Shown here: positions 1 through 64,000 of the stretch, in pieces
Numbering within the stretch: position 1 is the first letter of the stretch
Layout of the letters: every line of letters starts with the position of its first letter
DNA from: a virus
IMG/VR virus record: IMGVR_UViG_3300044801_000394
Span: 1 to 64,000 of that record
Length of the DNA: 64,000 bases
Reading direction: 5' to 3' (one strand)
The notes under the pieces: model-generated
Database searches by the model: none
What the model was told of the DNA's origin: nothing
What the model saw: only the letters and a program-made list of their open reading frames with translations
Position numbers and translations under genes: made by a program

Positions 1-1
1 A

Positions 2-173
2 CTCGGGTGTCAGGTAATCGGATCCTATAACTGGTCGGATCCGTATAAAGTTAAACTTTATTTAGGAGTTGGAAGGACTCCTTGAAGATCTTCGAGACGC
101 AGATTTCGACAGATTTTCTAAACCAGGAATATTCCCAGATATCTATATAATATTTATATCCTATATTTTTTAA
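2..173 (+). CDS. 3' end of an unidentified upstream gene, finished in a +1-shifted frame (partial)
   Basis: The window opens inside a gene. Reading from base 2 gives 27 protein-like codons ending ...LYLGVGRTP at a TGA (83-85). The +1 frame then continues with EDLRDADFDRFSKPGIFPD and stops at TAA (171-173). The joined sequence reads as one protein, and the junction CCT TGA is preceded three bases earlier by a Shine-Dalgarno-like GGAAGG. This resembles the +1 shift sites of prfB and of some phage tail genes. Tail-assembly genes next to a tape measure are known for programmed frameshifts. Alternatives are a plain stop at 85, or a one-base indel. The product is not recognisable from so short a piece. 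Confidence 0.4.
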
Positions 174-263
174 ATAATACCATATAAGATACTTCATTTT
201 CCCTTCTGGGTATTCCTGCCTGAGTTCGTTCTTATAACTTTCCACATATAAAAGGGGTTCACT
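174..263. promoter_or_regulatory. AT-rich gap before the tail-assembly genes
   Basis: About 90 bases separate the putative end of the first gene from the next start. The stretch is AT-rich and ends with TATAAAAGGGG (247-257), whose G run can act as the ribosome binding site for the ATG at 264. The same TATA-plus-G-run pattern occurs at 38286 and 51026 in two other large gaps, so a phage promoter is possible. No convincing sigma70 -35/-10 pair and no terminator hairpin with a T run are visible. Confidence 0.25.
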
Positions 264-851
264 ATGTCATTAAAAGAAATTTTGTCAGCAGTCCAGAACT
301 CATTTCAGTTTAAAAAAGGAGCTGATTTTAGGGGAATTAAATACGAGCTCTCTGTCTTAAGTGTAGACCAGGAGAAGAAAGTTAACAGCGTTGTAGCTAC
401 CTATGACAATATTGAGGGTTTGGATTATTACAATCAGCTGAAGAAAGAGCTCCTTTGTGAGGCTATTACTGCAATAAACGGGGAAGCTATTGGGAAGACA
501 GTCAAGGATACTGATGCCAGCGGTAAAGAGGTAGAGAAAGACAAAGCTATATTCTTAAGAGGTTTGTTAGGAGATATTCCGACTGCCGGTATAGATCAGC
601 TTTTTGAAGTTTATTTGGATCTTAAAGAGCAGTCTGAGGAGATCCTAAAAAAGGAAATGCGCTACGACTGGTTTAAGACACCAGAGCAGCGTAAGAAGGA
701 AGTGGAAGAAAAGATCAAGAAAGACGAAGAAGAAAAAGTTAGGAAAGCCAAGAAAGAAGAGGAAGAAAAAAACAAGACTAAAACACCAGAAGAGCCTGAA
801 TTGAATATAAGGAAGATAAAAGAGGAAGCTGAAACAGAAGTTCCCAAATAA
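264..851 (+). CDS. probable tail assembly chaperone
   Basis: This 195-residue protein has a compact N-terminal part (about 1-125) that looks like tail-assembly chaperones of contractile-tail phages: a beta-rich start, then a helical stretch with LKKELLCEAITAINGEAIG, then a region mentioning a GLLGDIP turn. The C-terminal 70 residues are a highly charged Lys/Glu coiled coil ending in a proline-containing tail. It stands two genes before the tape measure, where such chaperones are expected; they bind the tape measure and help polymerise the tube around it. An in-frame A AAA AAG at 647-653 could in principle slip, but the -1 frame stops after seven codons. Function is assigned from position and general resemblance. 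Confidence 0.55.
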   Translation: MSLKEILSAVQNSFQFKKGADFRGIKYELSVLSVDQEKKVNSVVATYDNIEGLDYYNQLKKELLCEAITAINGEAIGKTVKDTDASGKEVEKDKAIFLRGLLGDIPTAGIDQLFEVYLDLKEQSEEILKKEMRYDWFKTPEQRKKEVEEKIKKDEEEKVRKAKKEEEEKNKTKTPEEPELNIRKIKEEAETEVPK

Positions 852-856
852 ACATC

Positions 857-1906
857 ATGGAAGTCAAGGAAGCATACGATAACATAGAAAAAATATTAAC
901 GTACGGATTTTTACCTTCAGTCGCACGTTATAATAATAGTGTTATTGTTTTTAAGACTATAACGGATAAAGAGTATAAACAGATATCTTTTTACAATAAT
1001 GAAGCAGACTACAATTGGTCTTTATACCGTTTGGCTTTTTCTACTTTCATGATAAACGGGTCTAATTGCTTAGAAAACAGGGAGGAAGCTATTACTAAGC
1101 TTCTAGATTTCTACAGCAAGATACCCATAACTACTTTTGTGAAATTCCTCCAAGATGTTGATTCATTGCACGACATATACCTAGAATCTTTAAATTTTCT
1201 CGAGGGGTATTGTTACACGGCCAAATCAAAGATTCTTTGGAAGGTTTTCGACACAAGCGTAGCCGATACAAGCTTCTACTACGGGATACCTGGTATCAAG
1301 AACGTAGGTCTTAATAATGCCCAAGAGAATTGGATACTAATCAATAAGCAGTTAGATGAAGAAGAAGATTACAATACTCAATTCAAACTGTCTTTGATGA
1401 TAGCTTCTTCTTTTAACGGTAAAGGTGCCAGGGATATAGGAAGTAAGTTTGATTTTCATAAGCAGGAGTTAGAGGATCTTAGGGAAGAGGTAGCGAAATA
1501 CGGGTATGATAAGCGCAGGATAGAGATGAGTAAAAAGGAGGGTTGGGCTAAGCCTCTGCGTACTCGAGAAGAACTTATTAGAGAGCTCAATCGACAGATG
1601 TCCGGGGACAAGGATAAGCATGATTCGTTCCTGGATCAATGTATTGAAAGTGAGAGGAAGCATGCAGAGGGTGCCAAGAAAGCTGTAGAAGAAAAGCAAA
1701 AGAAATTTAGGGATACAGTGCAGAAGGATATCGATTTAAGCAAAGTAGAGTCTTCTAGGGTGGCTACAGAGGAAGAGGTTGCCAAGCTGTTTGAAAAGAG
1801 TAAGAAAAAGATTCGTGGTGCTGTTCCTACAGATGCATACGAAAAGTTCAACATGCATGAGAAAGTTCTTAAGAAGATAGGCGTAACAAAGATCAAAGCG
1901 GACTAA
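857..1906 (+). CDS. unknown tail protein between chaperone and tape measure
   Basis: This 349-residue protein begins 6 bases after the preceding stop. The N-terminal 170 residues appear globular (aromatic-rich, with LTYGFLPSVARYNNSVIVFK near the start). The region from about 190 to 330 is highly charged and probably helical or coiled coil. No catalytic motif, signal peptide or membrane segment is visible. Position directly before the tape measure suggests a second assembly chaperone or a tape-measure partner, but this is inference from context only. Confidence 0.5.
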   Translation: MEVKEAYDNIEKILTYGFLPSVARYNNSVIVFKTITDKEYKQISFYNNEADYNWSLYRLAFSTFMINGSNCLENREEAITKLLDFYSKIPITTFVKFLQDVDSLHDIYLESLNFLEGYCYTAKSKILWKVFDTSVADTSFYYGIPGIKNVGLNNAQENWILINKQLDEEEDYNTQFKLSLMIASSFNGKGARDIGSKFDFHKQELEDLREEVAKYGYDKRRIEMSKKEGWAKPLRTREELIRELNRQMSGDKDKHDSFLDQCIESERKHAEGAKKAVEEKQKKFRDTVQKDIDLSKVESSRVATEEEVAKLFEKSKKKIRGAVPTDAYEKFNMHEKVLKKIGVTKIKAD

Positions 1907-1917
1907 CGGAGTAATTT

Positions 1918-4900
1918 ATGGCTAATATGACCCCGGAAGAAATGAAAAAAGTAGCAGATTTAACTGCTAAAAGACTTGTAACAGAGCAGCAATTAAATGC
2001 TGCTGGGATAGAGTATTCCAAGATCATGGAAGACCAGCTCAGATTCATGACAAAGATAGGGGATAATGTTAAAAAACTTGAAAGAGTAAGAAGCAAAGAT
2101 TTAAAAATTTTAGAGAGGATAAGACACGCAGAAGCTCTCAGAGGAAAAAAGAGTACTCAGAACTATAGGGAAGCTCAAGCAGAAGTAAAAAAATTGAGCG
2201 AAAAGGAACAAGAGGCTATTTTAAAATATAAGAAAATGCGTAAGGCAGAACGTGATGAAGAAAAAGCTGCTCGAAAAGAAAGTGCAGAAGAAGCACGAAA
2301 GGGCATAAATAAAGAATTAGAGGGTCTAAAGGCAATAGACAAACAAAAAGAAAAGTTAATAAAAGAGGAAAATAAACTCAGAAAAGCCGGAGTTGGAGGA
2401 GGGAAACTTAAAAGAACAGTAGGTGGGTTAGGAGATATCCTTGGAGCTAAAGGATTTCGTCCTATGGATTGGCTTGAAAGAGGAAAAAGTGCCGATAAAA
2501 AGCTTGGAATAGGTAAATTTTTTGGTGGTGTTTCGGATAAAATGAAGGCAAAAAGAGTATCTGCAGTACCTGAGGGAGTAAAACCAGCAGCTGCAGGTGC
2601 TTTAGAAAATGTATTTGGGATGTTATCCAAAGCGGGTCCTTTTCTTGCTGTAGCTGCCGGGATAACAGCCCTCATTAAAGGTGTAGTTGATTTAGAAGCT
2701 TTCATGACCGACCTGAATAAAACTTTCTTAAAAATGGCTGGTCCGACAGTAGGAATAAGGAATGTTCCAGCAGAAATGAAAGAATTCAACGACTCAATTT
2801 ATGATTTACAAAGAAACCTAAAACTAGGAGTAAAGGCTAAAGACATACAGGAAATGTTTGGAGCTATGGCCAGTGCAGGGATGTCTTTAATGGGTGCCAA
2901 GCAAAAGATGGGATCTTATGGGAATGCTATCACCGAAGCCAGGAAATTAAGTTTAGAGTTAGGCGTGTCAATGGATAAGGTTGGTGATATGGTTGTTAAA
3001 CAGATGCTCAACATGCGCACTAATTTTTCTGATGCGGGGACTGCTTTAAGAGCTGTGGCATATGATGCCTCAAAAGCGGGTATTACTTTTGATAAGTTCT
3101 ATGGATCTATAGAGAACTCTGTGATGTCTCTATCTTATTTTGGAAATTACTTAAAGAGTACCTCAACACTTTTAAGTGGTTTTATGCAAGGGGCACAACT
3201 TGGCTTTGAGGACGCAGCAAAAGCAGCAAATAATATGGCACAGGCTTTTTCAGGAGTAGACTATAAAAAAGGCATGAAAGCCATGCTGGTGATGGGCGAA
3301 GACGTCTCTAAAAAGATGTTTAAAGAATTAGAAAAAAATGATCAGGATAAGATTGAAGGCATAAAATCAAAAATTAAAGCTTATGAGATAGAAGTAGGTG
3401 AAAACCCTAAAGATGAAGCAGCAGCAAAAGAATTAGACAATTTGACTAAAGAACTGAGGAAAGCAGAAGCTAGACAAGCAACATTGACAGATGCACTAAA
3501 AAAAGCCGATACGGGTGATCTATCAGATTTAGGAATGCAGCTTGGAAGACTAGCAGATAGACCTTATGAAGTTATGGAGAAACTATACGGACTAGCACAG
3601 GAATATACACCTGGGCAAGTTCAGATACTTTCTAACATCTTGGGTGTCTCTCAAGAAACAGTTTTACATATGAAGGAAAATGTGAGAGAGACAAAAACAG
3701 CTTATAGTGAATTTGCTTCTGGTAATAAAGATGTTTTAAAAACTATGCTTGGTGGGAATAAAACACTTTCAGAAGATTTCAAAGCTCTTTTAGAAGAGAG
3801 GGCAAAAGGTGGTACCGGCACAGACTTATCGGTTACTTTTCAGGAAAATTTGACAAAAATATTGTCAAAAAGTATGAGTCTTGCAGAGGCTAAAAAAAGA
3901 GCCACGAAAATGATAATGTCTATTAATAAAGGTTTGGACATTGGTTTGTTGAGACCATTTCAAGGGTTGATAGATAAAATGGAGGCAGAGAACGCAACAG
4001 AGGCAGATTTAGAGTTATCAGATCCTGAAACCGCTAAAGTCCTTGAGAAAGGGAATGATCTCACGGCTAAGGAGACCAAGACTAATCAGACTGTAATAGA
4101 TCAGCTTATAAACAAAACGACGTCTGCTAAGGATTATTTTGAAATAAGTAAAGAAGCTCTTAAATATGTTGGGGCTGATGCAACCAACGAATTTTTAAAG
4201 CAATTGAATGCTCATGCTACTAAAATGGTAGGGTTTTTAAGTCTAATCTCACAAGATAAAGAACAGAAAGCTTTAGAACACATTGATAATTTTTTAAGTA
4301 CACCTGGAGTAGCTCAAAACGGATTAAAAAGAGGTGATATACCTCAACTAACTAAAAATATAGACAGCAATCAAAAGAGTTTAGAATGGACGCTAGACAG
4401 TTTTACAAAAAAAATGCAGGAGACTAAACCCGATTATAGTGCTGAACAGGCAAAAACAGATGTAGAAAAATACGCAGCTCCAGACTACAAAGGAGACGTA
4501 CCAAAAGAGTTTACAGATGTTGTTGCTAATTATAAGAGAATAAAAGAGGCTTTAGATAAGGCCACAAAGAACCGTAAATTTTTAGAGGATACCTTTGGTA
4601 TGTTTGGTGCAGGATATCTGGTTCCAGGAGAAGAGGCAAAAGCTCTTGAACCAGAAGTACCAGGACCTCAAGATAAAGAAAAAACTAGTACGGGGATGCA
4701 AGATGCTTCTGATAAAATGGCCAGAGACGCCACATCTGCAGGCAAACCTCCTGCCGGAGAAACAACCGTTGGTATTGGAACACCTAAAACTGAAGATTTT
4801 AAAGCATCTAAATCTGGTTTAGCTCTTTTGGATAGCGGAGATATAGTAGCTAATCCCGCTGGTGGAACGATGGGAGCAAGCGGTCAATTCACTAAACAGC

Positions 4901-5121
4901 TTCTTGAAAATCTTGGGATGGATACTAATAAACTAATGGGCGGAATGCTTATGAAAGGTACAGGCGGGGGTCCCGCCTCATATAACATAAATTTAGGAGG
5001 AATAACTGTGCAAGGAGATGTTGCAAATCCAATGTTGATCAATCAGATGAGTCAGGTAGTAACAGATACCGTTATGCAGGCTATTAAAAAGAATGAATAC
5101 GAGAAGAGCTCCGTTAACTAA
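1918..5121 (+). CDS. tape measure protein
   Basis: At 1067 residues this is the long, mostly helical, Ala/Lys/Glu-rich protein expected at this place. Residues 1-160 form a charged coiled coil. A hydrophobic segment around 240-260 (AGPFLAVAAGITALIKG) could be the membrane-active part found in many tape measures. Long helical regions with Met- and Gly-rich stretches follow, and the C-terminus has a low-complexity Gly/Ser part and a short beta stretch (NINLGGITVQGDVANP) as in many tape measures. The family sets tail length at about 0.15 nm per residue, so a tail near 160 nm is inferred. The start ATG has GGAG upstream. No peptidase or transglycosylase motif is seen inside it. Confidence 0.88.
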   Translation: MANMTPEEMKKVADLTAKRLVTEQQLNAAGIEYSKIMEDQLRFMTKIGDNVKKLERVRSKDLKILERIRHAEALRGKKSTQNYREAQAEVKKLSEKEQEAILKYKKMRKAERDEEKAARKESAEEARKGINKELEGLKAIDKQKEKLIKEENKLRKAGVGGGKLKRTVGGLGDILGAKGFRPMDWLERGKSADKKLGIGKFFGGVSDKMKAKRVSAVPEGVKPAAAGALENVFGMLSKAGPFLAVAAGITALIKGVVDLEAFMTDLNKTFLKMAGPTVGIRNVPAEMKEFNDSIYDLQRNLKLGVKAKDIQEMFGAMASAGMSLMGAKQKMGSYGNAITEARKLSLELGVSMDKVGDMVVKQMLNMRTNFSDAGTALRAVAYDASKAGITFDKFYGSIENSVMSLSYFGNYLKSTSTLLSGFMQGAQLGFEDAAKAANNMAQAFSGVDYKKGMKAMLVMGEDVSKKMFKELEKNDQDKIEGIKSKIKAYEIEVGENPKDEAAAKELDNLTKELRKAEARQATLTDALKKADTGDLSDLGMQLGRLADRPYEVMEKLYGLAQEYTPGQVQILSNILGVSQETVLHMKENVRETKTAYSEFASGNKDVLKTMLGGNKTLSEDFKALLEERAKGGTGTDLSVTFQENLTKILSKSMSLAEAKKRATKMIMSINKGLDIGLLRPFQGLIDKMEAENATEADLELSDPETAKVLEKGNDLTAKETKTNQTVIDQLINKTTSAKDYFEISKEALKYVGADATNEFLKQLNAHATKMVGFLSLISQDKEQKALEHIDNFLSTPGVAQNGLKRGDIPQLTKNIDSNQKSLEWTLDSFTKKMQETKPDYSAEQAKTDVEKYAAPDYKGDVPKEFTDVVANYKRIKEALDKATKNRKFLEDTFGMFGAGYLVPGEEAKALEPEVPGPQDKEKTSTGMQDASDKMARDATSAGKPPAGETTVGIGTPKTEDFKASKSGLALLDSGDIVANPAGGTMGASGQFTKQLLENLGMDTNKLMGGMLMKGTGGGPASYNINLGGITVQGDVANPMLINQMSQVVTDTVMQAIKKNEYEKSSVN

Positions 5122-5130
5122 TGAGGGATC

Positions 5131-6198
5131 ATGGCAGACGATTTAACTTTACTCAATGCTGGGAATTACGGTTTAAGTAATAATTCCTCATATAATAAGC
5201 AATTAGAGGCTAATTATGAGCATAATGCCGCATTGCTAAGTAATTCTCAGTCACTGCTACCCTACGCCCTAAACACAGTCGGACAAGATTTAAAACCTAT
5301 CCTCTATAAAGAGGGTATAATATCTCCTACTAATATAGTTGATATAACACCAAGCGAGAACGCGACTATAAAGCCAATCTTGGTGGCTGGCGTAGCCCCG
5401 TTGATCCCGTCTATAAGAGGAACCATAGATCCTAATCAAAATACAGATTACATGCAAAAAATAGATGTTACGGATCCTTTAGACGGACTTAGCATCAGAC
5501 CACATTTGAAGCAGTTTCAGGGTATATCAATGTACCTGGAAATGATTGATAGTGATTTTAATAAGAAGGGCATAGTCCTTAATCAAGATTACATTGTAAC
5601 AACTTTAAAAATAGATCCTAATCCTGAATCTTTAACATTGAACTCTGCTAAAAAGACAGTAAGATTCACGACACTGAATCGCTGGGTAGAAGAGCACTGG
5701 GGGGATGAGATAGATACTGTAGCATTTACTGGATCAACTTTTTCTTTTTTTGGTATAGGTCCTGATGCCCCAGATGTAGGATTAACGTATTCTTACAGGA
5801 ATATGACACCAGCCTATGAGTATCTAAAGCAGCTTGTAAAATTTTTCCAGATGAATGGTTGTTTATACCATAACGGTTCTGATTATGACTCCCAGGGATA
5901 CTTAGCTGTTATGGATTTTCTTAACACTAATCCAGAATTTCAGAACAACCATCCATATAGGGGAATGATAAAAGAAAGACTATACTTGAGATTGGCGTAT
6001 GATTATCTTGTGTTTCTAGGAAGATTTGAATCTTTTGATATAATAGAGGACGCAAAATCTCCTTATAGATTTACGTACAATATAATCTTTAAAGCTGAAA
6101 AAACCATTTATTTGCTGGATAAGTCTCCGACCTCGGGGACTGACGCTCCAGCGAATACTCTTCAATCTAATAGCAATACTGAAATGATTCAAGGATAG
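5131..6198 (+). CDS. tail/baseplate protein, paralogue of the next gene's N-terminal half
   Basis: This 355-residue protein has no enzyme motif. Residues 155-205 carry a pattern common in tail proteins that lie between tape measure and hub in large myophages: IDPNPESLTL, then about 15 residues on RWVEEHWGDEIDTVAFTGST. The next gene has the same arrangement (INPSDLTIG, GWLSTLWGR, a beta-rich run), so the two look like diverged copies. A role in the tube-baseplate junction or hub periphery is likely but not proven. It is the only backbone gene in the window that ends with TAG. An AGGGA site precedes the ATG. Confidence 0.6.
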   Translation: MADDLTLLNAGNYGLSNNSSYNKQLEANYEHNAALLSNSQSLLPYALNTVGQDLKPILYKEGIISPTNIVDITPSENATIKPILVAGVAPLIPSIRGTIDPNQNTDYMQKIDVTDPLDGLSIRPHLKQFQGISMYLEMIDSDFNKKGIVLNQDYIVTTLKIDPNPESLTLNSAKKTVRFTTLNRWVEEHWGDEIDTVAFTGSTFSFFGIGPDAPDVGLTYSYRNMTPAYEYLKQLVKFFQMNGCLYHNGSDYDSQGYLAVMDFLNTNPEFQNNHPYRGMIKERLYLRLAYDYLVFLGRFESFDIIEDAKSPYRFTYNIIFKAEKTIYLLDKSPTSGTDAPANTLQSNSNTEMIQG

Positions 6199-6201
6199 CG
6201 T

Positions 6202-7527
6202 ATGGTTGCTGATGCCTCAAATACCATAAAAGCTTTCAATGATTTGATAACGAATCATTCTGGTGGGGGATTTTTTGTTCAACCAACCGGTATTACCACA
6301 GAGTTGCCCTATATAACAGCTGTTACAAGAGGCATCGATTATAAGCTTTTTAATGTTTCTATATACAATCAGAAAGAAGATGCTGATAGTATTTCCATGG
6401 CTTTGTTGATAAATCCATCAGATTTAACTATAGGTCAAACCTTCATGGCGGCAGATGCTTTTACCAGGCAAGGATGGTTATCGACGTTATGGGGCAGGAA
6501 TCAGCAAACGCTTGTAGCAAACTTATCTACGGCAGCTTTTTACGTCTATGGTATAGGACTCTCCTCGTTCATGAGGAATTTTTCTTTATCCTTCAAGAAT
6601 TTTGTAACTTTTGTCGGTATCTTCAAAAACAATGGATATTATTTTTACAAAGGATTACAAAATAGAGATTTTTTTAATAGTGACCCAGGTCGAGTTATTA
6701 ATGTACTGGATCAGGTTAAGATAAACTATGACGGAGTAGATTACCTTGGATCTTTTAGCAATCTCACTACTGATGAAAATACTGAGATGCCATTCAGGTT
6801 CGCTTTCAATTTTGAGTTTATAGTTTCTGGCTTAAGAGGAGAAAAGGCAGAGGGGCATCTCAGGATATGTGATGCTAATGGGTGCAACGATAGTTCAGCA
6901 GTCACGATACGGACTCAGGGTATTTATAGTTTTAATGAAATAGCACAGTTGGATACGTCGGAGTTAACTGACATATTCAGTACAAGTAGCAACGAAACAG
7001 ATGGTGTTTCTGATGCTAATGATAAAACCGAGTCTACTCCTGCCGGTGTCTATAGTTACACAAAAAACGAAAAGGGAGTTCTTGCAGACGAAGGAGTTCA
7101 ACAGGCAATAACAGAGGTTGCCGCTGATCTTCATATCAATCCACAAACCCTTATAAACCTTATTCATTTTGAAAGTGGGTGGGATGCGCAGGCCCTCAAT
7201 AAGGAAGGATCTGGCGCACAGGGTCTGATTCAATTTACGGATGCAACAGCTATGAAACTAGGATTTAAAAGTGCCGCTGATTTGATTGCACAGTATCCGG
7301 ATGCCCAAAGTCAGTTACTTGGTCCAGTGCTTAAATATCTTTCTCAGTGGAAATATACCACGAACCAATCTGTTTATATGGCGGTATTCTATCCGACTGC
7401 CCGCTATGTACCTCCTGATACGACGTTTAGTAGTATTGTCCCTGCTTCTAAGTATCCTAGATTTGCCAGACAGAATCCAGGTATTAGCACTGTACAAGAT
7501 TATGTTAATTATGTTGAAGGAAAGTAA
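6202..7527 (+). CDS. tail protein with C-terminal lytic transglycosylase domain
   Basis: Residues 1-215 resemble the preceding protein and are probably structural. After a Ser/Thr-rich linker (about 245-290) comes a transglycosylase SLT (lysozyme-like) domain at about 297-440. The catalytic glutamate is E324 in HFESGWD, followed by the family signature GAQGLIQF at 338-345 and an aromatic-rich C-terminal half. Such tail-borne enzymes cut peptidoglycan glycan strands, making a local hole during DNA injection. It sits beside hub and spike genes, which fits. There is no signal peptide, as expected for a virion component. It is not the lysis endolysin by context. Confidence 0.85.
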   Translation: MVADASNTIKAFNDLITNHSGGGFFVQPTGITTELPYITAVTRGIDYKLFNVSIYNQKEDADSISMALLINPSDLTIGQTFMAADAFTRQGWLSTLWGRNQQTLVANLSTAAFYVYGIGLSSFMRNFSLSFKNFVTFVGIFKNNGYYFYKGLQNRDFFNSDPGRVINVLDQVKINYDGVDYLGSFSNLTTDENTEMPFRFAFNFEFIVSGLRGEKAEGHLRICDANGCNDSSAVTIRTQGIYSFNEIAQLDTSELTDIFSTSSNETDGVSDANDKTESTPAGVYSYTKNEKGVLADEGVQQAITEVAADLHINPQTLINLIHFESGWDAQALNKEGSGAQGLIQFTDATAMKLGFKSAADLIAQYPDAQSQLLGPVLKYLSQWKYTTNQSVYMAVFYPTARYVPPDTTFSSIVPASKYPRFARQNPGISTVQDYVNYVEGK

Positions 7528-7529
7528 AA

Positions 7530-9830
7530 ATGCCGATTTTTGATCTTAACGATTTTGAATATAGAAGGGTACTGAAACTTGCCCCAGATGCTTTCGTGGT
7601 ATTTAATGGAGCATTAGGAGGACGTATAGTTTCCCCCTTGAAACCTAATCAATACCAAAATATAGATCCACAAGGGGGAATAACCTCTGTTAATGCTAAC
7701 GGAACCGTATCTCCTCCAGGATCTGGAAGGGCTACGATCCAAGTTGTTGCGCCAAGATACAAGGGACTGCATCAAGATTATTATGTTACGGTACCGAGCG
7801 GCGTAAGAGTCCCTTATTTCCTTCCTATGATGGAAGTAAAAGTCTATATGAAGGGTCGTTTTTTTGCAAACAACAACCCAGTATATTACCCTGCTTTTTG
7901 GGGAATTATAATAGATATATCAGAGGACTATAGTGACGGAGTTTTTACTTTTACCCTACAATGCTCTGATGTGCTAACGTGGTGGAAGTATCAGAAGCTC
8001 ACTATTAACCCCAGCGTTTATACAAACGTGTTTGGGGGGCCTAAAATAGAGAACATGCCTACGGTTTTCAGGAATAAGAATCCGTGGCAGATAATATATC
8101 AACTTTTAATGGATACGCAATGGAGATCCAAAGACAATGAATCAACCTATAATTTTGTTTATCCTAATCTGTCTAATATAAATCTTTTGCCCGATTTAGG
8201 AGGAATCCCTCCGTCAACTATAGGAGCATTGGCTGTTCAAGTAAACAAGTACTGGTCAGACAGATTTAGTTTCTCCGGAGAGACCGTTCCATTAGAAATG
8301 TTCGGGCTTACTAAAGAGATAACTACTGAAGAAATGAAAGTAATGGATGAGTTGCAAAAAGCAGGAATAGACTCTATAGATTCAAGATATTCAGAAAGAA
8401 TCGCAGCAGATATAGCCTTAGACTATAATCTATTAGCTAGAGTTTTACCTTTTGGTGATTTAAACCTCTTTGGAGACGGTTCGAGTCCAATGGAGTATAC
8501 AAAACTGGAGATAGCACAAAGAGTTTGTGAATTAACTACTATGGAGTTTTATTTAGATCTAAATGGAACTATGGTTTTTAAACCTCCTTTTTATAACATG
8601 GATGTTACTAAAGCAGACGTCCCCTATTATGTTATAGAGCCGTCAGACGTGGTAAATTTCAATGCCAATGTTAATTCGGATCATATCGTTACATTCTTGG
8701 AAGTAAGCGCTCCTAAGATACAAAGGGTGCAAGAAATTGATATAATAGGATTCCATATCGATTGGGATTTAATGGCTAGATACGGTATGAGATACCAAAA
8801 GGCTCACATAGCCTATGGTAATGATTCAAAATCTCTTCGTTTAATAGCTGCAGCAGAGATGGCACGTATAAATGGTAGAGCGACTTCGGGAAGTATTACT
8901 ATACCGTTACGTCCAGAGATGAGACTAGGATACCCAGTTTATATAAGTCACATAGATGCCTACTACTATATCAACAGTATAAGCCATTCCTTTTCTTATG
9001 GATCAAGCGCAAACACTACACTATCCATGGAAATGAGAAGAGATCGTATGTATGACCCAACTGGAGAGGTCGTAAATCAAATAGCTCCAGTTGTTCAAAG
9101 TAATCAAACCCTAGATAACACTAATACTTCAGATATAGGAAGAGTCTTGAGAGGTTTTGTGTATAGATTCAGAGAAGGATCTACAATTACAGCAAACACA
9201 ATGTTTCAGAATACCCCTGATGGTCAAGCAGCAAAGCTGGCCGCAAATGCTGTTAATTTTAATAATCCAAGTTACGTACAACTTTTGCAACAGAAAGAAG
9301 ATTTCAAAAGATTAACACAAGCAATGACTGGCCCTAGATTTAATGGGTTCTATGAAATATCTCCTGCCAGGATAGCGGCAGGATCATTTAACGCTGTGAC
9401 TCAAAACACCAGTACTGTAAACGCATCAGGAGATAAATCTACAGTAATGTCTAATGAGCTGCTTATGATAACAGATAGTACGATACCTTTTACAGATGTG
9501 AACGGGTATAAGCATATTGGCGCTTTTCCATATGGTGCTAATTTACAATTAGTAGGAGGAGTGGACCTTGTAGATAAAACTGACATTGAAGGACAATTAG
9601 ATGAGATAGCCAGAAAAGTGTTGCAAGAGCCAAATCAAGACGGTAATCCGATGCAGGAAATATCACCTGTTAATAAGAATGCTCCTGTTTTCCAGCCTCT
9701 TGCAAGTGCTCCTATTACACAAAATAGCACACAGCAGATGTTAGCAGATCCTGTGACTTCTGGCACAGGTAATGGAAATAAAAACCAGTCCCTCGCTATG
9801 GGATCTTATACACCACCAACGACAGGATAA
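7530..9830 (+). CDS. baseplate hub protein (gp27-like)
   Basis: This 766-residue protein matches hub proteins of the T4 gp27 type in layout. An early stretch reads like an Ig-like insert (SVNANGTVSPPGSGRATIQV). A beta domain with FWGIIIDISEDYSDGVFTF and LQCSDVLTWW follows, and a second hub domain contains KLEIAQRVCELTTMEFYLDL and GTMVFKPPFYN. It ends with a Gln/Asn-rich tail of about 130 residues. Hub proteins make the ring joining the tail tube to the spike, and the next gene is the spike. Start: AAGGAAAG lies just before the ATG. Identification rests on motif style and gene order. Confidence 0.7.
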   Translation: MPIFDLNDFEYRRVLKLAPDAFVVFNGALGGRIVSPLKPNQYQNIDPQGGITSVNANGTVSPPGSGRATIQVVAPRYKGLHQDYYVTVPSGVRVPYFLPMMEVKVYMKGRFFANNNPVYYPAFWGIIIDISEDYSDGVFTFTLQCSDVLTWWKYQKLTINPSVYTNVFGGPKIENMPTVFRNKNPWQIIYQLLMDTQWRSKDNESTYNFVYPNLSNINLLPDLGGIPPSTIGALAVQVNKYWSDRFSFSGETVPLEMFGLTKEITTEEMKVMDELQKAGIDSIDSRYSERIAADIALDYNLLARVLPFGDLNLFGDGSSPMEYTKLEIAQRVCELTTMEFYLDLNGTMVFKPPFYNMDVTKADVPYYVIEPSDVVNFNANVNSDHIVTFLEVSAPKIQRVQEIDIIGFHIDWDLMARYGMRYQKAHIAYGNDSKSLRLIAAAEMARINGRATSGSITIPLRPEMRLGYPVYISHIDAYYYINSISHSFSYGSSANTTLSMEMRRDRMYDPTGEVVNQIAPVVQSNQTLDNTNTSDIGRVLRGFVYRFREGSTITANTMFQNTPDGQAAKLAANAVNFNNPSYVQLLQQKEDFKRLTQAMTGPRFNGFYEISPARIAAGSFNAVTQNTSTVNASGDKSTVMSNELLMITDSTIPFTDVNGYKHIGAFPYGANLQLVGGVDLVDKTDIEGQLDEIARKVLQEPNQDGNPMQEISPVNKNAPVFQPLASAPITQNSTQQMLADPVTSGTGNGNKNQSLAMGSYTPPTTG

Positions 9831-9842
9831 AGGCACGAGACC

Positions 9843-11864
9843 ATGAACGATAAGATGTTAAAAGCTTTTCAGCATAAGGGTTTTAAACTACCCCCAGGTG
9901 CTCGTCCTCCTATATCTTTGCAGAAACTTGATATAAATTTCTGGCTGGCAGAAGTAGTCGATGTTGATGTTGAGAGACAGACAATGTCTGTACAGACAAA
10001 GTTTAAGGATACTCCTATAGCTGGTGTCCCGATAACACAGCCTTTTGCAGGTACTTCCTCTTTTATCTCCGGTGTCCCTGAAAAAGGATCTATGGTTTTA
10101 TTGGGAGTCAACTTTGAATTTGATATCGTATATCCAGTAGCATATTTGCCAGCATATATCTACGCGATAGATCACCAGCACGTACAAAAGTGGCCAGATA
10201 TACTTCAGTCTGTTGATAATGATCTTTTCTACAGACATAGACTATTGAAACCTGGAGAGATCAACATAGGATCAGGGGAGGGCTCAGAGATCCTTTTAAG
10301 CTATGATACCCTATTGGAAAACTCCTATGGAGACTCTTTTTTAATGAGGAGCTCGGATCATTCTATTATATCCTCATCTTTAGCTAATTCTATGTTTACG
10401 AGTGGCGTGTGGATGAATGCTGGTATCATACAAAGAAACTCTTTGGATCAGCCCAACACGGATGATGGACATTTTGCATATAGGCGTGTTTTAAGAGATG
10501 GAAGAGTAACATATCAGTTACGCCCAGAGAACAGCAATGAGTTCAGCAAGTATTATTCAGAATATCTGATAGAAGTAGAGGATCAAGGATCCCCTACACT
10601 ACCTCTCAATGACATAAATTATGAAATAAATTCGGATATCCGTAGACCTATTGCCATTTTATCCATGGGGAACTTTGCTGGAAATAACTCAACAAAGCCT
10701 ACTACGTATGGGAAGCTTTTAAGAGTAAATCTTTTTAACTCCCCAAACGCCTCAGATGGGACATTCTCATTCGTGCCCCTAATAAAAGATCAACCGGAAA
10801 ATTACGGTATGGCTATTATGCTGTATGCCCCAAGGCGTGAGAACTATGAGGGTAAAGGAGCACTATTCGGAATAGATAAAGAGGGTCATTTTTATCAGTA
10901 CATCCCTCGTGCTTCTGGAGGAGGACTTGGCAAAGGTAGATCCATGTCTATTTTTGCAGAAGGTAATAAAAAAGAGATATGGGGAGCAGAGGATACGTCG
11001 GGTAACTCTTGGGACATGACGCTTAAAGGTGGATTAAGGTGGGATGTTGGGACGCACAATGACGGAGACATCAATAATCCTTCTTTGAACTCAACTAGCA
11101 TGTATGTTAAGACAAGCGGAAGAGTTTACTTTCAATATGGATTAAAACCAGAGACTACAATCTATGACATCGATCAATCTGACAAAGTGCCTAAGGATAT
11201 TTCTAAATACAAAAAGATAGAAAAAGTAGGGGGATACGAGCGAAAAGAAGTTAGTGGAAGCAGAGAAACAATAATCACTGGAGGAGATAGTTACAGTATA
11301 GGCGGATTAAAAAAAGAAAAGATCACAGGTTTCTATGACACACATGTCGGTACCAGCAGGAACATCAGCATAGGAGATTGTCATACTCTATCTGTAACAA
11401 ACGAGGCTCAAGAAAAAATAGGCAGTAAGAAAATAACCTGCTCAAAAGGCAGTCACGAACTTACTATAAATACGATTGGAAGCATCAAAGAATCTATAGT
11501 AGTACAAGGGGATAGGACTACCGATATAACACTGGGAAACATAAAAGAAAACATAACAACTCTTGGAAGTAGGACATTTGAAACTAAAGCAGGAGACTAC
11601 AGCGTCAATGTCCTTACTAAAGGAAATCTTACTCATAAAACAAACATAGGAGATGTTGTATCTAATACTAAAGTAGGAAAAGCAGACATAGGCTCTAGTC
11701 TGGGTGTTAGCATTAAGACCCAAGCCGGAGTAACATTAGACGGGTTAAAAATACAATTGAAGACACCCGCTTCAGCATTGGGTGGAAATATTATAACAAA
11801 AAACACATCAAATTGTTACATAACTGGTGCCCCTAATATAGGGATACCAACGATTACGGCTTAA
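9843..11864 (+). CDS. baseplate central spike protein (gp5/VgrG-like)
   Basis: Residues 30-110 look like the OB-fold of gp5/VgrG/gpV spikes (INFWLAEVVDVDVERQTMSV, later PEKGSMVLLGV). A long middle region follows (about 115-430). From about 460 to 625 there are short repeating beta strands rich in Gly, Thr, Ile and Ser (ETIITGGDSYSIGG, NISIGDCHTLSV, RTTDITLGNIKENITTLG), typical of the triple-stranded beta-helix needle. Unlike T4 gp5 it has no lysozyme insert; that activity is on the gene two upstream. The spike trimer is the piercing tip of the tail. It ends two bases before the next ATG. Confidence 0.82.
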   Translation: MNDKMLKAFQHKGFKLPPGARPPISLQKLDINFWLAEVVDVDVERQTMSVQTKFKDTPIAGVPITQPFAGTSSFISGVPEKGSMVLLGVNFEFDIVYPVAYLPAYIYAIDHQHVQKWPDILQSVDNDLFYRHRLLKPGEINIGSGEGSEILLSYDTLLENSYGDSFLMRSSDHSIISSSLANSMFTSGVWMNAGIIQRNSLDQPNTDDGHFAYRRVLRDGRVTYQLRPENSNEFSKYYSEYLIEVEDQGSPTLPLNDINYEINSDIRRPIAILSMGNFAGNNSTKPTTYGKLLRVNLFNSPNASDGTFSFVPLIKDQPENYGMAIMLYAPRRENYEGKGALFGIDKEGHFYQYIPRASGGGLGKGRSMSIFAEGNKKEIWGAEDTSGNSWDMTLKGGLRWDVGTHNDGDINNPSLNSTSMYVKTSGRVYFQYGLKPETTIYDIDQSDKVPKDISKYKKIEKVGGYERKEVSGSRETIITGGDSYSIGGLKKEKITGFYDTHVGTSRNISIGDCHTLSVTNEAQEKIGSKKITCSKGSHELTINTIGSIKESIVVQGDRTTDITLGNIKENITTLGSRTFETKAGDYSVNVLTKGNLTHKTNIGDVVSNTKVGKADIGSSLGVSIKTQAGVTLDGLKIQLKTPASALGGNIITKNTSNCYITGAPNIGIPTITA

Positions 11865-11865
11865 T

Positions 11866-12483
11866 ATGCCACTAACAGCGACATCTATCTCTTCATCTAT
11901 AAAAGGATTCATGGCTCTTGTAGGATTCAATGGAAGGGATATGGGTAAAATAGCAGACTCTGTAGGGAATGCGGTTTTTATGCACCTTTCTATACCTAAT
12001 GCTGCTTCCGCTACAGTTTCTGGTACAGTAGGACCAATAGGAAGTATCACTAACATATCCGTACAGGGGATAGTACCCACAGTTATGAAGAGTTTAATGG
12101 AGGTTAAGGGAGCCTCATCTGGCTTCACAGGACGTGATTTAGGCAAGTTATCCCAGGCTATCTCTATGGGGCTTTCTACTCAATTAATGACGATGGTTTT
12201 TAACGGTAGTGCAATAGGATTAGCCATAGGAGGGGGCACAGCAAAGTTCACTAGTATCAATGTAAATGCGCTAGGATCACTGTTAAAAGTAGCTTTGGCA
12301 GGAGTAGGTTTTACTGGTAGGGATTTGAGTAAATTGGCGGATATGGTAGCTACCGGAGTAGTTCAACATTTACAGACCTCTGCCACATTTCCAGTTGTGG
12401 CTACTGGAGCCATTGCCCCAGTGCCCCCAACAGGACCATTAGCAGCTGTAGGGATACCATCAGTTTTTTCAAAAATAAGCTAA
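11866..12483 (+). CDS. small three-repeat protein next to the spike
   Basis: The 205 residues are three copies of one unit: a helix with the signature GF(N/T)GRD(M/L)(G/S)K(I/L) followed by a Gly/Pro-rich beta stretch. Signatures start at residues 20, 86 and 148. Single-unit relatives of this helix plus glycine loop are familiar to me as small tail proteins encoded beside spikes in myophages, but the function is not known. Three fused units might mimic a trimeric ring around the spike (inference). No metal-binding PAAR His/Cys pattern is visible. The start is only two bases past the spike stop, with a weak ribosome site, suggesting translational coupling. Confidence 0.6.
   Translation: MPLTATSISSSIKGFMALVGFNGRDMGKIADSVGNAVFMHLSIPNAASATVSGTVGPIGSITNISVQGIVPTVMKSLMEVKGASSGFTGRDLGKLSQAISMGLSTQLMTMVFNGSAIGLAIGGGTAKFTSINVNALGSLLKVALAGVGFTGRDLSKLADMVATGVVQHLQTSATFPVVATGAIAPVPPTGPLAAVGIPSVFSKIS
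11920..12372 (+). repeat. three diverged internal protein repeats (period about 62-66 residues)
   Basis: The repeat is clear at protein level (FNGRD, FTGRD, FTGRD at residues 21, 87 and 149 of the host gene) but weak at DNA level, so the triplication is old rather than recent. Confidence 0.75.
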
Positions 12484-12499
12484 AAGGATATTATATAAC

Positions 12500-15400
12500 A
12501 TGAGCTTTGACATTTTTAAGTACCAATCGATAAACCTCGAGAATACTGTAATCCGTAATCCCCGTGTAGGTACCAAGAACAGGCCTACCTCCAGAACTAT
12601 AGAAGTAGGTTGTACTGGTATTGGAGCCAGTGATGACATCTATACAGGTGAAACAGGGGTCGATACTGACTATCTAATCCAGGGAGCTGTTCGTGGTAGT
12701 ATCGTTAAGGGTACTGGTACGTATACCCTTAACAACAATACCATAACCGCTATCACAGGTATAAACGGCCTTCAGCCTTCGGATAACTTAATATTTGGAG
12801 ATATTGTAAGAGCGGACGGTTCTGAGACCTTCTATAACATAACAGGGATGAGCTCGGATTTTTCTACTATTTATCTCCAAGATAAAAACACGACAGAGAC
12901 AGGGATAAAATCTTTTCAGGCTAGAAAAATAAAATTAAATAGCGTTTACTTTGAGTATGTCAAAAGTTTGGAAGATGAAAATAGATTCGTCTACGATAAA
13001 AATAATCGGGATTGGAGATTCACGGGATTGCAGCCTGATGGTCCCCTTGTTGCAAAATCTGACGCAGAGATGTATATCCCTGGAGATCCTGTAAGACTTC
13101 AGTTTTTGTCTGCTAATACAAAAACAGCTCCTGATGTCACATCTATCGATACCACGACTACTGATCCAAAAGAGCCTTATAGTCAAAAGATCCTAGAATC
13201 TAAATTGGTTATCGACACCCCAGAGATCTCCCTTATGCCGGTACCGTATCCGGATGACGATGAGAATTTTCACGTTTATTGGGGACCTCAGAATAGTCTG
13301 TCTTTGAAGACAAAGGACATAGATTACACTGTAAACTATCAGATGGATCCTGATTACACTTCTGCCAAACCCCCTTATAAAGACAGGAATGTAGCGTATC
13401 TTAAGTTCCTCAAAGAACTTGATGACGTCACTCAGGTTACTGGTATCGATCAGAATTTCCAAGGTTTATTCAATGTACATGAAGCTCCTTTGACTCCAAC
13501 AGCTGTTGGTAAAGCTGTTACAAACATATATCCTAATGCACAGTTATATGACGAGAACGGAACGGAGTTCACTGGTTTGAGAGTTAAAGTTGGGGATAAA
13601 GTAGAGGATAGATTTTTTGACTACAATGTGGAATATGATAGTGGGATTGTCCATTTTATTAAGCACCAGAATATGGAGCCAGTAGTTCAGAATATTATAT
13701 ACAATAAGAGTCTTTTATGGGATGGCATCAGTGTAATAAAAGGTACGAGCGAGACAGGGTTAATTTCAAACAACAAAAACAATCTAGTCATCCCCTATGG
13801 CATCTCTGGGTTAACGGGGATAGACTATCCAGTTTTCTTTGAAGATGTAGATCAAAACGATTATGTAGAAAGAGTTGACTATCGAATAGAGTATACGAGT
13901 GGAGCTGTGGAGCTTACTAATCCGTTGAAATCAAACGAGTGTGTACTTGTCTCATATTTTACCGAAGGGGAAGACGTTACAGACGAAGTTTTAAATCTTA
14001 ATACTCTTCGTACAAGAAAAAATCCTGTCATAGAATCCTCAGTAACAATTAAGAAAAAGTATGCTATCACTAGCGGCTCGGGAACCGGTACTGGATTAAA
14101 AATTTTGATTGAGAATGTAGATTTTACTTTATCCTATCTTACAGGGAAAGTGACTCTTCTTGATCCTTCTATAATAGAAGATTTAATAGAGTTGGATATA
14201 AGCTACACACCTTTTGCTCAAATAAATTGTATTATCCAGCCAGTAGTAAACGATTCTAAGACCTATCGTATGACTATAGTGGACGATGTCCTTGAGACGG
14301 TTGATCCTTTTAATTTGAGATTTAACATACAAAATGGAGATGTTTCCGTTCCTGTTGTAGATCCTTTCGGGGAGAACCCTACAACATATTCTGGGACAAT
14401 GCTCAATCTCTATTCCGTTAAAGGCGAAGGTGAGCCGGGATTCGGTCTAAGTAATCTTACTGCTGACGACATGCTGAGTCTCGGAATGACAGGGTTAGAG
14501 AGCTTGGGACTAGCGGAAAAGCTAGGACAAACTCCCGATGAGTTTTATGCAATAGGGATAACAGGGATAATAGAGTTGGGTCTATCCCCTGACAAGACTA
14601 TCGATTACAACACAACTAATTACACCTATACGGATGTTGATAAGATTCTGGCTCTTGATCTAAGCTATAATTCGGCCAAAGTAAGACCGGATATTAATGA
14701 TCTTATTATGGCTACATACAGTTTTGAATCGGAGACATTGCCCTATGCTCCTATTCAGACGGTCTTTCCAGTATTCAATCAAGATGAGAGCAGTTTTATT
14801 ATTGAAGGTTTTGATAAAACAGATGTCATAGTACCAGGCATGATATTCAGGATCGATAATTTTGACCCAGAGAAATCCTATTATTTTATAGTTAAAGATT
14901 CGGTCTATGATGGATTGAGTACCACCGTTTACCTAACAGGGAGTTTTCCTGAAGATATTAGAAATCCTTCTTTTTATCTATTTGACGACATTGTACAATG
15001 GAACGCCTTCCCTGACGGTACTGCTATAGACCCAAGCATAAGTGTCGGGTCTAATACCCTTACGCTTACAGGAGACCTTTTAAAGATAACTGACCTGATA
15101 AAAAGCAACACACTTATTCTTATTAATGATACAGATATATACCAGGCTACTTCTGTTACGTCAGTCGGTAATACATTACAGGTAGGTATCTTTCCGAATC
15201 TCTTGAATGTAATGCCAGAAACTATTAAAATAACAGAGCCAATCTACCAGGTCGGAGATGTTAATTTAATATCCGATTATCCAGTCATAATAGATCCCCC
15301 TCATCCAGCTTTCTCCTTACGGTATGTAGGTCCAACCAATGCTGTCTATAGTCTAGCTACGTTGTTTATAGACGATGAGCAAATAGTCTTGAGTGAAGTA

Positions 15401-18400
15401 GTAGACGATAAGACTTCTGTAAATACTTTTATGTTTAATGATCCAAGTACTCCTGACATACGTAGTTTGGTCAATAAGATACAGGCTACTGCAGGTATTC
15501 CTGGATATACCTATCCAACAGGACCTTTTACTCTTATTTCTGAAGAGGGGATTGAGCAGTATTACATAGGCCCAGGATATTGGAGTTCAAACTTGATTAT
15601 TCCTTTTACTGGGTCAAGTCCTGTAGTTATTCCTACAGAGGGTTATGTTTTCACTATCAAGCAAGAGATGTTTAAGCATATTATAATCACAACGTCAAAA
15701 GGTGCCCAGAGCTTTCTGGTAGAACAGAAAGACAGAACAGACTATTTTTCTGCAGGGAATCTGCTGGCATTTATAAGTAAGGCTACTGGTGATATCAGCT
15801 TCTATGAAGTTTCTGGAGTAGGTTTAGTACAGGAGAAGATATCAGACAAAATAACGTATACTCATACGCAGGTATCTTTTAACGATGTTTTCACCGAGAA
15901 TCTTATAGATCCTAATATTTACAAGTATGACAGCGTGGTTTGGACTGATATTGCCTCTGCAGGTTTTTCCATAGATTCTACGGGATTGAAAATAACTTTT
16001 AGTTCTGATAGTCAATATTTCCGTACTGGTTCTATGATTAAGATAGGCGGCAAGTATGTTTATCAAATACGAGATATCTCCAAAGATATATCCTCTGTCA
16101 CATTGACTATAAACACAGAAATAAATCCTCTTATTAAAGGGTCAGAGAGGGTATTGGTTTCAGATATGCCGGTGTATCTTGATCAGTCTTCTCCTCAAAA
16201 ATATTTCAACATAAACTATACGCTTCCTGTAGGAAAAACAGGGCAGGCCACAGTAGCAATAGACGATAAATATATTACTATAGTGGAGAGTATCGACGGA
16301 GTTGCTGTCCCAACAACAGCCAAAATAGATATGTCCAGGTATGATAATCTCGTTCAGCTAGCTTCTGCTCTATCCAGAGTACAACTGTCCACCTCTAATT
16401 CTGTCTATGTAGGCCTCTCCGATGAAGACAAAACTTTTTATACGACTTTGGGTAGAAACGCTGTTTTGACTCCTACTGTGTCTCCAGTAGTGCTATCTGC
16501 AAGCATAGAAGTTTCCACATCTTCTTTTAGCATAAACTACATAGCCTCTGATAATACAGTAGATTCAGAGATATTGATGCCTCCAAGTTCAAACTATTTA
16601 GTCATAAACGAGTGGAAGAGAGCAGATCGACAAGGGACTTTGATAAGTCACACTGTAACTTTTGACGGAAAGACTTTGAACCAGATTACTGATGAGATAC
16701 GGAACCTCGCGTCTATTACTAACAACAGCTGGAGCATAGGTCAAATATCCTATGATGTCTATTTTGGCAGTATGAGAACGGACTATTACACAATAACGCA
16801 ATCTTCAGACAATACTGCTAAACAGTTTCCATACTCTATTAGAGTCACCGTCAATCCGAAGTACTGGTATCAAGTGGGTGTCCTTAACAGAAATATCCTT
16901 ATTGAGGGTACTGATTATAATATAGAAGGGACAAGAGCAGTCCTAGTTAATCCAATCCAGATTTATGAGAGATATGAGCTCAGCTATTTGGGACTTACAA
17001 ATTTGGCAGAAGATTCTGGTTCGAGGATATCCTGTTCTTGCAGATATTTTTTCAGCATACCAACAGGATATCAAGTTAATGTCTATATGGATTACCTGAA
17101 TCTTGACCAGTACTATATACAGAAGCTCACAGAGAGAAAATTTATAGAGATAGTCACAGTCCCACAGATTAAGGACATACTGCAGCAATCTGGTGAGAGT
17201 GTCGGTATAGGTAATGATAGTGGAAGTGATAATCCTCCCGCCGTTTATGAAGGCGGTTTAATAGATCTCTATTATTACCTAAAGGACGAGAAGATTAAAA
17301 AAGAGATCTATTTAAAAATATTCATGTGGTATAAGCAAAGACTTAGAAATTTTGCTGCAGAAGCCCAACTTACTATGGGGATAAAATATGGGCATAGTAA
17401 TTTTGTAGGAGTAAACAGCAACGGGCAGTTTACTATGGATGATGCTTATGTTGAAAATGAAGACTACTCTTTGACTACATTGTCGGACATAGCCCAGATA
17501 GATAACAGTTTTTCTAAATTTTTCCCAGTCGGATATAACGACTCCGCCCCTATGCCCTATAGTCGTTTTGGAAGTACCTATCTATCCTACAACCAAGTTT
17601 TCTGCTACAACGTCAACTACTACGGAGAGACCGGGGCTTTTATAAAAACTGAAGGAAGAGTCCTGTCTATTAATCCCTACTGGGCAGATGTAGTGGATCC
17701 TACGACGACATTCTCAAATCTTGATTTTGATATTTTGCCATATACTCAGACGACTTCGTTTGTGGAGGATACTAAAGGGACAGCTTTATATACTATTCCG
17801 TACGATCAGGAAGAGAAACATTTTAGATCCTCTGAATCTAATTTCCAGTTTTTGAAAAGAATTGAAGCAGGAGATCAGGTACAACTTAATGGTTTTAAAA
17901 CCTTCTATGATATAGCCACAGTTGAACAAGTTGATCCTACGAATGTAAATGCCAGCGGATTTACAGAAGTAATTGAAAAAATAATGTTCCTAGGAACAGA
18001 AGGACCTTATGCCGGTAAACAGATGTTTAATGGAACAATCAGTGACCCAACAGATCCCAACTATAGTCCTATATATGGAGTGTATGCTGAGAGTGATCCA
18101 ACAAAAAGATTCTATGTTGCTGCAGACGAAGCCACTGTAGCTTTAATACAAGGTACTCCAGTTGTAAGGCAAGATAAAAACGGGGATAATACTTCTAAAA
18201 ATCCTATCATTGCATTGGGTTATACAGTTAAAAATATCATTATTTATGACAGGTTGATATTAAAAGACGGAGAATCCTTTACAGAATCTGGAGTCCCTAC
18301 TTTTTCAGTATATCAAAGTGGTACTAATTGGATATATAAATATACTAAGAAAGATTTTTGGGGAATCTCTAGTAACTATCAGGAGGGTTTAGCAGATCTC

Positions 18401-21400
18401 GAACTTAGTCTGCCCAAAGATGGAAGAGACATAAATGTTAAACGAAATGCCAGTAAAGATTTTCCAGTTCTGTTCCCAGCTTATGATGATGAATTTAATC
18501 TTGGGACTAAGATAGTAGGTTCTAAGATAGTAGAGCAAAAAACAGGCACTGATACAATAATTAAAAATCTAGATATGTCTGACGTTCTTGGCATAGTACC
18601 AGGAGATCATAAAAATTTCACCATATACGAAGGCACCTATGACGACATATCAGGACTATGGAAAGTAAGGAGTGTCCTTTCTATAGACACAACTCCTTTA
18701 AATTTTTTTGACGAGAGAAGTGTGTCGCGTATATTGAATACAATAGAATACGGTGTAGATGGATTTATACTACCAGGCACTTTCCCTCCATTTGTAATAA
18801 AAATTTCCGTTATTAAAGATAAAAAAGCCCAGCAAGGTGCCGATAAGCTGTTTTATGTAAGTTTTGATAAGAGATATGAAGCCAACGAATCATCCCTTGG
18901 ATATTATGAAAGTATCGTATTCAGATCAAGGGATAGAAATAGTTGGGTAGCTTTTGATACCAGAGATGACGCAAGCAACATAACAAAAGATTATGGGTTT
19001 TCAGATCCCAGTATCTTTACCAACTTCTACTACCCGAATAACATGTATACCAAACTTCTTACAGAGAAGCAGACCTGGCTTACTGAGTTAAATATAATCA
19101 AAGATCTGTTCGATACTAATGACAAGCTCAAGCGAGCTTTTAAGCTTAACATAGTGGGAGAGGACGTTACAGTTTCCTCCGCTTCGGAATTTTTAGGTTA
19201 TCTACAGCAGGTATCCACAATCTCTACCACAGACAACATAAAAGAAGCGATAGCAGCATATGCAGAGCACCTGAGATTTTTATTAGATTCTTCAGACACG
19301 AATCCGTATTTGGTTGCTAATACTTCTGGACCTTTAAACAGGACTATGCTGGAACCTCAAGGGACATCAGATCCAGTAACAACATCGTATACTCAAGCGG
19401 CTGCGGCCAAACTAGAATATGGATCATTTCAACAAGAAAGTATTTTCTATTCCGATCTTAATGATTATTACTACAGCAAATGGAATAGCGTTTACACAAA
19501 ATGGGTTCTGGGTCTGGAAAAAGGGTTAGTTTTTCAAAAGCAGGCAAAGGAAACATTTGGATCAACGAGTTACATAGATGTTGGTATCGAGACATTCCCT
19601 GCTATAAAGCTAACTGTTGTGAATCAGGGTCTCAATCCTCCTTTCACAGTATCTAATGCAAAATATTTTGTTTCATATGACATGCTTATCACGGCAGATA
19701 CAGACGAAGACGAGTACGATAATGCCACACTTACTATAGCCTATATGATCTCTGGTAACCTCGATTACACTGTAGAATTATTTGCTCTTAAAAGCTATCC
19801 TACTCTTCAGAATCTTGTTGATGCTATAAACGCCAAGTGTGTCCATCCAACTCTTGGAACACCTATCATTAGTGCAGCCAATGTATTTGATTATGCGCCT
19901 TATAGGGACTACTCTACAAGGTTTATACTTAGAACTTATAGAGCTACAGACAGCAACGATAGTAATGGTCCAGATACTAATACTTCTACGGGCGGTTGGA
20001 CTGTCCTGTCCACAGACCCGTCTGTGGATGATCGTATCTATGCTTCAAATGTTTTGGATCAAAGGAAATATGATTCAAGAGTGCTCTTCATGAACAGAAA
20101 AGATATACAGAGTGATACTCTTGTTGTAAACGGAGAGAACAACATAACTTTCCCTAACTATGTTTCAAGTACAGGAAAAGAAATCCTTAGTGTGGATAAA
20201 ATAGGTCCTCTTCCAGTTGCAGGAAGATGGGCTCTGAATGTTACAGATCCAACCAGTGGAAGTACAGTAGATTACACCTCTGAGTTTAATGTTTTGGATA
20301 TCACTCCAGAGTCTCCGGACGATAAGATAATAAGTTATGAATTTTCAGACATAGCGCATGCGGAAGAGGAACTCCCTGGGCAGGAAGTCCCCATGAATCC
20401 GCAATACAAAATGAGCCCTGCAGAATTAGCAGCCATAGGATATGATGCTCAGTCTAAAACAATTACAGAAGTAAAACCAGACATTATAGATTTTAATTTA
20501 TACATAGAAAGCTATCCTAATACTAAAGACAACAAGCCTTATTTAGATAAATTGATTAATGACATAGTACCAAGTGTTACACAGAATAAGCCACAGACTG
20601 AGATAATACGAGATCTAAGGATAATACTCAGAGTGGCCGATCCTAGTAATGTTGGAAACTATAGGGATACCTCTTTCGTTTTTAGCATGAGAGATTATCC
20701 TACAGTTAAGGATCTTAAGGATGCTTTAAACAATAACAGATATATCATTACCCTGAATGCTACTACAAATGTTTATGAGGCTCAAATAGCTCCTGCGGGA
20801 GAAGGTGCCCAATATTTTTCAGCAGATTATCCTACTGGAGCAGTTGAAACACTTCAAGGTGCCATGAAATCTGTAGATTTAGTTACACAGTATGTACCAC
20901 AGACGATACAGGTTGATTCACATATTTATTATCAGCCTGAGTATGTGTACGATATTGCAGGAGCGACAGGTCCTCAACCTACTTTTGTGCCGATAACTGA
21001 GACTATCGGAGTAAATTATCAAGTAGGATGGGTACTACAGGAGTCACAAGGGGTTATAAATAGTACATTGATAAAATTCAGGATAAATCCAAGGACATAC
21101 AGCCCCGGAGAAACCTATAGATTTGTTCCTAATAATCCAGAAACGGCAAGAGTCACTAATATTTTATCTGAAAGTGTAAGGCAGGATATCCTGGCTTTTG
21201 ATTTATATAGTTGGGATAATAATTCAGCCTACAAGATAAAAGACAATGTGCTTTATCTCAGGAGCGATTCTATTCCTGAAACAGGACCCAACTCCGTTAG
21301 TATACCGTTATACAAAACTGCAAATTTGGATATGAGCATAGATCATCCAGAAGAGACTTATAAGCTTATAGACATAATAAGATTGATCAACAATAACGGG

Positions 21401-23350
21401 TTGTGTAGTAAATGGTTTTTCGCTAATTTGCGTTTCGGCAGGGAATATAATTCAGATTATGAGTATACCTATTTCCCTGATACGGCTTTGTGGTCAGGAA
21501 GAGACGGCTGGGTGTCAATCGGAAAATCTATTTTGGATACTTTATACCTAGACATTGATGATGTTTTCTCTGTTCAATCTGAGGGTAGTAATGCCACATA
21601 TATGATTGGATCAGTAGATCCTTTACCGCAAGTCCCTGATCCAGATTTGGTTTACACGAGTAATCTATTGACTCTACAAGCTAATACTCGAGCTTTTTCT
21701 ATAACTCCGAATACTTCAGATTATGATGTTGTCTCTTCGGAATATGATGTAAACTCTGTGCCACACACTATGGTTCTTAATTTTACATATAGGACTTTTT
21801 CAGACGGAGGAGACGGCTATAATATATCTTCCGGTAACATACAATCATTGATAAATAGCATAAACAGCAGCTTAGCTTTTTCAGCTACACTGGCCCAAGG
21901 TTGTACGGGAAGTATAGATGCCAATAATATTGTACAAGCTCCTAACAATTCTCTACCTGGCATAATACTGGCAAAAGATAACACACAAACAGACAGACAA
22001 GCTATAGTTGTTACCATGAAAGCATCCTATACTGGGAGGTACTATAGTGTAAGTGCTGGATTTTTAACACTGTATTACACTCAGGTTGTAGATACTTTAG
22101 AAACCACTTCTATAGATCTTACGGTAAGCACTACTTTGAATTCTGTTATCACAGCTATCAATACATGGAACCCAGACCTCATCCATAACGGTTTTTCCTC
22201 AACTCTGAAATGGATAAATGGAAACGACAGTTCGGCTTTATTGGTAAAGGATACAACAGAATCAATTCCTAATGCCGGTATGTTCGTACGCATGCTAGGC
22301 GCACATAACTATGCTTTAACATATGGTACTGGCTCAAAAACTATATATGAAGTGGTTGCGGATATAAACTCGACATCAGCCAGTACTGGGTTCTCGGCAA
22401 TAGGACTGAACTCCCCTAATTATCTAGGATATGAGAACCTGCCAGCGGATCTTTTAATACCGACAGAAAATCCAGTTGCTTATTCTGGTTCTGCTGTGTT
22501 GGGAGCTGATTTTAGAAATACTCCAGGAGTTTATGTACTAAATATGAGCCATACGGTTAATATCAAAAACGGAGCAATCAGTGAGTCTGGAGAACAGGCT
22601 CTTTGTTCTATCTCTTCAGCAGGGATGTTCTCTTGTACTAAAACAACCAGCCACAACGATACTACTTTCATAGGTAATGAGTATAGTCAGGATATATCTG
22701 ATAAGAACATAAGTAAATTTATAAGAAACTCCATGAGTTTAGACGGTTACCTAGAGCAATTGAATTTATATCCAAATCTAAGCTATGCTAACGGTATACT
22801 TAGAATGGATATAGCGCTTTTACCTATAAACAACATCACTTATGGAAAACTACGTTTGAGATCTAAGAGCAACAGTATAGATCCTAATAATGCGGGTAAA
22901 ACAAATTCTATATATTTGTATATGAATGACCCAGAGGATCCTACGATGAAAGTACATGTATATTTTGGATTTCTTGGGGATATACAATTCTATCAAATAT
23001 CCGACTATAGCTTATGGAAACAGTATATACTTATAAAGAGACGGTTGGGTCAGCCGTGGAAAGATAGCTCTGATCAAGTTATTACGGATAAGTATGTCCC
23101 TAATAACGAGTACGACTTTGAAAGCTATGAATACACCTTGAATCAGGTTAAGAACGGGAAATTTTTATACTATTTGAAGTATAAAAGATTTGGGGAGCTT
23201 ATTAATAGCCTAAATTATGAAGATTTGTATAACAGCAAATATATGTGGTTGTTCTTAAAATTTCACAAGGAAATAGGATGCGATCAGAAAGTGATAGCGC
23301 TGGAAAAGAAGATCAACGAGGATCAGACGAAAGCACTCCAGCTGTCCTAA
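12500..23350 (+). CDS. giant virion structural protein (3616 residues)
   Basis: A single 10.85-kb reading frame, the largest in the window. No enzyme motif, signal peptide or membrane segment is evident; it is Asp/Thr/Tyr/Ile-rich and beta-dominated, as in tail or baseplate proteins. From about residue 980 on, at least nine places show one module: beta strands, a short helix of pattern (L/I)xx(L/I)xxxIN, then more strands. Examples are YPTLQNLVDAINAK (about 2432), YPTVKDLKDALNNN (about 2732) and IQSLINSINSSL (about 3112). The first 750 residues contain many GxTG turns. The last 100 residues are helical and charged and may be an anchor. Position after the spike suggests a baseplate arm or long fibre; this is inference. 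Confidence 0.7.
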   Translation: MSFDIFKYQSINLENTVIRNPRVGTKNRPTSRTIEVGCTGIGASDDIYTGETGVDTDYLIQGAVRGSIVKGTGTYTLNNNTITAITGINGLQPSDNLIFGDIVRADGSETFYNITGMSSDFSTIYLQDKNTTETGIKSFQARKIKLNSVYFEYVKSLEDENRFVYDKNNRDWRFTGLQPDGPLVAKSDAEMYIPGDPVRLQFLSANTKTAPDVTSIDTTTTDPKEPYSQKILESKLVIDTPEISLMPVPYPDDDENFHVYWGPQNSLSLKTKDIDYTVNYQMDPDYTSAKPPYKDRNVAYLKFLKELDDVTQVTGIDQNFQGLFNVHEAPLTPTAVGKAVTNIYPNAQLYDENGTEFTGLRVKVGDKVEDRFFDYNVEYDSGIVHFIKHQNMEPVVQNIIYNKSLLWDGISVIKGTSETGLISNNKNNLVIPYGISGLTGIDYPVFFEDVDQNDYVERVDYRIEYTSGAVELTNPLKSNECVLVSYFTEGEDVTDEVLNLNTLRTRKNPVIESSVTIKKKYAITSGSGTGTGLKILIENVDFTLSYLTGKVTLLDPSIIEDLIELDISYTPFAQINCIIQPVVNDSKTYRMTIVDDVLETVDPFNLRFNIQNGDVSVPVVDPFGENPTTYSGTMLNLYSVKGEGEPGFGLSNLTADDMLSLGMTGLESLGLAEKLGQTPDEFYAIGITGIIELGLSPDKTIDYNTTNYTYTDVDKILALDLSYNSAKVRPDINDLIMATYSFESETLPYAPIQTVFPVFNQDESSFIIEGFDKTDVIVPGMIFRIDNFDPEKSYYFIVKDSVYDGLSTTVYLTGSFPEDIRNPSFYLFDDIVQWNAFPDGTAIDPSISVGSNTLTLTGDLLKITDLIKSNTLILINDTDIYQATSVTSVGNTLQVGIFPNLLNVMPETIKITEPIYQVGDVNLISDYPVIIDPPHPAFSLRYVGPTNAVYSLATLFIDDEQIVLSEVVDDKTSVNTFMFNDPSTPDIRSLVNKIQATAGIPGYTYPTGPFTLISEEGIEQYYIGPGYWSSNLIIPFTGSSPVVIPTEGYVFTIKQEMFKHIIITTSKGAQSFLVEQKDRTDYFSAGNLLAFISKATGDISFYEVSGVGLVQEKISDKITYTHTQVSFNDVFTENLIDPNIYKYDSVVWTDIASAGFSIDSTGLKITFSSDSQYFRTGSMIKIGGKYVYQIRDISKDISSVTLTINTEINPLIKGSERVLVSDMPVYLDQSSPQKYFNINYTLPVGKTGQATVAIDDKYITIVESIDGVAVPTTAKIDMSRYDNLVQLASALSRVQLSTSNSVYVGLSDEDKTFYTTLGRNAVLTPTVSPVVLSASIEVSTSSFSINYIASDNTVDSEILMPPSSNYLVINEWKRADRQGTLISHTVTFDGKTLNQITDEIRNLASITNNSWSIGQISYDVYFGSMRTDYYTITQSSDNTAKQFPYSIRVTVNPKYWYQVGVLNRNILIEGTDYNIEGTRAVLVNPIQIYERYELSYLGLTNLAEDSGSRISCSCRYFFSIPTGYQVNVYMDYLNLDQYYIQKLTERKFIEIVTVPQIKDILQQSGESVGIGNDSGSDNPPAVYEGGLIDLYYYLKDEKIKKEIYLKIFMWYKQRLRNFAAEAQLTMGIKYGHSNFVGVNSNGQFTMDDAYVENEDYSLTTLSDIAQIDNSFSKFFPVGYNDSAPMPYSRFGSTYLSYNQVFCYNVNYYGETGAFIKTEGRVLSINPYWADVVDPTTTFSNLDFDILPYTQTTSFVEDTKGTALYTIPYDQEEKHFRSSESNFQFLKRIEAGDQVQLNGFKTFYDIATVEQVDPTNVNASGFTEVIEKIMFLGTEGPYAGKQMFNGTISDPTDPNYSPIYGVYAESDPTKRFYVAADEATVALIQGTPVVRQDKNGDNTSKNPIIALGYTVKNIIIYDRLILKDGESFTESGVPTFSVYQSGTNWIYKYTKKDFWGISSNYQEGLADLELSLPKDGRDINVKRNASKDFPVLFPAYDDEFNLGTKIVGSKIVEQKTGTDTIIKNLDMSDVLGIVPGDHKNFTIYEGTYDDISGLWKVRSVLSIDTTPLNFFDERSVSRILNTIEYGVDGFILPGTFPPFVIKISVIKDKKAQQGADKLFYVSFDKRYEANESSLGYYESIVFRSRDRNSWVAFDTRDDASNITKDYGFSDPSIFTNFYYPNNMYTKLLTEKQTWLTELNIIKDLFDTNDKLKRAFKLNIVGEDVTVSSASEFLGYLQQVSTISTTDNIKEAIAAYAEHLRFLLDSSDTNPYLVANTSGPLNRTMLEPQGTSDPVTTSYTQAAAAKLEYGSFQQESIFYSDLNDYYYSKWNSVYTKWVLGLEKGLVFQKQAKETFGSTSYIDVGIETFPAIKLTVVNQGLNPPFTVSNAKYFVSYDMLITADTDEDEYDNATLTIAYMISGNLDYTVELFALKSYPTLQNLVDAINAKCVHPTLGTPIISAANVFDYAPYRDYSTRFILRTYRATDSNDSNGPDTNTSTGGWTVLSTDPSVDDRIYASNVLDQRKYDSRVLFMNRKDIQSDTLVVNGENNITFPNYVSSTGKEILSVDKIGPLPVAGRWALNVTDPTSGSTVDYTSEFNVLDITPESPDDKIISYEFSDIAHAEEELPGQEVPMNPQYKMSPAELAAIGYDAQSKTITEVKPDIIDFNLYIESYPNTKDNKPYLDKLINDIVPSVTQNKPQTEIIRDLRIILRVADPSNVGNYRDTSFVFSMRDYPTVKDLKDALNNNRYIITLNATTNVYEAQIAPAGEGAQYFSADYPTGAVETLQGAMKSVDLVTQYVPQTIQVDSHIYYQPEYVYDIAGATGPQPTFVPITETIGVNYQVGWVLQESQGVINSTLIKFRINPRTYSPGETYRFVPNNPETARVTNILSESVRQDILAFDLYSWDNNSAYKIKDNVLYLRSDSIPETGPNSVSIPLYKTANLDMSIDHPEETYKLIDIIRLINNNGLCSKWFFANLRFGREYNSDYEYTYFPDTALWSGRDGWVSIGKSILDTLYLDIDDVFSVQSEGSNATYMIGSVDPLPQVPDPDLVYTSNLLTLQANTRAFSITPNTSDYDVVSSEYDVNSVPHTMVLNFTYRTFSDGGDGYNISSGNIQSLINSINSSLAFSATLAQGCTGSIDANNIVQAPNNSLPGIILAKDNTQTDRQAIVVTMKASYTGRYYSVSAGFLTLYYTQVVDTLETTSIDLTVSTTLNSVITAINTWNPDLIHNGFSSTLKWINGNDSSALLVKDTTESIPNAGMFVRMLGAHNYALTYGTGSKTIYEVVADINSTSASTGFSAIGLNSPNYLGYENLPADLLIPTENPVAYSGSAVLGADFRNTPGVYVLNMSHTVNIKNGAISESGEQALCSISSAGMFSCTKTTSHNDTTFIGNEYSQDISDKNISKFIRNSMSLDGYLEQLNLYPNLSYANGILRMDIALLPINNITYGKLRLRSKSNSIDPNNAGKTNSIYLYMNDPEDPTMKVHVYFGFLGDIQFYQISDYSLWKQYILIKRRLGQPWKDSSDQVITDKYVPNNEYDFESYEYTLNQVKNGKFLYYLKYKRFGELINSLNYEDLYNSKYMWLFLKFHKEIGCDQKVIALEKKINEDQTKALQLS

Positions 23351-23511
23351 CGTGGAAAAGAATCGATGTTCCTGGTAGGGAGGAAGCTGTAAAACAGCTT
23401 ACTGAGGAATATTTTGGGGATGTTATAGTTAAAATTAAGCAGCTTATTACTAAAGAAAAAAGAAATTTTGGAAAAGCTGTAAAGGAAAAAAAGCATGGGA
23501 ATAAGGCCTAA
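23278..23511 (+). CDS. small charged protein overlapping both neighbours
   Basis: This 77-residue gene begins 73 bases before the end of the giant gene and ends 17 bases inside the next one. The ATG at 23278 is preferred over the in-frame GTG at 23245, because AAGGA lies six bases upstream of it. The product is very polar: an acidic N-terminus, then a basic helical part (VIVKIKQLITKEKRNFGKAV) ending KKHGNKA. Function is unknown; it may be a chaperone for the giant protein or a virion linker. It fills what would otherwise be a 144-base gap and ends with the TAA used by its neighbours, which supports it being real. Confidence 0.6.
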   Translation: MRSESDSAGKEDQRGSDESTPAVLTWKRIDVPGREEAVKQLTEEYFGDVIVKIKQLITKEKRNFGKAVKEKKHGNKA

Positions 23512-25249
23512 CATAATTTTTGAAAATGTCCGTCCTAAAATAGGCGGAGATGTTAAAGACATAGGTTTAGTAGATGCTGTTAACAGTATTTTTACTGTCC
23601 CTACTGTAAGTCCCATAACATCTCCTGTGACTCCCTTAACACAGGGAGGTGCTGTATGGAACGACTTTTCTATCAACCTATCTATAGGGGACATGCTGTC
23701 AAAACCTGACCTACAGAATTTTAATAATTTTTTAAAGAACATAGATGAAGCCTCAAAAAAACTAGTTGTAATTTTGAAGATAATAAGGATGCTGACTAGT
23801 GATCTCAAGTCTATATCCATGTTTTTTAAATTTGCCATAAAAATGATTGTACAGTTGTTAAAAGATCTGGTAGATTCTTTTATCTCTACCGGATTGTATA
23901 TGTGTCTAATAAGGCCAGACAAAAACGAACAGGACAACACTTTCATTGTCCCTACGTGGGGTAATTTTGAAGAGTTTAAAAGAAAGATAGTAGCAGCTTG
24001 TTTGGATATAAACAATCCTAAATCTCCTGCAAGATTAAATGTAGGTACAACTGTTGGAGGTATTGTAATCGGAGGCATAGTGGGTGTAAATGATCCTAAA
24101 TCTGTAGATTCTTTCTTATATAATATGCAAATCTTGGGAAGATTTTTTGGCTTTGAGGGTTCTTTTCCTGGGCCTCCTAAAGGAGTAACAGCTATATCAG
24201 GAATCTACAACAGTAAGACTGGAATTAAGGTAAGTTGGAACAAAGCCAGTTCAACAGGCGTTACAGGATATAGAGTCTATAGATGTCAGGACATATACGG
24301 AAGATTTTTACCCACTATGGACGATGTTACAAAAGCCATGGCACCATTTGTTAAAAAAAACGACAAGCCAGGAATAGAGTGGGCATCTCACATCAAAGTC
24401 TATGATAATGATAATCTGTATGCTCCAGAAGGTAAGAAATTTAATAATGGTAAACCTTTAACAGTACTATCTATCCCGGAAACCAACTCTTTTTCTATTA
24501 TAGACTACGATGTGGTAGAAGGAGAGACATATTATTACAAAGTGTTTTCTATACCTGGGCTTGGAGAGTTGATATTTAGTAATCCTTATAACGAAATGAT
24601 AGAGAGTCCTTTGGCTTCTCCAGCTGCAGGAGCACAAGCCCATGCATGTATCCCAATTTCTGAGATATCTAAAGGGATACTGTCTATGGAGGGGGATTTC
24701 ATAGATGAGAAGGATTACAAATACCAATGGTTCTCGAAATCGTTGAGAACGTTTTTGGGTCCTACTTTCGATGATCTATTTAACGGGATAGACAGCTTTG
24801 CTGATAAACTTTTAGGAATGGTCTCGACATCCGGTGATGCTATAAGTGACTATTTGGATTTCTTTTCTAAAAAGATAGAAAGCTATATAAGTATCCTCAA
24901 CACGATAGAGCAGGTTATAGAAATGCTGGCAAATTTCAGGTTAAGAGGATCTGTGCTCTTATTGAATGTCCCTCTCCAAAAGGGGGGTATAAAATATTTC
25001 ACAGACACTGTGACCAACTCTCAAGTAGAGTCTCAAACTTTTGGATCAGCTGTCAATAATGACCAAGGAGCTGCCCTTGCCTCAATAGAAGGGTATTATT
25101 TCGGGCTAGTAGCTGTTTACGGCATACCAGATCCAAGTAACTATAATCAGCTTACACAGCCCTACAAGACAGAATATAATAGCACTATAGCACAGTTACA
25201 GGCTAGTGGAAAAGCGATACAGACACTCTCAAAACTTCTCACGGGGTAA
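23495..25249 (+). CDS. virion protein with fibronectin type III domain
   Basis: 584 residues. About 1-220 are helical and hydrophobic in part (a segment with VVILKIIRML and FKFAIKMIVQLL around 88-125). About 226-372 form a fibronectin type III domain with a long insert: PPKGVTAISGIYNSKTGIKV, then SWNKASSTGVTGYRVYR, and a final GETYYYKVFSIPGLGE. The C-terminal 200 residues are helical followed by beta. FN3 domains in virion proteins are spacers or weak carbohydrate binders. The gene starts inside the small upstream gene (AAAGGA site). Probably a baseplate-peripheral protein; the exact role is unknown. Confidence 0.65.
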   Translation: MGIRPNIIFENVRPKIGGDVKDIGLVDAVNSIFTVPTVSPITSPVTPLTQGGAVWNDFSINLSIGDMLSKPDLQNFNNFLKNIDEASKKLVVILKIIRMLTSDLKSISMFFKFAIKMIVQLLKDLVDSFISTGLYMCLIRPDKNEQDNTFIVPTWGNFEEFKRKIVAACLDINNPKSPARLNVGTTVGGIVIGGIVGVNDPKSVDSFLYNMQILGRFFGFEGSFPGPPKGVTAISGIYNSKTGIKVSWNKASSTGVTGYRVYRCQDIYGRFLPTMDDVTKAMAPFVKKNDKPGIEWASHIKVYDNDNLYAPEGKKFNNGKPLTVLSIPETNSFSIIDYDVVEGETYYYKVFSIPGLGELIFSNPYNEMIESPLASPAAGAQAHACIPISEISKGILSMEGDFIDEKDYKYQWFSKSLRTFLGPTFDDLFNGIDSFADKLLGMVSTSGDAISDYLDFFSKKIESYISILNTIEQVIEMLANFRLRGSVLLLNVPLQKGGIKYFTDTVTNSQVESQTFGSAVNNDQGAALASIEGYYFGLVAVYGIPDPSNYNQLTQPYKTEYNSTIAQLQASGKAIQTLSKLLTG

Positions 25250-25252
25250 TCT

Positions 25253-25753
25253 ATGGGTTTCTTAAGACATCAATCAGAGTATATTGAGAAAGATAACACC
25301 GTAAATATCGATGATCTTTACGATGCCGTAAAGAACACCGAGACATATCGTTCCCTAAAAGTTGATGATATGAGGAGGGAGCATAGCTTCATCATCAAAA
25401 GAATCCAGGATATAAAGGCTCAAAAAGCTTCGTATCTTAGAAAAATAGGTGTTACACCAGAGGATGACGATCCACTTGATTTATCTCCTGTATATTATTT
25501 CAATGATCTGGATACCGGATCTTCTTCTCTGTCGTCCAGTGTGGATACCAACTTGAAAACTATGCTTAGAAACCCATCGAATCCTATTTTTAACTATGTT
25601 AGGGCTAATTTTACCAGCAGCGTGGCAGAGATGGATGCAAGACTAAGGGACTATGATTATCAGTTATTGAAACTGGCTCAGATGGAACAAAAAATAGTGT
25701 ATTATCTTCAACAACTTATTAAATTTGAAGCTACTGCTCAACAGGGAGCATAA
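25253..25753 (+). CDS. unknown small helical protein
   Basis: 166 residues, mostly helical. Residues 35-65 (YRSLKVDDMRREHSFIIKR then IQDIKAQKASYLRKIG) and 125-160 (MDARLRDYDYQLLKLAQMEQ) look like coiled coil. It lacks any motif I recognise. It lies in a tight run (3 bases after the FN3 gene, 2 bases before the next), so it is probably a small virion component made with its neighbours. Confidence 0.55.
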   Translation: MGFLRHQSEYIEKDNTVNIDDLYDAVKNTETYRSLKVDDMRREHSFIIKRIQDIKAQKASYLRKIGVTPEDDDPLDLSPVYYFNDLDTGSSSLSSSVDTNLKTMLRNPSNPIFNYVRANFTSSVAEMDARLRDYDYQLLKLAQMEQKIVYYLQQLIKFEATAQQGA

Positions 25754-25755
25754 AC

Positions 25756-26823
25756 ATGAGCGAAGCAACAGATATCATTATAGGACAACTAAGGGCACTT
25801 GATGGGAAAATAGATGTGCTCTTACTCCTTTTGGATAGAGGTATATCTTTTTTAAATAGTGTACTTCCTCCTACCGGTACCGCTGTCCCTAAAACTCCCT
25901 CGAAATCTGTAGAGGATAATTATAAGATTTTTTATACCTTCAAAGGAACTTTGCTACAGATAATTAGCTCGATAGTAACAGATCCAGTTACATTAGCGCT
26001 AATGAATAAGTACTCCTTAGACACTATAAACCTATCAGACGCAGCTAAAAGACTATCCACTGTGTCGGCTATGGATACCTACGCAAAATTAGATGATAAA
26101 ACAAAAACTGATTTTGTTACTTTTTTCACCGCACTAAAAAGTATCCTGGTTAAAGAAGTTAAGATACCGTTAGAGCAACAAGTAAGATCTCTTTCGGGTA
26201 ATAGTGTTGGACAAACCACAACGGACAATAAACAGCCATCAAATCAAAACGTTCCTGTCTTGTATAGCGCTGTCCAAACCGAGACAAAGAATGCCACAGC
26301 GCAGTCTATTCTAAACACATTTGCTACTAGAGATGCAGCGAGACAGAAGAGTAAAGATAGCTTGAACAGTTATCTAAAAGACTGGGTAAGACTAAAACCG
26401 GTTACAGACATATTAACTGATCCAAAAAAATTACCGGATGTTGCAAATAAACTAATAAACGGAGTAAATGCTGTAGCAGATTGGTTCAAAAAATATATAG
26501 CTCCAGATCCTTCTGCAGGAACGATAGCGACAAGTAGCGGTCTAACGACTAGTACGGATCAGGAGAAGAGACTTAAATTTACATTGTCAAATCTGCTTTT
26601 AGGCAAAGATCTAGTAAAAACTTATGAAGCTTCTGAACAGACACAGGACTACATACAAAAGTATTGGAGGGAAAGGACCAGGAAAAAATTCGGTAATTTC
26701 CCTTTTTGTGATGAAACTTTGGTAAACGGTCAGTGGGTCCCAACAAACGAGGCAGAATCCCAGTTGGCTGTCAATATAGCCAAACAGCAGATATTGCTTA
26801 AGATGCTGAAAGAAAAGCCTTAA
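25756..26823 (+). CDS. unknown virion-associated protein
   Basis: 355 residues, with no recognised family. The N-terminus (about 1-45) is a hydrophobic helix with DVLLLLLDRGISFLNSVLPP. Helical segments follow, then a Ser/Thr/Gln-rich linker (about 150-200), and the C-terminus from about 275 is charged (YIQKYWRERTRKKFGNFPF). Its place between tail genes suggests a structural or assembly role. AGGGAG precedes the ATG. Confidence 0.5.
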   Translation: MSEATDIIIGQLRALDGKIDVLLLLLDRGISFLNSVLPPTGTAVPKTPSKSVEDNYKIFYTFKGTLLQIISSIVTDPVTLALMNKYSLDTINLSDAAKRLSTVSAMDTYAKLDDKTKTDFVTFFTALKSILVKEVKIPLEQQVRSLSGNSVGQTTTDNKQPSNQNVPVLYSAVQTETKNATAQSILNTFATRDAARQKSKDSLNSYLKDWVRLKPVTDILTDPKKLPDVANKLINGVNAVADWFKKYIAPDPSAGTIATSSGLTTSTDQEKRLKFTLSNLLLGKDLVKTYEASEQTQDYIQKYWRERTRKKFGNFPFCDETLVNGQWVPTNEAESQLAVNIAKQQILLKMLKEKP

Positions 26824-26849
26824 TACTCTATCAATAATATTACCGTTTT

Positions 26850-27593
26850 ATGTCCATCGACTACAAAATACAGAATTTATGTGATCACGTGATAAACTGG
26901 GAAGGAATTTCTCTCCAGACCGATAGGAAAACCATATACCTATCTTATCCTTTGGGGGCGGAATCGTCCTTAGTCATAAGGATGAATAACATAGTCCTTA
27001 ATAGAAGCATGTATAATGTTACAACTCAGCCGGGGATACAAGAGGGCATATTTTCCAAGACATATATTACTCTTAAAAGCTCAACTAAACTATTTTTCCC
27101 AATAGTCGAAGCAAGATATGTCACTGGCTCTGGGTTTTGCCCTAAATGTGCTGGCATCAAGTACTTAGATGATATAGTATACGGTCCCGATAAAGATGTA
27201 GTGACAGCAAAAGATGAGTATCTACTTATTCAGACCCTAGAAAAGTTTATTGTGACGAGAGTGAACAGTAATCCCTATCACACATGGTTAGGGACATCGT
27301 TGCATACTTTGATAGGGACTAAAATCACGGACATGAATTATATACAATCTAAGATTTTTGAGGATGTTAAAAAAGCAGTAGACGATCTTAAAAAAGTTCA
27401 AGATCAGTACATCAAATCAGGAAGAGCAGTAAGCCAGGGGGAATTATTTGGGGATCTTTTGTCTATAGATGTTCTACAAGATCCTTCTGATAATACGACG
27501 ATCCAGATTTTTGTTAAATTTACTGCCCGTAGTGGCAGAGCTCTTTTGTTCGAGCAACTAATGGAATTAAGCCAATACAGGCAGCAGAGGTAA
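26850..27593 (+). CDS. baseplate wedge subunit, gp25-like
   Basis: 247 residues, one base before the gpJ/gp6-like gene. The middle shows the layout known from gp25-like wedge proteins of myophages: a zinc-knuckle-like FCPKCAG (C97, C100), a strand with DDIVYGPDKDV, then LIQTLEKFIVTRVNSNPYHT and a LGTSLHTLIGTKI stretch. It ends with a beta hairpin (LLSIDVLQDP) and a helix. C11 and H13 near the start could complete a metal site. gp25 is the wedge part that contacts the sheath initiator region. No clear Shine-Dalgarno precedes the ATG at 26850, unlike most neighbours, so the start is less sure. Confidence 0.68.
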   Translation: MSIDYKIQNLCDHVINWEGISLQTDRKTIYLSYPLGAESSLVIRMNNIVLNRSMYNVTTQPGIQEGIFSKTYITLKSSTKLFFPIVEARYVTGSGFCPKCAGIKYLDDIVYGPDKDVVTAKDEYLLIQTLEKFIVTRVNSNPYHTWLGTSLHTLIGTKITDMNYIQSKIFEDVKKAVDDLKKVQDQYIKSGRAVSQGELFGDLLSIDVLQDPSDNTTIQIFVKFTARSGRALLFEQLMELSQYRQQR

Positions 27594-27594
27594 C

Positions 27595-30500
27595 ATGTTA
27601 CAGCCTCCTTCAATATTATCCCCAATACAAAACTGGGAACCAACCTATAATTTTTCCTATTATACAGGTAATGTTATTCAACAGATCTCCGGGGACATTC
27701 CTGTACCAACAGGTCTCCTTCCTAATTTGTTACTTACTGTTGAATATAGTGTCCAACAGGGATTGTCTATAATTCCGCCACTTCCTGGAACTTATAGTCT
27801 GGCTGGGATAGTGGCAGGAGCAACCAATCCTTCAATAGACGATATAGCGTGGTCTTTTAATACTGAAGATTATATAACGTTGCAGGAAGGATCTATTGTA
27901 ACTATATGGTTTAAGGCTGTGGAGTTTACTAGCCAAATAGGTTCTGTAGGAAACGAAACAGACCAGAGTGACCCAGTAAGACTAGTAGTTAATGTTGTAA
28001 ATGTAGACGCTATCTCTGCGTCTGTTTCTGTACCAACTGGTGTTACAGTAAAAGAGTTTAGAGATCAAATGAAAATCCTTATTCCAACGGATGCTATTAT
28101 CATAAACGACAATAGCAGTTTTTTAGGGTGCAATTTCTATCTCAGCTTGTCCCCTGGAGGCGGTTCGTCAGGATATCAACTTATGAATGACTCATATGTA
28201 ATCAATCCCGACACGTCTGAGACACAAAATACTACTGTCGTAGATTCTACATATACTGATGAAGCCGGAGATCTTACGATCCAGACTACAAAGACTATAG
28301 CAAGACAAATAAACTATTATACGTTTACGGTCGATAAAGATGTTTTGAAAGCTATGGTAATTGCAGGAACTATACCTAATGTTTTCTTGTCTGATAACAC
28401 GACACTGAATGATGACATACAGTATTATTTCGTAACAACAGCAGCTGCCTATGACAACACTCTTACTCAGGCAGTAGAGAGTCCTTATTCTGTAGAGATT
28501 AATTCCTCGTTTATAAGATATCAAACTAATTTTCAGAGTCTTCCCGCACGAAGGAGACCCGACATCCTTTTGTCGATGGCCAAAAGAATCAACGCCAACA
28601 ACGATCAGATAAATCTTGTTTCTGGACAGGTAATCCGTGATCAAATAGATCCAGTTTCTGATATGTTCGAGAAGTTCTACATTGTTGAAGATTTCGTGTT
28701 CACTTGTGAGTCGATAGATAGCTTGATGCAGTTCGATGATGCAAACGGGGATGGAGTCAGTGACGATCCTACCACAAGTTTACAAAAACAGAAACTGGCA
28801 GATGCCCTTAATGTAACAGATCCAGTGGTGTTACAAGCTTTGATAGATGAACAATTTGATAAATCAGCGGCGAATTTTAATCTCTTAAGAAAACCGGCAA
28901 CGTCTTCGACAGGATCTGTGACTTTTTTTATGACTGTTCGTACAACAACAGATCTGTTGGTACAGAACAATACGATAGTCCAGTATCCTGGGAATACAAG
29001 CCTAAATATGAGCCCTGTAAATTTTAATGTGCAAGGTAATTACATATTTGAGGCAGCTACTATAGACAACTACTATAATGCATCTCTAAAGAGATACGAG
29101 ATAAAAGCCGCTATAATGGCTGTCAATTTAGGGTCTGCAGGAAATCTTCCTGCTGGAGTTATTACTGTGGTAACAAACCTGGATCCAAGGATTCAGGTAG
29201 AAAACGATGTTCCGACAAACTATGGCTCAGACCAGGAATCAAACCAGAGCCTTGGAAACCGCATTAAGCTGGCACGGTCTTCTTTTGATTCAGGGACTAG
29301 CCCAGGATATTTGTCTACGGTTTACGAAGTCCCTGGAGTTTTGGAAGTTAAAGGACAATTTGGCGGAGACCCTCTTATGACTCGTGATTATGATGCTGAT
29401 AGCAAACAGCATATAGGAGGAAAGGTAGATCTTTATATACGTGGTTCTAATATCAGCCAAGTAGTAGATCAGCTGGCTTTCAAATTCGAGTATCCTTCTG
29501 ATGTTGATGGCAACAAAATTGAGGAAAGATTTTATGTCACAGATGCTCGGGATTTCAGGATAAAAACTACAAATCCTAAAGTCACAAGCGATAGTCCCAT
29601 AGTCATTGTAAACAAGGTAAGAAATGCCACCAGGAACAAAGAATATGATCTGGCTGGATATCAAACTCTTTCTGATACTATAATTCTAAACAGCTCCAGT
29701 CAGCTTAATATTGCAATAGGTATGGCAACATTAGATGTTATTGAAGTCGACTATGTCTATAGGAGCTCCAATGTTCTTGTTCTTGAGAATCAACCTATTT
29801 TGGATGTCATATCCGTACAGGATAAAGACGGGAATGTGATAGATGCTTCAAAGTATCAAACAGTACAAATAGAGGATCCTCTAAAAACAGGAAGATCAAC
29901 TATTGCAAAGGACGGTATAGAGTTTCTTTTTACTTCCAGTAACGACATAGCAGAATCTATGAGCATATCCGATGAGCAGCATTTGGTTAGATTAAACAGC
30001 CCTGCAGAGTTAAATTTTAAAGGAGTCGATCTAGATTCTATTGTGGTGAAATCTTCAGACAACTCGATAGTCTATAGAAACACCATAGACTATACGGTAA
30101 CTCTAGGGACTCAGACAGATTATACGTACATAAACTTAGTATCTAATGGTATGATAAGATCAGGTGATACCATAAGTGTGGACTATACAGCAAGCACTAA
30201 TCTATTTGTGACGTATACATATAACAGCCTGATGTCACAGGTACAGGATAAAGTAAACATAATGAAACACGCATGTGCTGATGCTATCGTTAAAGAAGCA
30301 GTCGAAAACCCAATCGATTTGAGTTTTGATATAGAACGAGATCTAAGCGTGGCAAATTCCAATGACGGGACAACAACCGACGATGAAAATAGATTAAGAT
30401 CTAAAATACAAACAGCTATATACAACGCTGTAGCTGGGTTGAAGATGGGCGAGACACTTACACAAGGATATCTTGTAAAAACTATCCTCTCTGTTCAAGG

Positions 30501-30963
30501 AGTAGAATCCGTAACTACTCCTTTCTCCATAATGATGAAAAGGCAAGGATCCTTTATACCCCTGGACGATTTAGGATATTTATCCTTTGAAGTATTTCAG
30601 AGGAACGGAGAAGAAGGAATAACGTCGTATAAGAGCATAACATCAGTTTTGACTTATTCCACTACGGATAACGGAGGACCAGCAAATCTTTTTAGAGCCG
30701 TCTATGAGGATATGATCGAACTAGAGTTAGTGGACGATCCAACATTGGTAGCCAAGCAAGCAGGAAGCGCATATATAATGGCAGATGGAAGCATAGTCGT
30801 CAGCACTACAGATGGGAGACCTCCCCAGGCTAAGCATTACACGGCAGCATATTATGTTTCTTATCCTGTAGGAGTAACAGAGGTCGGAGATATTAAGACC
30901 TCTGAAATAGAATATCTTGTTGCAGACAGTATCAGCTTCAAAGGTATAGACTTTACCAACTAA
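27595..30963 (+). CDS. baseplate wedge protein, gpJ/gp6-like
   Basis: 1122 residues. The region at about 545-585 has the baseplate J signature: an acidic start (DQESNQSLGNRIKLA), then SSFDSGTSPGYLSTVYEVPG and VLEVKG. About 870-960 is helical and fits the later part of such proteins. The family forms the inner ring of the baseplate wedges that changes shape to start sheath contraction. The N-terminal 500 residues and some 300 C-terminal residues exceed the size of a minimal gpJ, as in large phages. It follows the gp25-like gene by one base, the usual partner order. Confidence 0.82.
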   Translation: MLQPPSILSPIQNWEPTYNFSYYTGNVIQQISGDIPVPTGLLPNLLLTVEYSVQQGLSIIPPLPGTYSLAGIVAGATNPSIDDIAWSFNTEDYITLQEGSIVTIWFKAVEFTSQIGSVGNETDQSDPVRLVVNVVNVDAISASVSVPTGVTVKEFRDQMKILIPTDAIIINDNSSFLGCNFYLSLSPGGGSSGYQLMNDSYVINPDTSETQNTTVVDSTYTDEAGDLTIQTTKTIARQINYYTFTVDKDVLKAMVIAGTIPNVFLSDNTTLNDDIQYYFVTTAAAYDNTLTQAVESPYSVEINSSFIRYQTNFQSLPARRRPDILLSMAKRINANNDQINLVSGQVIRDQIDPVSDMFEKFYIVEDFVFTCESIDSLMQFDDANGDGVSDDPTTSLQKQKLADALNVTDPVVLQALIDEQFDKSAANFNLLRKPATSSTGSVTFFMTVRTTTDLLVQNNTIVQYPGNTSLNMSPVNFNVQGNYIFEAATIDNYYNASLKRYEIKAAIMAVNLGSAGNLPAGVITVVTNLDPRIQVENDVPTNYGSDQESNQSLGNRIKLARSSFDSGTSPGYLSTVYEVPGVLEVKGQFGGDPLMTRDYDADSKQHIGGKVDLYIRGSNISQVVDQLAFKFEYPSDVDGNKIEERFYVTDARDFRIKTTNPKVTSDSPIVIVNKVRNATRNKEYDLAGYQTLSDTIILNSSSQLNIAIGMATLDVIEVDYVYRSSNVLVLENQPILDVISVQDKDGNVIDASKYQTVQIEDPLKTGRSTIAKDGIEFLFTSSNDIAESMSISDEQHLVRLNSPAELNFKGVDLDSIVVKSSDNSIVYRNTIDYTVTLGTQTDYTYINLVSNGMIRSGDTISVDYTASTNLFVTYTYNSLMSQVQDKVNIMKHACADAIVKEAVENPIDLSFDIERDLSVANSNDGTTTDDENRLRSKIQTAIYNAVAGLKMGETLTQGYLVKTILSVQGVESVTTPFSIMMKRQGSFIPLDDLGYLSFEVFQRNGEEGITSYKSITSVLTYSTTDNGGPANLFRAVYEDMIELELVDDPTLVAKQAGSAYIMADGSIVVSTTDGRPPQAKHYTAAYYVSYPVGVTEVGDIKTSEIEYLVADSISFKGIDFTN

Positions 30964-30978
30964 TAAAAAGGGCTCGAC

Positions 30979-33900
30979 ATGGCACAAAATGTAGAAAAAA
31001 ATGTATCCAATATCTATCAGGATCTTCAGTACTCCTATGATAGAGTTTCTTTTAATCCTGGAGTCCCTCCTTTAGCCAACGAGCTGAACGACCTTCAGGA
31101 ATTTCAAGAGATCCTAACTCAAAAGTCTACGGCAGGTTTTCCTTCTGGATGGCTTAGCTATAGGCCTTTCTATACCTCCAAAGATTTGTCCAATAGTTTC
31201 TACACACAAGATCCAGCTGAACCAAAGCCGGAAGTAGCACTTGTTAATGGCTGGCCTATTTATGTTACGAATACAAATACTTCTTTAAGGCATGTCAATC
31301 AGATAAATCTTAGTGACTTTGAATTGAAATCTGGATCGAGGGTTGATGGTGTATTCCTGGAAGTGTGGAGATCTTTAATCACTCCACAAGATTCTAATGT
31401 CATGGCAAAGCCCCAGAATACTAGTCAAATAAGTACCGTCTATAGCATAGAGATGTTTGATGAAAGTCTGGGATGGGCTGTAGGAGATAAGGGCACCATA
31501 TTAAAGACGGTGGACGGGGGAGATAACTGGGTCACTAAAGATACCCCTATCGCGGTTAAATTCAATAGAGTTAAATTTTACAACCAGAGCATAGGATATG
31601 CCATAGCAGAAAAGGGATACATCATAAAGACTCTTAATGGTGGAGAGTCCTGGTTTGTTGTTTCGACAACAGTAAACGACAATCTGAATGATTTATCCAT
31701 AATAAATCAGAACACGATTATAGCGGTAGGGGATAACGGAACGATATTAAAAACTTTGGACGGAACTAATTTTGAGCTCATTCTAAGTACCTCTGGTACT
31801 ACTGCTAATTTAAATGGTATCTTTTTCTATGATGACACGATAGGTTGGATCGTAGGAGATGCTGGGACTCTGCTTATTACAAAAGATAGAGGTCAAACAT
31901 GGCAGACTCAGGTTATTTTGGATACCAAGGCTTCAGCTATAGTTACAACCGATCTAACTTCCGTGGCATTTTTCAATTTGAATGATGGTATAGTAATAGG
32001 AAAAGACGGAACAATCCTGAAAACCTCTGATAGTGGGTATCATTTTGTAGGCATGTCTGACATGGTCTGGAACAGCACTACTAGCACATACAATACTTTG
32101 GATCAAATATATCCGAATACTAGTACCGATCTAAATAGGATTTTCATTGATGAACATTTCGCCAATAATTTCAGTATTAGTTTATACGGTCCATCAGCGA
32201 CTCTATTCAGCAATGCAAGTTATAATGTGACCCCTGATTATTTTACTTTGCAGTTTAGAAGCATAGCAGACAGTGTAGATCACTGTAAACAGTTTTCTTT
32301 AACACAGTATCCTTCGGCAGAAGCACTGACTAAAGCAGTTAATAGTTACTCTGAAGTATATGATATCCGTTCTGGTAAGATGGCACAAGTGTTTCAGATG
32401 ACAGCATCCTATGCCACCACTATAGCTGGTTTTGTACCAACTAGTGGGGCTATTTCCAGCTCCGGAACCACTACTATATCGTTTTCTATCGAAGATACAG
32501 CCTGGATCGTGGGAAATGATGGTTTAGTACTGAAGACCAGTAACAGCGGGTCAAGATGGGATATTATACCGAATCTATTAGGTTTTGATTTGTATGATGC
32601 CGCTTTTGTAAGTGACACTCTTGGGTGGGTATCAGGATCTGATGGCAGTATCCTGTTCTATAATCCACCAAACAGTTTTGTTGCTCAGAATACAGATTTA
32701 CCTTTAAAATCAAAAGGAAGAATATACCCCGAAGGTAACATCTTGTCTCAAGCTGAGAATTTCCTTGATGATGATATCATAGATCCTCAAGTGGGTGTGG
32801 AAACATCTGACAGGATACAAATCCAATACAGTATAAGAGTAGCAACTGGCATAGACCCGTTTACGTATCCTGAATCTGGCCTGGGAGCAGAATACATAAA
32901 TAGTTTAGGTCCAAACGATAATAATAGCGATGCTGGATCATATACTTTCTCTAATATGGGGCAGGAAAATGGGGACTATGGTCTTTGGAAAGCACACTGC
33001 AGAAACACATATGATGGTTGGGTCTGGGCAATACCTATGTTTATTGTTACGAGAAGGAACTCCTCTCCTTTTGATCCGGATACCAACATAAACGGTTCCA
33101 CAGATTATTCCCTTAATGCTATAAGACCAGATGAGCTGACTTATGAAGAGATAGACGATTCAGAAATAACTGACCTTAGAAAGAAGATCAACATCCAGTC
33201 TTACACAGCTTTAATGGAAAAGAATTTTGATAAGCTTATGGGTAACAGGTTGAGAACCAAGCTTAGTACTAGGGATGAAAAGGGTACTCAGTATGGGACA
33301 TCAATCCTTCTCGCGGACACATTTATCGGCACAGATCCGTTGAATAATCTTGTGAGTGGATTGGTAACTTCAGAAGCGGCACTAACAGAGGATGTTAAAG
33401 AATTAGATCCCAACAATGTGACACCTCTTACTACTGCTGATTTTACTTTTGGCCCTGTGGTCGATGGTATATACTTGACCGATCCCTCTTATCATATAGT
33501 AAGATCTAAAATTAACGGAGTTGAGACTTCAAAAGTGATTCCAGGATCTTTCGAGGGGCTTGGGACTAACACTTTGATATTTGATATTGGTCAGTATTCT
33601 CCAGATCCTGGAGAGACCTATGTCATGCACGCATGGAGGATAGACTACACAAAAGACGGGTTAAGTCAAGTACCGAACGAACCACTCGGTGTTAAGTACG
33701 TGCCTGATGTAGAAGATAATAGTGTTTTCTATAGAGGCATCAATGCGAATGTGGAAAATCAAAATATAGAATACCTGACAGAGAGAGTCCCGGGATATCA
33801 GGATTACACGGATTTTTATTCTGCCAAAAATATAGGGAATAATCAGGATGATATAGACCTGTATCAAAGTACTGATAATTATGTGGAGAGCTCTTTAGAC

Positions 33901-35349
33901 TACACAAGATCTTTAACGAAGTTTAAGGGACAACAGTTTAAAGGATCACTTCTGGAATACCATTACTTTTTACAGACGACAGACTATATCAATCAGCTTG
34001 TTATCCCAAAAAACATTAACAATTATACTGTTTTTAATGTTAAGAAAGTAGCAGATGCAAATAGCGGGGCAGCATATCTTATTTCAACAGGCTATGATAA
34101 CACAAGTGCCCCTAGTACTACTTTGTGGAGCGAAAGCCCTATAAGTGGAGGCTCTTATGATAATAGCACTATAACCATAAATATTGACCCTGCTTTTACT
34201 ATTCCAAAATCGGCTGTAGTTGAAGTTATTCTTGAAGTAGTGCCATCCATTACTCCTGTTTCAACTACATTAGGTTTCACTCAGACTAATATAGGACCGA
34301 ACATCCAGGCGTACAGAGCTCCTTTTACCGCAAACTTCAACGTTGGATCAAAAGGAGTAGACGGTCTTTATAAATCAGCTTTGTTTGTTACTCCTGTAAC
34401 AGCAGCGTCTAAATCTATTACTGTTGATTTAACCAATCCTGGTTCAAATAATGATGGGAGTTTAACCAACGGAACGATCCTAGGTATTAGCTCTTTTGTA
34501 ACTAAAGAAGTTACATACCAATCATATGTGTGGTATAGTACTGATGGACTATTTTTCTACGCGATACCCATTAGCAGTGTAGAGAATTTAGGAACAAGTT
34601 CTGTTACCATCTATTTTGATAATAGGGTGACTATTACTGGGGGGACTATTTATGTCCCTATGCTGGTACAACAGACCCAATTCACAGGAGCTACGGCTAC
34701 ATCCGAGGCATATGTGTTTTACAAGTTCAGACCGTATCAGGCATTGGATAATCTTCCAACAGAACTGACAGTTGAAGTATTGACAAGTTCTGATTTCCTG
34801 TATGTGTCCAATCTTGGTACAGGAGGTAGCAACAAAATCAAAAAGGATCCTTACGAGAATCCTATAGATCATATACCTGTTAATGATGCTAGTTTTGTTA
34901 ATGATAACATCTTCACGAACATAGATGACTTGGACTTCATAGACATTAGTGTGGATACCGGTTTGGTTAAGATACCGGCTTTTCTCTCTCGTAAATTAGG
35001 AGAAGATATTACTCTGTCAAAGCCTAACAACATAGGGGACAGACTTGGAAGAGCTTTTTATACAGCATGTGATGATACGTTCAAGTATCAATCTGAAGGG
35101 TTGGTGCATGCAGTACCGAGAAAAGTTTTCTTCCCTGTTTTGGCTCGAGTAAGATCAGATTTGATAAGCCCTGTTGTTCGTGGAGAGATTGTCCTTATCG
35201 TCTTTTCAAAGATGTTCAAGGCTCGTACGGAGAACATGTCAGGGATGTTTGAGGATGATGATACAGAGTACACACCAGGTTACTTTGAAAGTGCGGATAC
35301 AGCTATAGCCGTTTACAGACTGTTAAATTATCCGACCGTCAGGATGTAA
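30979..35349 (+). CDS. tail protein with inserted Ycf48/BNR-like beta-propeller
   Basis: 1456 residues. The N-terminal 135 and the part from about 580 on align by eye with the protein at 52639: SGWL, NGWPI, FLEVWRSL, RIQIQYSIRV and DGWVWAIPMF each have a counterpart in the same order. Between them lies about 440 residues with seven blade motifs of the form VGDxGTILKTxDGG (near 166, 208, 249, 291, 338, 510 and 550), as in Ycf48/BNR propellers. A spacer of about 150 residues sits between blades five and six and itself carries a YPSAEALTKAVNS module like those of the giant protein. Likely a baseplate or fibre-attachment protein with a receptor- or partner-binding propeller. Confidence 0.75.
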   Translation: MAQNVEKNVSNIYQDLQYSYDRVSFNPGVPPLANELNDLQEFQEILTQKSTAGFPSGWLSYRPFYTSKDLSNSFYTQDPAEPKPEVALVNGWPIYVTNTNTSLRHVNQINLSDFELKSGSRVDGVFLEVWRSLITPQDSNVMAKPQNTSQISTVYSIEMFDESLGWAVGDKGTILKTVDGGDNWVTKDTPIAVKFNRVKFYNQSIGYAIAEKGYIIKTLNGGESWFVVSTTVNDNLNDLSIINQNTIIAVGDNGTILKTLDGTNFELILSTSGTTANLNGIFFYDDTIGWIVGDAGTLLITKDRGQTWQTQVILDTKASAIVTTDLTSVAFFNLNDGIVIGKDGTILKTSDSGYHFVGMSDMVWNSTTSTYNTLDQIYPNTSTDLNRIFIDEHFANNFSISLYGPSATLFSNASYNVTPDYFTLQFRSIADSVDHCKQFSLTQYPSAEALTKAVNSYSEVYDIRSGKMAQVFQMTASYATTIAGFVPTSGAISSSGTTTISFSIEDTAWIVGNDGLVLKTSNSGSRWDIIPNLLGFDLYDAAFVSDTLGWVSGSDGSILFYNPPNSFVAQNTDLPLKSKGRIYPEGNILSQAENFLDDDIIDPQVGVETSDRIQIQYSIRVATGIDPFTYPESGLGAEYINSLGPNDNNSDAGSYTFSNMGQENGDYGLWKAHCRNTYDGWVWAIPMFIVTRRNSSPFDPDTNINGSTDYSLNAIRPDELTYEEIDDSEITDLRKKINIQSYTALMEKNFDKLMGNRLRTKLSTRDEKGTQYGTSILLADTFIGTDPLNNLVSGLVTSEAALTEDVKELDPNNVTPLTTADFTFGPVVDGIYLTDPSYHIVRSKINGVETSKVIPGSFEGLGTNTLIFDIGQYSPDPGETYVMHAWRIDYTKDGLSQVPNEPLGVKYVPDVEDNSVFYRGINANVENQNIEYLTERVPGYQDYTDFYSAKNIGNNQDDIDLYQSTDNYVESSLDYTRSLTKFKGQQFKGSLLEYHYFLQTTDYINQLVIPKNINNYTVFNVKKVADANSGAAYLISTGYDNTSAPSTTLWSESPISGGSYDNSTITINIDPAFTIPKSAVVEVILEVVPSITPVSTTLGFTQTNIGPNIQAYRAPFTANFNVGSKGVDGLYKSALFVTPVTAASKSITVDLTNPGSNNDGSLTNGTILGISSFVTKEVTYQSYVWYSTDGLFFYAIPISSVENLGTSSVTIYFDNRVTITGGTIYVPMLVQQTQFTGATATSEAYVFYKFRPYQALDNLPTELTVEVLTSSDFLYVSNLGTGGSNKIKKDPYENPIDHIPVNDASFVNDNIFTNIDDLDFIDISVDTGLVKIPAFLSRKLGEDITLSKPNNIGDRLGRAFYTACDDTFKYQSEGLVHAVPRKVFFPVLARVRSDLISPVVRGEIVLIVFSKMFKARTENMSGMFEDDDTEYTPGYFESADTAIAVYRLLNYPTVRM

Positions 35350-35353
35350 TCAC

Positions 35354-36550
35354 ATGGACCTGCAGTTTTCTAAGAGTAATACTATTAGTGTCTATTACTC
35401 AGCCGTAGGTCTCACAGGTCCTAGCGGTTTTAGCAGGATTACGGGAGAAAAACAGTATTCAGTGGATCTTGGTACGATCCTGTATAATAATTCTTTTTTG
35501 AAGTTGAACAGTTTGGTTATCCCGCTAAAAGATCAGATTTTTTTTGATCCTGTTGCGGATAAAAATAAGTATGCAGCAGTAAATGTTTACTATGATGCGG
35601 AATATGGGCAGTTTGTTTTTGACAGGGTAGCTGTTTCCGATAAATATATAAGAAAATACACGGCTGCAGCTATTCCGAATGTCATACCAATAGCCCAGTT
35701 TATAATAAGGCAGGCACAGGAAAGCTTTGAGGTTATAAGCTATAATGAGTACTCTCAGATGTCGACGTTTACTATAACGGACGATTTTGAGCAGGGAGAC
35801 ACAGGGGTAGATCTTTTACAAGGGGATACAGGACCCTATGGTCCTACCGGACTGATAGGGGATATGGGGTATACAGGACTGCCGGGAGATCCTGGGTTTA
35901 TGGGTCTTACTGGTGTATCTTTACCAGGTAGTGCAGGAGAACAAGGAGGGACGGGTGTTTATGTGGACACAGATATGCAACTTTATCTCAAGTTTAAGAC
36001 GGATGATCGAAGACAAACAGATTATTCCCCGTATGAAAGAGATTGTTTTTATACTTGGACAGGTATATATCAAGATGGGACTCAGAAATCTTATTATTTA
36101 GTAGAACCGGGTCCTGTAGATAACTGTCACAATGTTGTATTTAACGGGGAATTTGCTGCGTATCGAAGGAATGAGTTCCTTGAGTTTGGAAGGGAAACCG
36201 GGACTATCTGTGCTTGGATAAGAACAACAGATAAACCAAGAGCCGATTTCACTTATACTTACAAAGGGATAACGGGGATCTACGGGATTACTGGGGCTCC
36301 GATCTATGGAGTTACCGGGGCTTACAGAGTGTCTTTTAAGGATACATCAGGATATTCGCCTACATCGTGGAAGTGGATAATAAACTATGATCCTTCTTAT
36401 GAGGGGGAAGACCACGGTATAGTTTATACTATGCAAAATGTGTCCTATACGTTTCCCGGTATTACTGGGACTTATATAGTAAAGTTGGTAGCAGGGAATC
36501 TTAACGGGTCTTCGGAAATAGTTCATTTTATTAACTTACCTTTACCTTAA
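35354..36550 (+). CDS. collagen-stalk fibre protein with LamG-like and PKD-like parts
   Basis: 398 residues. About 1-147 form a beta domain that resembles the N-termini of the proteins at 39888 and 40546. About 148-201 are collagen-like Gly-X-Y repeats rich in Thr-Gly (GDTGPYGPTGLIGDMGYTGL). Next comes a partial concanavalin/LamG-like piece (MQLYLKFK ... FLEFGRETGTICAWIRT), then a PKD-like domain at the end (YRVSFKDTSGYSPTSWKW ... TYIVKLVAGNLNG). The LamG part is shorter than a full domain, so module shuffling is likely. Presumed role: fibre that binds host surface sugars. Confidence 0.7.
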   Translation: MDLQFSKSNTISVYYSAVGLTGPSGFSRITGEKQYSVDLGTILYNNSFLKLNSLVIPLKDQIFFDPVADKNKYAAVNVYYDAEYGQFVFDRVAVSDKYIRKYTAAAIPNVIPIAQFIIRQAQESFEVISYNEYSQMSTFTITDDFEQGDTGVDLLQGDTGPYGPTGLIGDMGYTGLPGDPGFMGLTGVSLPGSAGEQGGTGVYVDTDMQLYLKFKTDDRRQTDYSPYERDCFYTWTGIYQDGTQKSYYLVEPGPVDNCHNVVFNGEFAAYRRNEFLEFGRETGTICAWIRTTDKPRADFTYTYKGITGIYGITGAPIYGVTGAYRVSFKDTSGYSPTSWKWIINYDPSYEGEDHGIVYTMQNVSYTFPGITGTYIVKLVAGNLNGSSEIVHFINLPLP

Positions 36551-36576
36551 ATATAAAAATCAAAAGGAGCTTTATT

Positions 36577-36996
36577 ATGGCCTCACAAGTTCGTTTAGCC
36601 AATGAAACGGTATCAATTGAAGCTGCTGCTCTCAACGCTCAATTCAACGGAGCAATTTTACAGATTATGGACGGTATCCAACCTGTTAATGGGGACACAG
36701 GACCGATTGGAAACACATTAGTTGGGTATACTTTGCCAAATCCTTGTTTTATAACGGGCATAAACGGAGTGCTTATGTCAGACACTATAACACCCGAAGC
36801 TGCACAGAATTCGGGTACAGCCACATGGTTCAGGATTACGAGTCATATAGGCTTTGGACCGTACTATCCTCCTCTTATGGACGGAAGTGTTGGTGTGTCA
36901 GGCTCTAACTGTGATTTAATTCTTAATAGTACGGCAATTATAGATTCGGCAATAGTTACTTTAACGTCATTCACGTACACTGTTACCAAACAATAA
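36577..36996 (+). CDS. small phage tail-fibre-region beta protein
   Basis: 139 residues. The pattern (an N-terminal helix, then AILQIMDGIQPVNGDTGPIG, a GTATWFRITSHIGF strand and a C-terminal LNSTAIIDSAIVTLTSFTYT) matches a small protein common in tail-fibre regions of many phages. Its role is not established; a tip or capsid decoration has been supposed for relatives. Good AAGGAG site at proper spacing. It stands alone between larger fibre genes. Confidence 0.6.
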   Translation: MASQVRLANETVSIEAAALNAQFNGAILQIMDGIQPVNGDTGPIGNTLVGYTLPNPCFITGINGVLMSDTITPEAAQNSGTATWFRITSHIGFGPYYPPLMDGSVGVSGSNCDLILNSTAIIDSAIVTLTSFTYTVTKQ

Positions 36997-37026
36997 TTTT
37001 GTTGTATTTAGAATAAGGTAACGTAT

Positions 37027-38232
37027 ATGGGATATATAGGATATATAGATACTTTTCAGCCAAAACAATCTGTTAATTTGTCAGGCTATACTTTTTATGG
37101 CTCGATAAATATTTTGCAGAAAAAGCAGGTTGCAAGTATATCTGGTACAAATTTTTATGGATCAGTAGCTGTGTTTCAGAAAAAGCAGGCTACAAGTATA
37201 TCCGGTACAAATTTTTATGGAGCAGTAAATACCTCGCAGAAAAAGCAATCCACCAATATATCAGCAGTAATGAGTCCGCCAGCTGCTTCTACTCTCGTAT
37301 CCCCACTAAACGGGGCAACAGGAGTTTTTAGATCTCTAACGTTTACGTGGAACTCGTCAGCCGGAGCCGCAACATATGAACTTCAGATATCTACAGAAAA
37401 TACTTTTACGACCGGAGTTGTGTACGATAAAAGCGGAATCATTACAACTTCTCAACAGGTGACGGGGTTATCAGCTAGTACACAGTATTACTGGAGAGTT
37501 GGTGCCACTAATGGGGCTGGTACGACCTGGTCAACTTCGTGGCCGTGGAATTTCACAACGGGGTATGTAGATTTTTCTGCTGTTGTTGCAGGACATCCAC
37601 CAAACAGTCCTCATGAAGGAGACGGATCCGTTCAGTTTGGTTATACGGGTGCATATACTTCTATTACTTCCTATGTTTGGAATTATGGAGATGGTAGTAG
37701 AGCAAGCTACATTTTTAATCCTCCACCTTCTCACGTATATCCATCTTCCAACGTATATTCAGTCTCTTTAACAGTTAGCAACGGTATGTACTCGGATACC
37801 ATTATAAAGTATAACTACATAATAATAAACGAATTACAGGCTTCATCAGAAAGCATAATCATAGAGTCTTTTGAAAATAGCAGCAGCAGAGATTGGAAAT
37901 TTTATGTAGATGATATGGGACATCTTTCTTTTGATATTGGTGCAGATACCTTCAGGTCTACTAATCCAGTCGTTAATTTGGGGGTATGGACTTTAGTCGA
38001 GTTTCATCCTGGTAGAAATAAAATGTATGTTGCATCAGTAGGCAACGGAAGAAAAGAAGTACCTTGTTATTTGTCCACCACGGGAAGTACAGGCATGCAT
38101 ATGGAAGACAAAATATATATCGCTGAAAATTCGAATATGAAGATAGACGAACTTAAAGTTACAAAAAAAGATTTGAATTTAGACTCCTATTTTAGATCTC
38201 TCCAAGGTACTGTATACTACCTTCCTAAATAA
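37027..38232 (+). CDS. fibre protein: 20-residue repeats, FN3, PKD, LamG-like
   Basis: 401 residues. About 10-85 are four 20-residue repeats (core KKQxxSISGTNFYGSV). About 87-180 form a fibronectin type III domain (TLVSPLNGATGVFRSLTFTW ... TQYYWRVGATNGAG). About 180-270 form a PKD domain with the signature VWNYGDGS and HVYPSSNVYSVSLTVS. About 275-400 resemble a LamG-type jelly roll (WKFYVDDMGHLSFDIG, VVNLGVWTLVEFHPGRNKMY). All four module types are common in surface-binding proteins. A virion fibre or adhesion role is inferred. No enzyme motif is seen. Confidence 0.72.
   Translation: MGYIGYIDTFQPKQSVNLSGYTFYGSINILQKKQVASISGTNFYGSVAVFQKKQATSISGTNFYGAVNTSQKKQSTNISAVMSPPAASTLVSPLNGATGVFRSLTFTWNSSAGAATYELQISTENTFTTGVVYDKSGIITTSQQVTGLSASTQYYWRVGATNGAGTTWSTSWPWNFTTGYVDFSAVVAGHPPNSPHEGDGSVQFGYTGAYTSITSYVWNYGDGSRASYIFNPPPSHVYPSSNVYSVSLTVSNGMYSDTIIKYNYIIINELQASSESIIIESFENSSSRDWKFYVDDMGHLSFDIGADTFRSTNPVVNLGVWTLVEFHPGRNKMYVASVGNGRKEVPCYLSTTGSTGMHMEDKIYIAENSNMKIDELKVTKKDLNLDSYFRSLQGTVYYLPK
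37057..37262 (+). repeat. four tandem 60-base direct repeats
   Basis: Units start at 37057, 37117, 37177 and 37237 with exact 60-base spacing. Units two and three are almost identical (CAGAAAAAGCAGG, then GTACAAATTTTTATGG); the first and fourth are more diverged. They encode the repeated N-terminal part of the fibre gene at 37027. The high DNA identity points to recent duplication, so copy number may vary between relatives. Confidence 0.9.
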
Positions 38233-38285
38233 CAGTTTCCCGCATAAGCTATTAATATTTTCCGTCTAATGTAGTAGGTATATCC

Positions 38286-38295
38286 TATAAAAGGG
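38286..38295 (+). promoter_or_regulatory. TATAAAAGGG motif in a 73-base gap
   Basis: The gap 38233-38305 is one of the larger ones in the window. It ends with TATAAAAGGG eleven bases before the ATG at 38306. The same string, with one more G, occurs before the gene at 264. The G run may simply serve as ribosome site; a phage promoter is an alternative. In an AT-rich genome chance is possible. Confidence 0.25.
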
Positions 38296-38305
38296 CATAA
38301 GCATA

Positions 38306-39382
38306 ATGTTTTTAAATCCTCCAGGGTATATAGGTTTTAATGCAGATGTTCAAGCCGGATCAGCGCCGCTTACTGTGACGTTTAGTCCAGCTATTTATGT
38401 CCGTCTTAAACCTGTTTCTTATGTGTGGATTTTTGGAGATGGTTTTAAAAGTTCAAAGAAAAATCCAACTCATACATATACTGTAGGGGGAGATTTTGAT
38501 GTAGAACTGATAGTTACTTTTGAAGACGGATCACAAAGTGATCTAATACAAACTCCCTATATAAAAATAGTTAGACTAATAGTATCTGTTTTAGAACAAA
38601 GTGGGCAGGCTCCTTTTACCACTAAATTTTATGTAATTCCAGATCTACCAGAAAACGTTGCCATTACCTCTTATGATTGGAATTTTTCCGATGGGTCTGC
38701 CCATGCCACCGGTGTGGATATTGTTCATACCTTCATAACAAAAGGGGAGTATTCTACCGACATAGTAGGAGGTCTAACAGGGACAGGAACAGGGGGCTTA
38801 ACAGGGGTAGAGAACTTAACAGAGGTAGACAGTAGCATAGAAATTTCTGCAACCCAACCCTCTATAAAATACAGCAATATGTTTTCGTGCCTGGGATGGA
38901 TCAAAAAGCCTCTTGTTGATGATCAAAGTACTTTAATTTGTTTGGCGATAGCAGATCCTTACAACAATGTAATAGGAGTAGATACATCTATAAAATTTGA
39001 AATAATGAGAGACGGATTCGACTACAGACTGTTACATTTGGGGTCTAAGTCAAAGCTAATAGGTAAAACTTTAACAATAGTTTTAAATGACGGTACCTGG
39101 CATTGTGTAGCCTATGAGTGTGATAATAGCGGGACGATGACCTTCTATGTAGATGGAGTATCTTTACCTGCAGAAGATGGTATAGGTACTGATGGAATAG
39201 CTTTTAATAAAGCACACTCAGTACACGAAAGAATGGGCGGTGGCCCGGTGTGGGCTCCTTATCTATACGAACTCAGTCAAAGTATCTATTTGTATAATTG
39301 GAGATATGGAAAGAATTTTAATCTAGGGCAAAGTTGGATCAATTCCTTAGTAGGAATAGATAAAACTTATCTGAATATCTAA
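38306..39382 (+). CDS. fibre protein: two PKD domains plus LamG-like domain
   Basis: 358 residues. A first PKD domain at about 8-90 shows SAPLTVTFSPA, YVWIFGDGFKSSKKNPTHTY and YIKIV. A second at about 92-165 shows QAPFTTKFYVIPDL, YDWNFSDGS and VHTFITKGEYST. A short Gly/Thr-rich linker (GGLTGTGTGGLTG) joins them to a LamG-like jelly roll at about 180-355 with DGTWHCVAYECDNSGTMTFY and VDGVSLP, the typical LamG core. Such domains bind carbohydrate or calcium and act as spacers. Presumably a receptor-recognising fibre part. Confidence 0.75.
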   Translation: MFLNPPGYIGFNADVQAGSAPLTVTFSPAIYVRLKPVSYVWIFGDGFKSSKKNPTHTYTVGGDFDVELIVTFEDGSQSDLIQTPYIKIVRLIVSVLEQSGQAPFTTKFYVIPDLPENVAITSYDWNFSDGSAHATGVDIVHTFITKGEYSTDIVGGLTGTGTGGLTGVENLTEVDSSIEISATQPSIKYSNMFSCLGWIKKPLVDDQSTLICLAIADPYNNVIGVDTSIKFEIMRDGFDYRLLHLGSKSKLIGKTLTIVLNDGTWHCVAYECDNSGTMTFYVDGVSLPAEDGIGTDGIAFNKAHSVHERMGGGPVWAPYLYELSQSIYLYNWRYGKNFNLGQSWINSLVGIDKTYLNI

Positions 39383-39394
39383 ATAGGATTTAAA

Positions 39395-39877
39395 ATGTCG
39401 ATTATAAATCACACTAATTTAATAGCAAATTTTTTTGTTCTACCTTACTTCTCGTTGAGCATTTCAACGAGCCCAAGAGAGGGAAGGATACCCCTTACAG
39501 TGGTTATTACTGGTGTTTCCAGTAGTCAGGTGAATACTTGGAATTGGTTTATAAACGGTATCCAACAAATAGAAACTACTCAGCAAATTAATAGAACTTT
39601 CACACAAAAGGGACAATATCTATTACAACTAGTGGCGACGGATATTTATTCTCAAGGACCTTTGACTGTGTATAACTCTGTTGTGGCCACAAGTAACCTC
39701 GCCGTTTTAGATAGCGCTTTAGACGATATGGATCCAAATAGAGTAGTTGAGTTAGCAGGTTCGGCGGATTTCCTTTATGATGGAAAAGGGATAGGAGTAA
39801 AAACTCCTATCTACAGCACTAGTTTCAATAATGCAGGGTTTTCACACGCTAGTGGTCCAGATATAATATTCAGCTAA
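39395..39877 (+). CDS. single-PKD fibre protein
   Basis: 160 residues. About 25-105 form one PKD-like domain (SPREGRIPLTVVITGVSS, NTWNWFINGI, RTFTQKGQYLLQLVATD). The last 55 residues are a short tail ending in a beta-like segment and have no second domain. It looks like a reduced version of the preceding protein, with the LamG domain missing. It may be a remnant or a separate spacer subunit. Confidence 0.6.
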   Translation: MSIINHTNLIANFFVLPYFSLSISTSPREGRIPLTVVITGVSSSQVNTWNWFINGIQQIETTQQINRTFTQKGQYLLQLVATDIYSQGPLTVYNSVVATSNLAVLDSALDDMDPNRVVELAGSADFLYDGKGIGVKTPIYSTSFNNAGFSHASGPDIIFS

Positions 39878-39887
39878 AGAGAAGAAG

Positions 39888-40532
39888 ATGCTTAAGACTA
39901 AAAACAATACTGTACGAGCCAATGTTCAGCAAAACATAACAGATACTTCTGTTGTAATAAGCTCAGGGTCTCTCGTATTTGATAACAAGTGGATAGACTA
40001 TCCAGGCACTGTTTTTAATGTTCAGGATTATATAAATTCCCAAATAAGTGCTGGACGAACACGATTTTTTAACGGGCTTAATTATGCAGTCTGTCTTATA
40101 GTTGGTGTCGGTATCACTGGGGAAATAACGGTAGTGGAAGGGGCACAAGTCCTCTATACTACTTTAGCATCTGTTCCGGTACCTCCAACTTTTTCTATTA
40201 TACCTTTAATTGGTATAGTTCTGATCCAAGACGGCACTTCCGACGTGAATGCTGGAGTAAAGCCACTAAAAAATAACAATGTAATTTATTTCTCTGGAAT
40301 GGGAAACGTAATAGATAAGAATATAAAAGGTACCGATGGAGCAACCGGTTTGTTAGGAGTACTAGGATCTAGTGGTGAAACAGGGCTAATTGGAGAAGAC
40401 GGTATCACCGGTTTAAACGGTATCATGGGAACCACAGGTCCTATGGGTTTTGGTATTATAGGAGCACAAGGAGCCCAGGGGATGACGGGCATAAATTGGG
40501 ATATACATATTTTGTTTGATCATTTAATCTAA
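39888..40532 (+). CDS. collagen-tailed fibre protein
   Basis: 214 residues. About 1-146 form a beta domain (SLVFDNKWIDYPGTVFNVQD, then IIPLIGIVLIQDGTSDVNAG) that resembles the N-termini of the genes at 40546 and, more weakly, 35354. About 147-202 are collagen-like Gly-X-Y triplets (GATGLLGVLGSSGETGLIGE). The last 12 residues (NWDIHILFDHLI) form a small cap. The collagen-like part probably trimerises into a stalk; the N-terminal domain probably anchors it or forms the trimer head. Confidence 0.68.
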   Translation: MLKTKNNTVRANVQQNITDTSVVISSGSLVFDNKWIDYPGTVFNVQDYINSQISAGRTRFFNGLNYAVCLIVGVGITGEITVVEGAQVLYTTLASVPVPPTFSIIPLIGIVLIQDGTSDVNAGVKPLKNNNVIYFSGMGNVIDKNIKGTDGATGLLGVLGSSGETGLIGEDGITGLNGIMGTTGPMGFGIIGAQGAQGMTGINWDIHILFDHLI

Positions 40533-40545
40533 AACGACATATCTA

Positions 40546-41562
40546 ATGGGACTTATTACTAGAAAAAATCAGCCTTTTACCACGGTATCAAAAAATAGTG
40601 CGATACAGGGTGATAATATTGTCTTCATCAAGGGCGGATCCACTATAATAGGGGACACCTGGGTCCAGTTTAATGATATAAGAGTATACATCAAAGATCT
40701 GGTAGATAGTTTTATTGCAAGCTCAGCTAGAAGAGTTTTCAATGTTAAAAACGGAGTCTTATATGTACTTATTACAGTCGATAAAGACAGCAGACTAGAA
40801 GTAGTACCTAGTGTATCTCTTAATCAGACAGTTGCAGGTAATGTAAAAGTTTTCTCCTCGTTGTCTGGTAGGTTGCCCCTTATTTTGGTGCAACTAGTTC
40901 AGGACGGGTCAGATAATTTATCCAGTTACCTTCCAATTACAAGTTCCAGTTATGAAGTTTTTAAAGGATATGGAAATTTTACTTTATCTGGTAATCAAGG
41001 AGAAACAGGTCCTCAAGGAGATACAGGTTTAGAGGGTTTAGAAGGTCTCTCAGGTATTACTGGATTAATTGGTTTTGAGGCAGCTGAGTCTAATATAGTT
41101 CAAGATAGTGTAGAAGAAGAAAATGACATTTGGATATGTGTGGTGGGGTATAGCGGTGTTATTCAGAACACAGTTAATTATTCAATTACTATTGGACCAG
41201 AAGGTCTTAGAGGTGCTACGGGGATTGTAGGCGATACTGGGATACAAGGTTCTCTTGGAGTATCTATAGCGAGATTTGTTCATAACAGACCTGTAGATCC
41301 TGTAGCAGATTTTTCTGGGTATCCTTTGACTGGAGTAGTTGGTTTATCAGGAGTCCAGTTTACAAATTTGTCTACAGGATCCTGGGATAGTGCATTATGG
41401 GTTTTTGGAGATGGCAATAGCTTTATAGACAATAGTCAGGGGATTACTGGTCCTGTTCATTATTATGGCGAGACAGGGACTTATGATGTAATTCTCTATT
41501 TATATAGTATTGATTATGAGGTTCATAAAACTAAATACGACTACATAACGGTGACTAGTTAA
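40546..41562 (+). CDS. collagen-stalk fibre protein with C-terminal PKD
   Basis: 338 residues. The N-terminal 145 match the layout of the previous protein (VQFNDIRVYIKDLVDSFI, then LPLILVQLVQDGSDN), so this is a paralogue. Two collagen-like runs follow (GNQGETGPQGDTGLEGLEGL near 148; GPEGLRGATGIVGDTG near 220) separated by a 45-residue beta piece. A PKD domain closes the protein (FTNLSTGSWDSALWVFGDG, HYYGETGTYDVILYLYS). Same stalk, different end from its neighbour: an example of module exchange. Confidence 0.7.
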   Translation: MGLITRKNQPFTTVSKNSAIQGDNIVFIKGGSTIIGDTWVQFNDIRVYIKDLVDSFIASSARRVFNVKNGVLYVLITVDKDSRLEVVPSVSLNQTVAGNVKVFSSLSGRLPLILVQLVQDGSDNLSSYLPITSSSYEVFKGYGNFTLSGNQGETGPQGDTGLEGLEGLSGITGLIGFEAAESNIVQDSVEEENDIWICVVGYSGVIQNTVNYSITIGPEGLRGATGIVGDTGIQGSLGVSIARFVHNRPVDPVADFSGYPLTGVVGLSGVQFTNLSTGSWDSALWVFGDGNSFIDNSQGITGPVHYYGETGTYDVILYLYSIDYEVHKTKYDYITVTS

Positions 41563-41578
41563 TACAAGGAGTTCGACA

Positions 41579-42154
41579 ATGTCAGATACAGGGGTCTTAA
41601 AACACATCATACAGATTAATGATCTAAGAAGCAATTTAGATCAGGGTCTTAGTGGGGCTGGGGATACTGAGCTAAAAGTTAATCAGATAGCAATAGCTTT
41701 GGGTACCACAGGCTATAGACTTTTGTATAGAGATGAGTTGGGTGGGGCACATGATGTTGCTAATTTAGATGATATTGGATCAGGGCCTGCAGGAGCTACT
41801 GTAGGAAACATTAATCTGTCTTTTGGAACTACAGGTACTGTAATCAGTACGGGTATCAAAGCAGATGTTACCCTTCCTTTTAATTTAGCATTTACATCGT
41901 GGAGAGTAGTAGGGCAACCAACAGGATCTGTACTGTTTACCTTAACAAGTTATTCTTATGCAAACTATCCTTATACTGGTACTGGACATATGATACCAGG
42001 TTATACAGGTCCTTATGTTAATAATGATTTCAAGAATCAAGCGACAAGTTTAGTGGGGTGGACTGGCTCTTCTGGTGACATCCTTGAGATAGTAATAGAT
42101 TCTTGCTCTAATTTCAACAACCTTTCTTTGTCTTTGGGATATAGTAAAGTATAA
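41579..42154 (+). CDS. probable tail fibre tip or fibre-associated protein
   Basis: 191 residues. The N-terminal half has a feature often seen near the starts of fibre subunits: ELKVNQIAIALGTTGYRLLY then RDELGGAHDVANLDDIG, a small beta unit. The C-terminal half is beta-rich with several Thr-Gly turns (YTGTGHMIPGYTGPY, SLVGWTGSSGD). No catalytic motif is seen. It is the last backbone gene before the glycosyltransferase cassette. Confidence 0.5.
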   Translation: MSDTGVLKHIIQINDLRSNLDQGLSGAGDTELKVNQIAIALGTTGYRLLYRDELGGAHDVANLDDIGSGPAGATVGNINLSFGTTGTVISTGIKADVTLPFNLAFTSWRVVGQPTGSVLFTLTSYSYANYPYTGTGHMIPGYTGPYVNNDFKNQATSLVGWTGSSGDILEIVIDSCSNFNNLSLSLGYSKV

Positions 42155-42231
42155 AGAGGAAAATGTCTAATGTTCGTGGTACACAAAGCAGTTGAGAGTT
42201 ATTTGAAAGATAAAAACAGTAGGTACTAATT
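42155..42231 (+). other. junction with a 10-codon open frame, possible gene remnant
   Basis: After the fibre gene a purine-rich site (AAGAGGA) precedes an ATG at 42163 that opens only ten codons (MSNVRGTQSS) before a TGA at 42193-42195. It looks like the start of a gene whose body is gone, at the left edge of the glycosyltransferase cassette. It could also be a chance mini-frame. No clear direct repeat shared with the right edge (46658-46695) is visible. Confidence 0.3.
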
Positions 42232-42903
42232 GTGATAAAACTAGTGACAAGGTATAAAGATAGAAGACCATTTTTAGAAAGAACTATACATACATGGTTA
42301 AGAAATCCATTTTATCAAGAAATAATAATTGTTGATTGGTCGTCAAGTGATGATATTGTTCCATATCTGAAAACCTTGAATGATTCTCGATTGACAGTAT
42401 TAAGAGTTAAAGGACAGAAATATATAGATCGCGGCGCTGCTTGGAATGTTGGGATAAAATATGCAGACAGTACATGGATTCATGCAGTTGATTGTGATGT
42501 GATGGTAAGACCAACAATTTATGAAAATGTTGATTTCTCAAATCTAAATACTTTTTATATGAGTAAGGAGTGCAGTGCTGTTCGTGGTTCATGTCTTTTC
42601 CCTAAATATGCTTGGAGACTGGTCAATGGATATATAGAGGGTTTGAAATCTTTTGGAGCGGAAGATCCATTGTTTTATGAAAATCTTGAATTGATAGGAT
42701 TAAAAGAGAATAATATATTTACAGCAAGAGATTTATTTCATATTACTCACGGTGATTACATTCGACAGCAAAATCATGAAGTAATATATAAAGGTAGTAA
42801 CTGGATGGGTGATGCACACAGAACAAATTGGCGTTTAGCACATGAATTAAATGATCCTAAACGACAGTTGAAAAAATATGAGACAGAAATAATTAAATCA
42901 TGA
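42232..42903 (+). CDS. family 2-type glycosyltransferase (GT-A)
   Basis: 223 residues. The GT-A nucleotide-sugar fold is shown by IIIVDWSSSDD (31-41), AAWNVGIKYA (69-78) and the metal-binding DCD (87-89) after a hydrophobic strand. GAEDPLFYE (142-150) matches the acceptor-side acidic motif of this group. H170 and H173 may bind metal. It would transfer a sugar from a nucleotide donor; donor and acceptor are unknown. The start is GTG with AGG eight bases upstream. Its ATGA stop overlaps the next start, so the two are coupled. It ends with TGA, not used by any backbone gene here. Confidence 0.82.
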   Translation: MIKLVTRYKDRRPFLERTIHTWLRNPFYQEIIIVDWSSSDDIVPYLKTLNDSRLTVLRVKGQKYIDRGAAWNVGIKYADSTWIHAVDCDVMVRPTIYENVDFSNLNTFYMSKECSAVRGSCLFPKYAWRLVNGYIEGLKSFGAEDPLFYENLELIGLKENNIFTARDLFHITHGDYIRQQNHEVIYKGSNWMGDAHRTNWRLAHELNDPKRQLKKYETEIIKS

Positions 42904-43895
42904 AAATCTTATTGATTTCAACACCTTGGCTTCCAACACCCCCAATAACTCACGGGGGTGTAGAAAGAGATGTTGCTTGTCTGGCAAAAGAATTTGTAAA
43001 ATTAGGACATATTGTAACTATTATTGCTGCAAAAGGAAGTAATGTACCTGGTTGTAAAATTATAGAAGCGTATAACCGCAAGGAAAACGAACAAGTATTA
43101 GACCAGATTGTTTTTTGGCGAAATGTTATTCAATACATGGAAAGTAATAAGCACGATGTTGTTAATTCTCATACTTCTTTACTTAATATGCCTTATGATA
43201 CTATAAATGATTTATCCCAAAAAAGACTGTGTGTGTCAATACACTATGAGGAAAGAGTTGCGCCAAGAAACAATATATTCATATCAGAAGCACAACAAAA
43301 AGCCTTAAAATCGTGTGCAAAATACATTCATAACCCGATTGACGCTAATATTTATACATTTTGTACAGAGAAAGATAATTACTTTACATTTGTTGGAAGG
43401 ATTCATTTTGAAAAGGGTGCTGACATAGCAATTAAAATCGCTAAAGACACTAATGTTCCATTGAAACTTGCTGGGAACATAGATGATAAAATTTTTTTTG
43501 ATACAAAAATTTCTCCTCATCTTAATAATAGTATACAATATGTGGGAGAAGTCAACGATCAACAAAAATCTGATCTTTTATCAAAATCAAGGGCAGTATT
43601 GTATCCGACAAGAGTAAACCCTGAAGCATTTGGCCTAGTACCACTTGAGGCAAATGCCTGTGGCACACCAGCAATAGCTTTTCGCAGCGGCGGCCTAAAA
43701 GAAGTCATTAAGGATGGAGAAACAGGATTTCTTGTTGATACTATTGGAGAAATGATTGCAGCAGTAACAAAAGTTAAAGACATTGATCCTGTTATTTGTA
43801 GAAAATGGGTAGAAGACAATTTTAAACCAGAAATTATTAGTAACAAATATCTCCAGCTATATGAAGAGTTAATCAATGGAAACAATTGGGGTTAG
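42900..43895 (+). CDS. family 4-type glycosyltransferase (GT-B)
   Basis: 331 residues, shorter than many GT4 enzymes but with both halves. The N-terminal part has the HGGVERD loop (18-24) and LAKEFVKLGHIVTIIAAKGS. The donor half starts near 155 with FVGRIHFEKGADIAIKIA and carries the E-x7-E signature EAFGLVPLE (242-250), followed by ACGTPAIAF and SGGLKEVIKDGETGFLV. It is a retaining glycosyltransferase by family; the substrate is unknown. It is coupled to the previous gene by a 4-base overlap and ends with TAG three bases before the next gene. Confidence 0.88.
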   Translation: MKILLISTPWLPTPPITHGGVERDVACLAKEFVKLGHIVTIIAAKGSNVPGCKIIEAYNRKENEQVLDQIVFWRNVIQYMESNKHDVVNSHTSLLNMPYDTINDLSQKRLCVSIHYEERVAPRNNIFISEAQQKALKSCAKYIHNPIDANIYTFCTEKDNYFTFVGRIHFEKGADIAIKIAKDTNVPLKLAGNIDDKIFFDTKISPHLNNSIQYVGEVNDQQKSDLLSKSRAVLYPTRVNPEAFGLVPLEANACGTPAIAFRSGGLKEVIKDGETGFLVDTIGEMIAAVTKVKDIDPVICRKWVEDNFKPEIISNKYLQLYEELINGNNWG

Positions 43896-43898
43896 ATT

Positions 43899-44438
43899 AT
43901 GAAAATATTTATGCCAGTTCCAGCTGATAGACCTGTTACTGCTGAAATTCTGGCGTCTATTAAGAAGCAGGGTATAGAACCGGAAATAATAGATTGTACC
44001 TTTGATGCGAAGAAGTTTTTTAAGCCACAAAGGTTGGTCTTATCCGAAAAAAAATTCAAGGAAGTAGCGTTAAAATGTACTGATGAATTTATTGTATATC
44101 AGCAATGTGATATTTTGCATCTTAGGGATGATAATATATCCGTTATGCAAACATTTTTAACAAGTCATCCTGATTTTGGGGCGGTTGCTTTATCAAGATA
44201 TAGAATAAATTCTAAATTAGTTTATGATCCTGCAGAGAAAAATACAATTATTAGTGGATGTGTAATGTTTACAAGAAAAGGACTTGAAGCAGTAGAATTT
44301 GAAGAGCCAGATGAAATAAGACAACCTACTTCTAAGATTATTGCGAGTTCTTTGAATAAAGCAGGATTAAAATATGGATATGTAGATGATATAATGAGAG
44401 TACAACATCCAAGTATGAACTTTTTCTACCGAGGTTAA
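43899..44438 (+). CDS. small GT-A-like glycosyltransferase, degenerate or minimal
   Basis: 179 residues. The start MKIFMPVPADRPVTAEILAS is like short GT2 proteins that begin at the first beta strand. FIVYQQCDILHLRDDN (64-79) sits where the DxD motif is expected but reads CDI-LHLRDD. ISGCVMFTRKGLE resembles the acceptor-side strand and loop of GT-A enzymes. The fold is probably GT-A, but activity is unsure because the metal motif is not standard. It follows the GT4 gene by 3 bases and is one base before the beta-helix gene, so it is part of the same cassette. Confidence 0.6.
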   Translation: MKIFMPVPADRPVTAEILASIKKQGIEPEIIDCTFDAKKFFKPQRLVLSEKKFKEVALKCTDEFIVYQQCDILHLRDDNISVMQTFLTSHPDFGAVALSRYRINSKLVYDPAEKNTIISGCVMFTRKGLEAVEFEEPDEIRQPTSKIIASSLNKAGLKYGYVDDIMRVQHPSMNFFYRG

Positions 44439-44439
44439 A

Positions 44440-46020
44440 ATGCCTTATTACGACATATCTTTAGATACTTATGGAAGTGGAACTACGGGTGATCCCTACG
44501 GATGGCCAGCCGCTATGGATGATGGTAATCCTGACGTATGTTGGAATGGTTATGGAAACCAAACCTATTATGTCCGTGGTGAGAGACATCTTGCATCTGG
44601 TTCCATTGGAATAGGTAATAGCTATTGCGGGGCTGGTTATGTATTTAGACCGTGGAACCTTAGTTTGTACGGACCTTGGAGAATTGGAGTAGATTCTGGT
44701 TCTATACAATTATTTGGAGGAAATGAAACTGTCGGTGATATTTTAGATGGTGCTATTCTGAAAGCAGGTAGTGTAACTATTGATGGATCCTATTCTAATA
44801 TAAATATCTACCGAACAACCATAATAGCGGATAATATAAATTTATGGAATAATTATGGTTATGAAGGCTACGATTACACTCACTACTATGGCTGTTCTTT
44901 TATAGCCTCTAACAGTATTAACTTTAACACCTTATGGAAACCCTACGGTACACAATTTATAGATTGTATCTTTAAATTTTCCTCCGCTTTATTTGATCCA
45001 TATGATACTCAAGGTAGTATTCTATCTTTTATTAATTGTGCAATGCCTTCTCCAGTTACTTTTGATAAAGGTCAAAGTATTATTCCTAGTAGTTATTCAA
45101 ATGTTAATGATATTTTTATAGTTGGAGGTATTGTTAGTAAATTCTATACTTCAGATGGTTCTGATACTCAGGATAGTGGATTAACAACAATTAAGGGTAG
45201 TTCTTTATTACCTGGAGACGTTTTTGCTTCAAGTTTTAATTTTGCAGGTGCTAATTTATCTCCTTCTGGATATTCTTTAGCTGATTTTTTAACTCATTAT
45301 AATCTTCATAATGGAGATGCTTTCACAATTGATGGAACAGATACAACAGGCGGAGATTTTCTTACTGCAAAAGGTTCCGCTCTGGCACAGGGAGATATAT
45401 TTTATACCTATGGAGGTTCTGTTACTTATACAACTGACTTCTATGTTGGTTATGTAGGTAATTTACTTTATAATGCTGGTTGCCAAACTGATTGGATTCC
45501 AACAACATGGCCTGAATGGAATGATAACATAAAAGCACATTGGTCGCATGATATTTTAGCAGTTGGAATTTCAACACCACCAGAACCAGGTGCTGGGTAT
45601 CCTACTTATTCTGGATATGCAACCGGAATGTTTGGTGAAGCAAGAACAGGTATTGGATTTTTATATTTCAAAAATGTCATATATTATATCAACGCAAATC
45701 CAACAAGTACACCCGACGGTCTAACGCCAGATACAGGTTATCCTAGTTTTAATGATTTAATATCCAATATAACTCTTGAGGATTATTTTATCATTATAGT
45801 TGTTGACAATGGAATAATAAATGAACCTTTAACATCTGTATCTTTTCCTTACGCTATTTTGATAATACAATCATGGACATCAAATTTAAATAAACCTACG
45901 GTGCAGTTAGGTGATGGTCTTACTTTTAATAAACCACCATTTGAGTTAAGTGATATTAATTTTATCCGTAGGGGGGGAAGACTTGGAATAATAATAGTAA
46001 GGGATAGTCCGCCAGAATAG
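44440..46020 (+). CDS. beta-helix fibre or tailspike-like protein
   Basis: 526 residues, Gly/Tyr/Asn/Ser/Thr-rich and beta-dominated. The N-terminal 240 residues show irregular rungs (ILDGAILKAGSVTIDGSYSN, INIYRTTIIADNINLW), typical of right-handed parallel beta-helices. A Thr/Gly-rich middle follows (about 240-400), and the end returns to rungs (YAILIIQSWTSN, INFIRRGGRLGIIIVRDSPP). No pectate lyase or hydrolase motif is certain. The last rungs read on naturally into the two following small genes. A surface-binding spike encoded beside the enzymes that may glycosylate it is a reasonable inference. Confidence 0.58.
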   Translation: MPYYDISLDTYGSGTTGDPYGWPAAMDDGNPDVCWNGYGNQTYYVRGERHLASGSIGIGNSYCGAGYVFRPWNLSLYGPWRIGVDSGSIQLFGGNETVGDILDGAILKAGSVTIDGSYSNINIYRTTIIADNINLWNNYGYEGYDYTHYYGCSFIASNSINFNTLWKPYGTQFIDCIFKFSSALFDPYDTQGSILSFINCAMPSPVTFDKGQSIIPSSYSNVNDIFIVGGIVSKFYTSDGSDTQDSGLTTIKGSSLLPGDVFASSFNFAGANLSPSGYSLADFLTHYNLHNGDAFTIDGTDTTGGDFLTAKGSALAQGDIFYTYGGSVTYTTDFYVGYVGNLLYNAGCQTDWIPTTWPEWNDNIKAHWSHDILAVGISTPPEPGAGYPTYSGYATGMFGEARTGIGFLYFKNVIYYINANPTSTPDGLTPDTGYPSFNDLISNITLEDYFIIIVVDNGIINEPLTSVSFPYAILIIQSWTSNLNKPTVQLGDGLTFNKPPFELSDINFIRRGGRLGIIIVRDSPPE

Positions 46021-46028
46021 GAGATAAA

Positions 46029-46316
46029 ATGACTAATATTAAAAGATGTATTTTTAACGATATATACATACAAACCGAAAATCCTTCGGATTTTTATGTA
46101 ATAAATAGCATTTTTGATGCACATGCAGATACATTACCTTATTTTATATTGTTTAATGGAGAGTCAAAGGGAATTTTTGCTTGCAATAATGATTTCTACA
46201 ATCTACCTACTGTTGCAGCTATAAAAGTTGTTGGAACTGTTAGAACAGCTAGAATTCTTAATAACAATTTTGAATTAGTTGGATTTGCAGTTGATGCAAA
46301 TGAGGTTACAACATGA
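46029..46316 (+). CDS. beta-helix fragment protein
   Basis: 95 residues made of beta-helix rungs (IKRCIFNDIYIQTENPSDFY, KGIFACNNDFYNLPTVAAIK, TARILNNNFELVGFAVDAN). A good AGGAG site lies upstream and the gene starts 8 bases after the previous stop. The content looks like the middle of a helix whose beginning is the previous gene and whose end is the next one. It may be a separately translated subunit or a fragment of a broken gene. Confidence 0.55.
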   Translation: MTNIKRCIFNDIYIQTENPSDFYVINSIFDAHADTLPYFILFNGESKGIFACNNDFYNLPTVAAIKVVGTVRTARILNNNFELVGFAVDANEVTT

Positions 46317-46657
46317 AACCATTTTCTTATGGCCCAAGCACAGACTTTTTAATAGACAATAATATAACATATGAAGCATCTGATGATCCTTTCCGTTGCA
46401 GCGATCAAGTTCATGTAGGAGTTTTTAATCAAATAAATATTGATCCGTTATTAGTGGATCCAGCAAGCGGTGACTTTAAATTGCAAACAGGAAGTCCAGC
46501 TATTGGTGCGGGTGTTGACAATATTCACGAACCATCTGTTCCAACAGACGATATTATTGGAAATCCAAGAACACCAAATACTGATAGTGGAGCATATCAA
46601 TATATTCCAAGTGGGGCTGCTCCTCATGAAGATATAAATATTGTGATGATCTATTAA
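46313..46657 (+). CDS. C-terminal part of a parallel beta-helix protein
   Basis: 114 residues. The centre has the closing signature of bacterial right-handed beta-helix proteins: INIDPLLVDPASGDFKLQ, then TGSPAIGAGVDN, IIGNPRTPNTDSGAYQY. In known proteins this sits at the end of a much longer chain, so here it is probably split from the two preceding genes. The start ATG overlaps the previous TGA (ATGA), giving translational coupling. It ends with TAA and a 38-base gap before the baseplate gene. Confidence 0.65.
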   Translation: MKPFSYGPSTDFLIDNNITYEASDDPFRCSDQVHVGVFNQINIDPLLVDPASGDFKLQTGSPAIGAGVDNIHEPSVPTDDIIGNPRTPNTDSGAYQYIPSGAAPHEDINIVMIY

Positions 46658-46695
46658 CAGAACATGATATATAATTTTAGTTAGGAACAAATAAA

Positions 46696-49600
46696 ATGGC
46701 TGATCTCTCTACCTCTTCTTATAATCAACAGGAGAGGGTCGGAAGAAAAAGATTCGAATCAGGAATCGAGTTTGAAAAGATTGTCCTCAATCTTGCTCGA
46801 ACGATTCAGGATCGTTTACTCCAAAATTTACCTAGCAACTATCCTCAGGATCCAAATACAAATCTGGCTGAGATTTTCAGGGCTATCTCCGAAGAGTTCG
46901 CACGGCTTCAATCTTCTATTTCCGATGTAAACGAGGATCAGTATCATGTTAGTATTAAAGCAGAGTATCTCTATCAAATCTTGGGGGATACTTTGTTTCT
47001 GGACAACAAAGCTATAAACTATAACATCTCCGATGCTGCTTATAGAGATTTCTTGATAAATGTGAGAAATGCCTACTACGGTGGAAGCCGAAAAGACAAC
47101 ATTGAACAGTCTGTTTCGGATATTTTAGGAATACCTGTAACCATAAAAGAGCTCTATTTAGACCTCAGAGAAGAAAACACTTCCGTTACAATTAAAGATA
47201 CTCATAAGATGTTTTGTGACATCCTTATGGACTATGTATCCTCTACCTCTGTAGGTCTGTTGCTGGAAAATCTCAAATTCTTTTTGGATCTTATCAAACC
47301 TGCCCACACCCTATATGACACTCGTTTGATCTGGACAGATACCATACAGACACAAAATAATGCCTGTACACCAGTTTATGCTGAGACAGGAGCTCTATCC
47401 GAGATAATCTATGGCGTAGATAAAATCGACATGGTTACGTCAGTAGACGATAGACTATATAGGATCACCGGAGCATATATAGATCCTAAAGAAAGTTGGA
47501 CAACTGGTATTGTATCTTCCATAGACGAAACAAAAGGAATACTCTATTTAGAAGATAAAACTATCCTAGTTTGTACAGATACCTCTAAACTCTATGAAAG
47601 AGCGTACGAAGACGCTGGCGTTACTGGTTTCTATACCGCTTCAGATTCAACTATCTTGTTGGGATCTCTAAACCCTGGAGACGATATCTTCTATTATGCC
47701 ACTCAAGATGGCCCAAATTCTTCATCGGTTATAACAAGTGATTGGCTCTACACCGGGATAGTAGGGTTAACTGCTGGGATCGATACCAGCAATGAAACAA
47801 TAACTCTGACCTCAGGGCAAATCCTTGTCTACAACAAGGATGTTTTAGTATACACAAGGGATAAAAACGGAGAGTATAGAATCTTTGTATCAGGCCTTAC
47901 TGGAGGACAAGAGATAGCTTTTAGAGGAACAGAGTATTCACAGCTTCTTCAATTCTACAACGTGCCAGAAGCGGTGAAAGAAAACCCTTATAAACAGTTC
48001 GATCCTGAAGTCATGGAAACTCCGTACTTCCAGGGTAACGTTAAAAAAGTCCTAGAAACACGAGAAGAAGGTCTTACTGGCTTATCCGTAGGACCTCACG
48101 TTATAGTTGAAGATGGAATAGTTAAAGTAGTTGATGTAGAGAGTAAATTCTATAAGAGAGAAAACTCAGTAGCATGTAAACCATTCAAGGTACACAGATA
48201 CAATCTTTTTATAGATGAAGTATTTAAGGATCAGTTTTCAATAGAAGAACCTGATCCAGAGATAACAGAGGATGAAGCTTTACTGGTTTTTGGAAACATG
48301 CCAGGAGAGTCTGGATTAGGCCTGACTGGTTTGAATTATAACATAACAATAAACGAAACTAGTCAACTAGAGGAGACTTCCGAAGAGCCTACAGTCCAAA
48401 GTATAGGTGTAACCGGCCATACAGAAATGTGCGACAGGAAAGCCGAGTGCCAATTAGTCCCTTACTATGAGGATACGCGAAAGTACTATGATTTTCCAGA
48501 CATACAGCTTACCTCTGGTTTCATAACTACAGTTATTCTACCGGTCCCTTATGGTGTAACAGGACTGGAACTTCCAGCTTATTTCACGATATCTAATGAT
48601 CCTAATAGCTATGTAATGCCATGTCTTCCTATTTTAAACAGTGATGGAGAACCAGCAGAACCAGAAGATTTAATAGTCTATATAAATGGATTACAGGTTT
48701 TAGACGCCGTAAACAGTGTAAAGCCTTGGACTGGCGAAGTAGATCTTAATTTTTTACCTCCAGCTAATTCTAAAGTCAGGGTAGACTATTACTATTCAAA
48801 CAGATATCCTGCCCCACAAACATACATAGAGCATGTAGGTCAGACTTTATCATCTCAACGTCTACAGTGGCCGTATCCGATAGTCGAGACGGGACTATAT
48901 GGAAACTCTCAGGATTTCCAAGTAGACAAATATCCAATTTTGAATCAACGAGGTCAATTAGCGAATCCTTGTGATATAATGACCTCTATAGGAAGTCTCG
49001 ATGTTACTGGGAACATTATTGGTGTCACAGGCTGTGGGATAACAGGTTTGGATAAAAGTGTCCTTATATCAGACTCTTCAGTTACGGGAATACACGCAGG
49101 GGATACCTTAGTAATAGATGCTGAAAGCTATTTCAATACTACTCTCATATATACCACAACAGGAATAATAGGCTATAACTATATAGTACTAAATAAAAAT
49201 TTTGGAGTACCAATAGATCCTGCAGGATTCCCGTACGAATCAGTTAGCTTTACTGGTGCCCCTACAGGAACAGTAGAGTGTGTAAGACCTATCCTAGGAC
49301 ATATCCACCTAACAGGAGCTCCAGCCTTAGGATCTTTTGTTAAGTTCGACTATTACTACAACGTTTATAACAGGACTTATACCTTTGTCCCTGATGTTGG
49401 AGTCACTGGTCCCTACATGAATCAGGGCTATGCCTCTGATACGTTTTATGGAAACTACAATGGATTTACCCTAGTACCAGATGAAGGTTTTACTGGATAT
49501 CAGAATCCTATTTTTGATTACAACCAAGTAGAAAAAATAGGGTACCGTTACAGGGTTTTCAACCTTTCAAACAGTTCCGTTTTGAATTCAAAAGATACCT

Positions 49601-50994
49601 TGGTATTAGACGGATATTATAGGAATAGTGGAGAAGCTTCCTGGGCTAATAATCACAACAAGCTTAATCAGTACAATCTTCTGTTCAGCCCAGAGTACCT
49701 AACTGATCAGGATCAAAATGTTATTCTAAATGATAAATATTTAGAAAAGAATTTGGATCCCGTCACTAAACTCTATCCTGGTTCGGTACCTTTCGTAGCA
49801 ACATTCACCGATGATGGTCGTTTTCGTAATAATACCTACCCAGAGAGTACAAGTACTTATATAGAACCTACAGTTACAACACATGATATCTCTGCAGGAT
49901 TTACGATTGTTGGTGCGGACGATTCTGGGCTAATAGATTATAAACCTATATGTGAGTACGAGAAGAACAGGAAGATAAAGCTTTACTCGGCTCTTAAAAT
50001 AGTAGAGCAAGATTTTGAAGGATTCGATGGTCCTCTTTCTACAATATCTGAGGGACAGAGGACGATTCCTTTCTCAGTAACGTATATAGATCAATACTAC
50101 CCAAGCAGAGAATTGAGACTTAATGACTATTTGGATTATATAAATCGTGTCCCTGAAGAAGGAGCTACCGGTGTTTTGAGGATCATGAGAAACTCAAAGG
50201 TAGCTAAAAGGGTAAAGGGGATATGGAGAAATTTAAAAATAGGGGACATGTTCAATGTTAATACTTCCCCTTATACTCATTATTATACCGTTATAGAAAG
50301 AATCGATAGTGATACTGTTTTATTTAGTACCAATTTTAAGGAAGCTTCTGGAGAGTATATCTATAATTTGTATCGGGATACTGTTTACCAGACTGATGTG
50401 TCTTTAGATGAGGTCACCAGAGAACTAGTTCTCAATGGAATAAGCGATCCTTCCTATGGTTTGACAGGTTTTCCAGGAAATGGAGACACAGGGATAAATT
50501 TTGGTATCCATTTTCCTGACCCAAGTCTTTCTGCACATCCAAGAAGTCCGTACAACCCCAACATCACCGGCTTGCCTACTGGTGATAGATTCCTTCTTCT
50601 CGTGACAGGTCCCCCTGCCTCAAGTCTAACAGGTCCAAGATATGTACCCCTAACTAGGGAAATCATAGATGCTGATGGAAACACTGTGTATTACACCGGC
50701 ATGCTATCGGGATATACAGGTCCAAGTGGAGCACTAAATTTAGGGTTGACAGGACCGACAAGAGACAATAATCCTAGAACGTTAGAAGGTGATGACAAGT
50801 ATTTCATACCCTCTGGAGACTCTGGGATATTCTGGGCATACAGCGAATCTGAGTATCGTGTAAATTGGCGGAACTGGGATCAGGCTATCATGATAATACA
50901 TGGGTCAAGCGGAATGGCAGGGTTGACAGGTCCAGATAAGCTATGGGTACAAGGGATAACAGGATCACCAGAATGGGGAATCAAAATAATCTAA
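46696..50994 (+). CDS. large baseplate/tail protein with GxTG turns
   Basis: 1432 residues. The first 220 are helical and look like the N-terminus of wedge or tail-protein-I-type subunits (TIQDRLLQNLPSNYPQDPNT, LAEIFRAISEEFARLQSSIS, DFLINVRNAYYGGSRKDNIE). The rest is a long beta-rich chain with repeated short units and more than twenty scattered GxTG or TGP turns (GVTGFYT, GCGITGL, GYTGPSG, GLTGPT). Several units resemble those in the first 750 residues of the giant protein (for example VRVDYYYSNRYP). Probably a peripheral baseplate arm or a fibre connector. Start chosen at ATG 46696 with TTAGGAAC upstream. Confidence 0.62.
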   Translation: MADLSTSSYNQQERVGRKRFESGIEFEKIVLNLARTIQDRLLQNLPSNYPQDPNTNLAEIFRAISEEFARLQSSISDVNEDQYHVSIKAEYLYQILGDTLFLDNKAINYNISDAAYRDFLINVRNAYYGGSRKDNIEQSVSDILGIPVTIKELYLDLREENTSVTIKDTHKMFCDILMDYVSSTSVGLLLENLKFFLDLIKPAHTLYDTRLIWTDTIQTQNNACTPVYAETGALSEIIYGVDKIDMVTSVDDRLYRITGAYIDPKESWTTGIVSSIDETKGILYLEDKTILVCTDTSKLYERAYEDAGVTGFYTASDSTILLGSLNPGDDIFYYATQDGPNSSSVITSDWLYTGIVGLTAGIDTSNETITLTSGQILVYNKDVLVYTRDKNGEYRIFVSGLTGGQEIAFRGTEYSQLLQFYNVPEAVKENPYKQFDPEVMETPYFQGNVKKVLETREEGLTGLSVGPHVIVEDGIVKVVDVESKFYKRENSVACKPFKVHRYNLFIDEVFKDQFSIEEPDPEITEDEALLVFGNMPGESGLGLTGLNYNITINETSQLEETSEEPTVQSIGVTGHTEMCDRKAECQLVPYYEDTRKYYDFPDIQLTSGFITTVILPVPYGVTGLELPAYFTISNDPNSYVMPCLPILNSDGEPAEPEDLIVYINGLQVLDAVNSVKPWTGEVDLNFLPPANSKVRVDYYYSNRYPAPQTYIEHVGQTLSSQRLQWPYPIVETGLYGNSQDFQVDKYPILNQRGQLANPCDIMTSIGSLDVTGNIIGVTGCGITGLDKSVLISDSSVTGIHAGDTLVIDAESYFNTTLIYTTTGIIGYNYIVLNKNFGVPIDPAGFPYESVSFTGAPTGTVECVRPILGHIHLTGAPALGSFVKFDYYYNVYNRTYTFVPDVGVTGPYMNQGYASDTFYGNYNGFTLVPDEGFTGYQNPIFDYNQVEKIGYRYRVFNLSNSSVLNSKDTLVLDGYYRNSGEASWANNHNKLNQYNLLFSPEYLTDQDQNVILNDKYLEKNLDPVTKLYPGSVPFVATFTDDGRFRNNTYPESTSTYIEPTVTTHDISAGFTIVGADDSGLIDYKPICEYEKNRKIKLYSALKIVEQDFEGFDGPLSTISEGQRTIPFSVTYIDQYYPSRELRLNDYLDYINRVPEEGATGVLRIMRNSKVAKRVKGIWRNLKIGDMFNVNTSPYTHYYTVIERIDSDTVLFSTNFKEASGEYIYNLYRDTVYQTDVSLDEVTRELVLNGISDPSYGLTGFPGNGDTGINFGIHFPDPSLSAHPRSPYNPNITGLPTGDRFLLLVTGPPASSLTGPRYVPLTREIIDADGNTVYYTGMLSGYTGPSGALNLGLTGPTRDNNPRTLEGDDKYFIPSGDSGIFWAYSESEYRVNWRNWDQAIMIIHGSSGMAGLTGPDKLWVQGITGSPEWGIKII

Positions 50995-51025
50995 ATAGCT
51001 CTAATACTCTCTTAATTTATTTACA

Positions 51026-51048
51026 TATATAGGGGCACTATCAAGTGC
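51026..51048 (+). promoter_or_regulatory. TATATAGGGG motif followed by a hairpin before a Shine-Dalgarno site
   Basis: In the 69-base gap before the gene at 51064, TATATAGGGG (51026-51035) runs into the inverted repeat GCACT (51035-51039), loop ATCA, AGTGC (51044-51048). The ribosome site AAGGAG (51051-51056) follows two bases after the stem. The TATA-plus-G-run resembles the motifs at 247 and 38286, and here it is not itself the ribosome site. A promoter plus 5'-end hairpin, or an mRNA processing or stability element, is possible. Confidence 0.35.
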
Positions 51049-51063
51049 TTAAGGAGCCAAACT

Positions 51064-51639
51064 ATGTTTAAAGAGTTTTTGGAAAAAGGCCTGAAGCAAC
51101 TTCTTCGGGTGGTTACTGGAATAAAATATGAGGAAGAGACTAAGAAAATGAAGGGTGAGCTTTTCTTGTTCCTTAGGGAAAAAGGGAAGCTGATCAAGGT
51201 CATACACCAGTCTAATATCATAGTCAATACTGCGTCTGTTCTTATAGCCCGTCTACTCAAGGACAGTCACGAACCTACTGCAGGTATATCCTATTTGGCT
51301 GTAGGAAGCGGTGACGATGCCTGGGACCCTTATGATCCTCCTGCTCCTACGACCTCACAAACTATGTTAGAAAGTGAATTCTTCAGAAAGAACATATCAA
51401 TTGCCACGTTTATAGATCCTCAGACAGCAGAGCCCACTGAAAACGATACAAACATCGTAGACTATGCCACTACTTTCTCGGAAGCAGAGGCTGTTGGACC
51501 AATCATGGAGCTAGCTTTATTTGGTGGGGATGCTGATTCGACATATGGGACTGGTACAATGGTAAACTGGAGAACATTCCCGGTGATAAACAAGACAAAT
51601 GCGATGACTTTGACTATTATTTTCAGGATTACGGCTTAA
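51064..51639 (+). CDS. conserved phage tail protein
   Basis: 191 residues of a type found next to baseplate and fibre genes in many myophages: SNIIVNTASVLIARLLKD, then ISYLAVGSGDDAWDPYDPPA, SQTMLESEFFRKNISIATFI, and closing TMVNWRTFPVINKTNAMTLT. It is beta-rich after a basic helical start (FKEFLEKGLKQLLRVV). It is thought to be a small structural part of tail or fibre; its exact role is unknown to me. An AAGGAG site directly after a hairpin precedes it. Confidence 0.65.
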   Translation: MFKEFLEKGLKQLLRVVTGIKYEEETKKMKGELFLFLREKGKLIKVIHQSNIIVNTASVLIARLLKDSHEPTAGISYLAVGSGDDAWDPYDPPAPTTSQTMLESEFFRKNISIATFIDPQTAEPTENDTNIVDYATTFSEAEAVGPIMELALFGGDADSTYGTGTMVNWRTFPVINKTNAMTLTIIFRITA

Positions 51640-51648
51640 GGATAATCA

Positions 51649-52626
51649 ATGCGTCAGCTTATCAAGAGATGTTCCAACATAGGCTCGAATGTTATCGGTT
51701 TTATTCGAGTTGGAAGCAATTCCTTGTCACTTATCAGTAAAAATGATGTCGTTAAAGGCGTCCTTAATGGGTGTGAGATCTTTAAAACAAGTAATCTGAA
51801 AGAAGTGAAGAATAATGTTGCATGTGTCATGAGTGATTTGATTCTTGGCATGAATGAGAAGGATAAATCCGACTCACTTACAATATATAGGGATCACTGG
51901 TCTAGTGAAGAGTACCCAGTTCAAGAAATAGCCGACCAAATCATCGATAGCTTGAAAAATAACGTAAAGTTGGCCGTAAAAGTTAGAGCAAAAGAGGCAA
52001 AAGTAGCTTTTGAGCCCGAACTACACATAAAAGGCAAAATAAATGCTGGGATACTTAGCACAAACATGAAAGTCTTGAATCGTAAACTAGCGAGTACGGT
52101 ATGTGTCCTTCAAAGCGCTTTAAAAAACACTAATATCATAGTAAATCACAGATTTAAAGCCAAAAACTCAGCTTGGGGATTGAAATCAATACAGAAATTT
52201 GTAGATGATGTAAAGGAAACGATAGATGGTAGTGACGCAGAGATAGACAAAACGGATTTTTACAAGGAAATGTTAGATAGGACCATTGGGAAGCTGGCTT
52301 TGAAGCTAGGATCTGAAGTTTGCCTTAACAGTCCTGAAGAAAAAAAGATAATGAGTCAAGTTCTCATACCGGACATTTTAGATAACTATGAAAAAACCAA
52401 GGATCTGACATCAAAAGTCGTCCTAGATATAGTTCCACTTGTTTATATAGGTGATGTATTCAAAAAAAATACAAACTATCCAGTAAACTGGTTCATTTCT
52501 GACGATATTATCATGAATTTAAACGAAGATTACAAGTTTCTTATTGGTTTTATGCAGGAGATACCAAGAATAGAGGCAAACGCTATAGTACCTTTGGATA
52601 TTTTTAAAGATCAACTAATAAAATAA
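51649..52626 (+). CDS. unknown protein between two tail genes
   Basis: 325 residues, without a recognised family. The composition is Lys/Asp/Ile/Val-rich, more like a cytoplasmic protein than a fibre; predicted mixed alpha/beta. Features: a basic N-terminus (MRQLIKRCSNIGSNVIGFIR), an LKNNVKLAVKVRAKEAKVAF segment near 105, a helical part near 195-250, and an acidic patch (DGSDAEIDKTDF). It starts 9 bases after the previous stop and ends 12 bases before the next start. It could be an assembly factor. Confidence 0.5.
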   Translation: MRQLIKRCSNIGSNVIGFIRVGSNSLSLISKNDVVKGVLNGCEIFKTSNLKEVKNNVACVMSDLILGMNEKDKSDSLTIYRDHWSSEEYPVQEIADQIIDSLKNNVKLAVKVRAKEAKVAFEPELHIKGKINAGILSTNMKVLNRKLASTVCVLQSALKNTNIIVNHRFKAKNSAWGLKSIQKFVDDVKETIDGSDAEIDKTDFYKEMLDRTIGKLALKLGSEVCLNSPEEKKIMSQVLIPDILDNYEKTKDLTSKVVLDIVPLVYIGDVFKKNTNYPVNWFISDDIIMNLNEDYKFLIGFMQEIPRIEANAIVPLDIFKDQLIK

Positions 52627-52638
52627 TTGGGATATAAA

Positions 52639-55600
52639 ATGAGCGACAATCTAGGTCCCGGACAACCTCGCGTACTGAGTGTAGATGATCGAAGTCTGGA
52701 CATGGTGGTGTTCCAACAGGGAAGGCCTGCCCTTACCTCTGAGTGGAATCTTATTAATCAAATCGGTGACTTCAAAACACAGCAGGGTATACAAACAAAC
52801 CTACCCTCAGGATGGTTAAAAGTTGGAACCATAGAGGATACAGGGGCTACCACAACAGTTTCTGTTGTGAGTGCTGCAGAAGCAGCAGCACGTAGCGGAC
52901 AGGCTTTGACCTCTCTTACCTACGGTAGTGGCGCTTTTAAATACGTCTGCAGAGACCAGACTAATATAGCTGTAGTAAATGGATGGCCAATAATAATCCA
53001 GGACTCATCAACTAATCTTCTTGATATTTTAATAACGTTGCCCGCAATTACTGGAACATATCGTTATGATGTTGTGTTTTTAGAAGTCTGGAAGCAACTT
53101 GTCAGTTATGGAGATCCCATATATAATTACGGTAATGTGCAAAGTGGCTTTGTCCCTGACAATGAAATTTACTGGAATGTTTTGGGCGCAGAAAGCACAA
53201 AAAGAGTACAGATACAATATCGAGTAAGCACGGCTTCTAATGTGTCCCCATCTCAATATTCAGACGGACTCGGTCAAGGATCGGGCATTACATCTTTTAT
53301 TGGAAATGAAGAGTTTTGGAGTGTAGGACCAAAGGATATAGGTCTATACAGAACACATACCGGTACTTTGAACACAGTTGACGGCTATGTATATGCTATT
53401 CCAATGTTTCTAGTTTATAGAAGAGCTCAATTAGGATCCAACATATATTTCTCTCAAAGTAGCATATCCAGTGGAAATTCATCTTGGACAAGTGCTGTAT
53501 CGGGGGTGGGATTTGACAGACCTGATAGCAAGTACTCTGATGTGATCTATCCAGAAGACATTATAGATACTAGGCACCAAATCATAACGTCTGGAAGAGA
53601 GTTGGATAGTGCTCTTCAAGAATCCTTCCGAAAATTGGTTTCAGGAGAATTGTCCACAAAGGTAGCAGATCCTAGCAGTGTATCTTATTCTGGAGGAGCC
53701 ACAGTTCTTACAGTAGGGCAATTAAACGGGACAGGCCCCTTACCTGTTATAGCTACCGCTGCTTCCGCTGGAACGTTTGATTTTAAAAGAAGAGCTTATA
53801 GTAATGCAGAGATAGTGTGTGATCACAATATTATTGAGATACCCATCAATAACGTAACCAGTTGGAATTATGGCGACATATTCTTGTCATCTTTTATAAC
53901 TCCAGAGATTACTGGAATTGGTGAGATAGTATCTATAGACGGTCTTTATTATGTAGATACCGTAATTCATTTAGACCCCACTGGAAGGCTTGCAGGAAGT
54001 GTAAATAACTGGTCAACTGACGGGACTCCAACAAATCTTCCTACAAAGATAACTTTATCTGCCCAAACATTTTCTTCTATTAATCCTAGTATTGGAAGTT
54101 CTTGTCACGTCTACATGGAGTTTACTTTTAAATACTATGCTAGTAGCGTCGGATTCTCAGATGTGCCTAAGAAATTTTATGAAGTAGGAATAACTCCATA
54201 TCAATCTATAGCCACAAGAGACCAGACTGTTCCAGTTCGTTTCAACAACACTACTTTTATTTATGATCAAAGTCATTATCCAAACCAGTTTAGGGATTCT
54301 TTGCATTACGATTTTTTAAACTACTGTGGTGGAAACTATACTGAAAACTATGAATTTGGTCATGAGTATGTCTATTATGTCATAAAAAGTAGTAACAGTT
54401 TTAGTATCACGTGTCCTAGTGGTCTTTTAAATAATTATCCTATCCTTGGTGTAAAGACAGTTCAATTGTCCTCAGATAGTGGAATATCTTATGGTAATCC
54501 GGAAATAATATCTCATGCGGATAGAACGATAAGCGGTCTAGACGTTATTTTCAATATAACACTTAGTACGCCCATATCAGCTCCAACACACCTTTTAGTT
54601 AAACTCTATACAGGATACGATTTGATATCTGCAGGAATTAGTGGGTATGATCCTACAGATCCTAAATCCTTCAAATTTTTCGAACTATCAAAACAGGGTA
54701 AGGGCATAATAGACACCTACGAAATGATCCTTGTTGAAAGTTCTGTCAAGGATATCAATAACAACTATGTAATTGATATCTCAACTCTAGGTATGCCAAT
54801 TGTCGCCGTAGCTACTTATACTAGCTACGACAATGTAAACAGTGCAATAACCGGGCAAGCTTACGCATATGAGGATTCTGGAAACCGTGTAGATGTTTCG
54901 ATAGTACCAAGCATAGGCTCTCCTTCCTCTGCTGTGAACAGTTTTCTGCCAGTTCTTTCCATGAGTCCTGGTTATAGTAATAGCGGATTATTACCAACAA
55001 GAATTTGGCTCACGTACAACTCTCCAACAAGTAGCACATTATATGTACCTCTTTTAGTTCATAGCTACGTCATGTCGCCGCATGAGGGTCCTTATACTTT
55101 CTACTACAAGACAACTCCTTATCAGGGATTGTTAAGCTCTGATATTGAAAAAGGAAAAATTGAAAAGGAAGGTTCCGCCGTAATCACCTCAGAGGGCTCT
55201 GGGGCAATAGGTAATCTTACAACAAATGTTGGGGGGACTGCCTCCATAACGCAAGGGCAAAGAAATGTTATTGTTGACAATTTAGGGGCAACATCGTTAC
55301 TAAACTATATTGATGTGGGAGATTATTTTAATGTTACAGGTTCTCCTTATTACTACAGAATATCCAATGTAGCATCTAATTCAATAACTTTGGCAGAATT
55401 ATTTGTAGAGGGCACAGTAATATCTCAGTCTTATTCCTGTGTACGGTTGGATGTTTCAAACAGTAATATCTCAAACGTCATAAACAGGATGCCCACGTAC
55501 AATAACCAAGATGATTATCAGGGAATTGGTACACCAATAGCTTTAGGTGCTGTCACCGCTTCCATAATTAATACAGAAACTAAAAATTCGATGCAGGATC

Positions 55601-55974
55601 CATTAGATACCATAATAAATGATTTTCAATTAGGAATGAACGACTATAGTGCCAGAGGAAGGGCAGATTTTGTTTTAACTGACGGAAGGAATAGCTTTAT
55701 CAAATTAGGAAAGCTAACTCCGAGCATCGTTTACGGAGCCGATCAGGGATGGTTACCAGCAAATGGCTATAAAAAAGTCTATCAGGCATATCTCTACAAT
55801 AAAGCTTATTATGACGGAACTTATTATCGTGATCTAACTGGTAGGGTATATCTGTTAGTAGTATCCAGTGAAACTAACCAGGATCAACCTGGAATCTTGT
55901 TGAATGCTTTTTCTACCAATGATGCTGTTGATATTTTTGAATTGGTTGGAAGACCTATTATAAAGACACTCTAA
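52639..55974 (+). CDS. tail protein, paralogue of the propeller protein without the propeller
   Basis: 1111 residues from the ATG at 52639; an in-frame TTG at 52627 lacks a well-placed ribosome site. Landmarks occur in the same order as in the protein at 30979: LPSGWLKVG, NGWPIIIQDSS, FLEVWKQLV, KRVQIQYRVSTAS, DGYVYAIPMFLVYRR and FYYKTTPYQGL. Where that protein carries the propeller, this one has only about 40 residues. The C-terminal 250 residues are Thr/Ser/Gly-rich then Tyr-rich. Presumed a baseplate-peripheral or fibre-anchoring structural protein. Confidence 0.7.
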   Translation: MSDNLGPGQPRVLSVDDRSLDMVVFQQGRPALTSEWNLINQIGDFKTQQGIQTNLPSGWLKVGTIEDTGATTTVSVVSAAEAAARSGQALTSLTYGSGAFKYVCRDQTNIAVVNGWPIIIQDSSTNLLDILITLPAITGTYRYDVVFLEVWKQLVSYGDPIYNYGNVQSGFVPDNEIYWNVLGAESTKRVQIQYRVSTASNVSPSQYSDGLGQGSGITSFIGNEEFWSVGPKDIGLYRTHTGTLNTVDGYVYAIPMFLVYRRAQLGSNIYFSQSSISSGNSSWTSAVSGVGFDRPDSKYSDVIYPEDIIDTRHQIITSGRELDSALQESFRKLVSGELSTKVADPSSVSYSGGATVLTVGQLNGTGPLPVIATAASAGTFDFKRRAYSNAEIVCDHNIIEIPINNVTSWNYGDIFLSSFITPEITGIGEIVSIDGLYYVDTVIHLDPTGRLAGSVNNWSTDGTPTNLPTKITLSAQTFSSINPSIGSSCHVYMEFTFKYYASSVGFSDVPKKFYEVGITPYQSIATRDQTVPVRFNNTTFIYDQSHYPNQFRDSLHYDFLNYCGGNYTENYEFGHEYVYYVIKSSNSFSITCPSGLLNNYPILGVKTVQLSSDSGISYGNPEIISHADRTISGLDVIFNITLSTPISAPTHLLVKLYTGYDLISAGISGYDPTDPKSFKFFELSKQGKGIIDTYEMILVESSVKDINNNYVIDISTLGMPIVAVATYTSYDNVNSAITGQAYAYEDSGNRVDVSIVPSIGSPSSAVNSFLPVLSMSPGYSNSGLLPTRIWLTYNSPTSSTLYVPLLVHSYVMSPHEGPYTFYYKTTPYQGLLSSDIEKGKIEKEGSAVITSEGSGAIGNLTTNVGGTASITQGQRNVIVDNLGATSLLNYIDVGDYFNVTGSPYYYRISNVASNSITLAELFVEGTVISQSYSCVRLDVSNSNISNVINRMPTYNNQDDYQGIGTPIALGAVTASIINTETKNSMQDPLDTIINDFQLGMNDYSARGRADFVLTDGRNSFIKLGKLTPSIVYGADQGWLPANGYKKVYQAYLYNKAYYDGTYYRDLTGRVYLLVVSSETNQDQPGILLNAFSTNDAVDIFELVGRPIIKTL

Positions 55975-55997
55975 CGTTACTTTAAGAAGGATCTACT

Positions 55998-56312
55998 ATG
56001 GCTGGAGAACTTATTAGAACAGCAATTGACATAGCTGCTGGAGAACCAAAGAAAAACGGTAACGGTAATGGAAAGAGATGGCAGCTAATTAGGGATGTCC
56101 TTCTTAGTGGTACGTTCCTGTTTTGCCTGGGTATCCTGTGGCAGACATCAAGTTTTGTCACGAAGGTAGATGATTTTATGGCTCAGCAAAAAGATGAGTG
56201 GATTAAAATAGATGTCAGGGTAAAGCTTGCAGAGAGTGACCTACAGATACTAAAAGAATGGAAGGTAGCTAGAACACAACAGCCTTTCAACGATAGTAAA
56301 CAAAAGGACTAA
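55998..56312 (+). CDS. small single-membrane-span protein, holin candidate
   Basis: 104 residues. The basic, Gly/Asn-rich start (KKNGNGNGKRWQ) is followed by one membrane segment at about 34-55 (LSGTFLFCLGILWQTSSFV) and a soluble helix that may be coiled coil (about 65-92). This layout occurs in small phage membrane proteins sometimes annotated as holins or holin-like. No endolysin or spanin is beside it, so lysis function is a guess. An AAGGA site precedes the ATG, and the next gene starts 2 bases after the stop. Confidence 0.5.
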   Translation: MAGELIRTAIDIAAGEPKKNGNGNGKRWQLIRDVLLSGTFLFCLGILWQTSSFVTKVDDFMAQQKDEWIKIDVRVKLAESDLQILKEWKVARTQQPFNDSKQKD

Positions 56313-56314
56313 TA

Positions 56315-57841
56315 GTGTCGATACAAAAAAAGTCAGTATCTAAAGTACTAAAAATGGTTTTTGCTGCTGACCCAGTAATGGATCCAGCCACGGAGGAAGA
56401 TCCCTCTATTAAAGGCCCAGAAGCTCCTGCAGCAATAAATAAACCGTTACCAAAAACTGAAGCTGCCCCATCTACTTCCGAAATCCTAAGGGTAGTTAAC
56501 AGGATTTATTTCTATAGTGTGGATCCAAATAAAAAAATCGATTTTAATAATTTGACTACTATCTTGTCTGGTACAGACGAGGGAGCTAAGAACCAGTTAC
56601 TAGCAAATCTTAAAGGTGGAAATACCGGGGACGCCCACGCAGATTATTTTAAATGGGTGTCCTTGTTCGTAAAAGCTGTAGCTCCTTCTGATGAAAAGAG
56701 AGCAGTAGTGTATCAATTTGATTTAAATCCATGGGGGACAAAAGCCACTAAAGATCAAATGTTTAAAACAGAGATAGCAGGATTCGAGCCTCCATCCCCT
56801 GATGAAATGTCCCAAGATACAGAAAATTACAATCTTTTTTCCAACATAAATCAACTTAGTAAGATGTTAGTTTTGAGTACCGGCCCAGAAGCTTTGTTTA
56901 CGGATAAAGAGCTCTCAGCTAATTTTGGGAAAATGCTTTTAACTGGGAGAGCAGAGTCTCTTATACCAAATCCCCAGAATTATAATGCTTTTAAAAATGA
57001 AGTTTTCTCATACTATAGAATATGGATCCCTGTCCAGGGTATAGAAGAATTGAGGAATGTCGACGGGACTAAGCCAAATGCTGATCAACTTCCTGCAACG
57101 ATGCAAAGAGAGGGTAAGCAGTATAAAGGTGGGGCTGATTTCTATAAAAAATTCATGGTAGCAGGAAGATTTAAAGAGCCTGCTGCTGAAGGAGAGAGTA
57201 TGCCTGCAACACCACAAGCTCAGCCGCAACCACAAGCCCAGCCAAGACAGCCCTCACCTCGTTTTGAGCCTGTCACGACTAAAGAAGCAAATTTGGTTGA
57301 GATAAAAGAAGATGTCGGTAGAGGCGCTACGCACTACACGGGAAGCTATGATATCATGCAGAAGCTTGTTGAAGCACAGCATAAGAAGATGAGGATAAGG
57401 AAGGAAGCTCTGTATGCTCCATCAACAACACCTTCTAGTACCAGTAAGGGGATAAATGTCCCTGAAGATGTTTTAGGAGATCCAACGCAAACAAAACGTG
57501 TTACAGATGAAATTACAAAAGCTTCTAAACAAATTGCTAACGCTAAAAAAAAGATAAATCCTAACGTTCAACCCGGTGCTACTCAACCTACCCCACAGGG
57601 GACTCAACCGGCCTATGCTGCAGTATGCAGTTCGGATAAAGTGTCGAAAGTCGTTAATAGCTTTTTGGATTCGAGGTCGTGGAGTGAGATAAGAGACGCC
57701 TATACCGCTAAATATGGGGAAAATCACCATCACCTTAGTCTTAAGTGTGTAAAGTGCGGGAATATAGAGACTTGCAAATGTCGTGCCCCTAAAATCACAG
57801 AAGAGGGGGTCTGTGACGCATGTATGGCGGCGGGTGTATAA
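56315..57841 (+). CDS. unknown protein with C-terminal zinc-ribbon-like tail
   Basis: 508 residues, starting at GTG 2 bases after the previous stop. The body (about 45-255) is globular, mixed alpha/beta and unrecognised. About 285-315 is a Gln/Pro-rich linker (PQAQPQPQAQPRQPSP). A second polar region follows, and the last 40 residues hold Cys pairs (CVKC, CKC, CDAC) after a His run (NHHHLSLK), a plausible zinc ribbon of a type seen at the ends of some phage structural and DNA-packaging proteins. It may be a virion or DNA-associated protein; the sequence does not decide. Confidence 0.5.
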   Translation: MSIQKKSVSKVLKMVFAADPVMDPATEEDPSIKGPEAPAAINKPLPKTEAAPSTSEILRVVNRIYFYSVDPNKKIDFNNLTTILSGTDEGAKNQLLANLKGGNTGDAHADYFKWVSLFVKAVAPSDEKRAVVYQFDLNPWGTKATKDQMFKTEIAGFEPPSPDEMSQDTENYNLFSNINQLSKMLVLSTGPEALFTDKELSANFGKMLLTGRAESLIPNPQNYNAFKNEVFSYYRIWIPVQGIEELRNVDGTKPNADQLPATMQREGKQYKGGADFYKKFMVAGRFKEPAAEGESMPATPQAQPQPQAQPRQPSPRFEPVTTKEANLVEIKEDVGRGATHYTGSYDIMQKLVEAQHKKMRIRKEALYAPSTTPSSTSKGINVPEDVLGDPTQTKRVTDEITKASKQIANAKKKINPNVQPGATQPTPQGTQPAYAAVCSSDKVSKVVNSFLDSRSWSEIRDAYTAKYGENHHHLSLKCVKCGNIETCKCRAPKITEEGVCDACMAAGV

Positions 57842-57872
57842 AAGTTTTTGAAACAAAGATTTTATTTTAAAT

Positions 57873-57888
57873 TTGGGCTGTTGCCCAA
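57873..57888 (+). terminator. stem-loop between tail and replication genes, possible weak terminator
   Basis: The 99-base gap 57842-57940 holds a perfect 6-bp stem TTGGGC / GCCCAA with loop TGTT. It is followed by CTATATTGTATT rather than a run of T, so a classical intrinsic terminator is doubtful. It lies exactly at the change from virion genes to replication genes, where attenuation or mRNA processing would make sense. The gap also contains AGTTTTTGAAA twice (57843 and 57904). Confidence 0.4.
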
Positions 57889-57940
57889 CTATATTGTATT
57901 AAGTAGTTTTTGAAAAATGTCCTAAAATAGAGAACATAAA

Positions 57941-59701
57941 ATGGCTGGATACGGCTTAGTTCCTTCCAATTATGATACCCTGAAAAAGTTAAGAGAGAGC
58001 AAAACTGCTACTCTTAAACCCTGCAAATATTTAAAACCCACCACAAAGCTGAGATACTATCAAGTCATCGGAGCCGCTAATCTACTCCTGCTTAACAGAA
58101 TGATTTTGGCAGATTCTGCAGGTTTAGGTAAGACGGTCCAACTTATAGCTGCTTACTGTTTTTTGTTAGAAAAAGATCCTACTCTTAAGCTACTTATTAT
58201 ATGCCCTAAATCTGCCGTAGATCAATGGGCGGAGGAGTTCGAGAAATTTACAACTGGTATTTCCGTACATATCATGTCAAACGAGTACGGAAAAATTAAG
58301 GGATCGGACAAATACGATCACGTGGATGTCCTCAAGAAAAAAGGTATTCCTTTTGAAAAGTCTAAATGGTTCGAGGCAAGAAAGATACAATACACAACTA
58401 TAAACGCCAACGTACTGATAACAAACTGGCATGCTGTGCAAGACGATTATCCATTCCTTGCTTCAAACCGTACTGATAATTTTATACTTGCTCTAGATGA
58501 AGTACAGGAGATAAAAAACAGAAAAACCGATACTCATTTTGGGGCCGACTACATAGCACAAAAAGCAGTAAGAGTCTATGGCCTAAGTGCAACGATCATA
58601 AAAAACAAGCTCGAGGAAGCTTACAATATATTCAGGGTAGTCGTTCCCGGGCTTTTTGGGAGCCGTGCAAAGTTTAACAAGAACTATCTCAAGCTTAAGA
58701 AACAGAGGATAAAAAGAGGAAAGAGACTTTTCTTTTTTAACAAAATAATAGGATACAAGAATCTCAAGGAGTTCAGGCAGACTATTGATCCATATTTTCT
58801 TATCAGGAAGACAAAGGATGTTGCCAGTGAGTTGCCAACGATTATTGCTAAAAAGATAATGGTGGAGATGACAGATGCCCAACGTAAGCTGTATGTGTAT
58901 GCTCTCAGTGGAGATCTCTACAGAGATCGAGTAAAAGATAGATATTTTCAATATAAAACGCTGTTTGATGCTCAGCTGACGCACTCCGAGAAGGAGTATG
59001 CCATGCTTGAGAAGTTCTGCAAAAATTACCAGGACTCGTTGACAGTGGAGGGTGCCCAGAAGAACAAGATCGCTAGACTAGCTTTTTGCCAACTAGTAGC
59101 CAACGGTCCTCAGTGGTTAAACGCTAAGGAGGTAGGAGATAGCAGTAAAGAGGAAGAGTTCAGACGGATATTTGACCAGGAGCTTAGAGCGGAGAAGACA
59201 ATTGTTTTTACAAGATTTAAATCTGGGATACCCCGTTTAGAATCTATCTTAAACGATCTGGAGATTAAAAGTACCAAAATAACGGGCGACGTAACAGGAA
59301 AAGACAGGAAAACAGCCCGTTTACAGTTCCAAGAGAAAGAAGACACCCCTGTAATATTTATTACATTTGCTGGAAGTGCTGCTTTAAATTTGCAAGCCGC
59401 TAATATTATATTGTTCTATGATACACCCTGGTCTTATGGGGATCTGTACCAGACAATAGGTAGGGCTCAAAGGATTGGAAGTATCTACCAGCATATCCAT
59501 GTGATACACATGGTGTCACAAAACTCTATAGATGAACATGTTATAGAGGTTTTAGAGGGCAAAAAAGATTTGATTTCCAATGTCATGGGAGATATAGCCG
59601 AGGGAGCTATCGAGTTTAAGCCAGATGAGACGTTGTTTAAGGAAGAGGAAGAGAGCACAATAAATGCCCTCTTCAATTCTGTTTTTAAAAAAATCGTTTA
59701 A
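57941..59701 (+). CDS. SNF2-family DNA helicase/translocase
   Basis: 586 residues with the SNF2/SF2 motifs in order. Motif I is DSAGLGKT (58-65), close to the DEMGLGKT of SNF2 proteins. Motif Ia is LLIICPKSAVDQW. Motif II is LDEVQEIKN with DEVQ at 186-189 instead of DEAH, a variant seen in phage members. Motif III is YGLSATIIKN, motif V is TFAGSAALNLQAA, and motif VI is QTIGRAQRIG at 504-513. It is an ATP-driven DNA translocase, possibly in recombination-dependent replication or repair. It is the first gene of the replication run. Confidence 0.9.
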   Translation: MAGYGLVPSNYDTLKKLRESKTATLKPCKYLKPTTKLRYYQVIGAANLLLLNRMILADSAGLGKTVQLIAAYCFLLEKDPTLKLLIICPKSAVDQWAEEFEKFTTGISVHIMSNEYGKIKGSDKYDHVDVLKKKGIPFEKSKWFEARKIQYTTINANVLITNWHAVQDDYPFLASNRTDNFILALDEVQEIKNRKTDTHFGADYIAQKAVRVYGLSATIIKNKLEEAYNIFRVVVPGLFGSRAKFNKNYLKLKKQRIKRGKRLFFFNKIIGYKNLKEFRQTIDPYFLIRKTKDVASELPTIIAKKIMVEMTDAQRKLYVYALSGDLYRDRVKDRYFQYKTLFDAQLTHSEKEYAMLEKFCKNYQDSLTVEGAQKNKIARLAFCQLVANGPQWLNAKEVGDSSKEEEFRRIFDQELRAEKTIVFTRFKSGIPRLESILNDLEIKSTKITGDVTGKDRKTARLQFQEKEDTPVIFITFAGSAALNLQAANIILFYDTPWSYGDLYQTIGRAQRIGSIYQHIHVIHMVSQNSIDEHVIEVLEGKKDLISNVMGDIAEGAIEFKPDETLFKEEEESTINALFNSVFKKIV

Positions 59702-59733
59702 CAGTTTTTAAACAGCCCTTTTGTTAGGGATCT

Positions 59734-60456
59734 ATGCAAAACGAAAACGTGTGCCCTTATTGCGGCGGTGCAGGGCAGATCATCGACCGCGATAGAAAAA
59801 ATTTTACATTTGATAAGAGCGGTAAGCCCCTTGAGGAGTATCGCTATTATACCTGCTTTTGTATCAACAACAAAATAGTCAGTAAATCTTTTACAAAGCT
59901 ATATGGCATTCCGGATATAACCCCTGATGGCACTATCAAAGCTGGTAAATTCGGTGGATTTAAGAATCTCGTCATATACGGTAATGAACAGAAATTTCTG
60001 CATCTTGTAAAAGCTACAATGGTTTTGCATGCAAACTATCACCACACATTTGAATTCGTAAACGGGACCGAACTTGTTCACAAATATTTTGTTGAACAGC
60101 CCAGGGGTATTACACGACACCTTCCTGATTTGGAAAATAAGGATATGGTTATTTTTATTTTTGACGCTTCTACAGAGAACAAAGCCCAAAGCAGGGCAGT
60201 ATTTGAAGTAGTCAAAAATAGATTCAGGATGAACAATCCGGAAAAATTGGCCAAAAAGGAAAAGATAGAGAGACCCACGTGGGTTTACTCCAGTAACTCT
60301 GATTCATTAAAAAGCAGCAAAGAGTACTCCCCGGAACTCGCTCCGTATCTTAGCAGGTATGAAGAGAGGGATCTCAAAAGCTATGCTGTTCCTTTTGATG
60401 TAGTTGATGTCGATACAAGCACAGTAAACAACATACAATTTGATTTAGGAAGCTAA
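59734..60456 (+). CDS. probable helicase loader, DnaC-like, without a Walker A motif
   Basis: 240 residues. A four-cysteine zinc finger at the start (C7, C10, then CFC at 41-43) and a KLYGIPDI bridge are typical of phage DnaC-type loaders. Then comes an AAA+-like body: a first strand FKNLVIYGNEQKF (76-88) at the place of the P-loop, but without the GxGKT; a helix; a Walker-B-like strand KDMVIFIFDAST; a helix with VFEVVKNRF; and PTWVYSSNSDSL like the sensor strand (usually TSN). It directly precedes the DnaB gene. The loss of the P-loop suggests a structural, non-ATPase loader. Inference from pattern. Confidence 0.6.
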   Translation: MQNENVCPYCGGAGQIIDRDRKNFTFDKSGKPLEEYRYYTCFCINNKIVSKSFTKLYGIPDITPDGTIKAGKFGGFKNLVIYGNEQKFLHLVKATMVLHANYHHTFEFVNGTELVHKYFVEQPRGITRHLPDLENKDMVIFIFDASTENKAQSRAVFEVVKNRFRMNNPEKLAKKEKIERPTWVYSSNSDSLKSSKEYSPELAPYLSRYEERDLKSYAVPFDVVDVDTSTVNNIQFDLGS

Positions 60457-60462
60457 TATACT

Positions 60463-62016
60463 ATGATAGATCTAAGTTTGATCTTCAGATCGATAATAAA
60501 CTTCAAAGATTCTTCTGGGTCAGAAACCCTGTCCCAGAAGAATCTCATAAAGAATTTTCAGGCTCTTCAAAAAAATGTCCCCGATGAGCCAGAAGATCGA
60601 GCCTATAAAGAGCTATATTTTTTTATACTAGACCACGTAAGAAGTTGTGACACTTCCCAAGAGTATGAGCTTCCTTCGTATGATATAATTAAGAAGTTTT
60701 TTGAGGAGAGTGGAGGGGAGCATCCTGAAGAGGTATTAAAAGCCCTTGAACAGATTAAGACACAAGTTCCTTTCATCGGTCAGGACTATTACCGGATACT
60801 CAGAACATACAAGGAAGAACTGGACCAAGAGAAATTAAATCAAATTCTTATCAAGACAAATAAAATAGCTCAGGTTGGGGACAAAGAAGGAACAGGCAAA
60901 AACATTATCACGTTGAAAGGGATACCTGATGCTCTGAACTATTTTGCGCGGAAATCACGGAGTCTTAGGAACAGTTCCACGGGAATCAAATTAGAGTCTC
61001 AGATTATAAGTAGGGATGATGTTGACGAAGAAAAAAAAGACTATTTAGCTGTAAAAAAAGATCCTCTGGATACTTATGGGATAACCACGGGACTGTCTCC
61101 TATAGATAAGGTCTGGAATCTAGGTCTACAAAATACAGAATTGATGCTTGTCACGGCTTTTACTTCACACGGCAAGACCGCATTTTCTATGTATATGGCA
61201 TATCGAGCTATACTGATGGGATTCAATACGGCAGTCATATCCCTGGAACAGACGTTCAAAGAAATAAGAACTCAGATTTATGTCAAACATACCTGTAACC
61301 CGATAATGGCAAAAAGATTTCCGGAGTTTGCCCATCTTATAGGAACATTAGATATAAAGAATGTGAAATCAGGGAAGCTTACAGAGGAACAACAGGCATT
61401 TTATTTTGCGGCCTGTGAAGATCTGGCAACTACAGAGGGCTACGGCAAACTTAATTTGTGGTATCCCCCTAAGGCTAAACCCACAGTCTCAGAAATTGAA
61501 TTTAATCTTTCTCAGGTCCAGCAGGAGTACAAAACAGTTGGTAGAAATCTTGAATTTGTAGTGTTAGATTACATATCACTTCTCGGCCTTTCAAGAGAAG
61601 AAATGACTAAAGATGCAAACGAGAACCAAAATGTAATCATAAGAAATTTAAAGAGCCTTTGTAACACATTTAATGGCGGTCAAGGATTAAGGATGTTATC
61701 TCCGTTTCAGGCGAATAGGGACGGATTAAGAGAAGCCAAGCAAAATGATGGTGTGTACCAACTAACAGCACTATCTGGTGCTCATGAAGCAGAAAGATCT
61801 GCCGACGGAGTTATAGCTATGTACATGGAAGATATTTGGAGAAATGAGGGCAAGATAAAGTTCTCTTGTTTAAAAGGAAGAAGAAATGGTTTTTTTAATG
61901 CTTTTAACGCACGAGTAAATTACAAATCTCTATTCTATACAGATAGTAACATAGATGAGAATATGGATGAGATAGAAGCGGTCGAACGAATACAGACATC
62001 TCTGCAACATACTTAA
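60463..62016 (+). CDS. replicative DNA helicase, DnaB-type
   Basis: 517 residues. A helical N-terminal domain (about 1-170) resembles the DnaB primase-interacting half. The RecA-type core has TGLSPIDKVWNLGLQNTELM, the Walker A FTSHGKT (233-239), VISLEQTFKEIRTQIY, the Walker B strand EFVVLDYISLL near 369, and the later arginine/glutamine-rich motifs SPFQANRDGLREAK and LSGAHEAERSADGVIAM. It unwinds duplex DNA at the fork as a hexamer. It starts 6 bases after the putative loader gene and is followed by the CHC2 gene, a coherent replication operon. Confidence 0.93.
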   Translation: MIDLSLIFRSIINFKDSSGSETLSQKNLIKNFQALQKNVPDEPEDRAYKELYFFILDHVRSCDTSQEYELPSYDIIKKFFEESGGEHPEEVLKALEQIKTQVPFIGQDYYRILRTYKEELDQEKLNQILIKTNKIAQVGDKEGTGKNIITLKGIPDALNYFARKSRSLRNSSTGIKLESQIISRDDVDEEKKDYLAVKKDPLDTYGITTGLSPIDKVWNLGLQNTELMLVTAFTSHGKTAFSMYMAYRAILMGFNTAVISLEQTFKEIRTQIYVKHTCNPIMAKRFPEFAHLIGTLDIKNVKSGKLTEEQQAFYFAACEDLATTEGYGKLNLWYPPKAKPTVSEIEFNLSQVQQEYKTVGRNLEFVVLDYISLLGLSREEMTKDANENQNVIIRNLKSLCNTFNGGQGLRMLSPFQANRDGLREAKQNDGVYQLTALSGAHEAERSADGVIAMYMEDIWRNEGKIKFSCLKGRRNGFFNAFNARVNYKSLFYTDSNIDENMDEIEAVERIQTSLQHT

Positions 62017-62024
62017 CATAGACT

Positions 62025-62573
62025 ATGAAAGATTTTGTAAAATTAAAAGAAGAGATAAAAAAGCATGTAACTCTCGGTGAGATGCTTCGAGAAGACGGGA
62101 GAGTCACCCTTGAAGTAGATGAGGAACAGATACATTGTCCTTTTCATGGAGCAGACAATAAGAAAAGTGCCCGATACTATAAGCAGACAGATACTATGTA
62201 CTGCTGGGCATGCAAAAAGATTTGGGATGTCTTCTCTTATACACAGCAGGAGAGGGGATCGACACTTAGAGAGGCAATCAATAGTCTAGTAAAAGAAAAC
62301 CATATTGACATCTCATCTGTGCCTGAACAGATAGATGTCCTTATACAAGGGATAACCGGACAAGAAAAGCCAGCAGAGATAAACAGGAACAGGATATTTT
62401 TGATGCAAGTACGTGACTGTATCTTTAAATTAAAAGATAGTATAGCCGTTGAAAAATATCAAAGATTAGTCCATTCCTATATGCTTTTGAAATATCTTGT
62501 GTCAGATGAAAAATATGTAGAGGCATGCAACAAAATGAATGAAGCACTTACCAGAATAACGAAAGAAATATAA
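62025..62573 (+). CDS. stand-alone CHC2 zinc-finger protein (primase-type)
   Basis: 182 residues. The N-terminal 90 form a DnaG-type CHC2 zinc finger: helix, then HCPFHG (C38, H41) and YCWACKK (C60, C63), with the usual ARYYKQTD strand between. The rest is helical, with no TOPRIM or RNA polymerase motif, so the primase catalytic core is missing here. It could recognise the template for a separate primase subunit encoded elsewhere, or bind the helicase. It is one base from the polymerase gene. Confidence 0.8.
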   Translation: MKDFVKLKEEIKKHVTLGEMLREDGRVTLEVDEEQIHCPFHGADNKKSARYYKQTDTMYCWACKKIWDVFSYTQQERGSTLREAINSLVKENHIDISSVPEQIDVLIQGITGQEKPAEINRNRIFLMQVRDCIFKLKDSIAVEKYQRLVHSYMLLKYLVSDEKYVEACNKMNEALTRITKEI

Positions 62574-62574
62574 T

Positions 62575-64000
62575 ATGGACGAGTTTGACATGATAATTGA
62601 TGATGCAGAGCCAGTAAAGAAAACTGTGGATAAACCAGTTGCTAAAGAACCAGAAGTTAACACAGATGATCTTGTTCTGGCGATACCTCAATTAGATGCT
62701 CTTGCAAAGATAGATGTAAAGCATATCGTGGACGAAATGCCTTGGATGAAAAATAAGAAGTTTCTTCTTCTTCATGACAGGAGGTCAATAGAAGATTTTA
62801 TTGATAGGATGATAAAGCAAGGCATAGGAGCTCTCGACACAGAGACAACTGGTTTGAATACAAGGTTGGATAAAAATGGTGTCCCCTATGATAAACTGGT
62901 AGGGATATCTCTTGCATTAAGCAGAGAGGAAGCATGCTATATCCCTATAGCCCACGCAGACAAAGAGTACAATGTTTCTTTAGAGTTTGTTTTGGATCAA
63001 CTAAAAAAATTGGCAGCAAACTGTACGCTTATTTTTCACAATTTTAAATATGACGGTCAGGTATTAAGGAATTACGGAATAATAATTGGTGGCGAGATAT
63101 ACGATGAAAACATGTTTGAAGATACTCTTATCATGGCCGTAATTCAGGATGCTTCGAGAAAAGCCAACGGATTAAAAATATTGTCTAAGAATATCCTCAA
63201 AAGAGAAATGATGGAGATAAAAGGTCTCGGTGTTAAAGTCACTAATGATACTATCCCTGCTTTTGACCAAGTCCCTCCGGAAAAAGCGGTATATTATGCA
63301 GCTGCAGACGCCATGAATACCTTTTACCTGTATGAAGTCTTTACAGATTTAATAAATCAACAGGATCATGACAGAAGACAAGGTCCCTGGGGAATATACA
63401 AAATTGAAAAACGTTGCATGTTTGTTACTATGGAGATGGAGCGTAATTATGCTAAAGTAGATTTGGAATATCTAAAGAAGATAAAGGCAGACCTTGAGAA
63501 TCGAAGCCAAGAATGTGTAAATAAGGTCCATGAGATAGTGGGAAGACCAATTGATATAAACAGTCCAAAACAACTAGGGACTCTTCTTTTTGATGAACTA
63601 AAATTAAAATACACCTCTAAGACCCCCAAGGAAAAAACAAAATCTGGGAACTACGAAACCTCAGAAGATGTCCTAAAAAAAATTAAGAAAGATCACCCAA
63701 TAATTAATTATATCCTTGACTATCGTGGGTATCAAAAGTATCTTTCTACATATGTCGACAACCTCATTAACCACTCAGACCAAAACAATGAGATAAAATT
63801 CGAGTTAAATCAGACACGAGCAGATACAGGAAGATACTCAGCAACAGGCGGAAAGGGATTAAAAATAGATGGATATGGAAAGATAAACTGTCAGAATCTT
63901 CCAAAATCCAACTCAAAAGACCCTAAATCAGTAGATATTAGAAGGGCTATCATAGCCCATCCTGGATTTAAAATAGTATCAATAGACTACAGCGGTGAAG
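62575..64000 (+). CDS. DNA polymerase, family A with 3'-5' exonuclease domain (partial, cut by window end)
   Basis: The first 475 codons are present; the gene runs off the right edge. After an acidic 50-residue start, the DEDD exonuclease appears: Exo I ALDTETTGL (D88, E90), Exo II IFHNFKYDG (H155-D160), Exo III YYAAADAMNTF (Y241, D245). Then comes the polymerase part: a thumb helix region, and QTRADTGRYSATGG, NCQNLPK and DIRRAIIAHPGFKIVSIDYS, the last being the start of motif A. Motifs B and C are outside the window. It replicates the phage genome with the neighbouring helicase. Start ATG at 62575, one base after the previous stop. Confidence 0.97.
   Translation, partial: MDEFDMIIDDAEPVKKTVDKPVAKEPEVNTDDLVLAIPQLDALAKIDVKHIVDEMPWMKNKKFLLLHDRRSIEDFIDRMIKQGIGALDTETTGLNTRLDKNGVPYDKLVGISLALSREEACYIPIAHADKEYNVSLEFVLDQLKKLAANCTLIFHNFKYDGQVLRNYGIIIGGEIYDENMFEDTLIMAVIQDASRKANGLKILSKNILKREMMEIKGLGVKVTNDTIPAFDQVPPEKAVYYAAADAMNTFYLYEVFTDLINQQDHDRRQGPWGIYKIEKRCMFVTMEMERNYAKVDLEYLKKIKADLENRSQECVNKVHEIVGRPIDINSPKQLGTLLFDELKLKYTSKTPKEKTKSGNYETSEDVLKKIKKDHPIINYILDYRGYQKYLSTYVDNLINHSDQNNEIKFELNQTRADTGRYSATGGKGLKIDGYGKINCQNLPKSNSKDPKSVDIRRAIIAHPGFKIVSIDYSGE

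Follow-up and report, generated by a model that had tools for sequence, protein, structure and literature searches.

Two paralogous proteins in a baseplate gene neighbourhood

The window analysed here is a 64,000-nucleotide stretch of DNA from a large, uncultured tailed phage (positions 1 to 64,000 of IMG/VR record IMGVR_UViG_3300044801_000394), and all of the features described below lie on its plus strand. Two large genes, termed A and B, are of particular concern. Gene A (30979..35349) consists of a single uninterrupted reading frame that encodes 1456 aa. Gene B (52639..55974), which encodes 1111 aa, starts with an ATG at 52639, within an open frame that begins at a TTG at 52627, and ends at 55974. 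The coordinates proposed for both genes in a preliminary description of this DNA are therefore correct.

The similarity between the two proteins was assessed by Smith-Waterman scores of segments of A, expressed as z against 100 shuffles. Residues 1-137 of A (z=14.5), 578-735 (z=21.1) and 735-1456 (z=5.7) all resemble B, whereas residues 137-578 show no similarity to it (z=0.3). BLASTP of A against B gives E=3e-14 over A 582-788 and 9e-8 over A 19-138. Significant alignment on both sides of A 138-580, with none inside, thus identifies A and B, as judged from their sequences, as paralogues, the similarity extending well beyond a few motifs. The preliminary description had the two proteins sharing landmarks in the same order over most of their length. 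The common order stands, with an N-terminal and a post-insert module flanking the insertion site in both, but the extent does not: reliable similarity covers A 19-137 and approximately 582-790, about 330 residues, and the C-termini differ.

The N module of A (residues 1-137; 30979..31389) runs from an ELNxLQ helix through VNGWPI to FLEVW, and is common to B and to the starts of DUF4815 proteins (alignment A3). The post-insert module (residues 581-770; 32719..33288), with the motifs YPEGN, RIQIQY, DGWVWAIPMF, RPD and DLR in that order, is also common to B (alignment A2). From FLEVW to the next shared motif, YGN, there are about 450 residues in A and about 10 in B; measured as far as RIQIQY, the stretch in B amounts to about 40 residues, in agreement with the preliminary description. 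The A-specific C-terminal module (residues 1151-1456; 34429..35346) is unrelated by sequence to that of B. It occurs in 44 of the 45 near-full-length A-type proteins, insert-free ones included, and in at most one of 37 others.

Directly upstream of A, and kept there in propeller-bearing loci, is a gene for a Baseplate J-like wedge protein of the T4 gp6 / BW2 type (27595..30963; Pfam Baseplate_J, 1.8e-13). Between A and a BW3-like gene lies a cluster of collagen-repeat, PKD and laminin-G-like genes (35354..41562), which, from their Pfam and PHROG matches, probably encode fibres or adhesins. The BW3-like gene itself (46696..50994) is tentatively assigned to the Mu gp48 / gpI-like baseplate proteins (PHROG 1160, 4e-10; Pfam Mu gp48, 9e-4, below the cut-off), and the next (51064..51639), equally tentatively, to the BW3TFN-like connectors of the T4 gp8 / A511 gp105 type (Pfam PF25691, 4e-6, 27.3 bits against a cut-off of 27). 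Homologues of the latter adjoin A or B in relatives. In the window, A directly follows the J-like gene, and a single gene separates B from the BW3TFN-like gene upstream of it. This context favours A being a peripheral baseplate protein of the cell-wall-contacting kind.

The inserted propeller

Residues 138-580 of A (31390..32718) form a seven-bladed propeller of the Ycf48/BNR type, as indicated by motif count, PDB sequence search, an AF2 model and Foldseek. All of the seven GTILKT-type blade motifs noted at the outset fall within these residues and none elsewhere in A; in 2000 shuffles the count averaged 0.03 and never exceeded 2. The Pfam family PSII_BNR (PF14870) matches A with E=1e-24 (87.8 bits; curated cut-off 27) and has no match on B. 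The AF2 model is confident (pLDDT about 90-95), and its DSSP strands together with the motifs give seven blades. Foldseek ranks Ycf48 first (E=2.4e-13; TM 0.74 to 5ojr_C), and Ycf48 is also the best match in the PDB sequence search. The propeller that the preliminary description had predicted is thus borne out for most of the inserted 440 or so residues, with the exception of about 110 (residues 393-502), which constitute a nested domain.

Like Ycf48 / HCF136 (PF14870; PDB 2xbg, 5ojr), the phage propeller consists of seven BNR blades; unlike them, it is a domain inserted in a much larger protein, its blade 6 houses an additional nested domain, acidic residues predominate in the blades (17 K+R vs 36 D+E) and no role in photosynthesis is apparent. 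The analogy with photosystem assembly drawn in the preliminary description finds no support here: PF14870 also occurs in non-photosynthetic bacteria (the controls Caulobacter, Deinobacterium and Bacteroides) and nothing ties this phage to a phototroph. A link to photosynthesis or to cyanophages was consequently dropped, and the match is limited to the fold.

Across 34 aligned propellers, almost all of the conserved positions are blade-structural Gly, Trp or Thr residues. No conserved surface patch was found among them, so that no binding site can be named on the propeller. The same alignment bears on the idea that the propeller is an enzyme, a sialidase- or GH74-like glycan hydrolase that breaks down the capsule of the host. 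BNR/Asp-box propellers do include sialidases and GH74, and GH74 enzymes are among the Foldseek matches; the non-enzymatic Ycf48, however, outranks all of these, and the 34 propellers have no invariant polar cluster, which argues against an active site. We regard an enzymatic role as very improbable.

The propeller might instead serve as an internal docking platform for another tail protein, e.g., the collagen/PKD fibre products or B, holding it on the baseplate or aiding assembly. Propellers are classic protein-binding platforms, and Ycf48, the nearest solved relative, holds D1 in photosystem assembly. Fibre-like genes lie directly 3' of A in the window and in three related contigs (L020, L031 and L032). 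In four others (L033, L034, L035 and L037), however, the propeller is present and the BW3-like gene comes after A with no fibre cluster between them. The confinement of conservation to structural positions, with none on the surface, also speaks against a docking role, as does the fact that a sister group has an unrelated domain in place of the nested one, which would be odd for a fixed internal contact. A docking platform is accordingly a possibility of some weight, but one we consider rather unlikely.

A nested domain in blade 6

The nested domain (residues 393-502, about 110 aa; 32155..32484) was delimited by an alignment of 21 inserts, the DSSP strand order and its divergence. In the AF2 model it interrupts blade 6 between strands a and b. 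According to the alignment it occurs in two unrelated types, X and Y, exchanged at the same blade-6 site: the window carries type X, and other phages have type Y, with two tandem Y copies in one of them (L036). Judging from the DSSP strand order, the domain would emerge from an a-b loop, on the other face of the propeller from the d-a side, at which the chain comes in and goes out.

The nested domain of A is 42% identical to that of its nearest relative, compared with 68-87% for the remainder of A. In pairs of relatives that exclude the window, the identity of the nested domain is 0.43 vs 0.44 for the blades; the raised divergence is clear only on the branch of the phage studied here. A recombinational swap with an allele like that of L029 or L033 was considered and rejected, as the nested-domain tree keeps the window with L005 and L019, on a long branch; the pattern is one of faster divergence and is no proof of a swap. 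The X/Y exchange and the divergence would suit a recognition tip.

Relatives and history of the insertion

Searching other phages for the same insertion, as had been proposed, revealed orthologues of A that share the propeller in 25 further viral contigs. The A and B pair is encoded by most relatives, and most sufficiently long records contain one of each. At the same site, the A loop exists in three states: without an insert, with an insert of about 125 aa, or with the propeller. In two core trees (78 and 75 sequences), the propeller-bearing proteins form one clade (support 100/100), and those with the ~125-aa insert form a separate clade (98/95 and 100/99) with insert-free A at its base. These data support, at the level of sequence, a single origin for each of the two inserts, after the A/B duplication. 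The order of events first suggested, duplication and then domain insertion, gains support from the insert-free A proteins, from the C-terminal domain common to all A types and absent from B, and from the single gain of the propeller.

One might argue that A and B are not duplicates, and that a shared phage module was instead joined on separate occasions to different C-terminal parts. The unrelated C-terminal modules would fit, as would the core trees, in which A and B do not resolve into two clean groups. Nevertheless, the N and post-insert modules flank the site in the same order in both proteins, one A and one B occur together in most of the long records, and a monophyletic A is compatible with the topology test (p-AU 0.33). 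Independent fusion is thus hardly credible.

The ~125-aa insert reaches a local pLDDT of about 80-89 within a model that is poor overall. It weakly resembles a domain of a phage sheath protein, both in sequence (PDB 8fop, E=0.003) and by Foldseek (9rku, E=0.05). Homology between this insert and the blade-6 nested domain was rejected (hhalign probability 5.6%, with only 21 columns aligned). Similar "ATAxNLAAAIN" stretches occur in both.

A loop that holds an unrelated domain in another lineage and nothing in a third could also be read as the site of a mechanical or decorative extension, which would pad the pyramid layer and widen the baseplate without a specific ligand; the lack of a conserved propeller surface is compatible with this. 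The propeller has nevertheless been kept in every sampled member of its clade since the single gain, while identity of the N-to-post region fell to about 36%. We therefore judge a purely decorative role to be unlikely.

Relation to known baseplate proteins

Gene order and the N-terminal module together suggest that A is a baseplate scaffold of the same type as gp106 (DUF4815) of Listeria phage A511. A511 gp106 is the pyramid protein of a double-layered baseplate. It belongs to DUF4815 (PF16075; E=2e-197), as does gp175 of cyanophage S-CAM9. The HMM built from alignment A3, which covers the ELNxxQ module, detects gp106 among 14 A511 proteins (E=8e-6) and S-CAM9 gp175 with E=3.5e-4 in a small target set. 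The genes of LR745208 (J, gp48-like, BW3TFN-like, A) are arranged as in A511 gp103-gp104-gp105-gp106 (J, BW3, BW3TFN, gp106), and both A and gp106 are large, peripheral and modular. On the other hand, A511 has a single gp106 gene and these phages two paralogues, and gp106 bears C-terminal CBM folds where A has an internal propeller. At the Pfam cut-off DUF4815 was not found on A, B or the relatives scanned, and the suggested link rests on the N-terminal 50 or so residues and gene order. Trimers of A511 gp106 assemble into pyramids, which turn toward the cell wall (PMC9863714, PMC11406892).

Propellers in phage baseplates are already known. The large myophage phiKZ has a seven-bladed propeller, gp131C (PDB 4GBF), reported at the baseplate periphery (PMC4901313); it is a C-terminal domain, as opposed to the loop insertion in A, and is absent from the PDB sequence matches and from the top Foldseek matches listed. 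In the case of Staphylococcus aureus phage phi11, the baseplate-attached receptor-binding protein (RBP) gp45 contains a propeller with a GlcNAc-sized cavity and is a proposed wall-glycan binder (PMC4901313), but this propeller has five blades and belongs to a homotrimeric RBP of a siphophage, on an unrelated scaffold. A further parallel is the "baseplate wedge initiator" of cyanophages S-CAM9 (gp177) and S-SSM7, a baseplate protein that adjoins gp6 and has a Ycf48-like propeller of about seven blades. Its carrier, however, is a gp7-like protein of 3884 aa in a T4-like cyanophage, and the DUF4815 protein of S-CAM9, gp175, has no propeller match; the propellers of gp177 and A are independent acquisitions. 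In the literature searched, we found no description of a Ycf48-like propeller in a phage, and the papers there that concern DUF4815 deal with other matters. Neighbours of Tunturi_5 gp247 annotated as "Regulator of chromosome condensation" were considered as RCC1 propellers and discarded, as Pfam gives Ig-like He_PIG repeats.

A putative host-binding module

By analogy with these systems, A may be a scaffold of the tail-fibre network that presents the propeller, together with the nested tip, for putative binding to the host surface, a reading to which we give about even chances. The N module of A, presumably a virion protein, would anchor it to the wedge, and the loop after the FLEVW strand would face outward and tolerate whole domains. 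Into this loop a seven-bladed Ycf48-type propeller was placed once, in the lineage of this phage, and the small blade-6 domain would then act as a replaceable tip. Propeller and tip would most likely constitute a peripheral binding module, which contacts a glycan or a protein on the host surface as the phage adsorbs or afterwards. Similar contacts have been proposed for the pyramids of A511 gp106 and for the propeller of the phi11 RBP. The original suggestion that the propeller may bind a receptor or another tail protein is plausible.

The arrangement has the look of an attachment site at which the phage lineage mounts and exchanges binding modules. More speculatively, and with doubts outweighing confidence, the FLEVW loop of the duplicated scaffold may be a reusable socket filled independently by unrelated recognition modules, with the propeller bearing a socket of its own in blade 6 that unrelated domains likewise occupy; host recognition would then evolve through the swapping of nested domains in a core baseplate protein rather than of fibre tips, and the two paralogues would form the two pyramids of a double-layered baseplate.

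The present analysis assigns a propeller, tipped by a nested domain, to a core baseplate protein in large phages that are uncultured and form a widespread group, and it identifies a family to which the copies lacking an insert are similar. Phage baseplates have acquired Ycf48-type propellers on at least two occasions, in proteins unrelated to each other. The states can now be arranged in an ordered series, namely no insert, a small insert, a propeller, and a propeller with a swapped tip, which makes it testable whether baseplate scaffolds, and not only fibres, carry exchangeable parts for host recognition.

A propeller inserted into one of two paralogous proteins

The window, which covers 64,000 of the 69,954 bases in the uncultured virus record, codes for two related proteins in intact frames, A (30979-35349, 1456 aa) and B (52639-55974, 1111 aa). 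In local alignments assessed with 100 shuffles, residues 1-137 (z=14.5), 578-735 (z=21.1) and, less strongly, 735-1456 (z=5.7) of A are similar to B, whereas residues 137-578 are not (z=0.3); likewise, the two BLASTP matches (E=9e-8 and 3e-14) flank the insert on either side. Since the flanks align with B and the intervening segment does not, the insertion proposed in the preliminary description is real and well placed. The likeness over most of the length claimed there is not borne out, as strong similarity spans only about 330 residues. The insert contains seven GTILKT-type motifs (0.03 expected from shuffles) and matches Pfam PSII_BNR (1e-24), the Ycf48 family, for which a Pfam scan of B gave no match.

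Structure of the propeller and its nested domain

The AlphaFold2 model of A residues 1-789, computed with a 34-sequence alignment, has a mean pLDDT of 80, with values of about 90-95 across most of the blades, of which the strand order gives seven. Ycf48 fills the first nine places in a Foldseek search of the PDB with the propeller model (best E=2.4e-13; TM to target of 0.74 for 5ojr_C), and it is also returned by PDB sequence searches with the single A sequence (1.5e-18) and with a profile (1e-30). The predicted fold is thus the suspected propeller. The positions conserved across 34 propellers are nearly all structural Gly, Trp or Thr, which speaks against an enzymatic role, an unlikely alternative to binding.

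In the model, blade 6 is interrupted after strand a (385-391), and residues 393-502 form a predicted nested domain before strand b (507-512) resumes the blade; A contains a propeller that in turn contains a further domain. Chain entry to and exit from the propeller are both on the d-a side; judging from this strand order, the nested domain, which emerges from an a-b loop, is probably directed away from the scaffold. An alignment of 21 propeller inserts distinguishes two unrelated nested types. The window and most relatives have type X (SAEDLATAVN-like), and contigs L030 and L034-L037 have type Y (PITKGDGxG ... VxVNG). Neither has a significant Pfam match. The exchange of one type for the other is firmly established. 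In L036:7078-11487, blade 6 holds two type Y copies in tandem. The window and contig L005 share 42% identity in the nested domain and 68-87% in the other parts, whereas in pairs excluding the window nested domain and blades are conserved to nearly the same degree (0.43 and 0.44); the faster divergence of the nested domain is specific to the window's branch.

Relatives and history of the loop

An IMG/VR profile search with the post-insert module (A residues 581-770) yielded 116 relatives, of which 80 were kept. Full frames show one insertion site with three size classes: ~405-507 residues (the propeller), ~116-136 and 3-30. The insertion does recur in other phages: propeller-bearing A is present in 25 viral contigs besides the window. 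A further contig that encodes it (L100, WJJK01000053.1; 63% in the core) has been binned into an Altiarchaeales MAG. The same MAG holds a B relative (L104, WJJK01000004.1). Both are probably phage contigs binned into it; such bins provide a lead for habitat and poor evidence of host. In another lineage the A loop carries a ~125-aa domain (L015, L049, L050, L058, L063, L068, L072, L074, L076, L077, L083, L086, L088 and L094), which shows weak similarity to part of the sheath proteins from Agrobacterium phages, namely one of their domains (8fop, 9hz7). The propeller is missing from these named relatives: Bacillus phage G gp211 and gp420, Tunturiibacter phage Tunturi_5 gp247, and a pair encoded by the 485-kb genome LR745208. 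Exactly two family members occur in most of the 36 records searched. Phage G gp420 (L013:8195-14227) appears to contain two N-module-like stretches in succession, a duplication within one protein, and gp423 is a third, short relative close to it. Tunturi_5 gp246 and gp245 (L011:17283-26559), annotated as "regulator of chromosome condensation", were rejected as candidate RCC1 propellers: Pfam gives Ig-like He_PIG repeats and no RCC1.

In core trees built with the insert removed, the propeller class forms a single clade (support 100/100), as does the ~125-aa class (98/95 and 100/99 in the two trees), with four insert-free A-type proteins (L060:2-2659, L131, L133 and L143) at the base of the latter. 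The A C-terminal module occurs in 44 of 45 near-full-length A-type proteins, with or without insert, and clearly in just one of 37 others; the insert-free four were assigned to A by this module itself, and the insert-bearing proteins, 40 of 41 of which possess it, were assigned otherwise. No B C-terminal module was found in A proteins. Keeping all A proteins together was not rejected (p-AU 0.33); the constraint on the two insert classes alone gave p-AU 0.10. Because the branching of the A and B groups is weakly supported in the core tree, the shared A C-terminus carries more weight. Most simply, A and B arose by an ancient duplication, after which the same A loop received two independent insertions.

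Baseplate neighbourhood

A is preceded by a Baseplate_J gene (27595), and upstream of B lie genes for a Mu gp48-like protein (46696; PHROG 1160, 4e-10) and a BW3TFN-like connector (51064; 27.3 bits, cut-off 27). The order in LR745208 is J, gp48-like, BW3TFN-like and A; that in Listeria phage A511 is gp103 (J), gp104, gp105 (BW3TFN, 5e-69) and gp106 (DUF4815, 2e-197). The N module of the A/B family (A residues 1-137) matches the start of A511 gp106 (8e-6, among 14 proteins) and that of cyanophage S-CAM9 gp175 (3.5e-4, among 3 proteins), itself a DUF4815 protein (7e-60). As Pfam makes no DUF4815 call on A or B, we class them as DUF4815-like rather than as members. The A511 baseplate is double-layered and has pyramids built from gp106 trimers, of which one points up to the capsid and the other down; upon adsorption, the upward pyramids swing toward the cell wall (PMC9863714, PMC11406892). 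BW3TFN proteins are T4 gp8-like connectors joining wedge to fibres (PMC10811340).

Elsewhere in the window, a 3616-aa protein (12500-23350) with no Pfam match is, by size and position, a probable tape-measure protein for a very long tail. A glycosyltransferase (42900-43895; GT4, E=5e-27) within the tail module possibly glycosylates virion proteins. Between A and the BW3-like gene runs a series of collagen-repeat, PKD and laminin-G-like genes (35354-41562), partly interrelated and variable among relatives.

Known propellers and proposed function

Propellers in phage baseplates are already known: the phi11 receptor-binding protein has one with a GlcNAc-sized cavity, and phiKZ gp131C, seven-bladed, lies at the edge of the baseplate (PMC4901313). 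Propellers similar to that of A occur in the "baseplate wedge initiator" of S-SSM7 and S-CAM9, and in a photosystem-factor-like protein of an "uncultured marine phage". In several marine Synechococcus phages (L153:8888-20542, i.e., S-CAM9 gp177, and the S-8S53, S-8S55 and S-8S56 records), this gp7-like initiator bears about seven Ycf48-like blades close to its C-terminus, an independent acquisition by another baseplate protein. Our literature search found no description of a Ycf48-type propeller in a phage. As far as the present analysis shows, what is new is that a duplicated gp106-like scaffold has an insertion site used repeatedly, that the loop states of A can be placed in order, and that the nested domain inside the propeller has been swapped.

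The main rival to host contact is that the propeller docks another tail protein; for a neighbouring fibre as partner this is weakened by L033-L035 and L037, which keep the propeller without a fibre cluster between A and the BW3-like gene. The best-supported reading, for which the phi11 and phiKZ propellers serve as precedents, is host contact: A would be a virion protein anchored to the wedge via its N module, and would display the propeller and nested tip at the baseplate periphery, where the propeller may find its ligand on the host surface.
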